Shown here: one piece after another, positions 1 to 43,203 of the stretch
Numbering within the stretch: position 1 is the stretch's first letter
How the letters are laid out: each line of letters opens with the position of its first letter
NCBI GenBank assembly: GCA_027858835.1
Contig: JAQIBY010000014.1
Location: 1-43,203, forward strand
Source of the DNA: Bacteroidales bacterium
GTDB taxonomy: Bacteria > Bacteroidota > Bacteroidia > Bacteroidales > ML635J-15
Length of the DNA: 43,203 bases
Direction of reading: 5' to 3'
Position numbers and translations under genes: made by a program
Notes under the pieces: generated by a model
The model's database searches: none
What the model was told of the DNA's origin: nothing
What the model saw: only the letters and a program-made list of their open reading frames with translations

Positions 1-7
1 GGGAAAT

Positions 8-78
8 TGTCCGATGGTGTAATGGTAACACAGCTGTTTTTGGTGCAGCCGTTCAAGGTTCGAATCCTTGTCGGACAA
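8..78 (+). tRNA. tRNA-Gln (anticodon UUG)
   Basis: A full cloverleaf can be folded. The acceptor stem is TGTCCGA (8-14) with TCGGACA (71-77). The D stem is GTGT/ACAC (17-20, 28-31). The anticodon stem is GCTGT/GCAGC, with loop TTTTGGT giving anticodon TTG at 40-42. The T stem is CAAGG/CCTTG around TTCGAAT. The discriminator is A78. CCA is not encoded, so it must be added by the tRNA nucleotidyltransferase. It lies 7 nt upstream of a second tRNA-Gln and probably shares its transcript. Confidence 0.95.
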
Positions 79-85
79 CTAAATT

Positions 86-157
86 TGACCTGTGGTGTAA
101 TTGGCAACACGCAAGATTCTGGTTCTTGAATTCCAGGTTCAAGTCCTGGCAGGTCAA
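86..157 (+). tRNA. tRNA-Gln (anticodon CUG)
   Basis: A cloverleaf folds with acceptor TGACCTG (86-92)/CAGGTCA (150-156), D stem GTGT/ACAC (95-98, 107-110), and anticodon stem CAAGA/TCTTG with loop TTCTGGT giving anticodon CTG at 119-121. The T stem is CCAGG/CCTGG around TTCAAGT and the discriminator is A157. CCA is not encoded. Together with the UUG isoacceptor just upstream it covers both CAA and CAG codons. A terminator follows directly. Confidence 0.95.
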
Positions 158-163
158 CAAAGG

Positions 164-189
164 AAACCACTCATCGAGTGGTTTTTTTT
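164..189 (+). terminator. Rho-independent terminator of the tRNA-Gln pair
   Basis: A 9-bp stem, AAACCACTC (164-172) and GAGTGGTTT (176-184), closes a 3-nt loop (ATC) and is followed by a T run to 189. It lies 7 nt after the second tRNA. Its tail runs into the stop codon of the convergent gene at 188-1168. Confidence 0.85.
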
Positions 190-1168
190 ATTGCACCATT
201 AAATTACATCCCCTGATTTCACTGTTGTCCAAACGTCCCAACACTTCAAATCCGTTTGTTTTTTGTTTCCCGATATCTTGGGTTTCAATAAAAGCACATG
301 TGTGGATATTTGCCAAATCAATCACATTGATTAATCCAGTCTTCCCTTTTTCGAGGTAATAAAATGGATCATGCATGTCACGAATGTTTATTTTCATCCA
401 TGGGGGTGTTTTAAAGGGATTTCCGTTGATTGACCAAGCTTGCGAAAGTAATTCCGTCATTCCGTACTCCGAATCAATTGAGCTTGGAGAAAATGCTTTC
501 TTCAGCGTATTGTGTAATTCGTCTCTGGTAATTTCTTTTCGTCTACCTTTCATGCCGCCGGTTTCTATAATACGGATGCCGTGAATTTCACCGGCATAGG
601 ATTCTGCAAGATCGAGCAATGCAAAGCTGACTCCCCAAAGGATTATTTTTTTGCCATTTTTTTGTGCTTCACGAATGTCTCTGATTAATTCTGTATGATT
701 GTGTAAGTAAAAACCACCGTCATTATACGGATTTTCCTCCATCAATACTTTTACCATGTGAACCAGCGACGCATTCTTTCTTTCAAGATAGGAGGGAAGC
801 AATGCGAAAATTGAATAATCAGAGGCATCACCGAGGAATTGCCGGAATCCCTTTGTTAAACTTGCTTTGTATAATTCCGCATCTTTTACAAAATGTGCGG
901 AGGCTTTGGTACCTGTGGTTTTACTGCTGTGAAATGTTAATTTGGGTGTAAAATCTCCACAGATTATTTTATGATTTTTAAAAAAATCAATCGGCATGCA
1001 GGGAATTTCAGAATAATGATGAATACCGGAAATATCGAATTTTAATAGATCTATATAGCTTCGATAGACAGGGTTTTGTTGGTATTGGGAATGGAAAAGT
1101 TTGATTGCAATTTCATTAAATGCATTCTCATTGTTTATGTCAAATATGTCTGACGCATTAAAATTCAT
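188..1168 (-). CDS. LuxE/PaaK-like acyl-protein synthetase (ANL superfamily)
   Basis: The 326-aa protein resembles the LuxE-type acyl-protein synthetase/acyltransferase branch of the adenylate-forming (ANL) superfamily. Seen in the sequence: a Ser/Thr/Gly-rich nucleotide-binding loop SSKTTGTKAS at residues 81-90, an A5-like motif SEYGMTE at about 233-239, and a GRLDNSEIRG segment near the C terminus matching the end of the adenylation domain. Family knowledge: these enzymes activate a carboxylic acid with ATP and hand the acyl group to a protein or carrier thiol. There are no luxCDAB genes here, so a luminescence role is not supported and the substrate is unknown. The gene stands alone, with a terminator-separated S9 peptidase upstream. 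Its stop codon abuts the tRNA terminator. Confidence 0.75.
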   Translation of the reverse strand: MNFNASDIFDINNENAFNEIAIKLFHSQYQQNPVYRSYIDLLKFDISGIHHYSEIPCMPIDFFKNHKIICGDFTPKLTFHSSKTTGTKASAHFVKDAELYKASLTKGFRQFLGDASDYSIFALLPSYLERKNASLVHMVKVLMEENPYNDGGFYLHNHTELIRDIREAQKNGKKIILWGVSFALLDLAESYAGEIHGIRIIETGGMKGRRKEITRDELHNTLKKAFSPSSIDSEYGMTELLSQAWSINGNPFKTPPWMKINIRDMHDPFYYLEKGKTGLINVIDLANIHTCAFIETQDIGKQKTNGFEVLGRLDNSEIRGCNLMVQ

Positions 1169-1192
1169 TACAATAATTTGATGATTAAACGA

Positions 1193-1226
1193 AAAGCTTC
1201 TCTGAACAATGATTCAGAGAAGCTTT
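1193..1226 (-). terminator. Terminator of the S9 peptidase gene
   Basis: A perfect 14-bp stem, AAAGCTTCTCTGAA (1193-1206) with TTCAGAGAAGCTTT (1213-1226), encloses a 6-nt loop. Read on the minus strand it is followed by TTTTCGTTT. It begins 17 nt past the end of the minus-strand S9 peptidase gene and separates it from the LuxE-like gene. Confidence 0.8.
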
Positions 1227-1242
1227 CCACATTTGTTTTTCT

Positions 1243-3345
1243 TTATTTTAAATGCGTATCCAACCAATTTTTAAATTCGCGTTGCCATAAAACGGAGTTT
1301 TGTGGTTTCAATATAAAGTGTGTTTCTTCCGGGAAAACCAGCAGTTTGCTTTCAACTCCGTTTAATTGGGCGGCATTAAAAGCTTGCAGACTTTCTGTAT
1401 ATGGAATGCGGAAATCATATCCACCTGTAATAATCAGGATTGGAGTATCCCATTTGTCCACAAATCGATGTGGTGAATTTGCATAAGAATTCTGTGCAAT
1501 TTCATTGTCTTTTTCCCAATATGAACCGCCGAGATCGTGATTTACAAAGAAATATTCTTCAGTTGCATTGTATTGGCTTTCTAAATTGAACATTCCGCAA
1601 TGCGAAATAAATGCATTAAAGCGTCCTTCATGATGTCCTGCTAACCAAAACACGGAAAATCCGCCATATGATGCGCCGACTGCTCCGATTCTGTCTTTGT
1701 CAATAAAGGATTTTTCTGCCATTACATCGGTAGCCGACAAATAATCTTTCATGTTTTGCCCGCCGTAATCGCCGGAGATTTGTTCGTTCCAATCGCTGCC
1801 GAATGTTGGTAATCCACGACGGTTTGGAGCAATAACGACGTATCCGTTAGCTGCCATAATTTGGAAATTCCAGCGGTAGGAGAAAAATTGAGAAACAGCA
1901 GATTGCGGACCGCCTTGGCAGTATAAAATTGCCGGATATTCTTTGGATTCGTCAAAATTCGGAGGCAAAATCAACCAGACAAGCATTTCTTTACCGTCCG
2001 TTGTTTCAACCCATTCTTCACGAACTTCACCCATTTCAATTTTATCGTAAATAAATTGGTTAACAGTAGTGAGTTGACGGTCATTTCCATCAGTATCTAC
2101 CATATAAAGTTCGCTCGCTTGAGAAATACTCATGCGATTAGCCAACAACTTATTTTCATGCAATTGAATGCTGTTGTAATTGTGCCAACCTTCTGTTAAT
2201 TGGACAATTTCATTTGTGTTAAGATTGATTTTGTAAATTTGATAAGTTGCATTAATTCCGGAAATGAAATAGATATCCTCGTCATTCTCACTCCAGTTTA
2301 CAGACCCGACATTTTGGTCAAATTCCTCAGTGTAATTTGTCAATGACTTGTTGTTTAAATCATAAACAACGAGGCGAGTGCGGTCTGATTCGTATCTTGC
2401 AATTTTCATTTGTTCCCAGGCAATTTTGCTGCCGTCATTCGAGAATGTTGGATATTTGTCGTATCCGGGATTTGGTGCTGAAATGTTTTGAGTTTCTTCA
2501 CTTTCACAATGGAATAAGTAGATGTCAGAATCTGTGCTGACTGCATATTCATTTTTGCTCATTTTTTTGCAAGTGTAAGCAATCATGTCTGAATTCGGAG
2601 ACCATGAGATTTCAGAAAAATCAAAATATGGAGAAAGTGGTGCGTCATATTTTTCACCTTCCATGATATCTTTTCCTTCGGCAATATTTTCTCCGGTTTT
2701 TGCAATGAAAATATGCGAATAAGATTCATCTTCCCAGTGATTCCAGTGACGGTACATTAACTCTTCAGCCATGTGTACATTGGCTTCTGGTAGATCGGGA
2801 TAAATTTCTTGTGTACTTTTATCAAGTTTAACATTAGCGCAGAAAAGGAGTTTTTCTCCGTTTGGAGCAAAATCAAAATGTGAGATTCCACCTTCAATTT
2901 CCGACATTTTTTTGGCATCTTCTCCTTCACGATTTACTGACCAAATCTGCGTTCCGCTTTCATCAGAGGAAAGATAAGCGATGCGTTCTCCGTTATTAAT
3001 CCACTCCGGATTATAACAACTTGTGTTGCCATCCGTTAATTGTGTCATTTCGCCACTTTCAGTCGGGATGAGATAAATATGAGTTAGTCCTTTGTTTTCT
3101 ACGAGGCTATATTTTGTGATTGAAAATACCACGCTTTCTCCATCGGGTGACAATACTGCACTTCCGATGCGATTGAATTTCCAAAGTACTTCGGGCGTAA
3201 GAATTCCCTCTGTAATTTCCGCTTCTGTCAGACTGTTATCAATAATAAAATTTTCTTCATTATTGGCTGTGTCTTCAGTCATGTCACCGCAGGAAATCAT
3301 AGCAAGCAGTGGTAAAAACAGTGTGTATTTCCAAATTCGTTTCAT
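1243..3345 (-). CDS. S9 family prolyl oligopeptidase-type lipoprotein (acylaminoacyl/dipeptidyl peptidase)
   Basis: The 700-aa protein has an N-terminal beta-propeller with WD40-like blades (LSPDGESVVF, FSNDGSKIAW) and a C-terminal alpha/beta-hydrolase domain. The catalytic triad is visible: Ser559 in GASYGG, Asp644 in GGYDFRIP and His676 in EETHF. I chose the ATG at 3345 rather than one nine codons upstream because it opens a lipoprotein signal (MKRIWKYTLFLPLLAMISCG) with a lipobox Cys. The enzyme is therefore likely anchored facing the periplasm or outer membrane, where S9 peptidases trim short peptides. Its exact specificity (dipeptidyl versus acylaminoacyl) cannot be read from sequence. 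A hairpin (3362-3385) lies just upstream of the start and a strong terminator follows the gene. Confidence 0.93.
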   Translation of the reverse strand: MKRIWKYTLFLPLLAMISCGDMTEDTANNEENFIIDNSLTEAEITEGILTPEVLWKFNRIGSAVLSPDGESVVFSITKYSLVENKGLTHIYLIPTESGEMTQLTDGNTSCYNPEWINNGERIAYLSSDESGTQIWSVNREGEDAKKMSEIEGGISHFDFAPNGEKLLFCANVKLDKSTQEIYPDLPEANVHMAEELMYRHWNHWEDESYSHIFIAKTGENIAEGKDIMEGEKYDAPLSPYFDFSEISWSPNSDMIAYTCKKMSKNEYAVSTDSDIYLFHCESEETQNISAPNPGYDKYPTFSNDGSKIAWEQMKIARYESDRTRLVVYDLNNKSLTNYTEEFDQNVGSVNWSENDEDIYFISGINATYQIYKINLNTNEIVQLTEGWHNYNSIQLHENKLLANRMSISQASELYMVDTDGNDRQLTTVNQFIYDKIEMGEVREEWVETTDGKEMLVWLILPPNFDESKEYPAILYCQGGPQSAVSQFFSYRWNFQIMAANGYVVIAPNRRGLPTFGSDWNEQISGDYGGQNMKDYLSATDVMAEKSFIDKDRIGAVGASYGGFSVFWLAGHHEGRFNAFISHCGMFNLESQYNATEEYFFVNHDLGGSYWEKDNEIAQNSYANSPHRFVDKWDTPILIITGGYDFRIPYTESLQAFNAAQLNGVESKLLVFPEETHFILKPQNSVLWQREFKNWLDTHLK

Positions 3346-3361
3346 AAATGTGATTTTTTTA

Positions 3362-3385
3362 GTTGCTGTCATAATTTACAGCAAC
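3362..3385 (-). promoter_or_regulatory. Hairpin in the leader of the S9 peptidase gene
   Basis: GTTGCTGT (3362-3369) and ACAGCAAC (3378-3385) form an 8-bp perfect stem with an 8-nt loop, 17 nt upstream of the S9 peptidase start codon. On the minus strand it is followed by an A run rather than a T run, so it is not a typical terminator of the upstream TPR gene. A role in leader structure or protein binding is inference. Confidence 0.35.
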
Positions 3386-3393
3386 AGGTTTAA

Positions 3394-4410
3394 TTATTTG
3401 TTGTCTAAAGCATTGAGCCCTTGCACTGCCAACGGATAATTCGGGACAATTTCAAGTGCTTTGAAATAATCAGATTTCGCATCTGCGTATTTACCGAGCA
3501 ACTCATAAGCATAACCGCGATTATAAAAGGCTTTATGTGCTGTGCTGTCAATTTTTATTGCATCAGTAAAAAGGTTAATTGCTTCATCGTATTTTTCTAA
3601 TTGCACAAGATTAATATATGCAGAATTGTATAATGCTCCATAATGGTTACTGTCAGTAACATCCAAGAGTTTGTTGTATTGCTCAAGTGCAAGTTGCGGC
3701 TGATTGTTTTCCTGATAATAAAAGCCAAGATTATATAGTAACTCAATATTTTCAGGGGCCTTCATCAGTCCTGCTTTGTAATACTCAAGTGCAATAATAT
3801 CTCCTGCATTCATGTATAGCTGCCCGAGCAAATTATAAGCTGCAATATATTCAGAGTCATATTCCAGTACGGTTTGAAGACTTTCGATGGCCTTTGCAGG
3901 GACATTCATTTCCCGAAAAATTAATGCTTCGATAAAATACGTGTCAGCGTCTTGTTGATTATAAGACTTAATTTGTCGGATATATTCGAGAGCATCCATA
4001 TACTCCTCAACATAATAATATATTTGAGCCAGACGCAGCAATGCCTCCTTGTCCCCGGGAAAGCGTTTTAAACAGGTTTCTGCAGTTGTTTTTGCTTTTC
4101 CTGATTGTCCCTTTAGCATGCGGTAGTCAATCAACTTGTAATACACGTTTGCATTAAGGGAATCCAGTTTCAGTGAGATGTTCAAATCATTAATTGCTTC
4201 ATCGACATTTCCTTTTTCAGCATAAAGTTCAGCCCTATGAATAAATAATTCCGGACTTTTGGGATTTTCCCGAATTTGCTCTGACAGGGATTCAATACTC
4301 GTGATGTCAATTGTTTCGTCAGTCACTTGAACATCCTTTTTATCCGGATTGCAAGCGATAAATCCACTGAGCACGAGAAGGAATGCAATGTATTTAAGAC
4401 AGTGCTTCAT
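3394..4410 (-). CDS. TPR-repeat lipoprotein
   Basis: The 338-aa protein starts with a lipoprotein signal peptide (MKHCLKYIAFLLVLSGFIAC, lipobox Cys20). The rest is tandem tetratricopeptide repeats, with helical pairs such as AINDLNISLKLDSLNANVYY, ALEQYNKLL and AINLFTDAIKIDSTAHKAFY. TPR proteins are protein-interaction scaffolds, so the specific role is unknown. The start codon lies only 3 nt after the recA stop, so the gene is almost certainly co-transcribed with bcp and recA. Nothing else in the sequence ties it to DNA repair. Its stop is followed by a 48-nt gap before the S9 peptidase gene on the same strand. Confidence 0.88.
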   Translation of the reverse strand: MKHCLKYIAFLLVLSGFIACNPDKKDVQVTDETIDITSIESLSEQIRENPKSPELFIHRAELYAEKGNVDEAINDLNISLKLDSLNANVYYKLIDYRMLKGQSGKAKTTAETCLKRFPGDKEALLRLAQIYYYVEEYMDALEYIRQIKSYNQQDADTYFIEALIFREMNVPAKAIESLQTVLEYDSEYIAAYNLLGQLYMNAGDIIALEYYKAGLMKAPENIELLYNLGFYYQENNQPQLALEQYNKLLDVTDSNHYGALYNSAYINLVQLEKYDEAINLFTDAIKIDSTAHKAFYNRGYAYELLGKYADAKSDYFKALEIVPNYPLAVQGLNALDNK

Positions 4411-4413
4411 ATT

Positions 4414-5430
4414 TTATTTCTTTTCAGTAAGTTTTGCGCGAATTTTCGCTTCGATTTCTTCGCTTAATTCAGGGTTATCCAGCAGTAATGCCTTTACGGC
4501 ATCTCTTCCTTGTCCTAAGCGCGTTTCGTTATATGAAAACCAAGAGCCACTTTTTTGAAGAATTTCCATATCTACGCCAAGATCAATAATTTCCCCAACT
4601 TTAGAAATTCCTTCACCGTACATAATGTCAAATTCAGCACGACGGAATGGTGGTGCGAGTTTATTTTTGACAATTTTCACTTTTGTGCGGTTTCCGGTTA
4701 TGTCGGTAGTATCTTTAATTTGTGCTGAACGGCGAATGTCAACCCGGATAGTGGAATAAAATTTCAGTGCGTTTCCACCAGTTGTTGTTTCGGGATTTCC
4801 AAACATTACGCCAATTTTTTCACGGAGCTGATTAATGAAAATACAGGTTGTATGCGTACGGCTGATATTTGCAGTTAGTTTACGCAGTGCTTGAGACATG
4901 AGACGAGCTTGTAATCCCATTTTGGAATCGCCCATATCGCCTTCAATTTCTGCCTTTGGTGTAAGTGCTGCAACAGAGTCAATCACGATAATATCAATTG
5001 CTCCCGAGCGAATCAAATTATCCGTAATTTCAAGTGCTTGTTCACCATTGTCAGGTTGTGAGATGAAGAGATTTTCAACATCAACACCAAGTTTTTCAGC
5101 ATAAAAACGGTCAAATGCGTGTTCGGCATCAATAATTGCGGCAATTCCACCATTTTTTTGTGCTTCTGCAATGGCATGAATTGCTAATGTGGTTTTACCT
5201 GAAGATTCGGGGCCGTAAATTTCAACAACACGACCGCGAGGATAACCTCCTATGCCAAGTGCATTATCCAACATAATAGAACCTGATGAAATAACCGGAA
5301 TATCTTCTATCACTTTGTCGCCAAGTTTCATGATAGATCCTTTTCCAAAATCTTTTTCAATTTTACCGACAGCTAATTGCATTGCTTTCAGCTTCTCGTT
5401 GCGAATATCCTGTGCATCTTTTTTTGCCAT
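4414..5430 (-). CDS. recA: Recombinase RecA
   Basis: The 338-aa protein is full-length bacterial RecA. Residues 73-80 are the Walker A motif GPESSGKT, followed by a conserved Walker B region ([22 protein letters not shown]) and the L2-loop region with [22 protein letters not shown]. RecA polymerises on single-stranded DNA, drives homologous strand exchange and stimulates LexA-type self-cleavage. The C terminus ends in the usual charged tail (IRAKLTEKK). It lies 29 nt downstream of bcp with no terminator or clear promoter between them, and 3 nt upstream of the TPR lipoprotein. I found no obvious LexA-box palindrome upstream. Confidence 0.99.
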
Positions 5431-5459
5431 AATTCGATTGGATTTTATGTGTTAGTAAT

Positions 5460-5924
5460 CTATAAATTTATTTTTTCTAAAATTTGATCAGTATGTGTTT
5501 TTGATTTTACTTGTTTAAAAACTTTTGTAATTACGCCTTTTTCATCAATAACAAATGTTGTGCGCTTGATTCCCATGGATTTTTTTCCGTAAAGATTTTT
5601 TTCACCCCAAACACCGTATGCCTGAATGATTGATTTGTCTTCATCGGCAATTAGTGGAAAGGGCAACTCGTGCTTTTCCGCAAATTTTTCATGAGATGCT
5701 TCACTGTCGGCACTTACTCCTACAACCGCATATCCTTTAGATAACCACATTTCATAATTATCCCTGAAATCGCAGGCTTCTGCAGTGCATCCGGGCGTAT
5801 TGTCTTTTGGATAAAAGTATAGAATCAATTTTTTCCCTGAAAAATCAGATTGTTTTATCAGATTTCCTTTTTGATCTTTTCCTTGAAAATCGGGAGCTTT
5901 ATCTCCGGCTTTTAATGCTTCCAT
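5460..5924 (-). CDS. bcp: Thioredoxin-dependent thiol peroxidase (Bcp/PrxQ-type peroxiredoxin)
   Basis: The 154-aa protein is a typical Bcp/PrxQ peroxiredoxin. The peroxidatic Cys46 lies in DNTPGCTAEACDFRD and the resolving Cys51 is five residues on, which marks the Cys+5 subclass. It reduces hydrogen peroxide and organic hydroperoxides in the cytoplasm using thioredoxin. It is the first gene of a minus-strand cluster with recA and a TPR lipoprotein, pairing oxidant detoxification with DNA repair. A candidate TATATTTG -7 element lies about 30 nt upstream of its ATG. Confidence 0.96.
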   Translation of the reverse strand: MEALKAGDKAPDFQGKDQKGNLIKQSDFSGKKLILYFYPKDNTPGCTAEACDFRDNYEMWLSKGYAVVGVSADSEASHEKFAEKHELPFPLIADEDKSIIQAYGVWGEKNLYGKKSMGIKRTTFVIDEKGVITKVFKQVKSKTHTDQILEKINL

Positions 5925-5953
5925 TTTATTTTTATTTTTATTTTTTCGTTTTA

Positions 5954-5961
5954 CAAATATA
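5954..5961 (-). promoter_or_regulatory. Candidate -7 promoter element for bcp-recA
   Basis: On the minus strand this reads TATATTTG, matching the Bacteroidota -7 consensus TAnnTTTG, and lies 29 nt before the bcp start codon. No clear -33 TTTG is seen at the expected spacing, so support rests on the -7 match and its position. Confidence 0.45.
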
Positions 5962-6090
5962 CTGAGACTTGTAAAATATCACTCCTTCTGTACTTGAAAA
6001 TTGCTTTTATTTTTACATTTTCTAAGATGTTTTTCAAAGCACGTGAAAAATTGCTATTTTTATAAAGAATCTTAAAGATAATAAAATCAT

Positions 6091-9000
6091 TTGATTTTGA
6101 CAGGATATTTTCGACATATTTTATTTCTATTAAGCCTTGTATTGCTTCTGCTTTACAGCAATGCTAGGGCTCAGACTGTTGAGCTTGATTTAAAGGAGCA
6201 GGCACTTTTGCAAGCTGCTGAAGATAGTCTTGAGGTCGAAAATTATCAATATGCACGTCAGGTTTTCTCACAATTACTCAGTCTTCACAACGATGAGTTG
6301 TATTTTCGCTTTAAATATGCGGTCTGTTTAGTTTATTTAAACAGCGATTTGGATCAGGCAATCGATTATCTGAAGATTGCCGCACAATCAGGGAAGATGC
6401 CCGAAGCATATTATTATCTCGGATTAGCAAATCACTATCGCTATATGTTTGATAAAGCGATAAATAATTATAATAAATTCCTGCAATCCGATTTGTCCTC
6501 CAAGGAAAAAGAAATATTACCGGTTTATCGTCAAATTGCAATGGCAGAAAATGGAAAAATGCTTGTCGAATATGCTTACATGCTCAATGTGATTGATAAT
6601 AAAAATCTGACAATGAGCGACTTTTTCTATTCTTATAATCTTGATAATATGGGCGGTCGGTTTGTGCGTAAACATCCTGATTTTCAAACTCGTTATGATA
6701 GAAAGCGAGAGAAGTATCCCATCATGTTTATTTCTACTGACAATAATTACATTTTATTCAGTAGTTATGGCAAACGCGGAAAGACCGGTAAAGATTTGTA
6801 CGAAGTCAAGCGGCAAGCAGATGGTAACTGGGGAGATGCTGAAATCTTGGGCAAAATTATTAACACAGCGGAAGATGAGGATTTTGCGTATTTGCATCCT
6901 GACGGGAAGCAACTGTTCTTTTGCTCGAAAGGGCATAATAGCATGGGTGGATATGACATTTTTCGAAGTCAATGGAATGAAAAGAAAGGAAACTGGGGAA
7001 TCCCAAGAAACATGGATTTTCCGATAAATTCTCCAATGGATGACATGCTTTATGTCAACGATTCTGCGGATAATTACGCCATTTTTGCTTCTCGTCGCGA
7101 TTCGGAAAATGAGCGTGTTAGCATTTATAAAATCCTAATAAAGAAAGACCCGCAGAAACGTAAGGTTGAAAGCATGCAGGATTTAATCAAAACTTCAAAA
7201 CTTCAAGTGAATTTGCTTGCCGCAGAGCTTGAAACCCGTGATGAGGACACCCCTGACAATCAGTTTGAGACAGATGATGAAACCGTCGATACTACAAATT
7301 TAGTTCTTGCTTTAAATAATAGCAATGATGATGAGATTTCTCCTGAACTCACAGCATATCAAAATCAAAAAACTGAGCTTGATGAAAATCTGCAAGGCTT
7401 AAACACGATTCGTGATGAATTGGCAAGTGAGCAAAATCAATTTAAACAACTTGTTGCGGACGCATGGGCTTCAGAAGACAGCCTATTAGCGCTTGCCGGC
7501 ATGGATGCTGTTAAAGTCTATGATGAAAAGCTATCTTCGTTGAATGCAGATGTTGAGGCTTTTGAATCCATGCTTCAGGAACTTAATTTGCAAAATGATG
7601 AAATTCCTCAAAAAACGGTTCAAACAAAATTAGATGCTCTGGCAGATAATGCAGAGCGCTTGGTTGAAGATTATGAAGATTTTGATTTAATCAGTGCGCT
7701 TGAGGCGGATAACGCAAAAAATCAAGACAAACTTACAAATCTGAAATCTGAAATTGAGGAAATTAAGCAATCATTAAGCAAAGAACGGGAAGAAGGAACG
7801 ATTAAGGATATCACGGATAAGGCAATTGCAAGTCATGAACAGGTTAGAAAAGCACAAAAAAAGCAAATTGCAGAATTGTCAGAATTGGAATATGATTATC
7901 AAAGTTTGCAAGCAAAACAAGATGAGTCTGATCTTGCGCTTAGCTTAATCAAAGAAAATAAAAACAACTTAAAATCTGTCGATGAATCGGTTGAAATCCC
8001 GTTGGCTGATATTCAAGTTGCTGAGCAAAAAGTAACAAGCGCCCGTCTAAATCGCTTAAATAAAATTCAGCGGGAAATACAACAAAAAAACAACAATGAT
8101 TTTGATATTGAGCCATGGTTTGAACAAGCTGAATATCAGGCAGTGATTGAAGAGTCCCTTGCTAAAGTAGGACAAACGAAGACGGATGATTTTCCCGAAT
8201 CTCTTATTGCTGAAAAACCCGACTTGGAAACTGCGCTTGTGGAGCGCAATGCTGCAAGTGAAGAAATAAAATCCATAAAGGAGCAATTGAAAACTGCCGA
8301 TGAGGAGCAAAAGCCAGCCTTATGGAAAGCAATGAATGAACAAATCTCACATTTTGAGGGGAATAATGAAATTATTGAAGCGTATGTTCCCGACTCAGAT
8401 TTGGTTGCTGAAAATACAGATGTTGATCCCGAACAAAGCGATAATTCATTTGATGTCAATCCCGAACCCGAAATAAAATATCCGGATGCTTTCAGGTCAA
8501 ACAATGAACGTGAGCGTTTTGTAAGGGAAACGAAAAATAGTTTGAATGCTGTAAATGAAAAACGAAAGGAAACAGAAACTAACTTAGCGGATTTTAATGA
8601 AACTCAATCGACTCAATTATCACAAGTTAAATTAGTTAATTCACAGGAGGAGCTTGATGCTTTACGGGAATCTCAAAAGGAGATAATTCAACAAGCAATT
8701 GATCTTAACAATTCGGTGTTGGATGAAGAACAAATGCTTAATAAAGTGTTGTCGAATGAGTTGTATCGCTTTACTGAAGGGAGCCCCGGTTTTGATTCAG
8801 TGCTTAAAGGGCAAATTGAAGAGGCCGTTCGCTTAGCAGATGAATCGGAAAGTTTTGAAATATCAGCACGAAATAATGAAAATCCCATTCGAAAAATGAG
8901 TTTCCTTGACAAAGGGAATGAGAAAATTAGGGAAGCAAATCAGGTTTTACGTCAGCTGAGTCAGGATATTGCGGGAGTTGAGATTGCCGCTGAATCGTCC

Positions 9001-11574
9001 GATAAAAGACCGAATACGAACACAATTAAAGCCATTATTAGAGAAACGAATGATGAATTAACCCAGGTTGAAGTGGAAAATCCATTTGTTAATCCGGTTA
9101 ATCAAAGTAATGCGCCTTTAATTGTTGAAAAAGATGAGCAAGCGCGTGAGTATGCATTTCAATTAACCGACTCTTTATTTGGCACACGGGAAGTTGTGCG
9201 TACAAAAATTAAGGAAAATCCGGAATCAGAGGAACTTGCCGAATTACGTCGCCAAGAAGATGCAATCCGCTTTGAAATTGCAGAGGAGGTTACAGATATT
9301 TATAGTCAGGCTCAACCTGTGCTTAATCGTAAAATCCAAAAAAATCAGGAAACAATCGAGTATTTACAAGATATCGGATTAATAAACGAACGACAAATTC
9401 CCGGTTTAGTGGATGATATTGATCCGGCAACCTACTCGGCAAACCCCAACATGACGCCGATTCAAATTCATCGAAACATTACCCGTTTGGCAAATCACAT
9501 GAATGCACAAATGGAGCTATTGCAAACACAGGAAGCCTTGATAAATACCGTACGAACTAATCCTTCTAATCCCATTCCTGGCGCATGGTTCGACTTGGTG
9601 AACAAAATGAATCGTTTGGCAGAACCAAAAATTCCTGTTGACAAAAACTTTACGGACATTCAGCTCGAAACCTATGAAGCAGCAGGCATTGCACTCCCTC
9701 CTTCAGAGCGGAAAACAAAAGAAAAGTTAGAAAACCGAATCGCTAAGTCTGAAGGGAAAATTAATGAAATTCAAGAAGCAATTGCTGAAATACGTAATTC
9801 CGAAACGGTGGATGATCGCAGTTTGAAACAGTTGGAGAAACTTGAAGAAAAACAAACCAAAGAATCTGTCAAACAAACTGAATATAAAGTGGAACGCCAA
9901 GGCTGGTATTTTAATCTTAAGGAAAAATCTGCCGGTGATAATCCGCTTGTCGAAACGGTTTACAGCATTGCAGACAGTTTGAATCAAGTCGCATCAAAAC
10001 AACTTGAAATTATTCAGGAAAATGAGCCGGAACCCGAATTGAAATTTAAACAATTGCAGTATGCGCACGGATTGTTGATTGAAGCCAATCAATTAATACA
10101 AAGTGTTGAAATGCATGAGCGCAATGAAATTTCTGATGATGCTTTAACTGCTTACATTAAAACGTATCGTCCTGAATCCGAGGATGTTTCTGTAGATGAT
10201 GAGCTGATTGCGGAAAACAATGAAACCCAAGATGTTGTCGATGATACAGAAATAGGTGATGCGACAGATGATATTTTTGATGAGCAGGATGAAAATCCGC
10301 AAAATGACACCGATGAATTTGTTGATACAGAACCAGATGACACAGAAGACCAAATTACAGAAGTAATAGATGTTGAAACAGATTTAGACGATGCTTCTGA
10401 AATCGAAAATGCAGAACAAAACACCAATCAAAATGATATTGAGCAGGATGCAGATCAAACAGATTCACAGGATTTAGTTGAAGCAGATGAGGTCGAAGAC
10501 AAAAATCAGGAAAATGTTTCCATTGAACAACAAGATGTTGATCCAGATGATGAACAGGCAATGCAAACGGATAATAATACGGTGATTTCCGATGATGCAT
10601 TGTATTATCGAATTCAAATGGTTGCATATTCGCGTCCCTTAAATGATACAGCATTTCGTGGGATTTCACCGGTGGTGGATGAACAGGTTCCGGGACAAAA
10701 TATTTATCGATATCTTGCCGGGAAATTCTACAATAGCAATTCATGGCGCAATGCTTTGCCTTTGGTGAAAAATCAGGGTTTTACGGATGCTTTCCCTGTT
10801 GCATATTTAAACAGAGAACGCATCAGTCTAGCCAGAGCGAGAGATTTGCGCTATCTTGAAAAAGATTTGCCTGCCGAATTCCGTATTTTAACGGCAACTC
10901 AGGATGATTTCATTGCTCAACAGGACGAAACGGGAGCACAAGTTGATGTGGCGGCTGCAAATCAAATGACAGTTGTTCCCGTTTTGGAAGATAATCAATC
11001 CGCATTTTACAGCATACAGCTTGGAGCCTTTGGCAGAGCAGTAAATCAAGATAATATTCGTGGTGTTTCTGCTGATTTTTATCATCGTGAAGGCAATGGA
11101 TATTACAAATATTACCACGGGAAATACAGAAGTTACGATCAGGCATTGCAAGAAAAAGGCATTGTTAATCGCAGCATTGCGGATGCATTTATTGTCACAT
11201 TCAGCGGAGGTGAGCGTGTGCCGAGAGCAGAAGCAGATGCAGCTATACGAAACGCACCACCTATTGCAGATACCCAGGAGCAAGATGCTGATGTCTCATC
11301 AAATGGAATCCGTTTCCGGATACAAATCGGTGCATTTTCAAATCCGATATCTCCAGAGCAACTACAGAATTACCGTGAAGCATTTACTCCTTATCCGATA
11401 GGAAATATCAATAGGGGTAATATTACAATTTATTTTATTGAAGGATTTGAATCATATGAAACCGCAGGGCAAGCGTTGAAAATCATGGTGCGTCCGCTTG
11501 TTGGCGATGCTTTTGTTACTGCATGGCGCGGCGATACAAAAATTACCATACGAGAAGCCTTGCAAGCTGAGTAG
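6091..11574 (+). CDS. Giant secreted TPR / PD40-like / coiled-coil / triple SPOR-like protein
   Basis: The 1827-aa protein has, in order: a signal peptide ending ARA|Q at about residue 28; TPR-like helices at about 35-150; PD40-like propeller blades at about 205-335 (LHPDGKQLFFCSKG, GGYDIFRSQW); a very long Glu/Lys-rich helical and coiled-coil region at about 410-1360; an Asp/Glu-rich linker at about 1364-1500; and three C-terminal repeats at about 1505, 1639 and 1742 starting YYRIQMVAYS, FYSIQLGAFG and FRIQIGAFS. The repeats resemble SPOR domains, which bind denuded peptidoglycan glycans. TPR plus PD40 recalls T9SS and gliding accessory proteins such as PorE, but the OmpA domain of PorE is absent. 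The only in-frame starts before the signal peptide are TTG (6091 or 6097), since an in-frame stop lies at 6082. It is divergent from bcp. The function is unknown and a periplasmic, wall-associated scaffold is inferred. Confidence 0.85.
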   Translation: MILTGYFRHILFLLSLVLLLLYSNARAQTVELDLKEQALLQAAEDSLEVENYQYARQVFSQLLSLHNDELYFRFKYAVCLVYLNSDLDQAIDYLKIAAQSGKMPEAYYYLGLANHYRYMFDKAINNYNKFLQSDLSSKEKEILPVYRQIAMAENGKMLVEYAYMLNVIDNKNLTMSDFFYSYNLDNMGGRFVRKHPDFQTRYDRKREKYPIMFISTDNNYILFSSYGKRGKTGKDLYEVKRQADGNWGDAEILGKIINTAEDEDFAYLHPDGKQLFFCSKGHNSMGGYDIFRSQWNEKKGNWGIPRNMDFPINSPMDDMLYVNDSADNYAIFASRRDSENERVSIYKILIKKDPQKRKVESMQDLIKTSKLQVNLLAAELETRDEDTPDNQFETDDETVDTTNLVLALNNSNDDEISPELTAYQNQKTELDENLQGLNTIRDELASEQNQFKQLVADAWASEDSLLALAGMDAVKVYDEKLSSLNADVEAFESMLQELNLQNDEIPQKTVQTKLDALADNAERLVEDYEDFDLISALEADNAKNQDKLTNLKSEIEEIKQSLSKEREEGTIKDITDKAIASHEQVRKAQKKQIAELSELEYDYQSLQAKQDESDLALSLIKENKNNLKSVDESVEIPLADIQVAEQKVTSARLNRLNKIQREIQQKNNNDFDIEPWFEQAEYQAVIEESLAKVGQTKTDDFPESLIAEKPDLETALVERNAASEEIKSIKEQLKTADEEQKPALWKAMNEQISHFEGNNEIIEAYVPDSDLVAENTDVDPEQSDNSFDVNPEPEIKYPDAFRSNNERERFVRETKNSLNAVNEKRKETETNLADFNETQSTQLSQVKLVNSQEELDALRESQKEIIQQAIDLNNSVLDEEQMLNKVLSNELYRFTEGSPGFDSVLKGQIEEAVRLADESESFEISARNNENPIRKMSFLDKGNEKIREANQVLRQLSQDIAGVEIAAESSDKRPNTNTIKAIIRETNDELTQVEVENPFVNPVNQSNAPLIVEKDEQAREYAFQLTDSLFGTREVVRTKIKENPESEELAELRRQEDAIRFEIAEEVTDIYSQAQPVLNRKIQKNQETIEYLQDIGLINERQIPGLVDDIDPATYSANPNMTPIQIHRNITRLANHMNAQMELLQTQEALINTVRTNPSNPIPGAWFDLVNKMNRLAEPKIPVDKNFTDIQLETYEAAGIALPPSERKTKEKLENRIAKSEGKINEIQEAIAEIRNSETVDDRSLKQLEKLEEKQTKESVKQTEYKVERQGWYFNLKEKSAGDNPLVETVYSIADSLNQVASKQLEIIQENEPEPELKFKQLQYAHGLLIEANQLIQSVEMHERNEISDDALTAYIKTYRPESEDVSVDDELIAENNETQDVVDDTEIGDATDDIFDEQDENPQNDTDEFVDTEPDDTEDQITEVIDVETDLDDASEIENAEQNTNQNDIEQDADQTDSQDLVEADEVEDKNQENVSIEQQDVDPDDEQAMQTDNNTVISDDALYYRIQMVAYSRPLNDTAFRGISPVVDEQVPGQNIYRYLAGKFYNSNSWRNALPLVKNQGFTDAFPVAYLNRERISLARARDLRYLEKDLPAEFRILTATQDDFIAQQDETGAQVDVAAANQMTVVPVLEDNQSAFYSIQLGAFGRAVNQDNIRGVSADFYHREGNGYYKYYHGKYRSYDQALQEKGIVNRSIADAFIVTFSGGERVPRAEADAAIRNAPPIADTQEQDADVSSNGIRFRIQIGAFSNPISPEQLQNYREAFTPYPIGNINRGNITIYFIEGFESYETAGQALKIMVRPLVGDAFVTAWRGDTKITIREALQAE

Positions 11575-11921
11575 GTGATTTCACTACTTGAAAAACCCCA
11601 TGTTTTATACAAAAAGCTAATTTAATTTGAGTTTTTAATTTGTTTTATAACTGCGCATGTGCTTTTTTGCTGGTTTGAATGGTTGTTTTAAGTGGTGTGT
11701 GAGTGTGCTTCTCTGTTTTTCTTTAAGTAGGTAGTGAGATTAGTATAAGTGTTTTGGGGATAATTTGTGATTTTATTCGTTTATAACCGTTAGTAACGGC
11801 TATTGCCCCATTTTACAATGGCTGTGTGATTTATACGAAAAAAACAGTTCTGCATTTAATGATTGACTAATTCGTAATGTAATCCAATCCGGGAGTTAGC
11901 AATGATAATGTGGCAGCATTT

Positions 11922-11965
11922 TGAGTTTCTTTTTGAAATGACTATTTCAAAATATTCGAAACTCA
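11922..11965. repeat. Long two-part inverted repeat upstream of the two-component genes
   Basis: The outer arms TGAGTTTC (11922-11929) and GAAACTCA (11958-11965) enclose inner arms TTTTGAAAT (11931-11939) and ATTTCAAAA (11944-11952) around a 4-nt loop. A 1-nt versus 5-nt internal bulge separates the two stems. This gives 17 perfect pairs within 44 nt. It lies upstream of the candidate response regulator promoter, so it is either part of an RNA transcribed from farther upstream or a DNA element. Confidence 0.6.
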
Positions 11966-12037
11966 GGAAGTGCACTTTTGTTCAGGTTCTTGGTTTAACT
12001 TAATAATTACTTAACTATAGTTCAAGATTATTTTCAT

Positions 12038-12045
12038 TAACTTTG
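12038..12045 (+). promoter_or_regulatory. Candidate -7 promoter element for the two-component operon
   Basis: TAACTTTG matches TAnnTTTG and lies 23 nt before the ATG at 12069, a spacing similar to the other candidate promoters in this window. No exact -33 TTTG is seen. Confidence 0.45.
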
Positions 12046-12068
12046 GAGATTATCAATTAGTATGAAAC

Positions 12069-12758
12069 ATGTTTAATGCAGAAGATTATACGATACTCCT
12101 TGTGGATGATGAAGCGGACATCATTGAGTTTTTAAGTTATAATTTACAAAAGGAAGGATATAAAATTCATAGTTGCAGTAATGGTAATCAGGCAATTTCT
12201 ATGGCAATTAAAGTAAAGCCTGATTTAATTTTACTTGATATTATGATGCCGATGAAAGATGGTATTGAAACTTGTCAAGAACTACGAGAAGTAAAAGGCT
12301 TGGAAAATGTATTAATTATGTTTTTAACTGCCCGTGCTGAAGATTATTCGCAGATTGCAGGCTTTGATGCCGGTGCTGATGACTATGTATCAAAACCCAT
12401 TAAGCCCAAAGTTTTACAGAAACGAATTAAGGCAGTATTGAAGCGTGCAAAAAAAATGCAAGAGGAAAATGAGCTGGTACAATATGGGGGATTCATACTC
12501 GACCATGATAGACACCTTGTCGTTATTGATGATGTTGAAATTAATTTGCCACGAAAAGAATTTAAACTCTTAAGTTTGCTTGCATCAAAACCATCAAAAG
12601 TTTTTTCCCGCGATGAAATATACAACCATGTATGGGGTGAGGATGTTATTGTCGGAGATCGAACCATTGACGTTCATATTCGCAAGATTCGTGAAAAAAT
12701 CGGAGACAATTATATCATAACGCTTAAAGGTGTTGGATATCGCTTAAATATTGATTAA
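12069..12758 (+). CDS. OmpR/PhoB-family response regulator
   Basis: The 229-aa protein has an N-terminal receiver domain with acidic pocket Asp13/Asp14, phospho-acceptor Asp57 (LLDIMMP), Thr87 and Lys109 (SKPI). A C-terminal winged-helix DNA-binding domain ends with DRTIDVHIRKIREKIG and a GVGYRL wing. It acts as a phosphorylation-controlled transcription factor. The partner histidine kinase starts 3 nt downstream. The signal and targets are not evident. The pair resembles PhoB/PhoR in size and order, but no phosphate-transport genes are nearby, so I do not assign that name. Confidence 0.95.
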   Translation: MFNAEDYTILLVDDEADIIEFLSYNLQKEGYKIHSCSNGNQAISMAIKVKPDLILLDIMMPMKDGIETCQELREVKGLENVLIMFLTARAEDYSQIAGFDAGADDYVSKPIKPKVLQKRIKAVLKRAKKMQEENELVQYGGFILDHDRHLVVIDDVEINLPRKEFKLLSLLASKPSKVFSRDEIYNHVWGEDVIVGDRTIDVHIRKIREKIGDNYIITLKGVGYRLNID

Positions 12759-12761
12759 TTC

Positions 12762-13808
12762 ATGCAAAATTATTCTGCAAATACCTTGGCATTTCGTGTT
12801 AGCTTAATTCTTGCAATTGTGCTAGTTGGCTTAGTTGTTGTTTTGAAATACAGTATGGGTTTATCAATCGAATGGACATTTATTGTAATTGTCACAGCTT
12901 GCTTTTTTATTATTTCCTTTTTTATCCTTAGAAACATACTTTATAATTTCATTTATCGTCGCATTCGCCTTATTTACAAATCCATTAGCAATATAAAAGA
13001 AGATGATAAAACCAAGCAAGAACCCTTTAATATGCACACTGATATGCTTCAACAAGTTGATCATGATGTGACAGCATGGGCTGAGAAAAGCAAAAAAGAA
13101 ATTGAGCAATGGAAACACATGCTTCAATATCGAAAGGAATTTGTTGGCAATGTGTCGCATGAACTCAAAACTCCGATTTTTAATATTCAGGGATATACAC
13201 TTACTCTCTTGGAAGGCGGCTTGGAAGATAAGCGAATTAACACCCGATATCTGTCCAAAATTGAAAAAAACATTAACCGTATGATTTCCATTGTCAGAGA
13301 TCTTGAGGCAATTTCTAAACTGGAGCATGGTGAATTGAGTTTGCGAATTATTGAGTTTAATCCCATTAATCTGGCACAAGATGTCATTGAAAATCTGGAA
13401 GAACGTGCTAATGAAAAGGATATAACTCTGGAAATTGTCCCGCATTATGAAAAAGCGCATCTTGTTGAGGCAGATCCTGAATATATTCGACAAGTTTTTA
13501 CGAATTTAATTCTGAACAGCATCAATTACGGGAAAGAAAAAGGACATACAAAAATTGAATTTTTTGATATGGATGATAATTTACTTATTGAAGTTACCGA
13601 TAACGGGATTGGAATTGCTGAAGAAAATATTCTACGAGTTTTTGAGCGGTTTTACCGTGTCGATAAAAGTCGTTCTACACAATCGGGTGGGACAGGACTC
13701 GGTTTGGCAATTGTAAAACACATTATCGAAGCTCATAAACAAACCATCAACGTTCGTAGTCGTATCGGAATTGGTACCACACTGGCGTTTACGCTTAGAA
13801 AGCATTAA
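12762..13808 (+). CDS. Membrane sensor histidine kinase
   Basis: The 348-aa protein has two N-terminal transmembrane helices (about residues 10-30 and 38-62) with almost no periplasmic loop between them. A HisKA domain follows with phospho-acceptor His133 in FVGNVSHELKTP. The HATPase_c domain has an N-box (NLILNSINYG), DNGIGI, and the G-box GGTGLGLAIVKHI. It should autophosphorylate and pass the phosphate to Asp57 of the response regulator encoded 3 nt upstream. The lack of a periplasmic sensor domain suggests sensing within the membrane or through a partner protein. The short linker between membrane and HisKA is highly charged. Confidence 0.95.
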   Translation: MQNYSANTLAFRVSLILAIVLVGLVVVLKYSMGLSIEWTFIVIVTACFFIISFFILRNILYNFIYRRIRLIYKSISNIKEDDKTKQEPFNMHTDMLQQVDHDVTAWAEKSKKEIEQWKHMLQYRKEFVGNVSHELKTPIFNIQGYTLTLLEGGLEDKRINTRYLSKIEKNINRMISIVRDLEAISKLEHGELSLRIIEFNPINLAQDVIENLEERANEKDITLEIVPHYEKAHLVEADPEYIRQVFTNLILNSINYGKEKGHTKIEFFDMDDNLLIEVTDNGIGIAEENILRVFERFYRVDKSRSTQSGGTGLGLAIVKHIIEAHKQTINVRSRIGIGTTLAFTLRKH

Positions 13809-13890
13809 AAAGAGGGTTGATTTTTAAAGACTAAAATTAATGGCACTTTTTTTGAATGATTTATTTAATATATTCGTAAAAATATGCATC

Positions 13891-14802
13891 ATGAAAAAAC
13901 TTGTATTGCTATTATCACTTGTCTTAATTGCAGGAGCTGCACTTCCCCAAGAAGTTGAATCACATAAACCCATGGGAAGATGGTGCTATAATATATTAAC
14001 AAAACGTATAGAAGGGCCTGAGAAAGATAAGCGCAGAATGAAAAAAGGAGTTCGCATCATCAGCAGAAAACATATTTCATCAAATCAGGCATACAAATTA
14101 ACCCTACTTTTTAATGAAGATGAATATCGCTTAGGGTTTGTAAAAGGACTTTATCCAAGCATTACAGATAAATCGAATGCAATTATAATGCTCGATGGGT
14201 TTGAAAAATTCTCTTATCAGACAATTCTATGGGAATACATTCAGGCTGAAAATCGAAAATTTGGAGTTGAGGAAACTGACATTACTTCTTATCAGGAATT
14301 TCTTGAAATGAGAGACAGGAAACGAGACAGACAATATGATGAAGATGATGATAAAGATCTTATCATTGAGGAAGAGGAAGTTGAAGAGAATGCAATAAGC
14401 GAACATACTGAAGAAGAGACCACTTCTGAAACAACAGAAACTGAACTTGAGGAAAATCAGATTGAAGCGAATACCAACTCGACCATTTTCCCGGATGCAG
14501 CAGCATACACTGGCAAAAACAAAGGCTGTGATAATTATTTAAGTGAGAAACCATTTTTGGCATTTGCGAATACCGTTGCACAATTTGATAATGATAAGGA
14601 AAAAGCAATTATTTGCATGGAATACACAGAAAAATATTGCTTTACGACATCGCAAGTCATGAAACTTGGAGTTATTATTGAAAATGAAGCCTCACGCTAT
14701 GTGTTTTTCAAAACAGCTCAGGATAAAGTTTACGATAAAGACAATTTTCGTTATGTGAAACAGCTGTTGACTAATGAACGGTTTATTGAAGAGCTCGATT
14801 AA
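13891..14802 (+). CDS. Secreted DUF4476-domain protein
   Basis: The 303-aa protein begins with a clear signal peptide (MKKLVLLLSLVLIAGAALPQ). I prefer this ATG to an in-frame one 17 codons upstream, which would put a non-signal extension before it. A basic N-terminal domain (about 25-140) is followed by a Glu/Thr-rich acidic linker (about 150-205). The C-terminal domain of about 90 aa has the pattern of DUF4476: FANTVAQFDNDKEKAI, then CFTTSQVMKLGVIIENEASRYVFFKTAQDKVYD. The function of DUF4476 is unknown. The gene follows the two-component pair on the same strand 82 nt on, and could be a target or a co-transcribed partner. A terminator follows. Confidence 0.75.
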   Translation: MKKLVLLLSLVLIAGAALPQEVESHKPMGRWCYNILTKRIEGPEKDKRRMKKGVRIISRKHISSNQAYKLTLLFNEDEYRLGFVKGLYPSITDKSNAIIMLDGFEKFSYQTILWEYIQAENRKFGVEETDITSYQEFLEMRDRKRDRQYDEDDDKDLIIEEEEVEENAISEHTEEETTSETTETELEENQIEANTNSTIFPDAAAYTGKNKGCDNYLSEKPFLAFANTVAQFDNDKEKAIICMEYTEKYCFTTSQVMKLGVIIENEASRYVFFKTAQDKVYDKDNFRYVKQLLTNERFIEELD

Positions 14803-14822
14803 TTAGTGTCTTACAATAATGT

Positions 14823-14850
14823 CCAAGATCTCCATTTTGGCTTTTTTATT
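14823..14850 (+). terminator. Terminator after the DUF4476 gene
   Basis: CCAAGAT (14823-14829) and ATTTTGG (14834-14840) form a 7-bp stem with one G-U pair and a 4-nt loop, followed by CTTTTTTATT. It lies 20 nt after the stop codon. Confidence 0.65.
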
Positions 14851-14876
14851 ATAGTTTTTTCAATCGACAAAAACGG

Positions 14877-14905
14877 CGATAAAAATCAATTATTGATTTT
14901 TATCG
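14877..14905. repeat. 29-bp near-perfect palindrome upstream of corA
   Basis: The arms CGATAAAAATCAA (14877-14889) and TTGATTTTTATCG (14893-14905) match perfectly across 13 bp with a 3-nt centre (TTA). It ends 21 bp before the candidate -7 element of corA. There is no T run on the plus-strand side, and the previous gene already has its own terminator. An operator site is therefore the more likely reading, although a hairpin in a read-through transcript is possible. Confidence 0.7.
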
Positions 14906-14926
14906 AACAACAGAGAGTCTTTTGTG

Positions 14927-14934
14927 TATATTTG
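14927..14934 (+). promoter_or_regulatory. Candidate -7 promoter element for corA
   Basis: TATATTTG matches TAnnTTTG. It lies 14 nt before the ATG at 14949 and downstream of the alternative TTG at 14922, which argues for the ATG as the real start. Confidence 0.5.
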
Positions 14935-14948
14935 ATAAAAACTTTACC

Positions 14949-16013
14949 ATGTCAAGATATTTTACCAAACGAACAATAAACCGCGGGAAAGCACCAGGCT
15001 CATTAGTTTTTATCGGAGAGAGAAAATCAGATGAAACAATTTTGAATCTCATACAATATAACGAGAAAGAGATTGACGACTTTATTATTGCTGAATCTGA
15101 CCTTGAGTCCATTCCCGAAAAAATCGACACCGAGAAAACTTCATGGCTGAATTTGGATGCACTGCACAATCTGGAACTGATGAAGTTTATCAAATCGCAT
15201 TTTCATATTCATCCATTGCTAATGGAGGATATTCTTAACACGGGTCAACGTCCTAAAGTTGAGGATTTTGACAATTGCAGCTTAATCAGCATGAAAATGT
15301 TGCAACTTGAAGGAGATGAAATCGCTGTTGAGCAAGTAAGTTTTGTGCTGAGTGAAGGTTTGCTCTTGAGTTTTCAGGAACGTCCCGGCGATTTATTTGA
15401 TCTGGTACGAAAGCGCTTGGTTGAAGCAAAAGGTCGTATCCGCACAGCAGGTGCAGATTATTTGTGTTACGCATTGATGGATACTTTGGTTGACCATTAT
15501 TTTGATATCATCGGGCAAGTTGGAGATAAGGTAGAAGACCTAGAAGATGTGATTCTAAATCATCAAGATCAGAATATCTCAACTACAATTTACAAATATA
15601 AACGGGAATTTCGTGTTTTACACAAAGCCATTTTGCCGGTTCGGGATATGCTTCTAAAAATACTAAAATCCGAAGACAATCAATTCAAACAAGAAAACAG
15701 GCAATATCTTCGTGATTTACTCGACTTGTGTCAACAAGCTCTTGAATCAGTTGAGAGTTATCGGGAGCAATTATCGGATTATCACAACACATACAATACC
15801 ATCGTAAACAACCGCATGAATGATGTGATGAAAGTGCTTACTGTTTTTGCATCAATATTTATTCCCTTAACCTTCATTGCCGGTGTTTACGGAACCAACT
15901 TTGAAAACATCCCAGAATTAACTTATAAATACGCCTACTTTATTATGTGGGCCTTTTTTGTAGTTATAATTGTTGGCATGGTTATTTACTTCAAGCGAAA
16001 TAAATGGCTGTAA
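14949..16013 (+). CDS. corA: CorA-type magnesium/cobalt transporter
   Basis: The 354-aa protein has the CorA layout: a large cytoplasmic alpha/beta N-terminal domain, a long stalk helix (about 195-290), then two C-terminal transmembrane helices (MKVLTVFASIFIPLTFIAGVYG and YFIMWAFFVVIIVGMVIYF). It ends in a short basic tail, KRNKWL. CorA forms a homopentamer that imports Mg2+. The signature after the first helix reads YGTNFENIPEL, so the usual Gly-Met-Asn selectivity motif is Gly315-Thr316-Asn317 here. The start is set at ATG 14949 because a promoter-like TATATTTG overlaps the codons of the longer version. It converges on thiL with a 3-nt gap. Confidence 0.93.
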   Translation: MSRYFTKRTINRGKAPGSLVFIGERKSDETILNLIQYNEKEIDDFIIAESDLESIPEKIDTEKTSWLNLDALHNLELMKFIKSHFHIHPLLMEDILNTGQRPKVEDFDNCSLISMKMLQLEGDEIAVEQVSFVLSEGLLLSFQERPGDLFDLVRKRLVEAKGRIRTAGADYLCYALMDTLVDHYFDIIGQVGDKVEDLEDVILNHQDQNISTTIYKYKREFRVLHKAILPVRDMLLKILKSEDNQFKQENRQYLRDLLDLCQQALESVESYREQLSDYHNTYNTIVNNRMNDVMKVLTVFASIFIPLTFIAGVYGTNFENIPELTYKYAYFIMWAFFVVIIVGMVIYFKRNKWL

Positions 16014-16016
16014 GCA

Positions 16017-17045
16017 TTATCCTTTTATCGGATTCCATCCTTGCGCTTCAATTTTAACATCTTCTCCGTTTTCCGGAACGAGATAATGTCCTGATTCGGC
16101 ATGTGTCATATGTCCAATGATAGAAACCCCAGGTATTGCAACCAATTTTTCGTGTTGAGTTACCGGAACAGTAAATAACAGTTCATAATCTTCCCCACCA
16201 TTCATTGCGGCAATAATTGGGTCAAGATGAATTTCTTCAGCGCATAAGCGGGCTTCATAACGTATTGGAATTTTCTCCTGATAGATGCGACAACCCAAAT
16301 TAGATTGATTTGAAATGTGCAATATTTCTGACGACAAACCATCCGAAACATCAATCATAGCACTCGGAGTAACTTCGTGCTCTTTTAAAAGAGAAACAAT
16401 ATCACGTCTGGCTACCGGTTTTAACTGGCGCTGTAAAACATATTCGTAATTAGTCAATTTTGGTTGAATTTCCGGATCTTTCATATAGATTGCTTTTTCC
16501 CTTTCAAGAATTTGCAATCCGAGATAAGCTCCACCTAAATCACCTGAAACGCAGATTAAATCAGTTTCTTTAGCAGAATTTCGCTTAATTGCCTTGCCCT
16601 TTTCAACCGAGCCGATGGCAGTTATACTGATAACAAGTCCTGTTAATGAGCTGGTGGTATCACCGCCAACCATATCAACTTGATGCTCACGACAAGCTTC
16701 TTTCATCCCTTCATACAATTCTTCAATTGCTTCAACCGTGAATTTTGAAGAGATTGCTATCGAAACAACCACTTGTTCCGGCTTTCCGTTCATGGCATAA
16801 ATGTCGCTCAAATTAACGATAATGGATTTATAACCAAGATGTTTCAGCGGAGTGTAAACCAAATTGAAATGTATGCCTTCCATAAGCAAATCAGTACTCA
16901 CTAAACTTTCCTTATTGTCATAATCAATAATGGCGGCATCGTCACCGATTCCATAAACCGTACTTTCATTTTGTGTTTTTATATTTTCTGTCAGATGACG
17001 AATCAGACCAAATTCTCCGAGCGCTTCGATGCGTGTTTTTTTCAT
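16017..17045 (-). CDS. thiL: Thiamine-monophosphate kinase
   Basis: The 342-aa protein matches ThiL, which phosphorylates thiamine monophosphate to the active cofactor thiamine diphosphate. Diagnostic segments are GIGDDAAIID near residue 32, STDLLMEGIHF, VNLSDIYAMNGKPE, DMVGGDTTSS (metal and ATP binding in the PurM/ThiL fold), SGDLGGAYLGL, AMIDVSDGLSSEI and AMNGGEDYELLF. No other thiamine genes are in the window. It is a single minus-strand gene, convergent with corA and divergent from the secreted repeat protein at 17222. A TACTTTTG promoter-like element lies 20 nt upstream. Confidence 0.97.
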   Translation of the reverse strand: MKKTRIEALGEFGLIRHLTENIKTQNESTVYGIGDDAAIIDYDNKESLVSTDLLMEGIHFNLVYTPLKHLGYKSIIVNLSDIYAMNGKPEQVVVSIAISSKFTVEAIEELYEGMKEACREHQVDMVGGDTTSSLTGLVISITAIGSVEKGKAIKRNSAKETDLICVSGDLGGAYLGLQILEREKAIYMKDPEIQPKLTNYEYVLQRQLKPVARRDIVSLLKEHEVTPSAMIDVSDGLSSEILHISNQSNLGCRIYQEKIPIRYEARLCAEEIHLDPIIAAMNGGEDYELLFTVPVTQHEKLVAIPGVSIIGHMTHAESGHYLVPENGEDVKIEAQGWNPIKG

Positions 17046-17065
17046 AACTGCTTATCTTTAATTTG

Positions 17066-17073
17066 CAAAAGTA
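17066..17073 (-). promoter_or_regulatory. Candidate -7 promoter element for thiL
   Basis: On the minus strand this reads TACTTTTG, matching TAnnTTTG, 20 nt before the thiL ATG. No -33 element is seen at about 19 bp. Confidence 0.4.
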
Positions 17074-17197
17074 AGGAATGTTTGGCAAAGTCTTTGTTTC
17101 AATTGTGATTGATGTCCGGAAAATATTTCTGAAAAATGCTGTGATACGCCTTGTTTCTGTATTTTGAAATAAAAACCCGGAATATGCGTTTTTTTTA

Positions 17198-17205
17198 TAA
17201 ATTTG
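17198..17205 (+). promoter_or_regulatory. Candidate -7 promoter element for the secreted repeat protein and queG
   Basis: TAAATTTG matches TAnnTTTG and lies 16 nt before the ATG at 17222. No -33 TTTG is seen at the preferred spacing. Confidence 0.45.
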
Positions 17206-17221
17206 TTCAAAGCTTAAAACT

Positions 17222-18307
17222 ATGCGATTTATACTGCTCATTATTGCCCTTCTGGGTGTGAATTTCCTGAATGCCCAGCAATTGGCCTTATATAATGACT
17301 ATCTAGATAACGTTCAGATTTTTGATGGCGGGAAATTTCAGGAACTTGAACATCTTCCTTTGACATCCTATCAAATTGGAAATAATGCCATCGGATATGA
17401 AGACAATGCAAGCAGTTTTAAGGTGTACTATAATCATTACTCATTCAAAGTGAGCGAATTTGTTTCAGATTATACCGTAACTGATAATCTTATTGTTTTT
17501 AATTTGAATAATCAGCTTAAAGTGTTTGATAACGGGGATACAAAAACACTTGCAATTCATGCCGGTGAGTATCGTGTAGGAGATGATTTGATTGCGTTTT
17601 ATGACAAACAAAAATTCCTGCTCAATGTCTATTACCAAGGCGAAATAATTCCCTTGGATGATGTTTTGGCATCTGAAGCGGAACCGGAATTTATTGTGGG
17701 AGAAAACACCTTGGTTTATAAAGATGCACAAGGATATTTACACATTTTTTACCGTGGTGAATTGTTTGAATTGTTATATGCTGAGCGTGCTAAAGATTAT
17801 AAAGCGGGTCGTGATATTGTTGCCTTTGTGGAAACTCCCGTTGATAATTTTCAGGCTTTTTACGGCGGAGAATTTATCCAACTTGAAGATTTTGAGCCAA
17901 AATCCTTTAAAATGGGTGATGGATTTGTAGCATATATTGATTCCAACGATTATCTGAAACTTTTTGATGGTACCGAAACTCAAACCATTTCTTTCGATGC
18001 GCCTGAAGAATATGATGTCACAGATGAATTATTGGTTTTTCATGTACAAAATTACTTCAAAGTGCATTGGCGCGGAAAAACTTATACTCTGGAAAGCCAT
18101 ATTCCCGAATCTTATAAAATGGATCAAAATATTCTAGCTTATATTGATGAGCAGGGATACCTGAAAGTATTTGACAGAGGAACGAAACAGACACTAAGTT
18201 ACGAAGCTATTAATGAGTACGATTGTCACGGAAACACCGTTTTTTATAATTATGGAATCAACTCCAATGATATTTATTACGACGGTGAAGTCTATTCCGG
18301 AGATTAA
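17222..18307 (+). CDS. Secreted protein of about ten degenerate beta-rich repeats, function unknown
   Basis: The 361-aa protein has a short signal peptide (MRFILLIIALLGVNFLNAQ). The rest is about ten copies of a degenerate repeat of roughly 34-38 aa. Each copy runs from a Y/F-x-V/M-G/T-D start, through a hydrophobic strand such as NILAYIDEQGYLKVF, to a short aromatic/Gly strand (FDRG, YYQGE, FYGGE) and an acidic turn. The spacing suggests a beta-propeller or beta-solenoid, though I cannot assign a named family. It is probably periplasmic or outer surface. The queG ATG follows its stop by 2 nt, so the two are probably co-transcribed despite unrelated functions. Confidence 0.8.
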   Translation: MRFILLIIALLGVNFLNAQQLALYNDYLDNVQIFDGGKFQELEHLPLTSYQIGNNAIGYEDNASSFKVYYNHYSFKVSEFVSDYTVTDNLIVFNLNNQLKVFDNGDTKTLAIHAGEYRVGDDLIAFYDKQKFLLNVYYQGEIIPLDDVLASEAEPEFIVGENTLVYKDAQGYLHIFYRGELFELLYAERAKDYKAGRDIVAFVETPVDNFQAFYGGEFIQLEDFEPKSFKMGDGFVAYIDSNDYLKLFDGTETQTISFDAPEEYDVTDELLVFHVQNYFKVHWRGKTYTLESHIPESYKMDQNILAYIDEQGYLKVFDRGTKQTLSYEAINEYDCHGNTVFYNYGINSNDIYYDGEVYSGD

Positions 18308-18309
18308 TT

Positions 18310-19227
18310 ATGTCAATTGCTAAAAATACTGCCATTGTAAAATTATTGGCTCATGAAGCCGGCTTCGATTTGATCGGGATTACAATTCCCGAAGTGCCTG
18401 AATCTCATCTAAACAAATATTATTCATGGTTAGATCAAGGTTTTGCCGCCAAAATGGGCTATATGCATAGAAACATTGACTTAAGAACTAATCCTCAAAA
18501 ATTGTTTGAAGGGGTGAAAAGCATTTTGGTTTTGGCTTTGTCTTATTATCCGGAAAAACATCCCGACATACCTTACAATATCTCGAAATATGCATACGGA
18601 CGAGATTATCACAAACTCATAAAGTCGCGCGGAAAAACATTGCAAAAGCAACTGAAAATAAAATTTCCTAATTTGAAATCTAGAGTTTTTGTTGATTCGG
18701 CGCCGGTAATGGAGCGCAGCTTGGCAGTACAATCCGGTTTGGGATGGATTGGGAAAAACAGCTGTTTAATCAATCGGGAAAAAGGATCATTTGTTTTTTT
18801 AGCAAGTCTTTTTCTAAATATTGAGCTTGAACCGGATTCTGCATATGAAAAATCCTACTGCGGAAATTGTACAAAATGCATTGATGCCTGCCCAACAAGC
18901 GCCATCACGGAAGCCGGTGTGGATTCAAGCCGCTGTATTTCTTATCACACGATTGAAACTTCCGAGAAAATCCCTGCTGAAATTCTAAAAAACATGGATA
19001 ATCAATTATTTGGCTGTGATATTTGTCAAGATGTTTGTCCGTGGAATCAAAAATTAACTGCACATACAGAAGCTGACTTTTTACCAGGAAAACATCTCGA
19101 GTTATTGAATGAAGATGCATTGAAAAACATGAGTGAAGAAACATTCCGGGATCATTTTGCTGGTACGCCCTTTCTTCGTACCGGAAAAGCGAAATTATTG
19201 CAAAGCATGGCTCAATTGTCAGACTGA
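18310..19227 (+). CDS. queG: Epoxyqueuosine reductase QueG
   Basis: The 305-aa protein matches QueG, the cobalamin- and iron-sulphur-dependent enzyme that performs the last step of queuosine synthesis in tRNA (epoxyqueuosine to queuosine). The conserved segment DSAPVMERSLAVQSGLGWIG contains the catalytic Asp129. Two [4Fe-4S] motifs are intact: Cys184/187/190 with Cys194 (CGNCTKCIDACP), and Cys236/239/243 (CDICQDVCPW). It lacks the C-terminal HEAT extension found in some homologues. It starts 2 nt after the repeat-protein gene. Queuosine is placed on tRNAs for Asn, Asp, His and Tyr, so there is no link to the tRNA-Gln genes at the left edge. Confidence 0.97.
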   Translation: MSIAKNTAIVKLLAHEAGFDLIGITIPEVPESHLNKYYSWLDQGFAAKMGYMHRNIDLRTNPQKLFEGVKSILVLALSYYPEKHPDIPYNISKYAYGRDYHKLIKSRGKTLQKQLKIKFPNLKSRVFVDSAPVMERSLAVQSGLGWIGKNSCLINREKGSFVFLASLFLNIELEPDSAYEKSYCGNCTKCIDACPTSAITEAGVDSSRCISYHTIETSEKIPAEILKNMDNQLFGCDICQDVCPWNQKLTAHTEADFLPGKHLELLNEDALKNMSEETFRDHFAGTPFLRTGKAKLLQSMAQLSD

Positions 19228-19378
19228 TTTTTCATTTAAAGCAAAAATGATTGAAAATTGGGCTTAGAGAAAGCAAGATAAGATTTAAACCATACATTTA
19301 TTGTAAACGATGATATTGAAACGGGCATTAATAACAGTATTCAGTTGTGGATGTTTGGCCTGATGTATTAAAAACTCC

Positions 19379-20368
19379 TTAAAACGGCTTAAAACCAATA
19401 ATTTCACGAACGGCTTTTAGTGTTTTTCCGGCAGACTCACGGGCTTTTTCAGCGCCAAGATTTGCTACTTTTTTGAGATAATCATCATCTGCTTCAATTG
19501 CTTCAATGCGATCTCTTAAGGGAGCAATTTCCCGATTGATATCATCAGCCAATTGCTTTTTCAAGTCGCCGTAGCGGATGCTGCAATCTGCGTAAGCGGC
19601 TTTAAACTGATCTAGAACCGCTTCATCCGAAACAATTTTCATAATGTCGAACAAATTTTGAACGGGTTCACTAACCGGGGAGTTTTTTTCAGTTGGTCCG
19701 GTGTCAGTTTTAGCTTTCATCACTTTTTTTCTGAGTTGCTTTTCGGTATCTGAAAGATAGAGTCCGTTACCTTCGGATTTTCCCATTTTTCCGCTACCGT
19801 CAAGCCCCGGAATTTTAATTAATTCGCTGCCGAAATTAAAGGGTTGCGGAATGTTAAAAAAATCGGCTTTATACATGTGATTGAAACGCTTTGCAAATTT
19901 TCTGGCCATTTCCAGATTTTGTTCCTGGTCTTTTCCAACAGGGACATGTGTCGCCTGATGAATCAGAATATCAGCAGCCATAAGCACAGGGTAAGTCAAC
20001 AATCCAGCATTAATATTCTCTGGTTGTTTTCTGGCCTTATCTTTAAAAGATGTTGTGCGCTCTAATTCACCAAGATAGGCATTCATATTTAGCAACAAAT
20101 ATAACTCTGCAATTTCCGGAACATCAGATTGGACATAAAGTGTGACTTTTTCAGGATCAAGCCCTGCTGCAAGATACTCAACAAGCACTTGTCGAACACT
20201 TTGATGGAGTTGTTCAGGTTTTGGGTGCGTGGTTAATGAATGATAATCTGCAATAAAAAAGAAACAGTCATGTTCATCTTGTAATTTGACAAAATTCTTT
20301 ACTGCTCCAAGATAATTTCCAAGATGCAATCGTCCTGTTGAGCGTATGCCGCTTAATACTGTTGCCAT
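19379..20368 (-). CDS. trpS: Tryptophan--tRNA ligase
   Basis: The 329-aa protein is a class I aminoacyl-tRNA synthetase of the TrpRS type. The HIGH-like motif is HLGN (residues 15-18) in TGRLHLGNYLGAV, and the KMSKS-like loop is KMGKS (194-198). Other TrpRS hallmarks are FIADYHSLT, MAADILIHQATHVPVGKDQEQ and the C-terminal KAVREIIGF. It charges tRNA-Trp. It is the last gene of a tight minus-strand cluster, starting 4 nt after the S41 protease stop. The 151-nt gap to the convergent queG shows no clear terminator. Confidence 0.98.
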   Translation of the reverse strand: MATVLSGIRSTGRLHLGNYLGAVKNFVKLQDEHDCFFFIADYHSLTTHPKPEQLHQSVRQVLVEYLAAGLDPEKVTLYVQSDVPEIAELYLLLNMNAYLGELERTTSFKDKARKQPENINAGLLTYPVLMAADILIHQATHVPVGKDQEQNLEMARKFAKRFNHMYKADFFNIPQPFNFGSELIKIPGLDGSGKMGKSEGNGLYLSDTEKQLRKKVMKAKTDTGPTEKNSPVSEPVQNLFDIMKIVSDEAVLDQFKAAYADCSIRYGDLKKQLADDINREIAPLRDRIEAIEADDDYLKKVANLGAEKARESAGKTLKAVREIIGFKPF

Positions 20369-20372
20369 AGTT

Positions 20373-22073
20373 TTATTCGTTTAATTCAAGGTCTGTATCA
20401 ATGCTACCGTCAAGGATTCCCTGATATTCTTCCGGATTATTCAAAATCTCCAGCGCTTTTTTAACTTCTTCGTCATCAGCTAATTGATATTGTAATTGAC
20501 CTTTTTGATAATAGTATCTACCAATAATTTTCTGTTCAATAATTTTCTTAATTTCTGTACGGAATAAACCGAGATCTTTTTCTCTATCATGTGCAATTTT
20601 TGCCTCAAGTGCTGCAAATTCATCCTCAGCTACCTTGTAATATTTCTCTTTTTTCGCTGTTTCCATTAATTCCTTAAACGATTCTTCTGAGCTCGTTTCA
20701 TAATCGAAGGATTTTTCATTGATAAAATCAATAAATGTTTGATATTCTTCGTCTGTAAGCTTGAAATCTTTTAATTCAGGAGCTTCCTGATTTTCATGTA
20801 CATATTTTGAAACAAAATCAAAAATCAAATTTTCAATCAATAAGTGTGCGGTAATTCTACTGAGTTTTTCCGTCGGAATTGCAATGTCGGGACGAATGCC
20901 ACCACCATCATATACACTTCGACCATTCTTTGTTTGAAATTCGGAAATCAATGAATCAGGAACTCGTCCTACGCTGCCGTCTTCATTTCGATGTGTGTAA
21001 TCCAGTGCCTGAATGCAACGTCCGCTGGGGATGTAATATTTTGCGGTTGTAACTTTTAGTTTTGCATTATAGCTCAAGTCACGGGTTGTCTGAACTAAAC
21101 CTTTTCCAAACGTACGTTGCCCAATAACCACTCCACGATCCAAATCCTGAATACATCCCGAAACAATTTCCGAGGCAGATGCTGAGCCTCTGTTCACAAG
21201 CACGACAAGTGGAATTTCCGTATCGTAAGGAGTCATTTGTGCTTTGTAGATTTTATTCCATCGTTCTACTTTTCCTTTTGTGCTGACAACGGTTTCATTT
21301 TGCTCAATAAACAGATTGCAAATACGGACAGATTCAATCAGTAATCCACCGGGATTATTTCTTAAATCAATCACCATTGATTCTGCATTTTCAGTTTCTT
21401 TTAATGCTTTTACCGCTTTATTAAATTCTTCAAATGCTTTGTTGGTAAAGCTGCTGAGTCGCACATATCCGGTTTTATCATCCAGCATTCCATAATATGG
21501 TACCGGGCTGATTTGAACTTTTTCACGCTCGAAAGAAAATTGTTTTGAATCCTCGGTAACGGCTCGCGTCACCTTTAGTTTCAATGTTGTTCCGGGTTGT
21601 CCTTTAAGCAATTCACTTACTTGTGATGTGGATAGATCTTTCAAATCTTTCCCATCAATTTCAATAATAATGTCACCTGCTCTTAATCCTGCTTTGTCAG
21701 CCGGAAAACCTTCGTAGGGATTAGTTATCATGATATATTCACCACGTTTACGAATTAATGCTCCAATGCCGCCATATTGTCCGGTTGTCATGAAGGTTAA
21801 ATCTTCAATTTTTGATTCCGGAATGTAAACAGTGTAAGGATCAAGGTCTTTGAGCATTTCGTCAATTCCTTTTTTTATGCTTTCCCCTGCGTCAACGGGA
21901 TCAACGTAATATAAATTAAGCTCTTTAATTAAAGATGAAAAGACATCGAGATGCTTGACGATTTCAAAATCGGGGCTTTTGTGTGATGTGAGTAATAGAC
22001 TTGTCCCAGCGATAAAAAACAGACCCAGAACGCCAATAATAATTCGTTTATATGTCGTTTTTAAATGTTTCAT
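20373..22073 (-). CDS. C-terminal processing peptidase (S41 family)
   Basis: The 566-aa protein has an N-terminal signal anchor (IIIGVLGLFFIAGTSLLL). A PDZ domain covers about residues 85-175 (YGGIGALIRKRGEYIMI, GLRAGDIIIEIDGKDL). An S41 catalytic domain follows with the Ser motif NRGSASASEIVSG and the Lys motif FGKGLVQT of the Ser-Lys dyad. The long C-terminal extension (about 420-566) is charged and helical. These periplasmic proteases process or degrade proteins from their C termini. It sits in the DUF4271-hemD-rnpA-S41-trpS cluster, 7 nt from rnpA and 4 nt from trpS. Confidence 0.95.
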   Translation of the reverse strand: MKHLKTTYKRIIIGVLGLFFIAGTSLLLTSHKSPDFEIVKHLDVFSSLIKELNLYYVDPVDAGESIKKGIDEMLKDLDPYTVYIPESKIEDLTFMTTGQYGGIGALIRKRGEYIMITNPYEGFPADKAGLRAGDIIIEIDGKDLKDLSTSQVSELLKGQPGTTLKLKVTRAVTEDSKQFSFEREKVQISPVPYYGMLDDKTGYVRLSSFTNKAFEEFNKAVKALKETENAESMVIDLRNNPGGLLIESVRICNLFIEQNETVVSTKGKVERWNKIYKAQMTPYDTEIPLVVLVNRGSASASEIVSGCIQDLDRGVVIGQRTFGKGLVQTTRDLSYNAKLKVTTAKYYIPSGRCIQALDYTHRNEDGSVGRVPDSLISEFQTKNGRSVYDGGGIRPDIAIPTEKLSRITAHLLIENLIFDFVSKYVHENQEAPELKDFKLTDEEYQTFIDFINEKSFDYETSSEESFKELMETAKKEKYYKVAEDEFAALEAKIAHDREKDLGLFRTEIKKIIEQKIIGRYYYQKGQLQYQLADDEEVKKALEILNNPEEYQGILDGSIDTDLELNE

Positions 22074-22080
22074 AGAAAGT

Positions 22081-22491
22081 TTATTTCGAGATTATTTCTG
22101 TTAAACGTTGTAAAGTTAGAATTATTTTTGATTTGGTCGGTTGATATTCCAAAGCGTTACGACTTTTACAAATAATGGCAAAATGGATGTTGACATTTGA
22201 CTTGTCAAGTGCGTTAATCAAAATATGCTTGTTTTTTCGGTAGGCTTCCCGTATCATTCGTCGTGATTGCACGCGCTGCCAAGCTTTATGTTGATGTTTT
22301 TTGGGAATGCTGATAAAAATTGCCGGAATGTCACCTTCGGTAAAGCGATAAACAATTGCAAATTCATCCTGAGTGAACCATTTTCCGGTTTTAAACAAGC
22401 TATCAATATCTGATTTTAGATGAAGGCGTTCGTTTTTTGTGAGACGATTTTTACCCAACAAACCGGTATTGGTTAAGCGACCTTCATTCAT
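22081..22491 (-). CDS. rnpA: Ribonuclease P protein component
   Basis: The 136-aa protein is the RnpA subunit that assists the RNase P RNA in trimming the 5' leader of tRNA precursors. The family RNR-type motif appears as WQRVQSRRMIREAYRKNK, and the N-terminal LTKNERLHLKSDIDSLFKTGKW matches the usual substrate-binding region. The N terminus is slightly longer than in enterobacterial RnpA. It lies 6 nt after hemD and 7 nt before the S41 protease, not beside rpmH as in many other phyla. The RNase P RNA gene is not in this window. Confidence 0.93.
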   Translation of the reverse strand: MNEGRLTNTGLLGKNRLTKNERLHLKSDIDSLFKTGKWFTQDEFAIVYRFTEGDIPAIFISIPKKHQHKAWQRVQSRRMIREAYRKNKHILINALDKSNVNIHFAIICKSRNALEYQPTKSKIILTLQRLTEIISK

Positions 22492-22497
22492 GGAGGC

Positions 22498-23253
22498 TTA
22501 TTTCTTTTTGTTAAAAGCTTCAATGTATTGATCTAAAGCCATTGTCATCGAGGGATATTTCGGTTGTGGTGCTTTAATGTCCAAGTTTAAGTCGGCATCT
22601 TTAACCGATTTATGGGTTGAAGGACCAAAGGCTGCAATTCTGGTGCTGTTTTGCTTAAATTCCGGGAAGTTATGAAGCAAAGACTGAATTCCTGACGGAC
22701 TGAAAAACACCAACACATCATAATTGACATTTTCCAAATCGGATAAATCGGCATGGACCGTTTTATATAGAATTGCCGGCGTAAATTTAACCCCTGTTTT
22801 TTCCAGTTTTCCGGGAATATTTTGTTTAGAAACCGAACTCATCGGGACAAGAAAATTTTCCTCATTGTGTTTTTTAATCAAACCTAACAAGTCATCAAAA
22901 CGACCATCCCCGTAAAAGATTTTACGTTTTCTGTAAACAATAAATTTTTGAAGGTAAAACGCCACCGATTCAGACACACAGAAATATTTCCAAGAATCTT
23001 CGACTTTTAGTTTTAAATCCTCACAAATCCGAAAGAAATGGTTAACGGCAGTCCTACTAGTAAAAATCATCGCAGTATGGGCAGTAACATCCACTTTGGA
23101 TTGTCTGAATTCTTTTGATTGAACTCCCTCAACCTCAATAAAAGGTCGAAAATCAATTTGAAGTTTGTGTTTCTCAGCCAAATCAAAATATGGCGATTTT
23201 TCCGATGACGGTTTCGGTTGTGACACCAGAATTCGTTTTATTTTTGAACTCAT
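22498..23253 (-). CDS. hemD: Uroporphyrinogen-III synthase
   Basis: The 251-aa protein fits the divergent HemD family, which cyclises hydroxymethylbilane into uroporphyrinogen III for haem and corrinoids. Visible features are the N-terminal RILVSQPKP strand, AMIFTSRTAVNHFF, and the second-domain segment VLVFFSPSGIQSLL followed by RIAAFGPSTHKSV. Together these form the two alternating Rossmann-like lobes. No other haem genes are nearby. It lies 18 nt after the DUF4271 gene and 6 nt before rnpA, within a co-directional cluster. Confidence 0.93.
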   Translation of the reverse strand: MSSKIKRILVSQPKPSSEKSPYFDLAEKHKLQIDFRPFIEVEGVQSKEFRQSKVDVTAHTAMIFTSRTAVNHFFRICEDLKLKVEDSWKYFCVSESVAFYLQKFIVYRKRKIFYGDGRFDDLLGLIKKHNEENFLVPMSSVSKQNIPGKLEKTGVKFTPAILYKTVHADLSDLENVNYDVLVFFSPSGIQSLLHNFPEFKQNSTRIAAFGPSTHKSVKDADLNLDIKAPQPKYPSMTMALDQYIEAFNKKK

Positions 23254-23271
23254 ACAGACTCCTCGTGTTTT

Positions 23272-23955
23272 TTAGCTTGCCAGATATTTTATCAGCATTC
23301 CGACAGGCAATATTTCGAGGGCACAAAGATATAAAATTATACTGAATAATGAAATGTTGTTTTTTATTGAAATCTGTAATCCTCGAAATAATTTTGCTAA
23401 AAACAACAGGCTGTAAACCCCCAAACCTCCATATATAGCCCAAATCTGATATTCATGCGGCAAATAAAGGATTAAAAACAAAAATGGAATGAGTAGGAGT
23501 CCAAAAAACTTGTTTAGAATCATCCAATAACTCAGGTATTGAAATTGCAAATCAACATGCTTAGTTACCCAGCCTACAAAGTGATACAAAATGATTCTGA
23601 GGTTAAAAAACAGTGGAATGCCAATGAAAAGCACAAGTAATTGCATTGGCTCATTATCAAAATATACATTGAAATCAAAGCGCTGAATAATAAGAAATAA
23701 AATTAACGCAGAATTCACATAAAACACAATATTTAAACTTCCGCTAATGCGAGTGGTCAGGGAGTTTTGTTCTGCGATGAGTTTTGAGGTTGCTGTTTGA
23801 TTAAATACAGAATTAAACAAGCGAGTAAAATATAAAGGTTTTAGATAGTAGCTGTAAATTAGAAATAGCAATCCTAAAACCAAGATAAGTAAGATCCAAT
23901 CCTGATATGAATGATAGAGAATTTCTTCTCCCGGGAAACGCCACGAATCGTTCAT
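23272..23955 (-). CDS. DUF4271 multi-pass membrane protein
   Basis: The 227-aa protein is very hydrophobic, with about six predicted transmembrane helices starting at YQDWILLILVLGLLFLIYSY. It fits DUF4271, a Bacteroidota membrane family without a known function. Placement directly upstream of hemD supports the call. It opens the five-gene minus-strand cluster DUF4271-hemD-rnpA-S41-trpS, whose gaps are 18, 6, 7 and 4 nt. No enzymatic motif is visible. Confidence 0.85.
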   Translation of the reverse strand: MNDSWRFPGEEILYHSYQDWILLILVLGLLFLIYSYYLKPLYFTRLFNSVFNQTATSKLIAEQNSLTTRISGSLNIVFYVNSALILFLIIQRFDFNVYFDNEPMQLLVLFIGIPLFFNLRIILYHFVGWVTKHVDLQFQYLSYWMILNKFFGLLLIPFLFLILYLPHEYQIWAIYGGLGVYSLLFLAKLFRGLQISIKNNISLFSIILYLCALEILPVGMLIKYLAS

Positions 23956-23985
23956 TATTATTTTAAACAGTTAAATACATCACAA

Positions 23986-24020
23986 ATCACAAAAAACAAA
24001 ACTTGTCCGGCGAAGACGGA
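23986..24020 (-). terminator. Weak candidate terminator after the coiled-coil gene
   Basis: On the minus strand a short GC-rich hairpin (TCCG...CGGA around a TTCG-containing loop, 24006-24020) is followed by a T-rich run (TTTTGTTTTTT). It lies 56 nt after the stop of the coiled-coil gene. The stem is only 4 bp, so support is limited. Confidence 0.35.
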
Positions 24021-24075
24021 TAAATTTCAAATTACAATATTCAAAAAAACAGCTCAACTTCCCAGCCTATCAACA

Positions 24076-24960
24076 TTAATCTAACAGAAAATCCGTTAAT
24101 CCAATTATTTTTCCGTTCATGTATAGCTCAACCTGATATTTTCCTTCCAAAACTTCCTGATCAAGATCATAGTAAATCACCACATCTAGAAATTCATTTT
24201 CATATTGTACTGTTCGGCTTTCAGAAAATGCAATTAATTCTTCTTCATAGGTGAAAAGATTGTCAGTGTTTTTAACCAATACATATCCGTCAGGACGAAG
24301 AATCCGAACATAAATTGTACGTTCTCCGGGTTCAGCAATTGAATTTTCCATCAGCGTAAACCGTGTTTGAATTTGCTCTACTCGACGAGCTTTGTCAATT
24401 TCGCGTCCGCGCCGATTAAATGTCAATGCCTGTATATTGGTTGCTTTAACAACCGAAGCCTGCTCAACAGTAAGCTCAAGCTCATCATTTTTATTTACAA
24501 CTTCATCCATTTCATATTTTAGGCGCTCATGACTCTCTCTAACTTCATTGTTTTCAGCAATAAGCTGTGTGTTTAATTGATTTAGGGAGTCAATCTGATA
24601 AACATAGCTTTTCATGATGCCTCGCAGCGTTTCAATTTCTGATTGATATTGGCGAATTTGGGATGCATTGTAAGATTTAACCTGTTGCAATTCCTCAATT
24701 AATACTGCAATTTTCTCTTTTTCTTCGGACAATTTCTCATTCATGCTGTCATTCTCTGTTTGAATGGAATCATAATCGGAATATAGCCGGTTCAAATCCT
24801 CTTCAATCAAATCTTTAGCCGAAATTGTTTCCCCCATTTGTTGCACAACTTCATCATATTGGCGGTTTAAGGTGATGAGTTTATACGCGGCAAACCCAAC
24901 GCCTATTAATAAAATTATAATTAACAAGGTTAATAATCGTGTTACTTTTTCTTTATTCAT
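24076..24960 (-). CDS. Membrane-anchored coiled-coil protein, function unknown
   Basis: The 294-aa protein has one N-terminal transmembrane helix (LLTLLIIILLIGVGFAAYKL, about residues 9-28). A long coiled coil follows at about 30-180, with heptads rich in Glu, Leu, Gln and Asn. The C-terminal domain of about 100 aa is beta-rich (TIYVRILRPDGYVLV, KYQVELYMNGKIIGLTDFLL). This layout is common in Bacteroidota, where it is often given vague names. I cannot assign a function. It likely extends into the periplasm. It is divergent from the MBL-fold gene, and a TACTTTTG element lies 27 nt upstream. Confidence 0.82.
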   Translation of the reverse strand: MNKEKVTRLLTLLIIILLIGVGFAAYKLITLNRQYDEVVQQMGETISAKDLIEEDLNRLYSDYDSIQTENDSMNEKLSEEKEKIAVLIEELQQVKSYNASQIRQYQSEIETLRGIMKSYVYQIDSLNQLNTQLIAENNEVRESHERLKYEMDEVVNKNDELELTVEQASVVKATNIQALTFNRRGREIDKARRVEQIQTRFTLMENSIAEPGERTIYVRILRPDGYVLVKNTDNLFTYEEELIAFSESRTVQYENEFLDVVIYYDLDQEVLEGKYQVELYMNGKIIGLTDFLLD

Positions 24961-24987
24961 AGCAATTTATTTATTACTTCAACACTG

Positions 24988-24995
24988 CAAAAGTA
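24988..24995 (-). promoter_or_regulatory. Candidate -7 promoter element for the coiled-coil gene
   Basis: On the minus strand this reads TACTTTTG, matching TAnnTTTG, 27 nt before the ATG at 24960. The 8-mer is identical to those ahead of thiL and the CarboxypepD_reg gene. Confidence 0.4.
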
Positions 24996-25150
24996 CGATT
25001 TATTGTGCAGATTATTATCAGAAATAAAGCGTTTTCATTTTCCACAATTTTTTCATTTGTCATAAAGCCGATAAAGGGACTTAATGACTTTCTCAACCGA
25101 AACGAAATATTATTTTTGCCAGCCCGTTATATTTATCTTATAAAAAACAT

Positions 25151-25158
25151 TATTTTTG
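25151..25158 (+). promoter_or_regulatory. Candidate -7 promoter element for the MBL-fold hydrolase
   Basis: TATTTTTG matches TAnnTTTG and lies 23 nt before the ATG at 25182. The same 8-mer also occurs at 25111-25118, so either copy could be used. Its position supports the shorter start for the downstream gene. Confidence 0.4.
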
Positions 25159-25181
25159 AAGAATTTGCAAAAGCTTTTATT

Positions 25182-26039
25182 ATGAGTAATCAGATCCGAG
25201 TATTTAGTTTGGAAACCGGAAACTTCAAAGCCGATGGAGGAACAATGTTTGGAGTTGTTCCAAAAGTAATGTGGGAACGGATTTATCCGGCTGATGAAAA
25301 TAATTTTTGCCCATGTGCCTGCCGCTCATTGCTTGTCGTTACTGGAGACAGAACCATTCTGATTGATACCGGAATTGGGGACAAGCTGGATCCTGATTAT
25401 GCAAAGTTCCATTATCTTTTTGGAGATGACAATTTGTTGAAGTCTTTAAAGCAAGTCGGATTTGCCCCGGAAGATATTACCGATGTAATATTAACCCATT
25501 TGCATTTTGATCATTGTGGCGGAACCACAAATTTTGATGCACAAGGCAATTCACAAATTGTATTTTCTAATGCTGATATTTGGGTGAGCAAATCGCAGTG
25601 GAACTGGGCAATGAATCCGAATCGACGGGAAAAAGCTGCATATTTAAAGGAGAATTTAGATCCATTGGCTCGTTCTGCTCGTTTAAAATTGGTTGAAAAT
25701 CCTTTCTTTCTGACACCTGATGTGGAATTGCGATTTTATGACGGACACACAAAAGGGCTAATGTCAGTTTTTATTAACTTGGGAAATCGCCGACTTGTCT
25801 TTGCCGGCGACCTACTTCCGGCGATACCATACATTCGATTATCATTTACAGCGGCTTATGATATTTCCCCCCTAACCAGTATTGAAGAAAAGGAGGTGTT
25901 TTTGAAAGAGTTGCTCGATAATGACGACATATTATTTATGCAACACGATATTAATGCAGAAGCATGCACATTAAAAATGACGCCAAAAGGCATCCGTGAA
26001 AACGAAATTTTGAAAGTCAATGAAATATTTGAGATATAG
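25182..26039 (+). CDS. MBL-fold metallo-hydrolase
   Basis: The 285-aa protein has the metallo-beta-lactamase fold metal motif THLHFDHCGG, with His106, His108, Asp110 and His111 as zinc ligands, plus a distal FDGHTKG-like segment (FYDGHTKGLM) and AGDLLP. The family hydrolyses thioesters, lactones, phosphodiesters and other substrates, so a specific reaction cannot be named. The open frame extends 59 codons further upstream, but that part is atypical and contains the candidate promoter, so I chose the ATG before SNQIRVFSLETG. No signal peptide is seen, so it is cytoplasmic. The next gene overlaps its 3' end by 20 nt. Confidence 0.92.
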   Translation: MSNQIRVFSLETGNFKADGGTMFGVVPKVMWERIYPADENNFCPCACRSLLVVTGDRTILIDTGIGDKLDPDYAKFHYLFGDDNLLKSLKQVGFAPEDITDVILTHLHFDHCGGTTNFDAQGNSQIVFSNADIWVSKSQWNWAMNPNRREKAAYLKENLDPLARSARLKLVENPFFLTPDVELRFYDGHTKGLMSVFINLGNRRLVFAGDLLPAIPYIRLSFTAAYDISPLTSIEEKEVFLKELLDNDDILFMQHDINAEACTLKMTPKGIRENEILKVNEIFEI

Positions 26040-26382
26040 CATAATTATTATAGGATTGCTCACATTGGTTTCATGTACAGACCAATGGCACGAGGAGCAA
26101 AGCCAGAAATTACTCGTTAAATACGATTGGACATTGACCATGTATGTTGATGGTGTTCAAAATGAAGTCGTTTCTGTTGGAGAAATGAGATATCGCTTTA
26201 AAGCGGATGGAACTTTTGTAAAAGAAACACAAAGTGAGGATTTGCAAACATCTACTTGGGATATGCCACAATGCGATTATGTGCGGATTGGCTCATCAAC
26301 TTTTCGCATTAGAACATTAACCAATCGAATTTTGAGTTTGGAATACGGGGAAGATGTGATGTATTTTCTGCCGGATGATTAA
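26020..26382 (+). CDS. Small lipoprotein with lipocalin-like pattern
   Basis: The 120-aa protein opens with a lipoprotein signal (MKYLRYSIIIIGLLTLVSC, lipobox Cys19). The mature part is beta-rich with a run typical of small lipocalin-like Bacteroidota lipoproteins: YRFKADGTFVKET, then STWDMPQCDYVRIG, then LTNRILSLEYG. The function is unknown. Its ATG lies inside the end of the MBL-fold gene (20-nt overlap), which suggests translational coupling. Its stop codon overlaps the stop of the convergent GH3-family gene by 2 nt. Confidence 0.78.
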   Translation: MKYLRYSIIIIGLLTLVSCTDQWHEEQSQKLLVKYDWTLTMYVDGVQNEVVSVGEMRYRFKADGTFVKETQSEDLQTSTWDMPQCDYVRIGSSTFRIRTLTNRILSLEYGEDVMYFLPDD

Positions 26383-27890
26383 TGATTAAATTTCAATAAG
26401 GCATCTACATATTGTCGGTTATTTGACAATCTCGGAATTTTATGTTGCCCACCCAGTTTTTGTTTCGATTTCAACCATCTGTAAAACGAACCATCGCTCA
26501 TAACAACAACTTCCGGTGGTCCCAGTGTCATATTCTTATAACGCTTGGCATCATAATCTGAATTGATTTCGCGTAAAGTTTCATCCAAAATTTTAACAAA
26601 ACGCTCTAAACTATCAGGTTGTTTAATAAATTCAAATAGCCATTGATGTGCAGCATTCTTTTCTTCGCCAAAATATCTCGGAGCTGCGGTATATTCCCGG
26701 ATTTCTGCTCCGGTTAATTCACATGCTTTTTTAAGTGCATTTTCCGCATTGTCAATAATTACTTCTTCTCCAAAGGCATTAATAAAATGCTTTGTTCTGC
26801 CTGTAACTCTGATTTTATATGGCTTAATCGAGGTAAACATTACCGTGTCGCCAATCATGTAGCGCCATAACCCACTATTCGATGAAATGATGATTGCATA
26901 ATTTTTGTTTAACTCTACATCTTCTAAGGGAATGGTTTTCGGATTTTCATCATTCAGCGTTTCCATGGGAATGAATTCATAAAAAATCCCATAATCCAAC
27001 ATTAGTAACATGTCACTTTTATCAGGCTCATCCTGCATGGCAAAGAAACCTTCTGAAGCATTGTAGGTCTCCATGTATTTCATGTTTGGATTACTAATCA
27101 GATTTCGATATGTTTTTCGGTAAGGGTCAAAACTGACACCGCCGTGAACAAACAGCTCCAAACTCGGCCACACCTCTGAAATATCATTTTTGCCCGTAAT
27201 TTCCAATACTCGCCGCAGTAAAACCAAAAACCAACTGGGAACTCCGACAATATTTGAAACGGGACTTTTTATTGTGCTTTGTGCGATGCGTTCAATTTTT
27301 TCTTCCCACTCCTCCATTAACGCAATGTCAAGGTTCGGAAGCTTATAAATATAGGTCCAAAAAGGAAGATTTCTTAATAATACAGCCGAAAGATCTCCAG
27401 AAAAAGATTTGTCACTTGAATCATTCATTTGGTGGCTGCCACCCAATGCCAAGGTTTTCCCGACAAAAATTTTCGTGTCCGGATTATTATCCGAAAAAAT
27501 TGCATAAATATCTTTTCCGCTACGAAAATGACATTCATCTAACGCTTCTTTTGTAATTGGGATGTATTTGCTTCTGTCAGATGTTGTTCCGCTCGACTTT
27601 GCAAACCAACGAATATCAGTTGGCCATAATATATTTTGCTCCCCTTTAAGCGTCCGCTCAATGTATGGTTTTATCGCATCATAATCATGAATTGGAACTC
27701 GTTCTGCAAATTGTTGATAATTTCGAATTTCTTGATAATGATACTGTTTTCCGAATTCGGTGTTTTTTGCAGTATCGATAAGTTCACGAAATTGATTGTT
27801 CTGAATTTCAACCGGATGTCGGCGAAATTCATCAATTTGAGCCAATCGTTTGTAGTTAATCAGGTTAACAATAGAATTGATTACTGGCAT
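26379..27890 (-). CDS. GH3 auxin-responsive promoter family protein (acyl-adenylating enzyme)
   Basis: The 503-aa protein matches the GH3 branch of adenylate-forming enzymes known from plant acyl-acid amido synthetases. It shows the ATP-binding SSGTTS (99-104), ETYNASEGFFA (YNASEG at 276-281), SGLWRYMIGDTV (339-350) and a C-terminal-domain hinge region GRTKHFINAFGEEV. Plant GH3 proteins conjugate amino acids to hormones such as indole-acetate and jasmonate. Bacterial members are common in Bacteroidota, but their substrates are not established. I start at ATG 27890 because the 14 upstream codons in frame lack homology-like content. The gene is divergent from cvpA. Confidence 0.93.
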   Translation of the reverse strand: MPVINSIVNLINYKRLAQIDEFRRHPVEIQNNQFRELIDTAKNTEFGKQYHYQEIRNYQQFAERVPIHDYDAIKPYIERTLKGEQNILWPTDIRWFAKSSGTTSDRSKYIPITKEALDECHFRSGKDIYAIFSDNNPDTKIFVGKTLALGGSHQMNDSSDKSFSGDLSAVLLRNLPFWTYIYKLPNLDIALMEEWEEKIERIAQSTIKSPVSNIVGVPSWFLVLLRRVLEITGKNDISEVWPSLELFVHGGVSFDPYRKTYRNLISNPNMKYMETYNASEGFFAMQDEPDKSDMLLMLDYGIFYEFIPMETLNDENPKTIPLEDVELNKNYAIIISSNSGLWRYMIGDTVMFTSIKPYKIRVTGRTKHFINAFGEEVIIDNAENALKKACELTGAEIREYTAAPRYFGEEKNAAHQWLFEFIKQPDSLERFVKILDETLREINSDYDAKRYKNMTLGPPEVVVMSDGSFYRWLKSKQKLGGQHKIPRLSNNRQYVDALLKFNH

Positions 27891-27907
27891 AATTATTATT
27901 ATTACAC

Positions 27908-27919
27908 AGCAAATTTGCT
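27908..27919. repeat. 12-bp perfect palindrome between GH3 and cvpA
   Basis: AGCAAATTTGCT is a perfect palindrome in the 56-bp spacer between two divergent genes. The position would suit a regulator acting on both promoters. Its small size and A/T-rich core mean chance is possible. Confidence 0.3.
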
Positions 27920-27946
27920 TATTTTTAGCCAAAATAAAAAGTGATT

Positions 27947-28456
27947 ATGAATTATCTGGATATTATTATCCTTATCCCGGTACTGTGGATGGCTTTTAAA
28001 GGGCTGAAAAAGGGACTGGTAAAAGAAATTGCATCATTGGCAGCGCTTATTGTAGGAATTTGGATTGCCAGCAGTTTCTCTCATTTTTTGGTGGCGCTTC
28101 TGGAAGAAAACACTAAAATAGATGAGAATTATATTCCATTAATTGCTTTCGGCGTGGTTTTTATTTTGGTTGTAATACTGATTCATTTGCTCTCAAATGG
28201 ACTTGACAAACTTGTGAATGCCATTGCGTTAAAACCAGTGAACAAGCTTGGTGGTGCAGTTTTTGGTGCAGCGAAAGCAGTCTTGATTATTGCTGCGATT
28301 TTATTTTTATTCAATCAATTTCTTGTTGTGAAAATGGAATTAATCCCCAAAGAGGTGATGGATAATTCTCTATTGTATAATCCCATCTTGGATTTAATCG
28401 AATTTATATATCCCAAAATTGAAAACATTAAGTTTGAGGACTTTCGATTGCATTAA
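27947..28456 (+). CDS. CvpA family membrane protein
   Basis: The 169-aa protein has four predicted transmembrane helices and the CvpA signature: LDIIILIPVLWMAFKGLKKGLVKEIASLAALIVGIWIA, with a Gly-Lys-Gly-rich first loop. CvpA proteins were first linked to colicin V production, and in general affect envelope integrity and biofilm. I place the start at ATG 27947 rather than the GTG two codons upstream. It lies directly upstream of the rimP promoter region and is divergent from the GH3-family gene. Confidence 0.88.
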   Translation: MNYLDIIILIPVLWMAFKGLKKGLVKEIASLAALIVGIWIASSFSHFLVALLEENTKIDENYIPLIAFGVVFILVVILIHLLSNGLDKLVNAIALKPVNKLGGAVFGAAKAVLIIAAILFLFNQFLVVKMELIPKEVMDNSLLYNPILDLIEFIYPKIENIKFEDFRLH

Positions 28457-28481
28457 AAACATTGATTTTGAGGCATTTTAT

Positions 28482-28512
28482 TTTGATATAATAAAGCTTT
28501 TACTTACATTTG
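28482..28512 (+). promoter_or_regulatory. Bacteroidota-type promoter of rimP-nusA-infB
   Basis: The -33 element TTTG (28482-28485) and the -7 element TACATTTG (28505-28512) are separated by exactly 19 nt. This is the best match in the window to the Bacteroidota housekeeping promoter consensus. The -7 box ends 50 nt before the rimP ATG, leaving room for a structured leader of about 40 nt. Confidence 0.75.
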
Positions 28513-28530
28513 CACAGCGAAAGAGATAAA

Positions 28531-28550
28531 AAGGGGACGGAAGTCCCCTT
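28531..28550 (+). promoter_or_regulatory. GNRA-capped hairpin in the rimP leader
   Basis: AAGGGGAC (28531-28538) and GTCCCCTT (28543-28550) form a perfect 8-bp stem capped by GGAA, a GNRA-type tetraloop, followed by ATTTTGT. It ends 12 nt before the rimP ATG at 28563. The strong G/C stem with a short U-rich tail could act as an attenuator or a protein-binding site for feedback control of the rimP-nusA-infB operon. I have not matched it to a named RNA family. Confidence 0.65.
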
Positions 28551-28562
28551 ATTTTGTACCTT

Positions 28563-28997
28563 ATGATAAAGAAAGAACTCATAGAATCAATTGTAAGTGA
28601 GCTTGTTAGCCCACCTGAATTCCTTGTGAACATTCGGGTTGACAAGGCTAATAACATCCAAGTTTTTATTGATAGCACAGCGCAGTTTGATATTGATTCC
28701 TGCAAGCGTATCAGTCGTAAACTCGAAGAAAAACTTGACAGAGATAAAGAAGATTTCATGTTGGAAGTCTCATCTCCTGGACTTGATAAGCCTTTTAAAG
28801 TAAAAGAGCAATATCAAAAATACCTAAATCGGCAAATTGATTTATGGGCAGATGGTGAGAGTTATAATAATGCTGAAATAATTGAAGTTAATGAGGATTC
28901 AATTACCATTGCATTTACAGAAAAAAAACAGAGAGAAACAAAAACATATTTATTTAATCAAATTGAGAAGGCAAAACCAAGCATCAGTTTTAAGTAA
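28563..28997 (+). CDS. rimP: Ribosome maturation factor RimP
   Basis: The 144-aa protein matches RimP, which binds the 30S subunit precursor near S12 and helps its maturation. It has the family pattern: an N-terminal alpha/beta domain ending in LDRDKEDFMLEVSSPGLDKPF, then a small SH3-like C-terminal domain (RQIDLWADGESYNNAEIIEV). The in-frame TTG three codons upstream is rejected in favour of the ATG that begins MIKKELIESIV. It heads the rimP-nusA-infB cluster, with nusA starting 11 nt downstream, and is preceded by a clear promoter and a leader hairpin. Confidence 0.96.
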   Translation: MIKKELIESIVSELVSPPEFLVNIRVDKANNIQVFIDSTAQFDIDSCKRISRKLEEKLDRDKEDFMLEVSSPGLDKPFKVKEQYQKYLNRQIDLWADGESYNNAEIIEVNEDSITIAFTEKKQRETKTYLFNQIEKAKPSISFK

Positions 28998-29008
28998 AAT
29001 AACACACA

Positions 29009-30241
29009 ATGGCACAGACTAATTTAATAGACACTTTTTCTGAGTTTAAAGAACTTAAAAGCATTGACCGTGCAACCATGATGAGCGTGCTCGAAGAAGT
29101 TTTTCGTGCAACCTTGATAAAAATTCATGGGACTGACGAGAATTATGACATCATTATTAATGTGGATAAAGGTGACTTTGAAATCTGGAGAAACCGCGAA
29201 GTGGTATCAGATGAAGCGTTTGAAGATCCGAACCTCGAAATCCCATTATCCGAAGCATTAAAAATCGATGAAGATTACGAAGTTGGTGAAGATGTTACAG
29301 ATGAAGTGAAGGTTGAAGACTTTGGTCGTCGTGCTATTCTTGCATTAAGACAAAATCTGACCAACAAAATATTGGAACTCGAACGCGATAATCTTTACAA
29401 CACTTATAAAAATCGTATTGGAGACATCATTACAGGAGAGGTTTATCAAATTTGGAAACGCGAAATATTGGTTCTCGACGATGAAGGAAACGAATTAATC
29501 CTTCCCCGTGAAGAACAAATTCCATCCGATTTTTTCCGTAAAGGAGATACCATCCGTGCAATTGTTGAACGCGTGGAAATGCGCAACGGAAACCCCCTGA
29601 TTATCATTTCTCGCACATCAACTATTTTTCTGGAACGCTTGTTTGAGCTTGAAGTTCCTGAAATTTTTGATGGGCTGATTACTATCAAGCGCATAGCAAG
29701 AGTTCCCGGTGAACGTGCAAAAGTTGCAGTAGAGTCATATGATGATCGTGTTGACCCTGTTGGTGCATGTGTTGGAATGAAAGGAAGCCGTATTCACGGA
29801 ATCGTGCGTGAGTTGAGAAACGAAAATATTGATGTAATCAATTATACAACGAATATTCAACTCTTTATCCAAAGAGCATTAAGTCCTGCTAAAGTTTCCA
29901 GTGTGAAACTATTGGAAGGCGAAAAAGCCGATGTGTATTTGGAACCGGAACAGGTTTCTTTGGCAATCGGTAAAAACGGACACAATATAAAATTAGCATC
30001 TCAGTTAACCGGTTTCGAGATAGATGTTTATCGCGAAGTAAATGCTGATGACGAAGATGTTGATATTGACGAGTTTTCAGATGAAATTGAAGGCTGGGTT
30101 TTAGATGCATTGAAAGCCATTGGTTGTGACACCGCAAAGTCTGTACTTGAATTAAGTCGTGCCGATTTAATTACTCGTACTGACCTTGAGGAAGAAACCG
30201 TTGACAATGTGCTTCGCATTCTTAAATCAGAATTTGAATAA
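29009..30241 (+). CDS. nusA: Transcription termination/antitermination protein NusA
   Basis: The 410-aa protein is a full-length Bacteroidota-type NusA. It has the N-terminal RNA-polymerase-binding domain (LEEVFRATLIKIHG), an S1 domain (GDIITGEVYQIWKREILVLDDEG, about 135-200), and two KH domains with GACVGMKGSRI and LAIGKNGHNIKLASQLTG. A short acidic segment (DDEDVDIDEFSDE) and a final helical domain ending RTDLEEETVDNVLRILKSEFE follow. NusA controls pausing, termination and antitermination. It lies between rimP (11 nt) and infB (54 nt), the classic order. Confidence 0.98.
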   Translation: MAQTNLIDTFSEFKELKSIDRATMMSVLEEVFRATLIKIHGTDENYDIIINVDKGDFEIWRNREVVSDEAFEDPNLEIPLSEALKIDEDYEVGEDVTDEVKVEDFGRRAILALRQNLTNKILELERDNLYNTYKNRIGDIITGEVYQIWKREILVLDDEGNELILPREEQIPSDFFRKGDTIRAIVERVEMRNGNPLIIISRTSTIFLERLFELEVPEIFDGLITIKRIARVPGERAKVAVESYDDRVDPVGACVGMKGSRIHGIVRELRNENIDVINYTTNIQLFIQRALSPAKVSSVKLLEGEKADVYLEPEQVSLAIGKNGHNIKLASQLTGFEIDVYREVNADDEDVDIDEFSDEIEGWVLDALKAIGCDTAKSVLELSRADLITRTDLEEETVDNVLRILKSEFE

Positions 30242-30295
30242 ATGCTGAGAATTCATGTGTAATTCAACAGAAATAATATTGGGCTAAAATAAATT

Positions 30296-33200
30296 ATGGC
30301 AGCAAGTACTAAACAACAGCGACTCAGTAAGATAGCAAAGGAATTCAACCTTGGGATTTCCACCATTGTGGAATTTCTTGAGAAGAAAGGGATTGAGATT
30401 GACACAAACCCGAACAGTAAAGTTCCAGAAGAATCCTATGAGCTTTTAATCAAGGAGTTTGGTGACCAAATTACGGTAAAGGAAAAATCCAAGGAGGTTT
30501 CCCAACAAATCCGTGAACGCCGTCAGGAGCGGGTTGGAGCATCGAAAGATGAAGAAGCCGAACCCGTATCTGAACCGCCTGAAACAGCTGATTCCAAAGA
30601 TGAACCGGAGGATGAAGTCTTAATTACGGACAACACATCCACGCATGGAGATACCGGCTTGAAAAAAGAAAAAGAAGCGGAACCAACTGCGAAAAAAGTG
30701 GATAAAAAAGAAGAAGCGCCAAAAGAAACCCCAAAACCTGAGGAGAAAAAGTCTGAACCTGCTGCCCAAAAAGAAGACAAAACTCCCGAAAAAGAAAGTA
30801 CGCCCAAAGCTGAAAAACCCAAAGAAGAAGAAAAAGCCTCTAAAACTCCGTATATTACAAAACCAACAGAGAGTTCAGACGATGATTCGATAAAGGTTTT
30901 AGGAAAAATAAACCTGGAGGATTTGAATCAAAAAACACGACCCAAGAAAAAATCGAAAAAAGAAAAACATCTTGAAAAAGAAATAAAAGAACAAGAACGT
31001 AAAGCAACGCTTGAAATCCAAAAAGGGAAAGCTAAAAAGGCTGAGCCGAAAAAAGAAGACCCCAAAAAGGTCGAGCATAAAAAGGCTGAACCAAAAAAGG
31101 CTGAACCGAAACAGGTAGAGAAAGAGCCGGAGACACCGCAAAAAGAAGAGAAAAAAGTAAGCCCCGAACGCAAGGAAGATTTTCTTGAAACGAAAGTCAA
31201 AAAACTTGACGGACCAAAGGTTGTAGGGAAAATAGATATTAACGAATACCTTCAAAAAGAAAGTAATCGGGTTAAAAAACGTCAGGAAGAAAAAGAAGCG
31301 CTTAAAGCAGAACGTAAAAAGCAAAAAGAACGCAAAAAGCGAAAACGCATTCCGAAAGATAAAGTTAAACTCGATAATAATAAGCCTACTAATCATGGTA
31401 AACCTTCAGGAAAAAAGCCCACACGGAAAAAGAAACTGACTAAATCTACAGAGGTTTCCGATGTTGATGTTCAAAAGCAAATTAAAGACACTTTGGCAAG
31501 GCTTGAAAACAAAAAGCAAAAATCTAAAGCAGCCAAATATCGTCGTGATAAACGAGATGCTGTCAGCAAAAAGCGGCAAGAAGATGAAGAACGCGTAGAA
31601 GCCGGTAAAAGCACATTGCAAGTTAATGAATTTGCTTCCGTAAGTGAATTGGCATCCATGATGGACAAGCCGGTAACTGAAGTTATCATGGCTTGTATGA
31701 GTGTGGGATTGACTGTTTCAATCAATCAACGATTAGATGCTGAAACAATGACAATTGTCGTTGACGAATTCGGATATGACATCAAATTTGTAAGTGCAGA
31801 AGACACCGAAGATATTGAAGATATTGAGGATTCAGAAGAAGATTTACTCCCGAGAGCACCGATTGTTACCGTAATGGGTCACGTTGATCACGGTAAAACA
31901 AAACTCTTGGATTACGTTCGTCATGCGAATGTAGTTGCCGGTGAGGCCGGAGGAATCACTCAGCACGTTGGTGCATACAGCGTTGAACTCGACAATGGAA
32001 AACGAATCGCTTTCCTTGATACTCCGGGTCACGAAGCATTTACAGCAATGCGTGCTCGTGGTGCACAGGTAACAGATATCGCAATTATTGTAATTGCAGC
32101 TGATGATGATGTGATGCCACAAACCATTGAGGCAATAAATCACGCATCTGCAGCAGGTGTGCCTATGGTATTTGCAATTAATAAAGTGGATAAACCAACT
32201 GCCAATCCTGAGAAAATTAAGGAGAAATTGGCAAATATGAATTACCTCGTTGAAGATTGGGGTGGGAAATATCAATCTCAGGAAATTTCAGCACTCGAAG
32301 GGCTCAATGTTGATGCATTGCTTGAAAAAGTACTTCTCGAAGCTGAACTGCTTGATCTGAAAGCAAATCCGGATCGTCCGGCAGAAGGAACCATTATTGA
32401 ATCTACACTTGATAAAGGACGTGGATACGTGGCAACCTTGCTGGTGCAAAAAGGTACATTGAAACAAGGTGACATGGTTTTGGCAGGCACACATTTTGGT
32501 CGTGTGAAAGCGATGTTTAATGAGCGCCAAAAACGAATTGATGAAACCGGACCATCAACACCGGCAGTACTCCTCGGATTAAACGGTGCACCGCAAGCAG
32601 GTGATACCTTCCGTGTGATGGAAGACGAAAGCGAAGCAAAACATATTGCATCTCGACGTGAGCAATTGCAACGTGAGCAGAACCTTAGAACACAAAAACA
32701 TATTACCCTCGATGAAATCGGACGTCGTTTGGCACTCGGTAACTTCCAGGAAATTAATGTGGTTGTAAAAGGTGATGTTGACGGATCAATCGAAGCATTA
32801 TCCGATTCACTTGAGAAATTGTCCACGGACGAATTGAAAGTGAATGTAATCCACAAAGCAGTCGGACAAATTACCGAAACGGATGTTATGTTGGCTTCTG
32901 CGTCCAATGCAATTATTATTGGATTCCAAGTAAGGCCTTCAGTTGTCGCAAGACGTTTGGCCGAGAAAGAAGAAATCGAAATCCGTCTGTACTCTATCAT
33001 TTACGATGCAATCAACGAAATGAAAGCTGCTATGGAAGGAATGCTTTCACCTGAAATTAAAGAGCGTATTCAGGGAACAGCAGAAGTTCAAAATATCTTT
33101 AAAATCACAAAAGTCGGTACAGTTGCAGGCTGTCAAGTGGTTGATGGTAAAATTTTCAGAAAAAGCAAAGTACGCCTGATTCGAGATGGAATTGTAATTT

Positions 33201-33364
33201 ATTCCGGAGACCTCGGGTCGTTGAAGCGTTATAAAGACGATGCAAAAGAGGTGTATTCAGGACAAGAATGCGGACTTAATATCGAAAACTTTAATGACAT
33301 TAAAGTTGGTGATATGGTTGAAGCATACGAAGAGTTCGAAGTCAAAAAAACGCTGGATAACTAA
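30296..33364 (+). CDS. infB: Translation initiation factor IF-2
   Basis: The 1022-aa protein is IF-2. An N-terminal IF2N domain (residues 1-55) is followed by a very long, highly charged and probably disordered Lys/Glu/Pro linker (about 70-440), including tandem KAEPKK-like units at about 250-275. A second IF2N-type domain appears at about 443-500 ([23 protein letters not shown]). The GTPase follows with G1 GHVDHGKT (528-535), DTPGHEAF and NKVDKP, then domains II to IV. IF-2 places initiator tRNA on the 30S subunit. Its stop overlaps the start of the M23 peptidase (TAATG). Confidence 0.99.
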
Positions 33365-34608
33365 TGAAGCGAAATCATTGGATAATTTTATTAATCATCA
33401 TCGGGATTGCTGTCTTGATGATGATTTTTATTTTCCCCATAAATAAAAATGGATCTGTAGATGAAATTGAAATTGCTGTGGCAGATTCAGTCCCCGAACC
33501 GATATTAAAATACGGGATGCCGGTCGATTCGTTTTTAATTGTATATGATACCATCAAATCCGGGTCTAGTTTATCCGATCTTTTACGCCCGTATCAAGTA
33601 AGCCTGCTGACAATTGATAAAATCGGACGCATGTCAACCGATAGTTTTCGGGTTGACAGAATTCGTGCAGGACAACCAATTGCATTGTTTTGTAAAAAAG
33701 ATACAAGCATTGGGTTACAGGCAGATTTTATGGTGTATGAAAATAACCATATTGATTATACGATTTACGATTTCCGCGACAGCATCATCATAAGTCGAGG
33801 TCAAAAACCGGTTGAATATCAAGAAAAATCCGTAAAAGGCAGCATCGAATCTTCTTTATGGATGGCATTAAAAAATCAGAATGCAAACACATCTTTGGCG
33901 CTTGAAATGTCAGAGATTTTCGGCTGGGTAATTGATTTTTTCGGCATTCAAAAACACGATGAATTTCGCATAATATATGAAGTGGCCGTTGTTGAAGGGA
34001 ATCCCATTTTTGTCAACAAGATAAAAGCTGGAAAGATGGTTCACATGGGGCGCGAATATTGGGCAATACCCTTTACGGTCGATTCCGTTGAAAGTTTTTA
34101 TGAACCAGACGGAGCATCATTGCGCAGAACATTTTTAAAAGCTCCGCTTAAATACAATCGCATTTCGAGTCGATACACAAATAGTCGGTTTCATCCCATT
34201 TTACACAAAAACACGCCCCATTTGGCAGTTGATTATTCTGCACCCACGGGAACACCAATCCGTACCATAGGCGAAGGAGTTGTCACTTTAAGACGTTATG
34301 GCAGAGGCGCTGGGAATTATGTAAAAGTGAAACACAACTCAGTTTACACAACAGTTTATATGCATATGTCCCGTTACGGGGAATTTCATGTCGGAGAGCG
34401 AGTAAAACAAGGTGATATCATCGGATATGTCGGCAGCACCGGCTTATCTACCGGGCCCCATCTCCATTTTGAGGTGCATAAAAACGGACAGAAAATTGAC
34501 CCGCTGAAATTAGAAAGTCCACCCGCCGAACCTATCCCCGATAGCCTTATGGACGAGTTTATTAAAGTCTGCGACCATTGGGTAGAAAAAATTGAAGGGG
34601 TTGAATAA
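33364..34608 (+). CDS. M23 family LytM-type metalloendopeptidase
   Basis: The 414-aa protein has an N-terminal membrane anchor (WIILLIIIGIAVLMMIFIFPI). An OapA/LysM-like region follows at about 50-100 (DTIKSGSSLSDLLRPYQVS). The C-terminal LytM peptidase domain is at about 265-380. The zinc ligands are visible: His286 and Asp290 in HLAVD, and His368 in HLHFE, with His366 as the partner catalytic His. Such enzymes cut peptide cross-links in peptidoglycan for growth and division. The ATG overlaps the infB stop codon by 1 nt, so it is probably translated by coupling. It converges on the DUF5916 gene with a 7-nt gap. Confidence 0.95.
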   Translation: MKRNHWIILLIIIGIAVLMMIFIFPINKNGSVDEIEIAVADSVPEPILKYGMPVDSFLIVYDTIKSGSSLSDLLRPYQVSLLTIDKIGRMSTDSFRVDRIRAGQPIALFCKKDTSIGLQADFMVYENNHIDYTIYDFRDSIIISRGQKPVEYQEKSVKGSIESSLWMALKNQNANTSLALEMSEIFGWVIDFFGIQKHDEFRIIYEVAVVEGNPIFVNKIKAGKMVHMGREYWAIPFTVDSVESFYEPDGASLRRTFLKAPLKYNRISSRYTNSRFHPILHKNTPHLAVDYSAPTGTPIRTIGEGVVTLRRYGRGAGNYVKVKHNSVYTTVYMHMSRYGEFHVGERVKQGDIIGYVGSTGLSTGPHLHFEVHKNGQKIDPLKLESPPAEPIPDSLMDEFIKVCDHWVEKIEGVE

Positions 34609-34615
34609 AGCAGAA

Positions 34616-37054
34616 CTACAGCAAATATTGCCAGTCAAAATAATACAGGAGTCTAAGCGAAACAGTGTTTGTGTATTGATTACTGAATAGATATTGCATG
34701 TTTTCTGAATAACGAGGGAATTGTAAATGCTCCGGAATAAACTCTGATGAAAATCCGTTACTTTTCCAGTTAACGCTTAAGAACGAGCCGGGCGCAAAGT
34801 TCCAGGAATATAAGATGTCGAGATTGAATGTGTTATAATTGATGTCGTCGATATTGATAGCACCGTATTCATTATTATATTCTTCTCCCAGATATCCGTC
34901 AGCATTTAACAGGGCAAAGGACAAGTAATCAACTTTTCTCCAATAGTGTCTAAGTGACAAGCTCAGGTACATTTTATTTGTAAAAACCCAATTGAAGCTA
35001 ATGTTTTGCACATAAGTTTCCACATCTCTATTTGCAAAAAGTATTTCCTGATTTGTTTGAAAAGAGGTGACATATCCGACATTGTTATAATCCAGATCAT
35101 ATTCAACACCGGTTCTGAGGTTAATTTTATCATTAATTCTGTAGCGCAAAAATGTGCGCCCGTAAAAACCGTATCGTTTTGTAAAATCTGACATTGCACC
35201 AATTTTAAAATCAAGTGCGAGTGTTTTTCGGTAATCTGTAGAAAAATAAATATCCTCACTGCTGATGCCGGGTCGTTTAAAAACACGTCCGTCGGTACGA
35301 GCTTCATAATAATCGTGAATTTCAAAAGGTTTAATATGAAGATTGTTCCAAATGCTTAAGTATTTTCGTGTTTCAGCATAGGAATATAATCCGGCATAAA
35401 CCGATTTATAGACGAAAGGTTTGTAAAGATTGCTATAATATAAACCCAGCGTATTTCGTGTTTTGTTAAATCCTCCGAATGTCTCATATTTATTATGTGA
35501 TAGTTCAATGCCCTGTTGGAAATCATTATTTGCACTAAGATATCCGAGGTCGTTTTGCTCATAATTGTCTGAAATCAGATAATTATAGTAGTTGTATTGC
35601 CATTCTCCATTAAGTTTTCCGAGTCCGCCGTAGAATTTGAACCCGTTGCTGAGACTGTCATTTGCAGAAATGCTGTCTTTAATATTACTCCAGGCGCCAT
35701 TACCGAAAATTCCGAATTTATTTTGTTTTTCCATAACGCGCCATGCAATTCCGGCAACGTTTGCGTGATATGCATTATCCGGTCTGTCAACCCGAGTATT
35801 TGTAAAGTTTAAATAGGAATTATTATTAAAGGCCTGATCGAGAACTAGGATATTGTAGTTTGCCCAGGGTTCGGTTAATATTTGCTCTGTGTCGCCGTCG
35901 GGATTAATGACTTCTGCATAAGTGTTAGCAGTAATGGCATTTAAAAACCCGACAGCTAGGTTGTTTTCTCCTCTTCCGGACAGTTTGACAGCGTTTATTA
36001 AACGGGAATATCTCGGGTTTTTAATAATTTGGTATCCTTGAATGCCCAGATTCTGGATTTCATTATACTTTTCAGGGATTTTTCCAATGCGGCGTGAATA
36101 AAATAAGTTAGCTTTCTGAAAGAGTTCGGTTCCTTCTGTAAAAAATGGACGATTTTCATCGTAATATGTTTCAAACGGAGTTAAGTTTAACTCTAAATCA
36201 TCCGATTTGACTTGTGAAAAGTCGGGAATTAGTGTCAAATCCAATGTGTGACTTTTACTTAATCCCAATTTCATATCTAATCCACCACCGAAACCATATG
36301 TCCAATCGTTTGAGTTTTCGTGTTTTGTGATATTTCCTGTTAAATAGGGGTAAAGTGCGAGTCGTACCGGTGGATTCAGATTTTTCAGATTGGTAATTGC
36401 ACCCATTTGTTCGGAGCGATTTCCTTTGGTTTGATCCACCGCTTGCCAACTTGTTGTTTCGCGGGTTCGCCGAATTTGTCGCCAAAAGTTTACAGCCCAT
36501 GATTGCTCGGGTTTTTCGGGAAAGCGGATTGCAGAATAAGGGATTTTAATTTCTATAGTCCAGCCTTCGTCATGAATGTTTACTTCGCTTTCCCAAACCG
36601 CATCCCAGTTATAATCCTCATTACCGTCAGATATGCGAACATCGGTTTGAACATTGGAAGCTGTTACCTTGAATTCGTACATGTTTAAGCCGTCGTTATT
36701 GGGATTCAGGCTTATCCAAAATAAATCGGTATTTCCATTGTCAACATCTCGCCGTGTAAATTCTTTAAGAATTTTATCTGGCGTGGTATCATAAAGCACC
36801 GCTGCTACATATATTGCTTTATTGTCGTAAAGTAGTTTTATTTCAGTGTTGAAATTTGGGGTTTCGCCAAAATTTGGTTCGTAAATTATAAAATTTCCCG
36901 TCGAATTTGCTTGTTTCCAGGAGGTTTCGTTTAGTTTGCCGTCAATTTGAATTTTTTCTTCAGTTCGGAAAGCCTTAAGTTCTCGGTTTTGCGAAAACCC
37001 GGCGAATCCCATGAGGATTAATAAACTACTGATGATGATTTTAATGTTATTCAC
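34616..37054 (-). CDS. DUF5916 outer-membrane-type protein with CBM9-like N-terminal domain
   Basis: The 812-aa protein begins with a signal peptide (IKIIISSLLILMGFAGFSQ). A carbohydrate-binding family 9-like domain spans about residues 25-225 (KIQIDGKLNETSWKQA, NGNTDLFWISLNPNNDGLNMYEFKV, GWTIEIKIPYSAIRF). The rest (about 230-812) is the DUF5916 region, with alternating amphipathic strands and aromatic turns, ending in aromatic Y-F-D-W-Q-Y-L-L as in an outer-membrane beta-barrel. Function is unknown and a ligand-binding outer-membrane protein is inferred. No SusC/SusD or TonB-plug features are present. It is a single minus-strand gene, convergent with the M23 peptidase. Confidence 0.9.
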   Translation of the reverse strand: MNNIKIIISSLLILMGFAGFSQNRELKAFRTEEKIQIDGKLNETSWKQANSTGNFIIYEPNFGETPNFNTEIKLLYDNKAIYVAAVLYDTTPDKILKEFTRRDVDNGNTDLFWISLNPNNDGLNMYEFKVTASNVQTDVRISDGNEDYNWDAVWESEVNIHDEGWTIEIKIPYSAIRFPEKPEQSWAVNFWRQIRRTRETTSWQAVDQTKGNRSEQMGAITNLKNLNPPVRLALYPYLTGNITKHENSNDWTYGFGGGLDMKLGLSKSHTLDLTLIPDFSQVKSDDLELNLTPFETYYDENRPFFTEGTELFQKANLFYSRRIGKIPEKYNEIQNLGIQGYQIIKNPRYSRLINAVKLSGRGENNLAVGFLNAITANTYAEVINPDGDTEQILTEPWANYNILVLDQAFNNNSYLNFTNTRVDRPDNAYHANVAGIAWRVMEKQNKFGIFGNGAWSNIKDSISANDSLSNGFKFYGGLGKLNGEWQYNYYNYLISDNYEQNDLGYLSANNDFQQGIELSHNKYETFGGFNKTRNTLGLYYSNLYKPFVYKSVYAGLYSYAETRKYLSIWNNLHIKPFEIHDYYEARTDGRVFKRPGISSEDIYFSTDYRKTLALDFKIGAMSDFTKRYGFYGRTFLRYRINDKINLRTGVEYDLDYNNVGYVTSFQTNQEILFANRDVETYVQNISFNWVFTNKMYLSLSLRHYWRKVDYLSFALLNADGYLGEEYNNEYGAINIDDINYNTFNLDILYSWNFAPGSFLSVNWKSNGFSSEFIPEHLQFPRYSENMQYLFSNQYTNTVSLRLLYYFDWQYLL

Positions 37055-37125
37055 AATTTATTTTAACTGTTTAAATTCAAATCTTTTTCAAAAATGCGAA
37101 AATAGTGAATAAAAACTTGATAATC

Positions 37126-37150
37126 TTCTAAAAATTTATCAATTTTAGAA
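37126..37150. repeat. Inverted repeat upstream of the MIF-like gene
   Basis: TTCTAAAA (37126-37133) and TTTTAGAA (37143-37150) are perfect 8-bp arms with a 9-nt spacer, 21 nt before the ATG at 37172. It could be an operator, but the sequence is A/T-rich, so the weight is modest. Confidence 0.35.
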
Positions 37151-37171
37151 TCTGATCAAAGCCATAAATGT

Positions 37172-37516
37172 ATGCCGTATTTTAAAATAGAGACGAATCG
37201 TAAAGTTCCGTATCGTGTACAGTTTACTAAGTCAGCAAGTTATTTATTAAGTGAATTGCTTAATAAGCCTGAAAAATTTGTGATGATTTCCATGCATGAT
37301 GAGCATGAAATTCGTTTTGGCGGGAGTACTGAACCGGCTGCATATATTCAGATAAAAAGCATTGGGCTTCCGGATGATTGCGATGAATTTATGCTTTTGG
37401 TGACGAGTTTTATCGAGGAAAATCTGAGTATTCCTCGTGATCGGATTTATATCGAATGTGAAAATCTGGATTGCAATCGCTTTGCATGGAATGGCCAGAG
37501 TTTTGCAAAGCGTTAG
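37172..37516 (+). CDS. MIF (macrophage migration inhibitory factor)-family tautomerase homologue
   Basis: The 114-aa protein aligns along its whole length with the MIF/D-dopachrome tautomerase family. Pro2 becomes the N-terminal catalytic Pro once Met is removed. Lys32, FGGSTEPAA (49-57), the KSIG segment (62-65) and the end IPRDRIYIECENLD...FAWNGQSFA match characteristic MIF segments. Tyr93 matches MIF Tyr95, while the MIF Asn97 position is Glu95 and the CxxC redox motif is absent. MIF-type proteins form trimers that tautomerise phenylpyruvate-like substrates. The physiological role in a free-living bacterium is unclear. There is no signal peptide. The gene stands alone, divergent from the DUF5916 gene and convergent with the MORN gene. 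Confidence 0.85.
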   Translation: MPYFKIETNRKVPYRVQFTKSASYLLSELLNKPEKFVMISMHDEHEIRFGGSTEPAAYIQIKSIGLPDDCDEFMLLVTSFIEENLSIPRDRIYIECENLDCNRFAWNGQSFAKR

Positions 37517-37599
37517 TCTGAAACGAAAAATCTATTAGAATTTAAGCAGTCAGTTTGCCGTTTAATAAGTTATCAGGCGGGTGTTGAAGGGAAAATTAA

Positions 37600-38067
37600 C
37601 TAATTGTAAGTTTGCTCTGAGCTTACTTCTCCATCCGGATTATACATTTTCCAAGTCCCGGTTTTTTCACCTTTGTCGTAAAACATTTCAGTACGAAGAT
37701 TACCTTCGCTGTCAAAAATTTCCCAATGCCCGTCTTTTTTGTTTTTGGAATAATATGCTCTTGCTTTTAGCGTGCCATCTTCGAGATAGCTTAACCATTC
37801 GCCGTGCATCCGACCTTGTTCGTAGCTTCGAATTTCCTGAATTTGTCCATTTGGATAATACAAGGTGGACTTTCCGTCCGCTTCGCCGTCTTTAATGCGC
37901 ATTTCAATTTTTATTTGTCCGTCATCGTAGAATTCTACGTAATCGCCGGTATAGAGCATTTGATTTGCATCATAATAAAGCCCGTCTTCTGATTTTTGAA
38001 GTTGCGCCGCAGCTTGAAATGATAAAAATAGCGCAGCAATTAAGAGTATTGTAAAGCGATTTTTCAT
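37600..38067 (-). CDS. Secreted MORN-repeat protein
   Basis: The 155-aa protein has a signal peptide (MKNRFTILLIAALFLSFQAAAQ). About five MORN-type units follow, with the pattern YYxxGxIxxExxYxxGxxxGxWxxY, for example YYPNGQIQEIRSYEQGRMHGEWLSY and DSEGNLRTEMFYDKGEKTGTWKMY. Such proteins are often automatically named YwqK-type antitoxins. No toxin gene is next to it, so I do not use that label. The repeats may bind lipid or protein at the envelope. The function is unknown. Confidence 0.82.
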   Translation of the reverse strand: MKNRFTILLIAALFLSFQAAAQLQKSEDGLYYDANQMLYTGDYVEFYDDGQIKIEMRIKDGEADGKSTLYYPNGQIQEIRSYEQGRMHGEWLSYLEDGTLKARAYYSKNKKDGHWEIFDSEGNLRTEMFYDKGEKTGTWKMYNPDGEVSSEQTYN

Positions 38068-38094
38068 GATGAAGTTTTTCTAATATGCGGCAAA

Positions 38095-38128
38095 AGCCAT
38101 TCCAGAGTTTTATTTTTTTGGAATGGCT
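38095..38128 (-). terminator. Terminator of the CarboxypepD_reg gene
   Basis: AGCCATTCCA (38095-38104) and TGGAATGGCT (38119-38128) form a perfect 10-bp stem with a 14-nt loop. On the minus strand it is followed by TTTTG. It lies 33 nt past the stop of the gene at 38162 and upstream of the MORN gene. Confidence 0.65.
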
Positions 38129-38161
38129 AATGTAATCATTTTAAATTTTATTTTCCCGAAA

Positions 38162-38518
38162 TTATAAGTTTTTCAACTGAATTTGCAGGGTTTTTATTCC
38201 AGAAGACTCACAATTAATATTTTCAAACATTGCGTTTTCATAAGAAATGTAAGATGTTTGAATTTGATATTTTCCTGGTTTTACATTTTGAAAAACAAAA
38301 TTTCCATCGAAATCCGTATAAGTTTCGCTACCGTTGTTTAAGCGAACAGTTACACCTGTTAATGCATCACCGGTTGTTTTATCAATAATTTGACCTTTAA
38401 TCATACTGGTGACAGATACGTTTTGTTCTGTCTCCGGTTGGTTGTCGCCTTCTTTGTCTAGGTGAGCAAAACTCGAAAGACTTAATACTAAACTGATGAT
38501 GATTGCAAATAATTTCAT
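38162..38518 (-). CDS. Small secreted CarboxypepD_reg-like domain protein
   Basis: The 118-aa protein consists of a signal peptide (MKLFAIIISLVLSLSSFA), a short linker and one carboxypeptidase-regulatory-like beta-sandwich domain: IKGQIIDKTTGDALTGVTVRLNNGSETYTDFDGNFVFQNVKPGKYQI. This domain usually forms the N terminus of SusC-type TonB-dependent transporters or of T9SS proteins. Here it stands alone with no barrel or peptidase, and no adjoining frame suggests a truncated gene. The role is unknown. A TACTTTTG element lies 22 nt upstream and a terminator follows. Confidence 0.85.
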   Translation of the reverse strand: MKLFAIIISLVLSLSSFAHLDKEGDNQPETEQNVSVTSMIKGQIIDKTTGDALTGVTVRLNNGSETYTDFDGNFVFQNVKPGKYQIQTSYISYENAMFENINCESSGIKTLQIQLKNL

Positions 38519-38875
38519 AATTTATCGTTTTCGTTCAGGACAAAAGTACAATCCCAATTTTGTGTGATTATGAAGTAAATGTTACCTTATTGTTAAGCAT
38601 TTTAATGTTGACAGGTACTGCGGATTCTTGTTTTTATTTTCATTGATAAAATATGCAGTTTTTCATCCGGATTAAATGTTAACAACTTCTTTATTTTGGA
38701 TAAAAAACTTCTGCTAAAATAATTTAAGCACAACTTAAAATGCAGAGATACAGGATGGTATAAGTGCGTTGTGGAATTGACTTAATTCACAATCTATCGT
38801 TTAAAAAAAGCTCTAGCCTACAACTAAATTCTTAGTAAATTGCCGGATAAAACGAATAAACAAAAAAGCCTTATC
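38519..38875. other. 357-nt divergent intergenic region
   Basis: This separates the CarboxypepD_reg gene (minus) from the Ig-repeat protein (plus). It holds a candidate minus-strand promoter element (38541-38548) and an imperfect dyad at 38769-38792, TTGTGGAATT with AATTCACAA, where one G is bulged. I see no gene and no clear TAnnTTTG box for the plus-strand gene. Confidence 0.55.
38541..38548 (-). promoter_or_regulatory. Candidate -7 promoter element for the CarboxypepD_reg gene
   Basis: On the minus strand this reads TACTTTTG, matching TAnnTTTG, 22 nt before the ATG at 38518. No -33 element is seen at the usual spacing. Confidence 0.4.
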
Positions 38876-41800
38876 ATGAAATTACATTTTCTCACGATTG
38901 CTATCGCATTTTTACTGCCGCTTACTATCTTGGCGCAAGCACCGCAAATTACTACACAACCCGGGAATAAGCTATTCTGTGTTGATAGTTACGGAGCCCT
39001 ACAAACCGAAGCGACCGGAGCTGTACCTATAAGCTATCAATGGTATCACAATGAGCTGCCAATTACAGGTGCAACAAGCGAAAGTTTGGTTTTTGATCCG
39101 GTTGAGCTTACGGATGAAGGGGAATATTATTGTGAGGTGAGTAATGCAGAAGGAACTGAAACTTCTGATACTGCACAAGTGCTTGTTTTCACAGGTGTCC
39201 CACAGGTTGCAACATTAAGCTCAGGAGGAGATTTTTGCGAGGGCAGCGATCAAATATTATCCGTTACTGTCACAGAAAATCCTACAAATTTTGCTTGGTA
39301 TAAAGATGATGAATTTATCGCCGGAGCCTATGGCCCTTCAATTTCATTAAACGACCTGTCAATTGCAGATGCCGGTGTGTATTATTGTGAATTGAACAAT
39401 GCTTGTGGTACGATACAAACAGATGATATTGCTGTAAATTTCGTAGAAACAGTTTCCATTACATCACAACCGGTTGGACAAACAGTTTGCGAGAGTGATG
39501 ATGCCATTTACACAATTGAAGCAGACGGTTCATATTTAGAATATCAGTGGTTTGATAATGGACTTGAAATTCCCGGCGAAATCAATGCGCAATTTACCGT
39601 TGAAAACGTTCAAACTGACAATAGTAGCAGTTATCATTGTGTCGTTTCAAATATGTGTAACAGTGTTCAATCCAATGCTGTTGGAATGACTGTGCACACT
39701 TATCCACTTGTCACAGCTCATCCAAACGATGCATCTGAATGTCTTGGAGAATCAGTGATTTTAACAAGCACAGCAAGTGGAACACCAACAATTAACGGAC
39801 AGTGGTTTGTAAATGGACAGGCAGTAAGCGATTCTGTATTTTCCACACTTACCGTGGATTTTGAGACTACTGACACTTTATTCGTTTATCATGCCTTTAC
39901 AAATGGATGTGGAACGGTAAATTCAGATTCTGCTGCACTTGTTTCGATTTTAGCTCCCATGATTACTGTACAACCGCTTGATACTGCGGGATGTCTGGGT
40001 GATGATGCTTCTCTCAGAGTAAAAGTTGTAGGAACAGAGCCCTTTAATTATCAATGGCAATTAAACGGAGCAGATGTAAATGGTTCTACATACAGTGGGG
40101 CTAATGATTTTGAGCTATTTATTTCCGGCGTAAATGAAGGACATGAGGGAACCTATACCTGTATTATTTCTAATGAATGTGGACAGATAATATCTAATCC
40201 AGCTGAGTTAGATGTTGTTTTACCTCCGAATATTGTATCCCAACCTAATGAAATTACTATCTGTGAAGGAGATACTGCAAATTTTGAAATGATTTTACAG
40301 GGAACTGAGCCCTTTGAATTTGCATGGATGAATCCCGGTTCTGATGATGTAATTAACACAACACAAAATTATACCATCAATGGAGTTCAACCTGAAGATG
40401 ATAATGATTACTACTGTGTTGTTTCTAACGTTTGCGCAGACGTTTCAACCGACATAGTGAGTTTAAATGTGAAAACATTACCGGAATTTGTGTTACAACC
40501 GGAGGACCTTGATGCTTGCCATGGAGATTCTGTTGCCTTAGAAGTATCTGTGACAGGAACCAGTCCAATGGATCTATTGTGGTTCCGAAATGAAGGTGCA
40601 ATTACCGGAGCAGAAGATAGTGTTTTGATATTTGACCCGGCAGAAACATTAGAAACCGGATATTTTTTCTGTGTTGCAATGAATGAATGTGGAATAGCTG
40701 AAAGTGATGAAGTGTCTGTAAACATTGGGACTGCACCTGCGATAACCTGGCAGCCATCTGACCAAAGTTTGTGCGAAAATGAAACATTGACATTGTATTC
40801 CAGTGCCAGTGGTGAAAATGTCTTTTATCAATGGTTTAATAATGATGAAGAAATTCCCGGACAAAATGATACCATTCTTTTAATTCCTGCAGTGGACGAC
40901 GTAATGGCCGGAGGATTTTATTTCCAAGCATATAATGGTTGTGCGTCCGTTAATTCCGATGTTGTAACTGTAGATATTGACCCCGCACCTGAATTCGACC
41001 TTGGTGAAGATCAGCATCTTTGTGATGGAGAAAGCCTCATTTTAAGTACTGATGTGCTTGCACAATCCTATAGCTGGAATGAAGGGCTGAGTACTGCTGC
41101 AAGTTATGAGGTCAATTCAACCGGTGAATACACACTTGCTGCTATTGGTGATAATGGCTGTACCGGATACGACACCGTTTATATTGAATTTCATCCTTAT
41201 CATACCGTAATTCTTGGTGATGATTTATCGAATTGTGGTTCATTGACATTGGATGTTGGTGAAGGAGCATACAGTTATCAATGGAATACCAGCAGCACAG
41301 AGCCAAGCATTGAAGTCACAGAATCTGGAACCTATTATTGCACTACTGAAGGGGATGCTTTTGGCTGTATTTCCAGCGATACTGTGGAAATCGAAATTCT
41401 CACCGTTCCTGTGATTGATTTGGGTAATGATCATACCATTGCACGCGATTCATCCGTTACTTTAAGTGTTGATGAAGAATTCTTATCGTATTACTGGAGC
41501 AACGGAACCAATCTGCATGAGGCAGTTTATACTGGCGATTATCTTGGTGCAGGAACGCATGTAGCATGGGTTATGATAACTGCAGAAAATGGTTGTGCTA
41601 CTAGTGATACTATTCAAATCATTGTGTTGCAAGGTGAATCTGTCGGACAAATCCGAAAAGGAGAGATGGTTTCCATTTATCCAAATCCTGCAAAAGAAAC
41701 AGTAACATTTGAATTTGATTTGCAAGAATCGCTTGTTAAATTTGATGTGTTGGATGTCAACGGACGTGTTGTGCTTTCTGTTAACGAAAATCAATATAAA

Positions 41801-41902
41801 GGAATGCGTAATATTGATTTAAATGCATTGCAATCCGGTTTATATATTATTAATTTGCAAACAAAAAGTCGGAGTATAAATTATCGCTTGATCAAAGAAT
41901 AA
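38876..41902 (+). CDS. T9SS-secreted protein with tandem Ig-like domains
   Basis: The 1008-aa protein starts with a signal peptide (MKLHFLTIAIAFLLPLTILAQ). I chose this ATG over a TTG 12 codons upstream. About eight immunoglobulin-like domains of roughly 85 aa follow, each with a Cys near the start, a central W (YQWYHN, FAWYKD, YQWFDN) and a YYCxVSNxCG-type strand. Three shorter beta-sandwich modules then begin with DLGxD-type strands. The C terminus (about 931-1008) is a type A T9SS sorting domain with SIYPNPAKE and SGLYIINLQT. The protein should cross the outer membrane by type IX secretion and act as a surface or adhesive protein. The ftsX ATG lies only 4 nt after its stop. Confidence 0.93.
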   Translation: MKLHFLTIAIAFLLPLTILAQAPQITTQPGNKLFCVDSYGALQTEATGAVPISYQWYHNELPITGATSESLVFDPVELTDEGEYYCEVSNAEGTETSDTAQVLVFTGVPQVATLSSGGDFCEGSDQILSVTVTENPTNFAWYKDDEFIAGAYGPSISLNDLSIADAGVYYCELNNACGTIQTDDIAVNFVETVSITSQPVGQTVCESDDAIYTIEADGSYLEYQWFDNGLEIPGEINAQFTVENVQTDNSSSYHCVVSNMCNSVQSNAVGMTVHTYPLVTAHPNDASECLGESVILTSTASGTPTINGQWFVNGQAVSDSVFSTLTVDFETTDTLFVYHAFTNGCGTVNSDSAALVSILAPMITVQPLDTAGCLGDDASLRVKVVGTEPFNYQWQLNGADVNGSTYSGANDFELFISGVNEGHEGTYTCIISNECGQIISNPAELDVVLPPNIVSQPNEITICEGDTANFEMILQGTEPFEFAWMNPGSDDVINTTQNYTINGVQPEDDNDYYCVVSNVCADVSTDIVSLNVKTLPEFVLQPEDLDACHGDSVALEVSVTGTSPMDLLWFRNEGAITGAEDSVLIFDPAETLETGYFFCVAMNECGIAESDEVSVNIGTAPAITWQPSDQSLCENETLTLYSSASGENVFYQWFNNDEEIPGQNDTILLIPAVDDVMAGGFYFQAYNGCASVNSDVVTVDIDPAPEFDLGEDQHLCDGESLILSTDVLAQSYSWNEGLSTAASYEVNSTGEYTLAAIGDNGCTGYDTVYIEFHPYHTVILGDDLSNCGSLTLDVGEGAYSYQWNTSSTEPSIEVTESGTYYCTTEGDAFGCISSDTVEIEILTVPVIDLGNDHTIARDSSVTLSVDEEFLSYYWSNGTNLHEAVYTGDYLGAGTHVAWVMITAENGCATSDTIQIIVLQGESVGQIRKGEMVSIYPNPAKETVTFEFDLQESLVKFDVLDVNGRVVLSVNENQYKGMRNIDLNALQSGLYIINLQTKSRSINYRLIKE

Positions 41903-41906
41903 TAAT

Positions 41907-42794
41907 ATGGCAAAAAGACCAAAAGAAAGAAAACTTTTTAAAAGTCGGATACGTGGTTCCTTTATCACCACTACACTGAGCATGACATTGGTGTTGTTTT
42001 TACTTGGGATTGTCGGCTATCTTTTCCTTAATGCCCAACTATTATCAGAGCATGTCAGAGAAAATATCTGCTTTAGCGTTCGTTTGCAGGAAGATGCCCG
42101 TGAGCCGGATGTAATCGCATTTAAGAAAAATCTTGATAAGTTGAGTTTTGTCCGATATACCGAGTATATCCCGAAAGATAAGGCCGCAGAAAATCTGGTG
42201 GAGGATTTGGGTGAAGATTTCATGGATATCCTAGACGAAAATCCCTTATGGAGCTCAATTGACTTGTATCTGGAGGCTAATTATGCAAACCCCGACTCCG
42301 TTGAGGTCATTGAAAAACGAATTCGACAATACGAAAATTTGGTCGAGGATGTTTCTTATCAAAAGGATTTGCTCTATGCTGTTAATAAAAACATTCGAAA
42401 TATTTCGTTTGTTTTTCTCGGATTTGCCGTGTTGTTAATTCTTATCTCATTCGCATTAATTAATAACACTATTCGCCTGATGGTGTATTCGAAGCGATTT
42501 TTAATTCGCACCATGCGATTGGTGGGAGCGGCAAAACCATTCATTCGAAGGCCATTTGTTTGGTCGGGTGTGTGGCAAGGTGTGCTCGCTGCAATAATTG
42601 CCAGTGCAATGCTTGCCGGCTTAATTGATTTGTTTAATAAAGAGTTTGCAGATGTTATCAGCTTAAGCGAATTGAGTATCGTAATCCCTTTATTTGTGAT
42701 TGTGTTAGGTTTAGGCGTAATTATTTCGTATATTTCGACCCTTTTTTCAGTCAATAAATATTTGAGAATTAAATCTGAAAACTTGTATTATTAG
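41907..42794 (+). CDS. ftsX: Cell division protein FtsX
   Basis: The 295-aa protein has the FtsX plan: a short basic cytoplasmic N terminus, TM1 (TLVLFLLGIVGYLFLNA), a periplasmic domain at about 45-165 (VRENICFSVRLQEDA, SSIDLYLEANYAN), then three C-terminal helices with RLVGAAKPFIRRPFVWSGVWQG between TM2 and TM3. With the ATPase FtsE, FtsX couples division to activation of peptidoglycan hydrolases. ftsE is not in this window, which is common in Bacteroidota. It sits 4 nt after the T9SS Ig-repeat gene and 2 nt before the DUF3098 gene. Confidence 0.95.
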   Translation: MAKRPKERKLFKSRIRGSFITTTLSMTLVLFLLGIVGYLFLNAQLLSEHVRENICFSVRLQEDAREPDVIAFKKNLDKLSFVRYTEYIPKDKAAENLVEDLGEDFMDILDENPLWSSIDLYLEANYANPDSVEVIEKRIRQYENLVEDVSYQKDLLYAVNKNIRNISFVFLGFAVLLILISFALINNTIRLMVYSKRFLIRTMRLVGAAKPFIRRPFVWSGVWQGVLAAIIASAMLAGLIDLFNKEFADVISLSELSIVIPLFVIVLGLGVIISYISTLFSVNKYLRIKSENLYY

Positions 42795-42796
42795 CC

Positions 42797-43078
42797 ATGA
42801 ATACACAAAAAAAGAAAAAAGACACTCAGAAACCGGTTTTTGCTTTTGATAAGCAGAACTACATTCTCATGATTGTAGGGTTTGTTATCATTGTATTGGG
42901 ATATATTTTAATGTCAGGTGGCGCAGCTGATGACCCTGCAGTTTTCAGCGATGCTATTTTTAATTTCCGACGGATAACCCTTGCACCCATTCTTATTGTA
43001 ATAGGTTTTGGCATAGAGATTTATGCGATATTAAAAAAACCTACAAGTAAAGAAATGTCTGAAAATTCAGAACAATAA
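42797..43078 (+). CDS. DUF3098 membrane protein
   Basis: The 93-aa protein has a Lys-rich N terminus, then FAFDKQNYILMIVGFVIIVLGYILMSGG (TM1) and RITLAPILIVIGFGIEIYAIL (TM2), the pattern of DUF3098. Members usually follow ftsX in Bacteroidota, as here with a 2-nt gap. The function is unknown, though its genomic link suggests a division or envelope role. The undecaprenyl-diphosphatase gene that often comes next is not evident in the remaining sequence. Confidence 0.9.
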   Translation: MNTQKKKKDTQKPVFAFDKQNYILMIVGFVIIVLGYILMSGGAADDPAVFSDAIFNFRRITLAPILIVIGFGIEIYAILKKPTSKEMSENSEQ

Positions 43079-43099
43079 TTTCTGATGGGGACTTCTATA

Positions 43100-43122
43100 A
43101 TTTAACTCATTGTCAGTTAAAT
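43100..43122. repeat. Inverted repeat overlapping a candidate -33 box
   Basis: ATTTAACT (43100-43107) and AGTTAAAT (43115-43122) are perfect 8-bp arms with a 7-nt spacer. The spacer contains the TTG at 43110-43112 that serves as the -33 box of the candidate promoter ending at 43139. This placement fits a repressor operator. A weak terminator for the DUF3098 gene is the alternative, but no T run follows. Confidence 0.45.
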
Positions 43123-43139
43123 AATTATACCTATATTTG
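43110..43139 (+). promoter_or_regulatory. Bacteroidota-type promoter for the gene at the right edge
   Basis: TTG (43110-43112) and TATATTTG (43132-43139) are separated by 19 nt, matching the consensus spacing. The -7 box ends 23 nt before the ATG at 43163. Confidence 0.6.
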
Positions 43140-43162
43140 GGCATAAATAAATACAAAATAAA

Positions 43163-43203
43163 ATGACAAAACAGGTATATAAATCAAAAGGCGAAAAAGG
43201 ATT
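43163..43203 (+). CDS. Start of an unidentified gene, cut by the window edge
   Basis: An ATG 23 nt after a good promoter opens a frame of 13 codons, MTKQVYKSKGEKG, that runs off the end. The fragment is too short to identify. It is Lys-rich and shows no signal peptide, and it does not resemble the start of undecaprenyl-diphosphatase, which often follows DUF3098. Confidence 0.5.
   Translation, partial: MTKQVYKSKGEKG

Follow-up and report, generated by a model that had tools for sequence, protein, structure and literature searches.

The window analyzed here, 43,203 nucleotides of contig JAQIBY010000014.1 from a Bacteroidales genome assembly (GCA_027858835.1), encodes a giant protein in which a TPR and propeller head is followed by a long helical arm, an acidic linker and three C-terminal SPOR repeats (Table 1). 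This order of parts was first read from the sequence alone, and it is upheld by Pfam and NCBIfam searches, AlphaFold2 models and fold comparison. The frame has no internal stop codons and there are two candidate TTG starts. Close relatives of the protein (L031–L036 and L042) also seem, judging from their sequences, to use a TTG start, and in 36 of 94 head-bearing frames GTG or TTG codons alone, with no ATG, lie ahead of the signal-peptide core. Residue Q28 is almost invariant in a 60-row alignment. No strongly hydrophobic segment is present beyond the signal peptide in 74 of the 75 frames that combine the head with SPOR repeats, and together with the likely signal peptide this suggests a soluble periplasmic protein.

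Table 1. Features of the giant gene, two neighboring genes, and copies of a large upstream protein at related loci.
Feature	Coordinates	Strand	Residues	Basis or remark
Whole gene	6091..11574	+	1,827 aa	TTG start at 6091, or TTG at 6097
Likely N-terminal signal peptide	6091..6174	+	1–28	Inspection: hydrophobic core, then AxA-Q, no Cys
TPR domain, helices	6190..6564	+	34–158	AlphaFold2; fold and profile matches to TPR proteins
Small PD40-type propeller	6571..7164	+	161–358	Pfam PD40; PorE/CHU_0125 propeller match; AlphaFold2 strands
Helical arm	7174..10164	+	362–1358	AlphaFold2 helices, uneven confidence
Acidic disordered linker	10171..10590	+	1361–1500	pLDDT ~32; D+E 0.40, K+R 0.01
SPOR repeat 1	10600..10842	+	1504–1584	Family profile, AlphaFold2, CwlC SPOR fold match
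SPOR repeat 2	11002..11238	+	1638–1716	Family profile and AlphaFold2 model only
SPOR repeat 3	11308..11562	+	1740–1824	Pfam, family profile, AlphaFold2, RlpA SPOR fold match
bcp-type peroxiredoxin	5460..5924	-		Divergent neighbor, common to other family loci
recA	4414..5430	-		Neighbor common to other family loci
Large upstream protein copy	L093:2-4123			
Large upstream protein copy	L046:3596-8080			
Large upstream protein copy	L121:3-4289			

Head, arm and C-terminal repeats

Two AlphaFold2 models cover residues 1–1020 and 1000–1827 (input alignments of 60 and 54 rows; mean pLDDT 77.8 and 71.8, respectively), both with low whole-model pTM (0.49 and 0.34). In the first of these, TPR-like helices at residues 34–158 and strands at 161–358 form blocks with pLDDT of about 91–98. 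The single-sequence Pfam match to TPR is weak (E 0.21, below cut-off); a profile search that starts from the head alignment retrieves TPR proteins of solved structure (best E 4.2e-37), the modeled TPR part aligns with solved TPR domains at Z 15–17, and the matches listed by Foldseek and VIA for the long head model are mostly TPR. Pfam PD40 matches residues 253–292 (E 2.8e-7, above the curated cut-off), and the strand order of the model would give about four blades. The first-pass annotation singled out residues 200–340 for a structure check; the propeller is present and longer than this, its strands spanning residues 161–358. Overall, the head resembles protein-docking modules.

Beyond the head, residues 362–1357 are modeled as mostly helical, with uneven confidence. 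A helical region of about 950 residues was the original estimate, and helical it is, although nearer 1,000 residues long and broken into helices of which the longest are 53–55 residues. Drawn out into a single straight helix, ~1,000 residues would extend to ~150 nm, far in excess of the ~30 nm width of the periplasm, and a single fiber is therefore less likely. Head-to-SPOR spacing in the 75 frames varies ~19-fold, from 127 to 2,458 residues (median 1,320), and on this range a fixed-length ruler or a single long fiber was rejected. Two early ideas are thus abandoned, the first being a fiber spanning a long distance in the periplasm, given this range and helices of no more than ~55 residues, and the second a septal ruler, given the same range and the seven fetched head-only frames without arm or SPOR. 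The arm is a variable spacer, and the model makes a flexible or folded-back spacer more likely than a single fiber. Residues 1361–1498 are predicted to be disordered. The D+E fraction in the 100 residues before the first SPOR repeat (0.43) is the highest among the 75 frames (median 0.15); the window protein is an outlier, and the acidic linker is peculiar to it and was rejected as a family feature.

Pfam finds a single SPOR match in the window protein, at residues 1741–1797 (E 8.9e-6, above the curated cut-off), and none in repeats 1 and 2. All three repeats are recovered by an iterated family SPOR profile built from them (Table 1), but this was trained on these same proteins, which gives weight to independent support for SPOR identity. 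In the C-terminal model the repeats are alpha-beta units with block pLDDT of about 83–96. Alignment with VIA-align matches repeat 1 to the CwlC SPOR domain (1x60; Z 6.7, rmsd 2.7 over 74) and repeat 3 to that of RlpA (6i09; Z 7.4, rmsd 2.1 over 71), and also retrieves DamX (2lfv; Z 5.8) and DedD (6ztg; Z 5.4), all within a Z range (5.4–7.4) that is common for unrelated folds too. Foldseek returns the RlpA and CwlC SPOR domains with probability 0.99 and weak E-values (0.16 and 0.33), and for the long C-terminal model the matches listed by Foldseek and VIA are mostly helical or ferredoxin-like; no separate fold match is listed for repeat 2. When the SPOR-region alignment is compared with solved chains, the CwlC SPOR domain (E 2e-4) alone is matched at E ≤ 1. 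Structure prediction thus gives a SPOR-type fold at the C-terminus, with repeats 1 and 3 matching solved SPOR domains, in line with the first description of these repeats as SPOR-like.

A hydrophobic-Gln-hydrophobic signature in the first strand is present in 190 of the 194 repeats of the 75 proteins and absent from four, and the window protein has the beta-1 glutamine in each of its three repeats. In RlpA, Q270 touches the glycan and is the single residue at this interface described as highly conserved across SPOR domains; the SPOR domain of RlpA recognizes denuded glycan and no longer binds when peptide stems are present (PMC6895207). A tree of the repeats from 12 multi-repeat long forms groups all second repeats (support 0.96), third with fourth repeats (0.93), and 11 of the 12 first repeats (0.93), with the first repeat of L047 outside. 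This grouping by position indicates that the repeats are old and have been kept.

Size classes and spread of the family

We defined family frames as those with a head match at E < 1e-40 and SPOR in one frame, and after de-duplication there are 75, including that of the window, three of which touch a contig end. These relatives share both ends of the protein. One SPOR repeat is present in ten frames, two in 17, three in 43, four in four and five in one, and there are two length groups, with 14 frames of 600–1,100 aa (1–3 SPOR) and 61 of 1,400–3,200 aa (2–5 SPOR). A further group has the head only (472–509 aa), and all seven such frames that were fetched (L158–L164, from genomes of the order) lack SPOR and lie directly before nfeD-floA. 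The combination was not recognized as a named family at the outset, and no Pfam or NCBIfam family spans the whole protein. Literature searches found no protein joining a SPOR domain with PD40, and no such protein was seen in the literature on SPOR domains in Bacteroidetes/Bacteroidota, as judged by title and the start of the abstract, or among the matches listed in broader searches.

Searches with the whole protein match all 31 of 31 genomes at E ≤ 0.001, the window's own included, and much of this represents PorE-type propellers. The own genome has 20 such matches, the giant itself among them, and these are mostly PorE/CHU_0125-type propeller stretches in frames of 450–884 aa. The whole protein gave no match in a first contig scan. 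With the SPOR alignment as query against named contigs, at least 493 of 595 stretches encode a relative, of which the best 80 were retained. Among the matches listed, the named relatives are mostly Bacteroidales and Flavobacteriales, including Crocinitomicaceae, Fluviicola and Taishania pollutisoli. A small number of record titles, such as an Actinomyces MAG, look mislabeled. The head profile matches 93 of 149 genomes of the order at E ≤ 1e-40, a count that still includes paralogous propellers. Among the matches listed for this sample, 21 genomes carry a head frame of 1,200 aa or longer, 21 have one of 600–1,062 aa (in two of these, G026 and G143, the profile is matched only from position 103–104 onward, and the frame of G030 is at a contig end), one has a 565-aa frame (G079), and 24 have a head-profile frame of 471–509 aa. 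Only 3 of 296 genomes in a phylum sample match at E ≤ 1e-60, the own genome being one of the three, so at this threshold the family is not phylum-wide.

In a tree of the heads (95 tips, with one distant paralogue as outgroup) nearly all long forms fall into one clade with support of 0.83, or 0.95 if L174 (781 aa) is included, and the seven SPOR-less forms are nested beside one-SPOR forms. There are exceptions of two types. First, L114 (1,446 aa, five SPOR) is outside the long clade, and second, L167 (952 aa) and L173 (1,062 aa) are inside it; the clade also takes in interrupted frames and frames truncated at contig ends, none of which shows SPOR. Rooting on the paralogue makes the short forms basal, whereas rooting by species order, with Flavobacteriales outside Bacteroidales, makes the long form older, and with the root uncertain, gain and loss of the SPOR arm are not separable. 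The head is the constant part of the family, whereas the length of the arm and the number of repeats can be adjusted. The existence of head-only forms implies that some lineages can dispense with arm and SPOR repeats and that the head has a function by itself. We note that in one genome (G009, locus L041) the gene is split between 8901-14570, a 1,872-aa head part, and 14779-17928, 1,050 aa with four SPOR repeats, from either a frame break or an assembly error.

Probable wall binding and candidate partners

Denuded glycan is the most likely ligand of the SPOR repeats, and we consider it somewhat better than an even chance that the giant protein is a soluble periplasmic scaffold, held by these repeats mainly at division sites, whose head docks an envelope partner. 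Once exported, the repeats would attach to peptidoglycan strands that have lost their peptides, a form concentrated at sites of daughter-cell separation. The presence of several repeats would add avidity and keep the protein at division sites or young poles, and the head, at the far end of a flexible arm, would dock the partner, recruiting it to the wall or tethering it there. Wall binding, localization and a partner for the head are what we infer for the giant protein, and a septal position would follow by analogy from SPOR biology. The seven fetched head-only forms indicate that, for the family as a whole, the core function is something other than wall binding through SPOR. With the SPOR-domain proteins RlpA, CwlC, DamX, DedD and FtsN the protein shares the SPOR fold and the conserved beta-1 glutamine, but it differs from them in its multiple SPOR repeats, TPR-propeller head and giant arm. 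There is no enzyme domain match in Pfam. The FtsN, DamX and DedD class has an N-terminal inner-membrane anchor; the N-terminus here looks, by inspection, like a cleavable signal peptide. The head-only relatives have the same head and neither SPOR nor the long arm.

The similarity to PorE raises an alternative, a component of T9SS or gliding, in which the head would join the outer-membrane secretion complex and SPOR, replacing OmpA, would anchor it to the wall. The propeller matches the NCBIfam models for PorE (83 bits, E 1.5e-23) and CHU_0125 (84.8 bits, E 4.8e-24), and these significant matches together with the SPOR C-terminus agree with the first-pass view of a PorE-like protein with SPOR in the OmpA place. 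PorE (PG1058) and CHU_0125 likewise have TPR, then a PD40 propeller, then a wall-binding kind of C-terminus. However, the scores are far below the model cut-offs (600 for PorE and 620 for CHU_0125), Pfam finds neither OmpA nor CRD in the window protein, and in their stead are a long helical arm and several SPOR repeats; the region after residue 358, where the PorE/CHU_0125 type has its CRD, is predicted to be helical. The propeller is also smaller than that reported for PG1058. The own genome encodes a separate CHU_0125/PorE-type OmpA protein (L004, itself below the family cut-offs), and no T9SS protein was present among the recurrent neighbor proteins run through Pfam. The own genome does have SprA, but so do 140 of the 149 genomes of the order, and co-occurrence is thus uninformative as a positive sign. 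Four genomes without a SprA match retain the family, two with a 632–636-aa SPOR form (G026 and G143) and two with the head-only form (G077 and G105), showing for the short and head-only forms that there is no dependence on T9SS. Membership of the PorE/T9SS group was rejected on the scores, the missing OmpA and CRD, and these SprA-less forms, and we regard a T9SS role as unlikely.

The gene neighborhood raises another alternative. Context was counted for 96 non-redundant head-bearing frames, scoring only loci with enough flanking sequence. Downstream, on the same strand and inside 4.5 kb, clpS is present at 41 of 77 loci, nfeD at 21 of 75 and floA at 20 of 71; upstream are plsY (20 of 89), bcp (11 of 89), recA (10 of 82) and a protein of 1,370–1,530 aa (23 of 82, often cut by the locus end). 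The latter, to the eye beta-rich and often accompanied by plsY, is directly before the head gene, and it has no Pfam match (two copies) or NCBIfam match (one copy). No arrangement is general, and many loci have none of these genes. In the window, bcp, recA, a TPR gene and a dpp5-like gene are upstream, as in L031, L032 and L060, and in the short forms L172 and L177 bcp, recA and dpp5 are upstream and clpS-nfeD-floA downstream; given this common arrangement, the long and the short forms would seem to be orthologous.

A partnership with the NfeD-FloA flotillin system, in which the head would work with membrane microdomains and SPOR would tie these to sites of wall growth, would account for the downstream genes, including those of all seven fetched SPOR-less forms. 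FloA is, however, generally placed at the cytoplasmic face of the membrane, and it is not evident how it would touch a periplasmic head directly. In the own genome clpS-nfeD-floA is on a different contig from the giant gene, and conserved order can reflect mere ancestry, given that bcp, recA and plsY recur too. Loss of flotillins in Bacillus subtilis alters peptidoglycan synthesis and MreB dynamics (PMC7360373), but on balance the odds are well against a flotillin partner. A general structural spacer that, like Pal or OmpA, would connect outer membrane and wall all around the cell is improbable: CHU_0125, with the same type of head, is needed for outer-membrane integrity (PMC5891637), but no lipid anchor or barrel is seen in the giant protein, the arm length varies ~19-fold, and the RlpA SPOR domain requires glycan without peptide stems (PMC6895207). 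Equally speculative, and with little chance of being correct, is a Bacteroidota-specific organizer that couples NfeD-FloA domains to fresh septal wall, in which the head would serve as an unchanging receptor and the SPOR arm would be a module whose reach can be adjusted and which head-only lineages have lost or never acquired.

Little seems to have been written on how Bacteroidota build and split the division wall and connect other envelope machines with it. The family includes a homologue in the named strain Taishania pollutisoli CZZ-1 (L121), a natural series of lengths and relatives with the head alone, and these make the role of the wall-binding part directly testable. Elsewhere in the window there are two frames of 812 and 1,020 aa (34619-37054, reverse strand, and 38840-41899, forward strand) with no NCBIfam match at 1e-15, and a LuxE-type acyl-protein synthetase gene near recA (188-1168, reverse). 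A reverse-strand gene at 26382-27932 matches the lyso-ornithine lipid synthetase OlsH (432.6 bits; cut-off 620), and a murein endopeptidase-like gene (33364-34605, forward; ShyC/MepM models, below cut-offs) directly follows nusA and infB.
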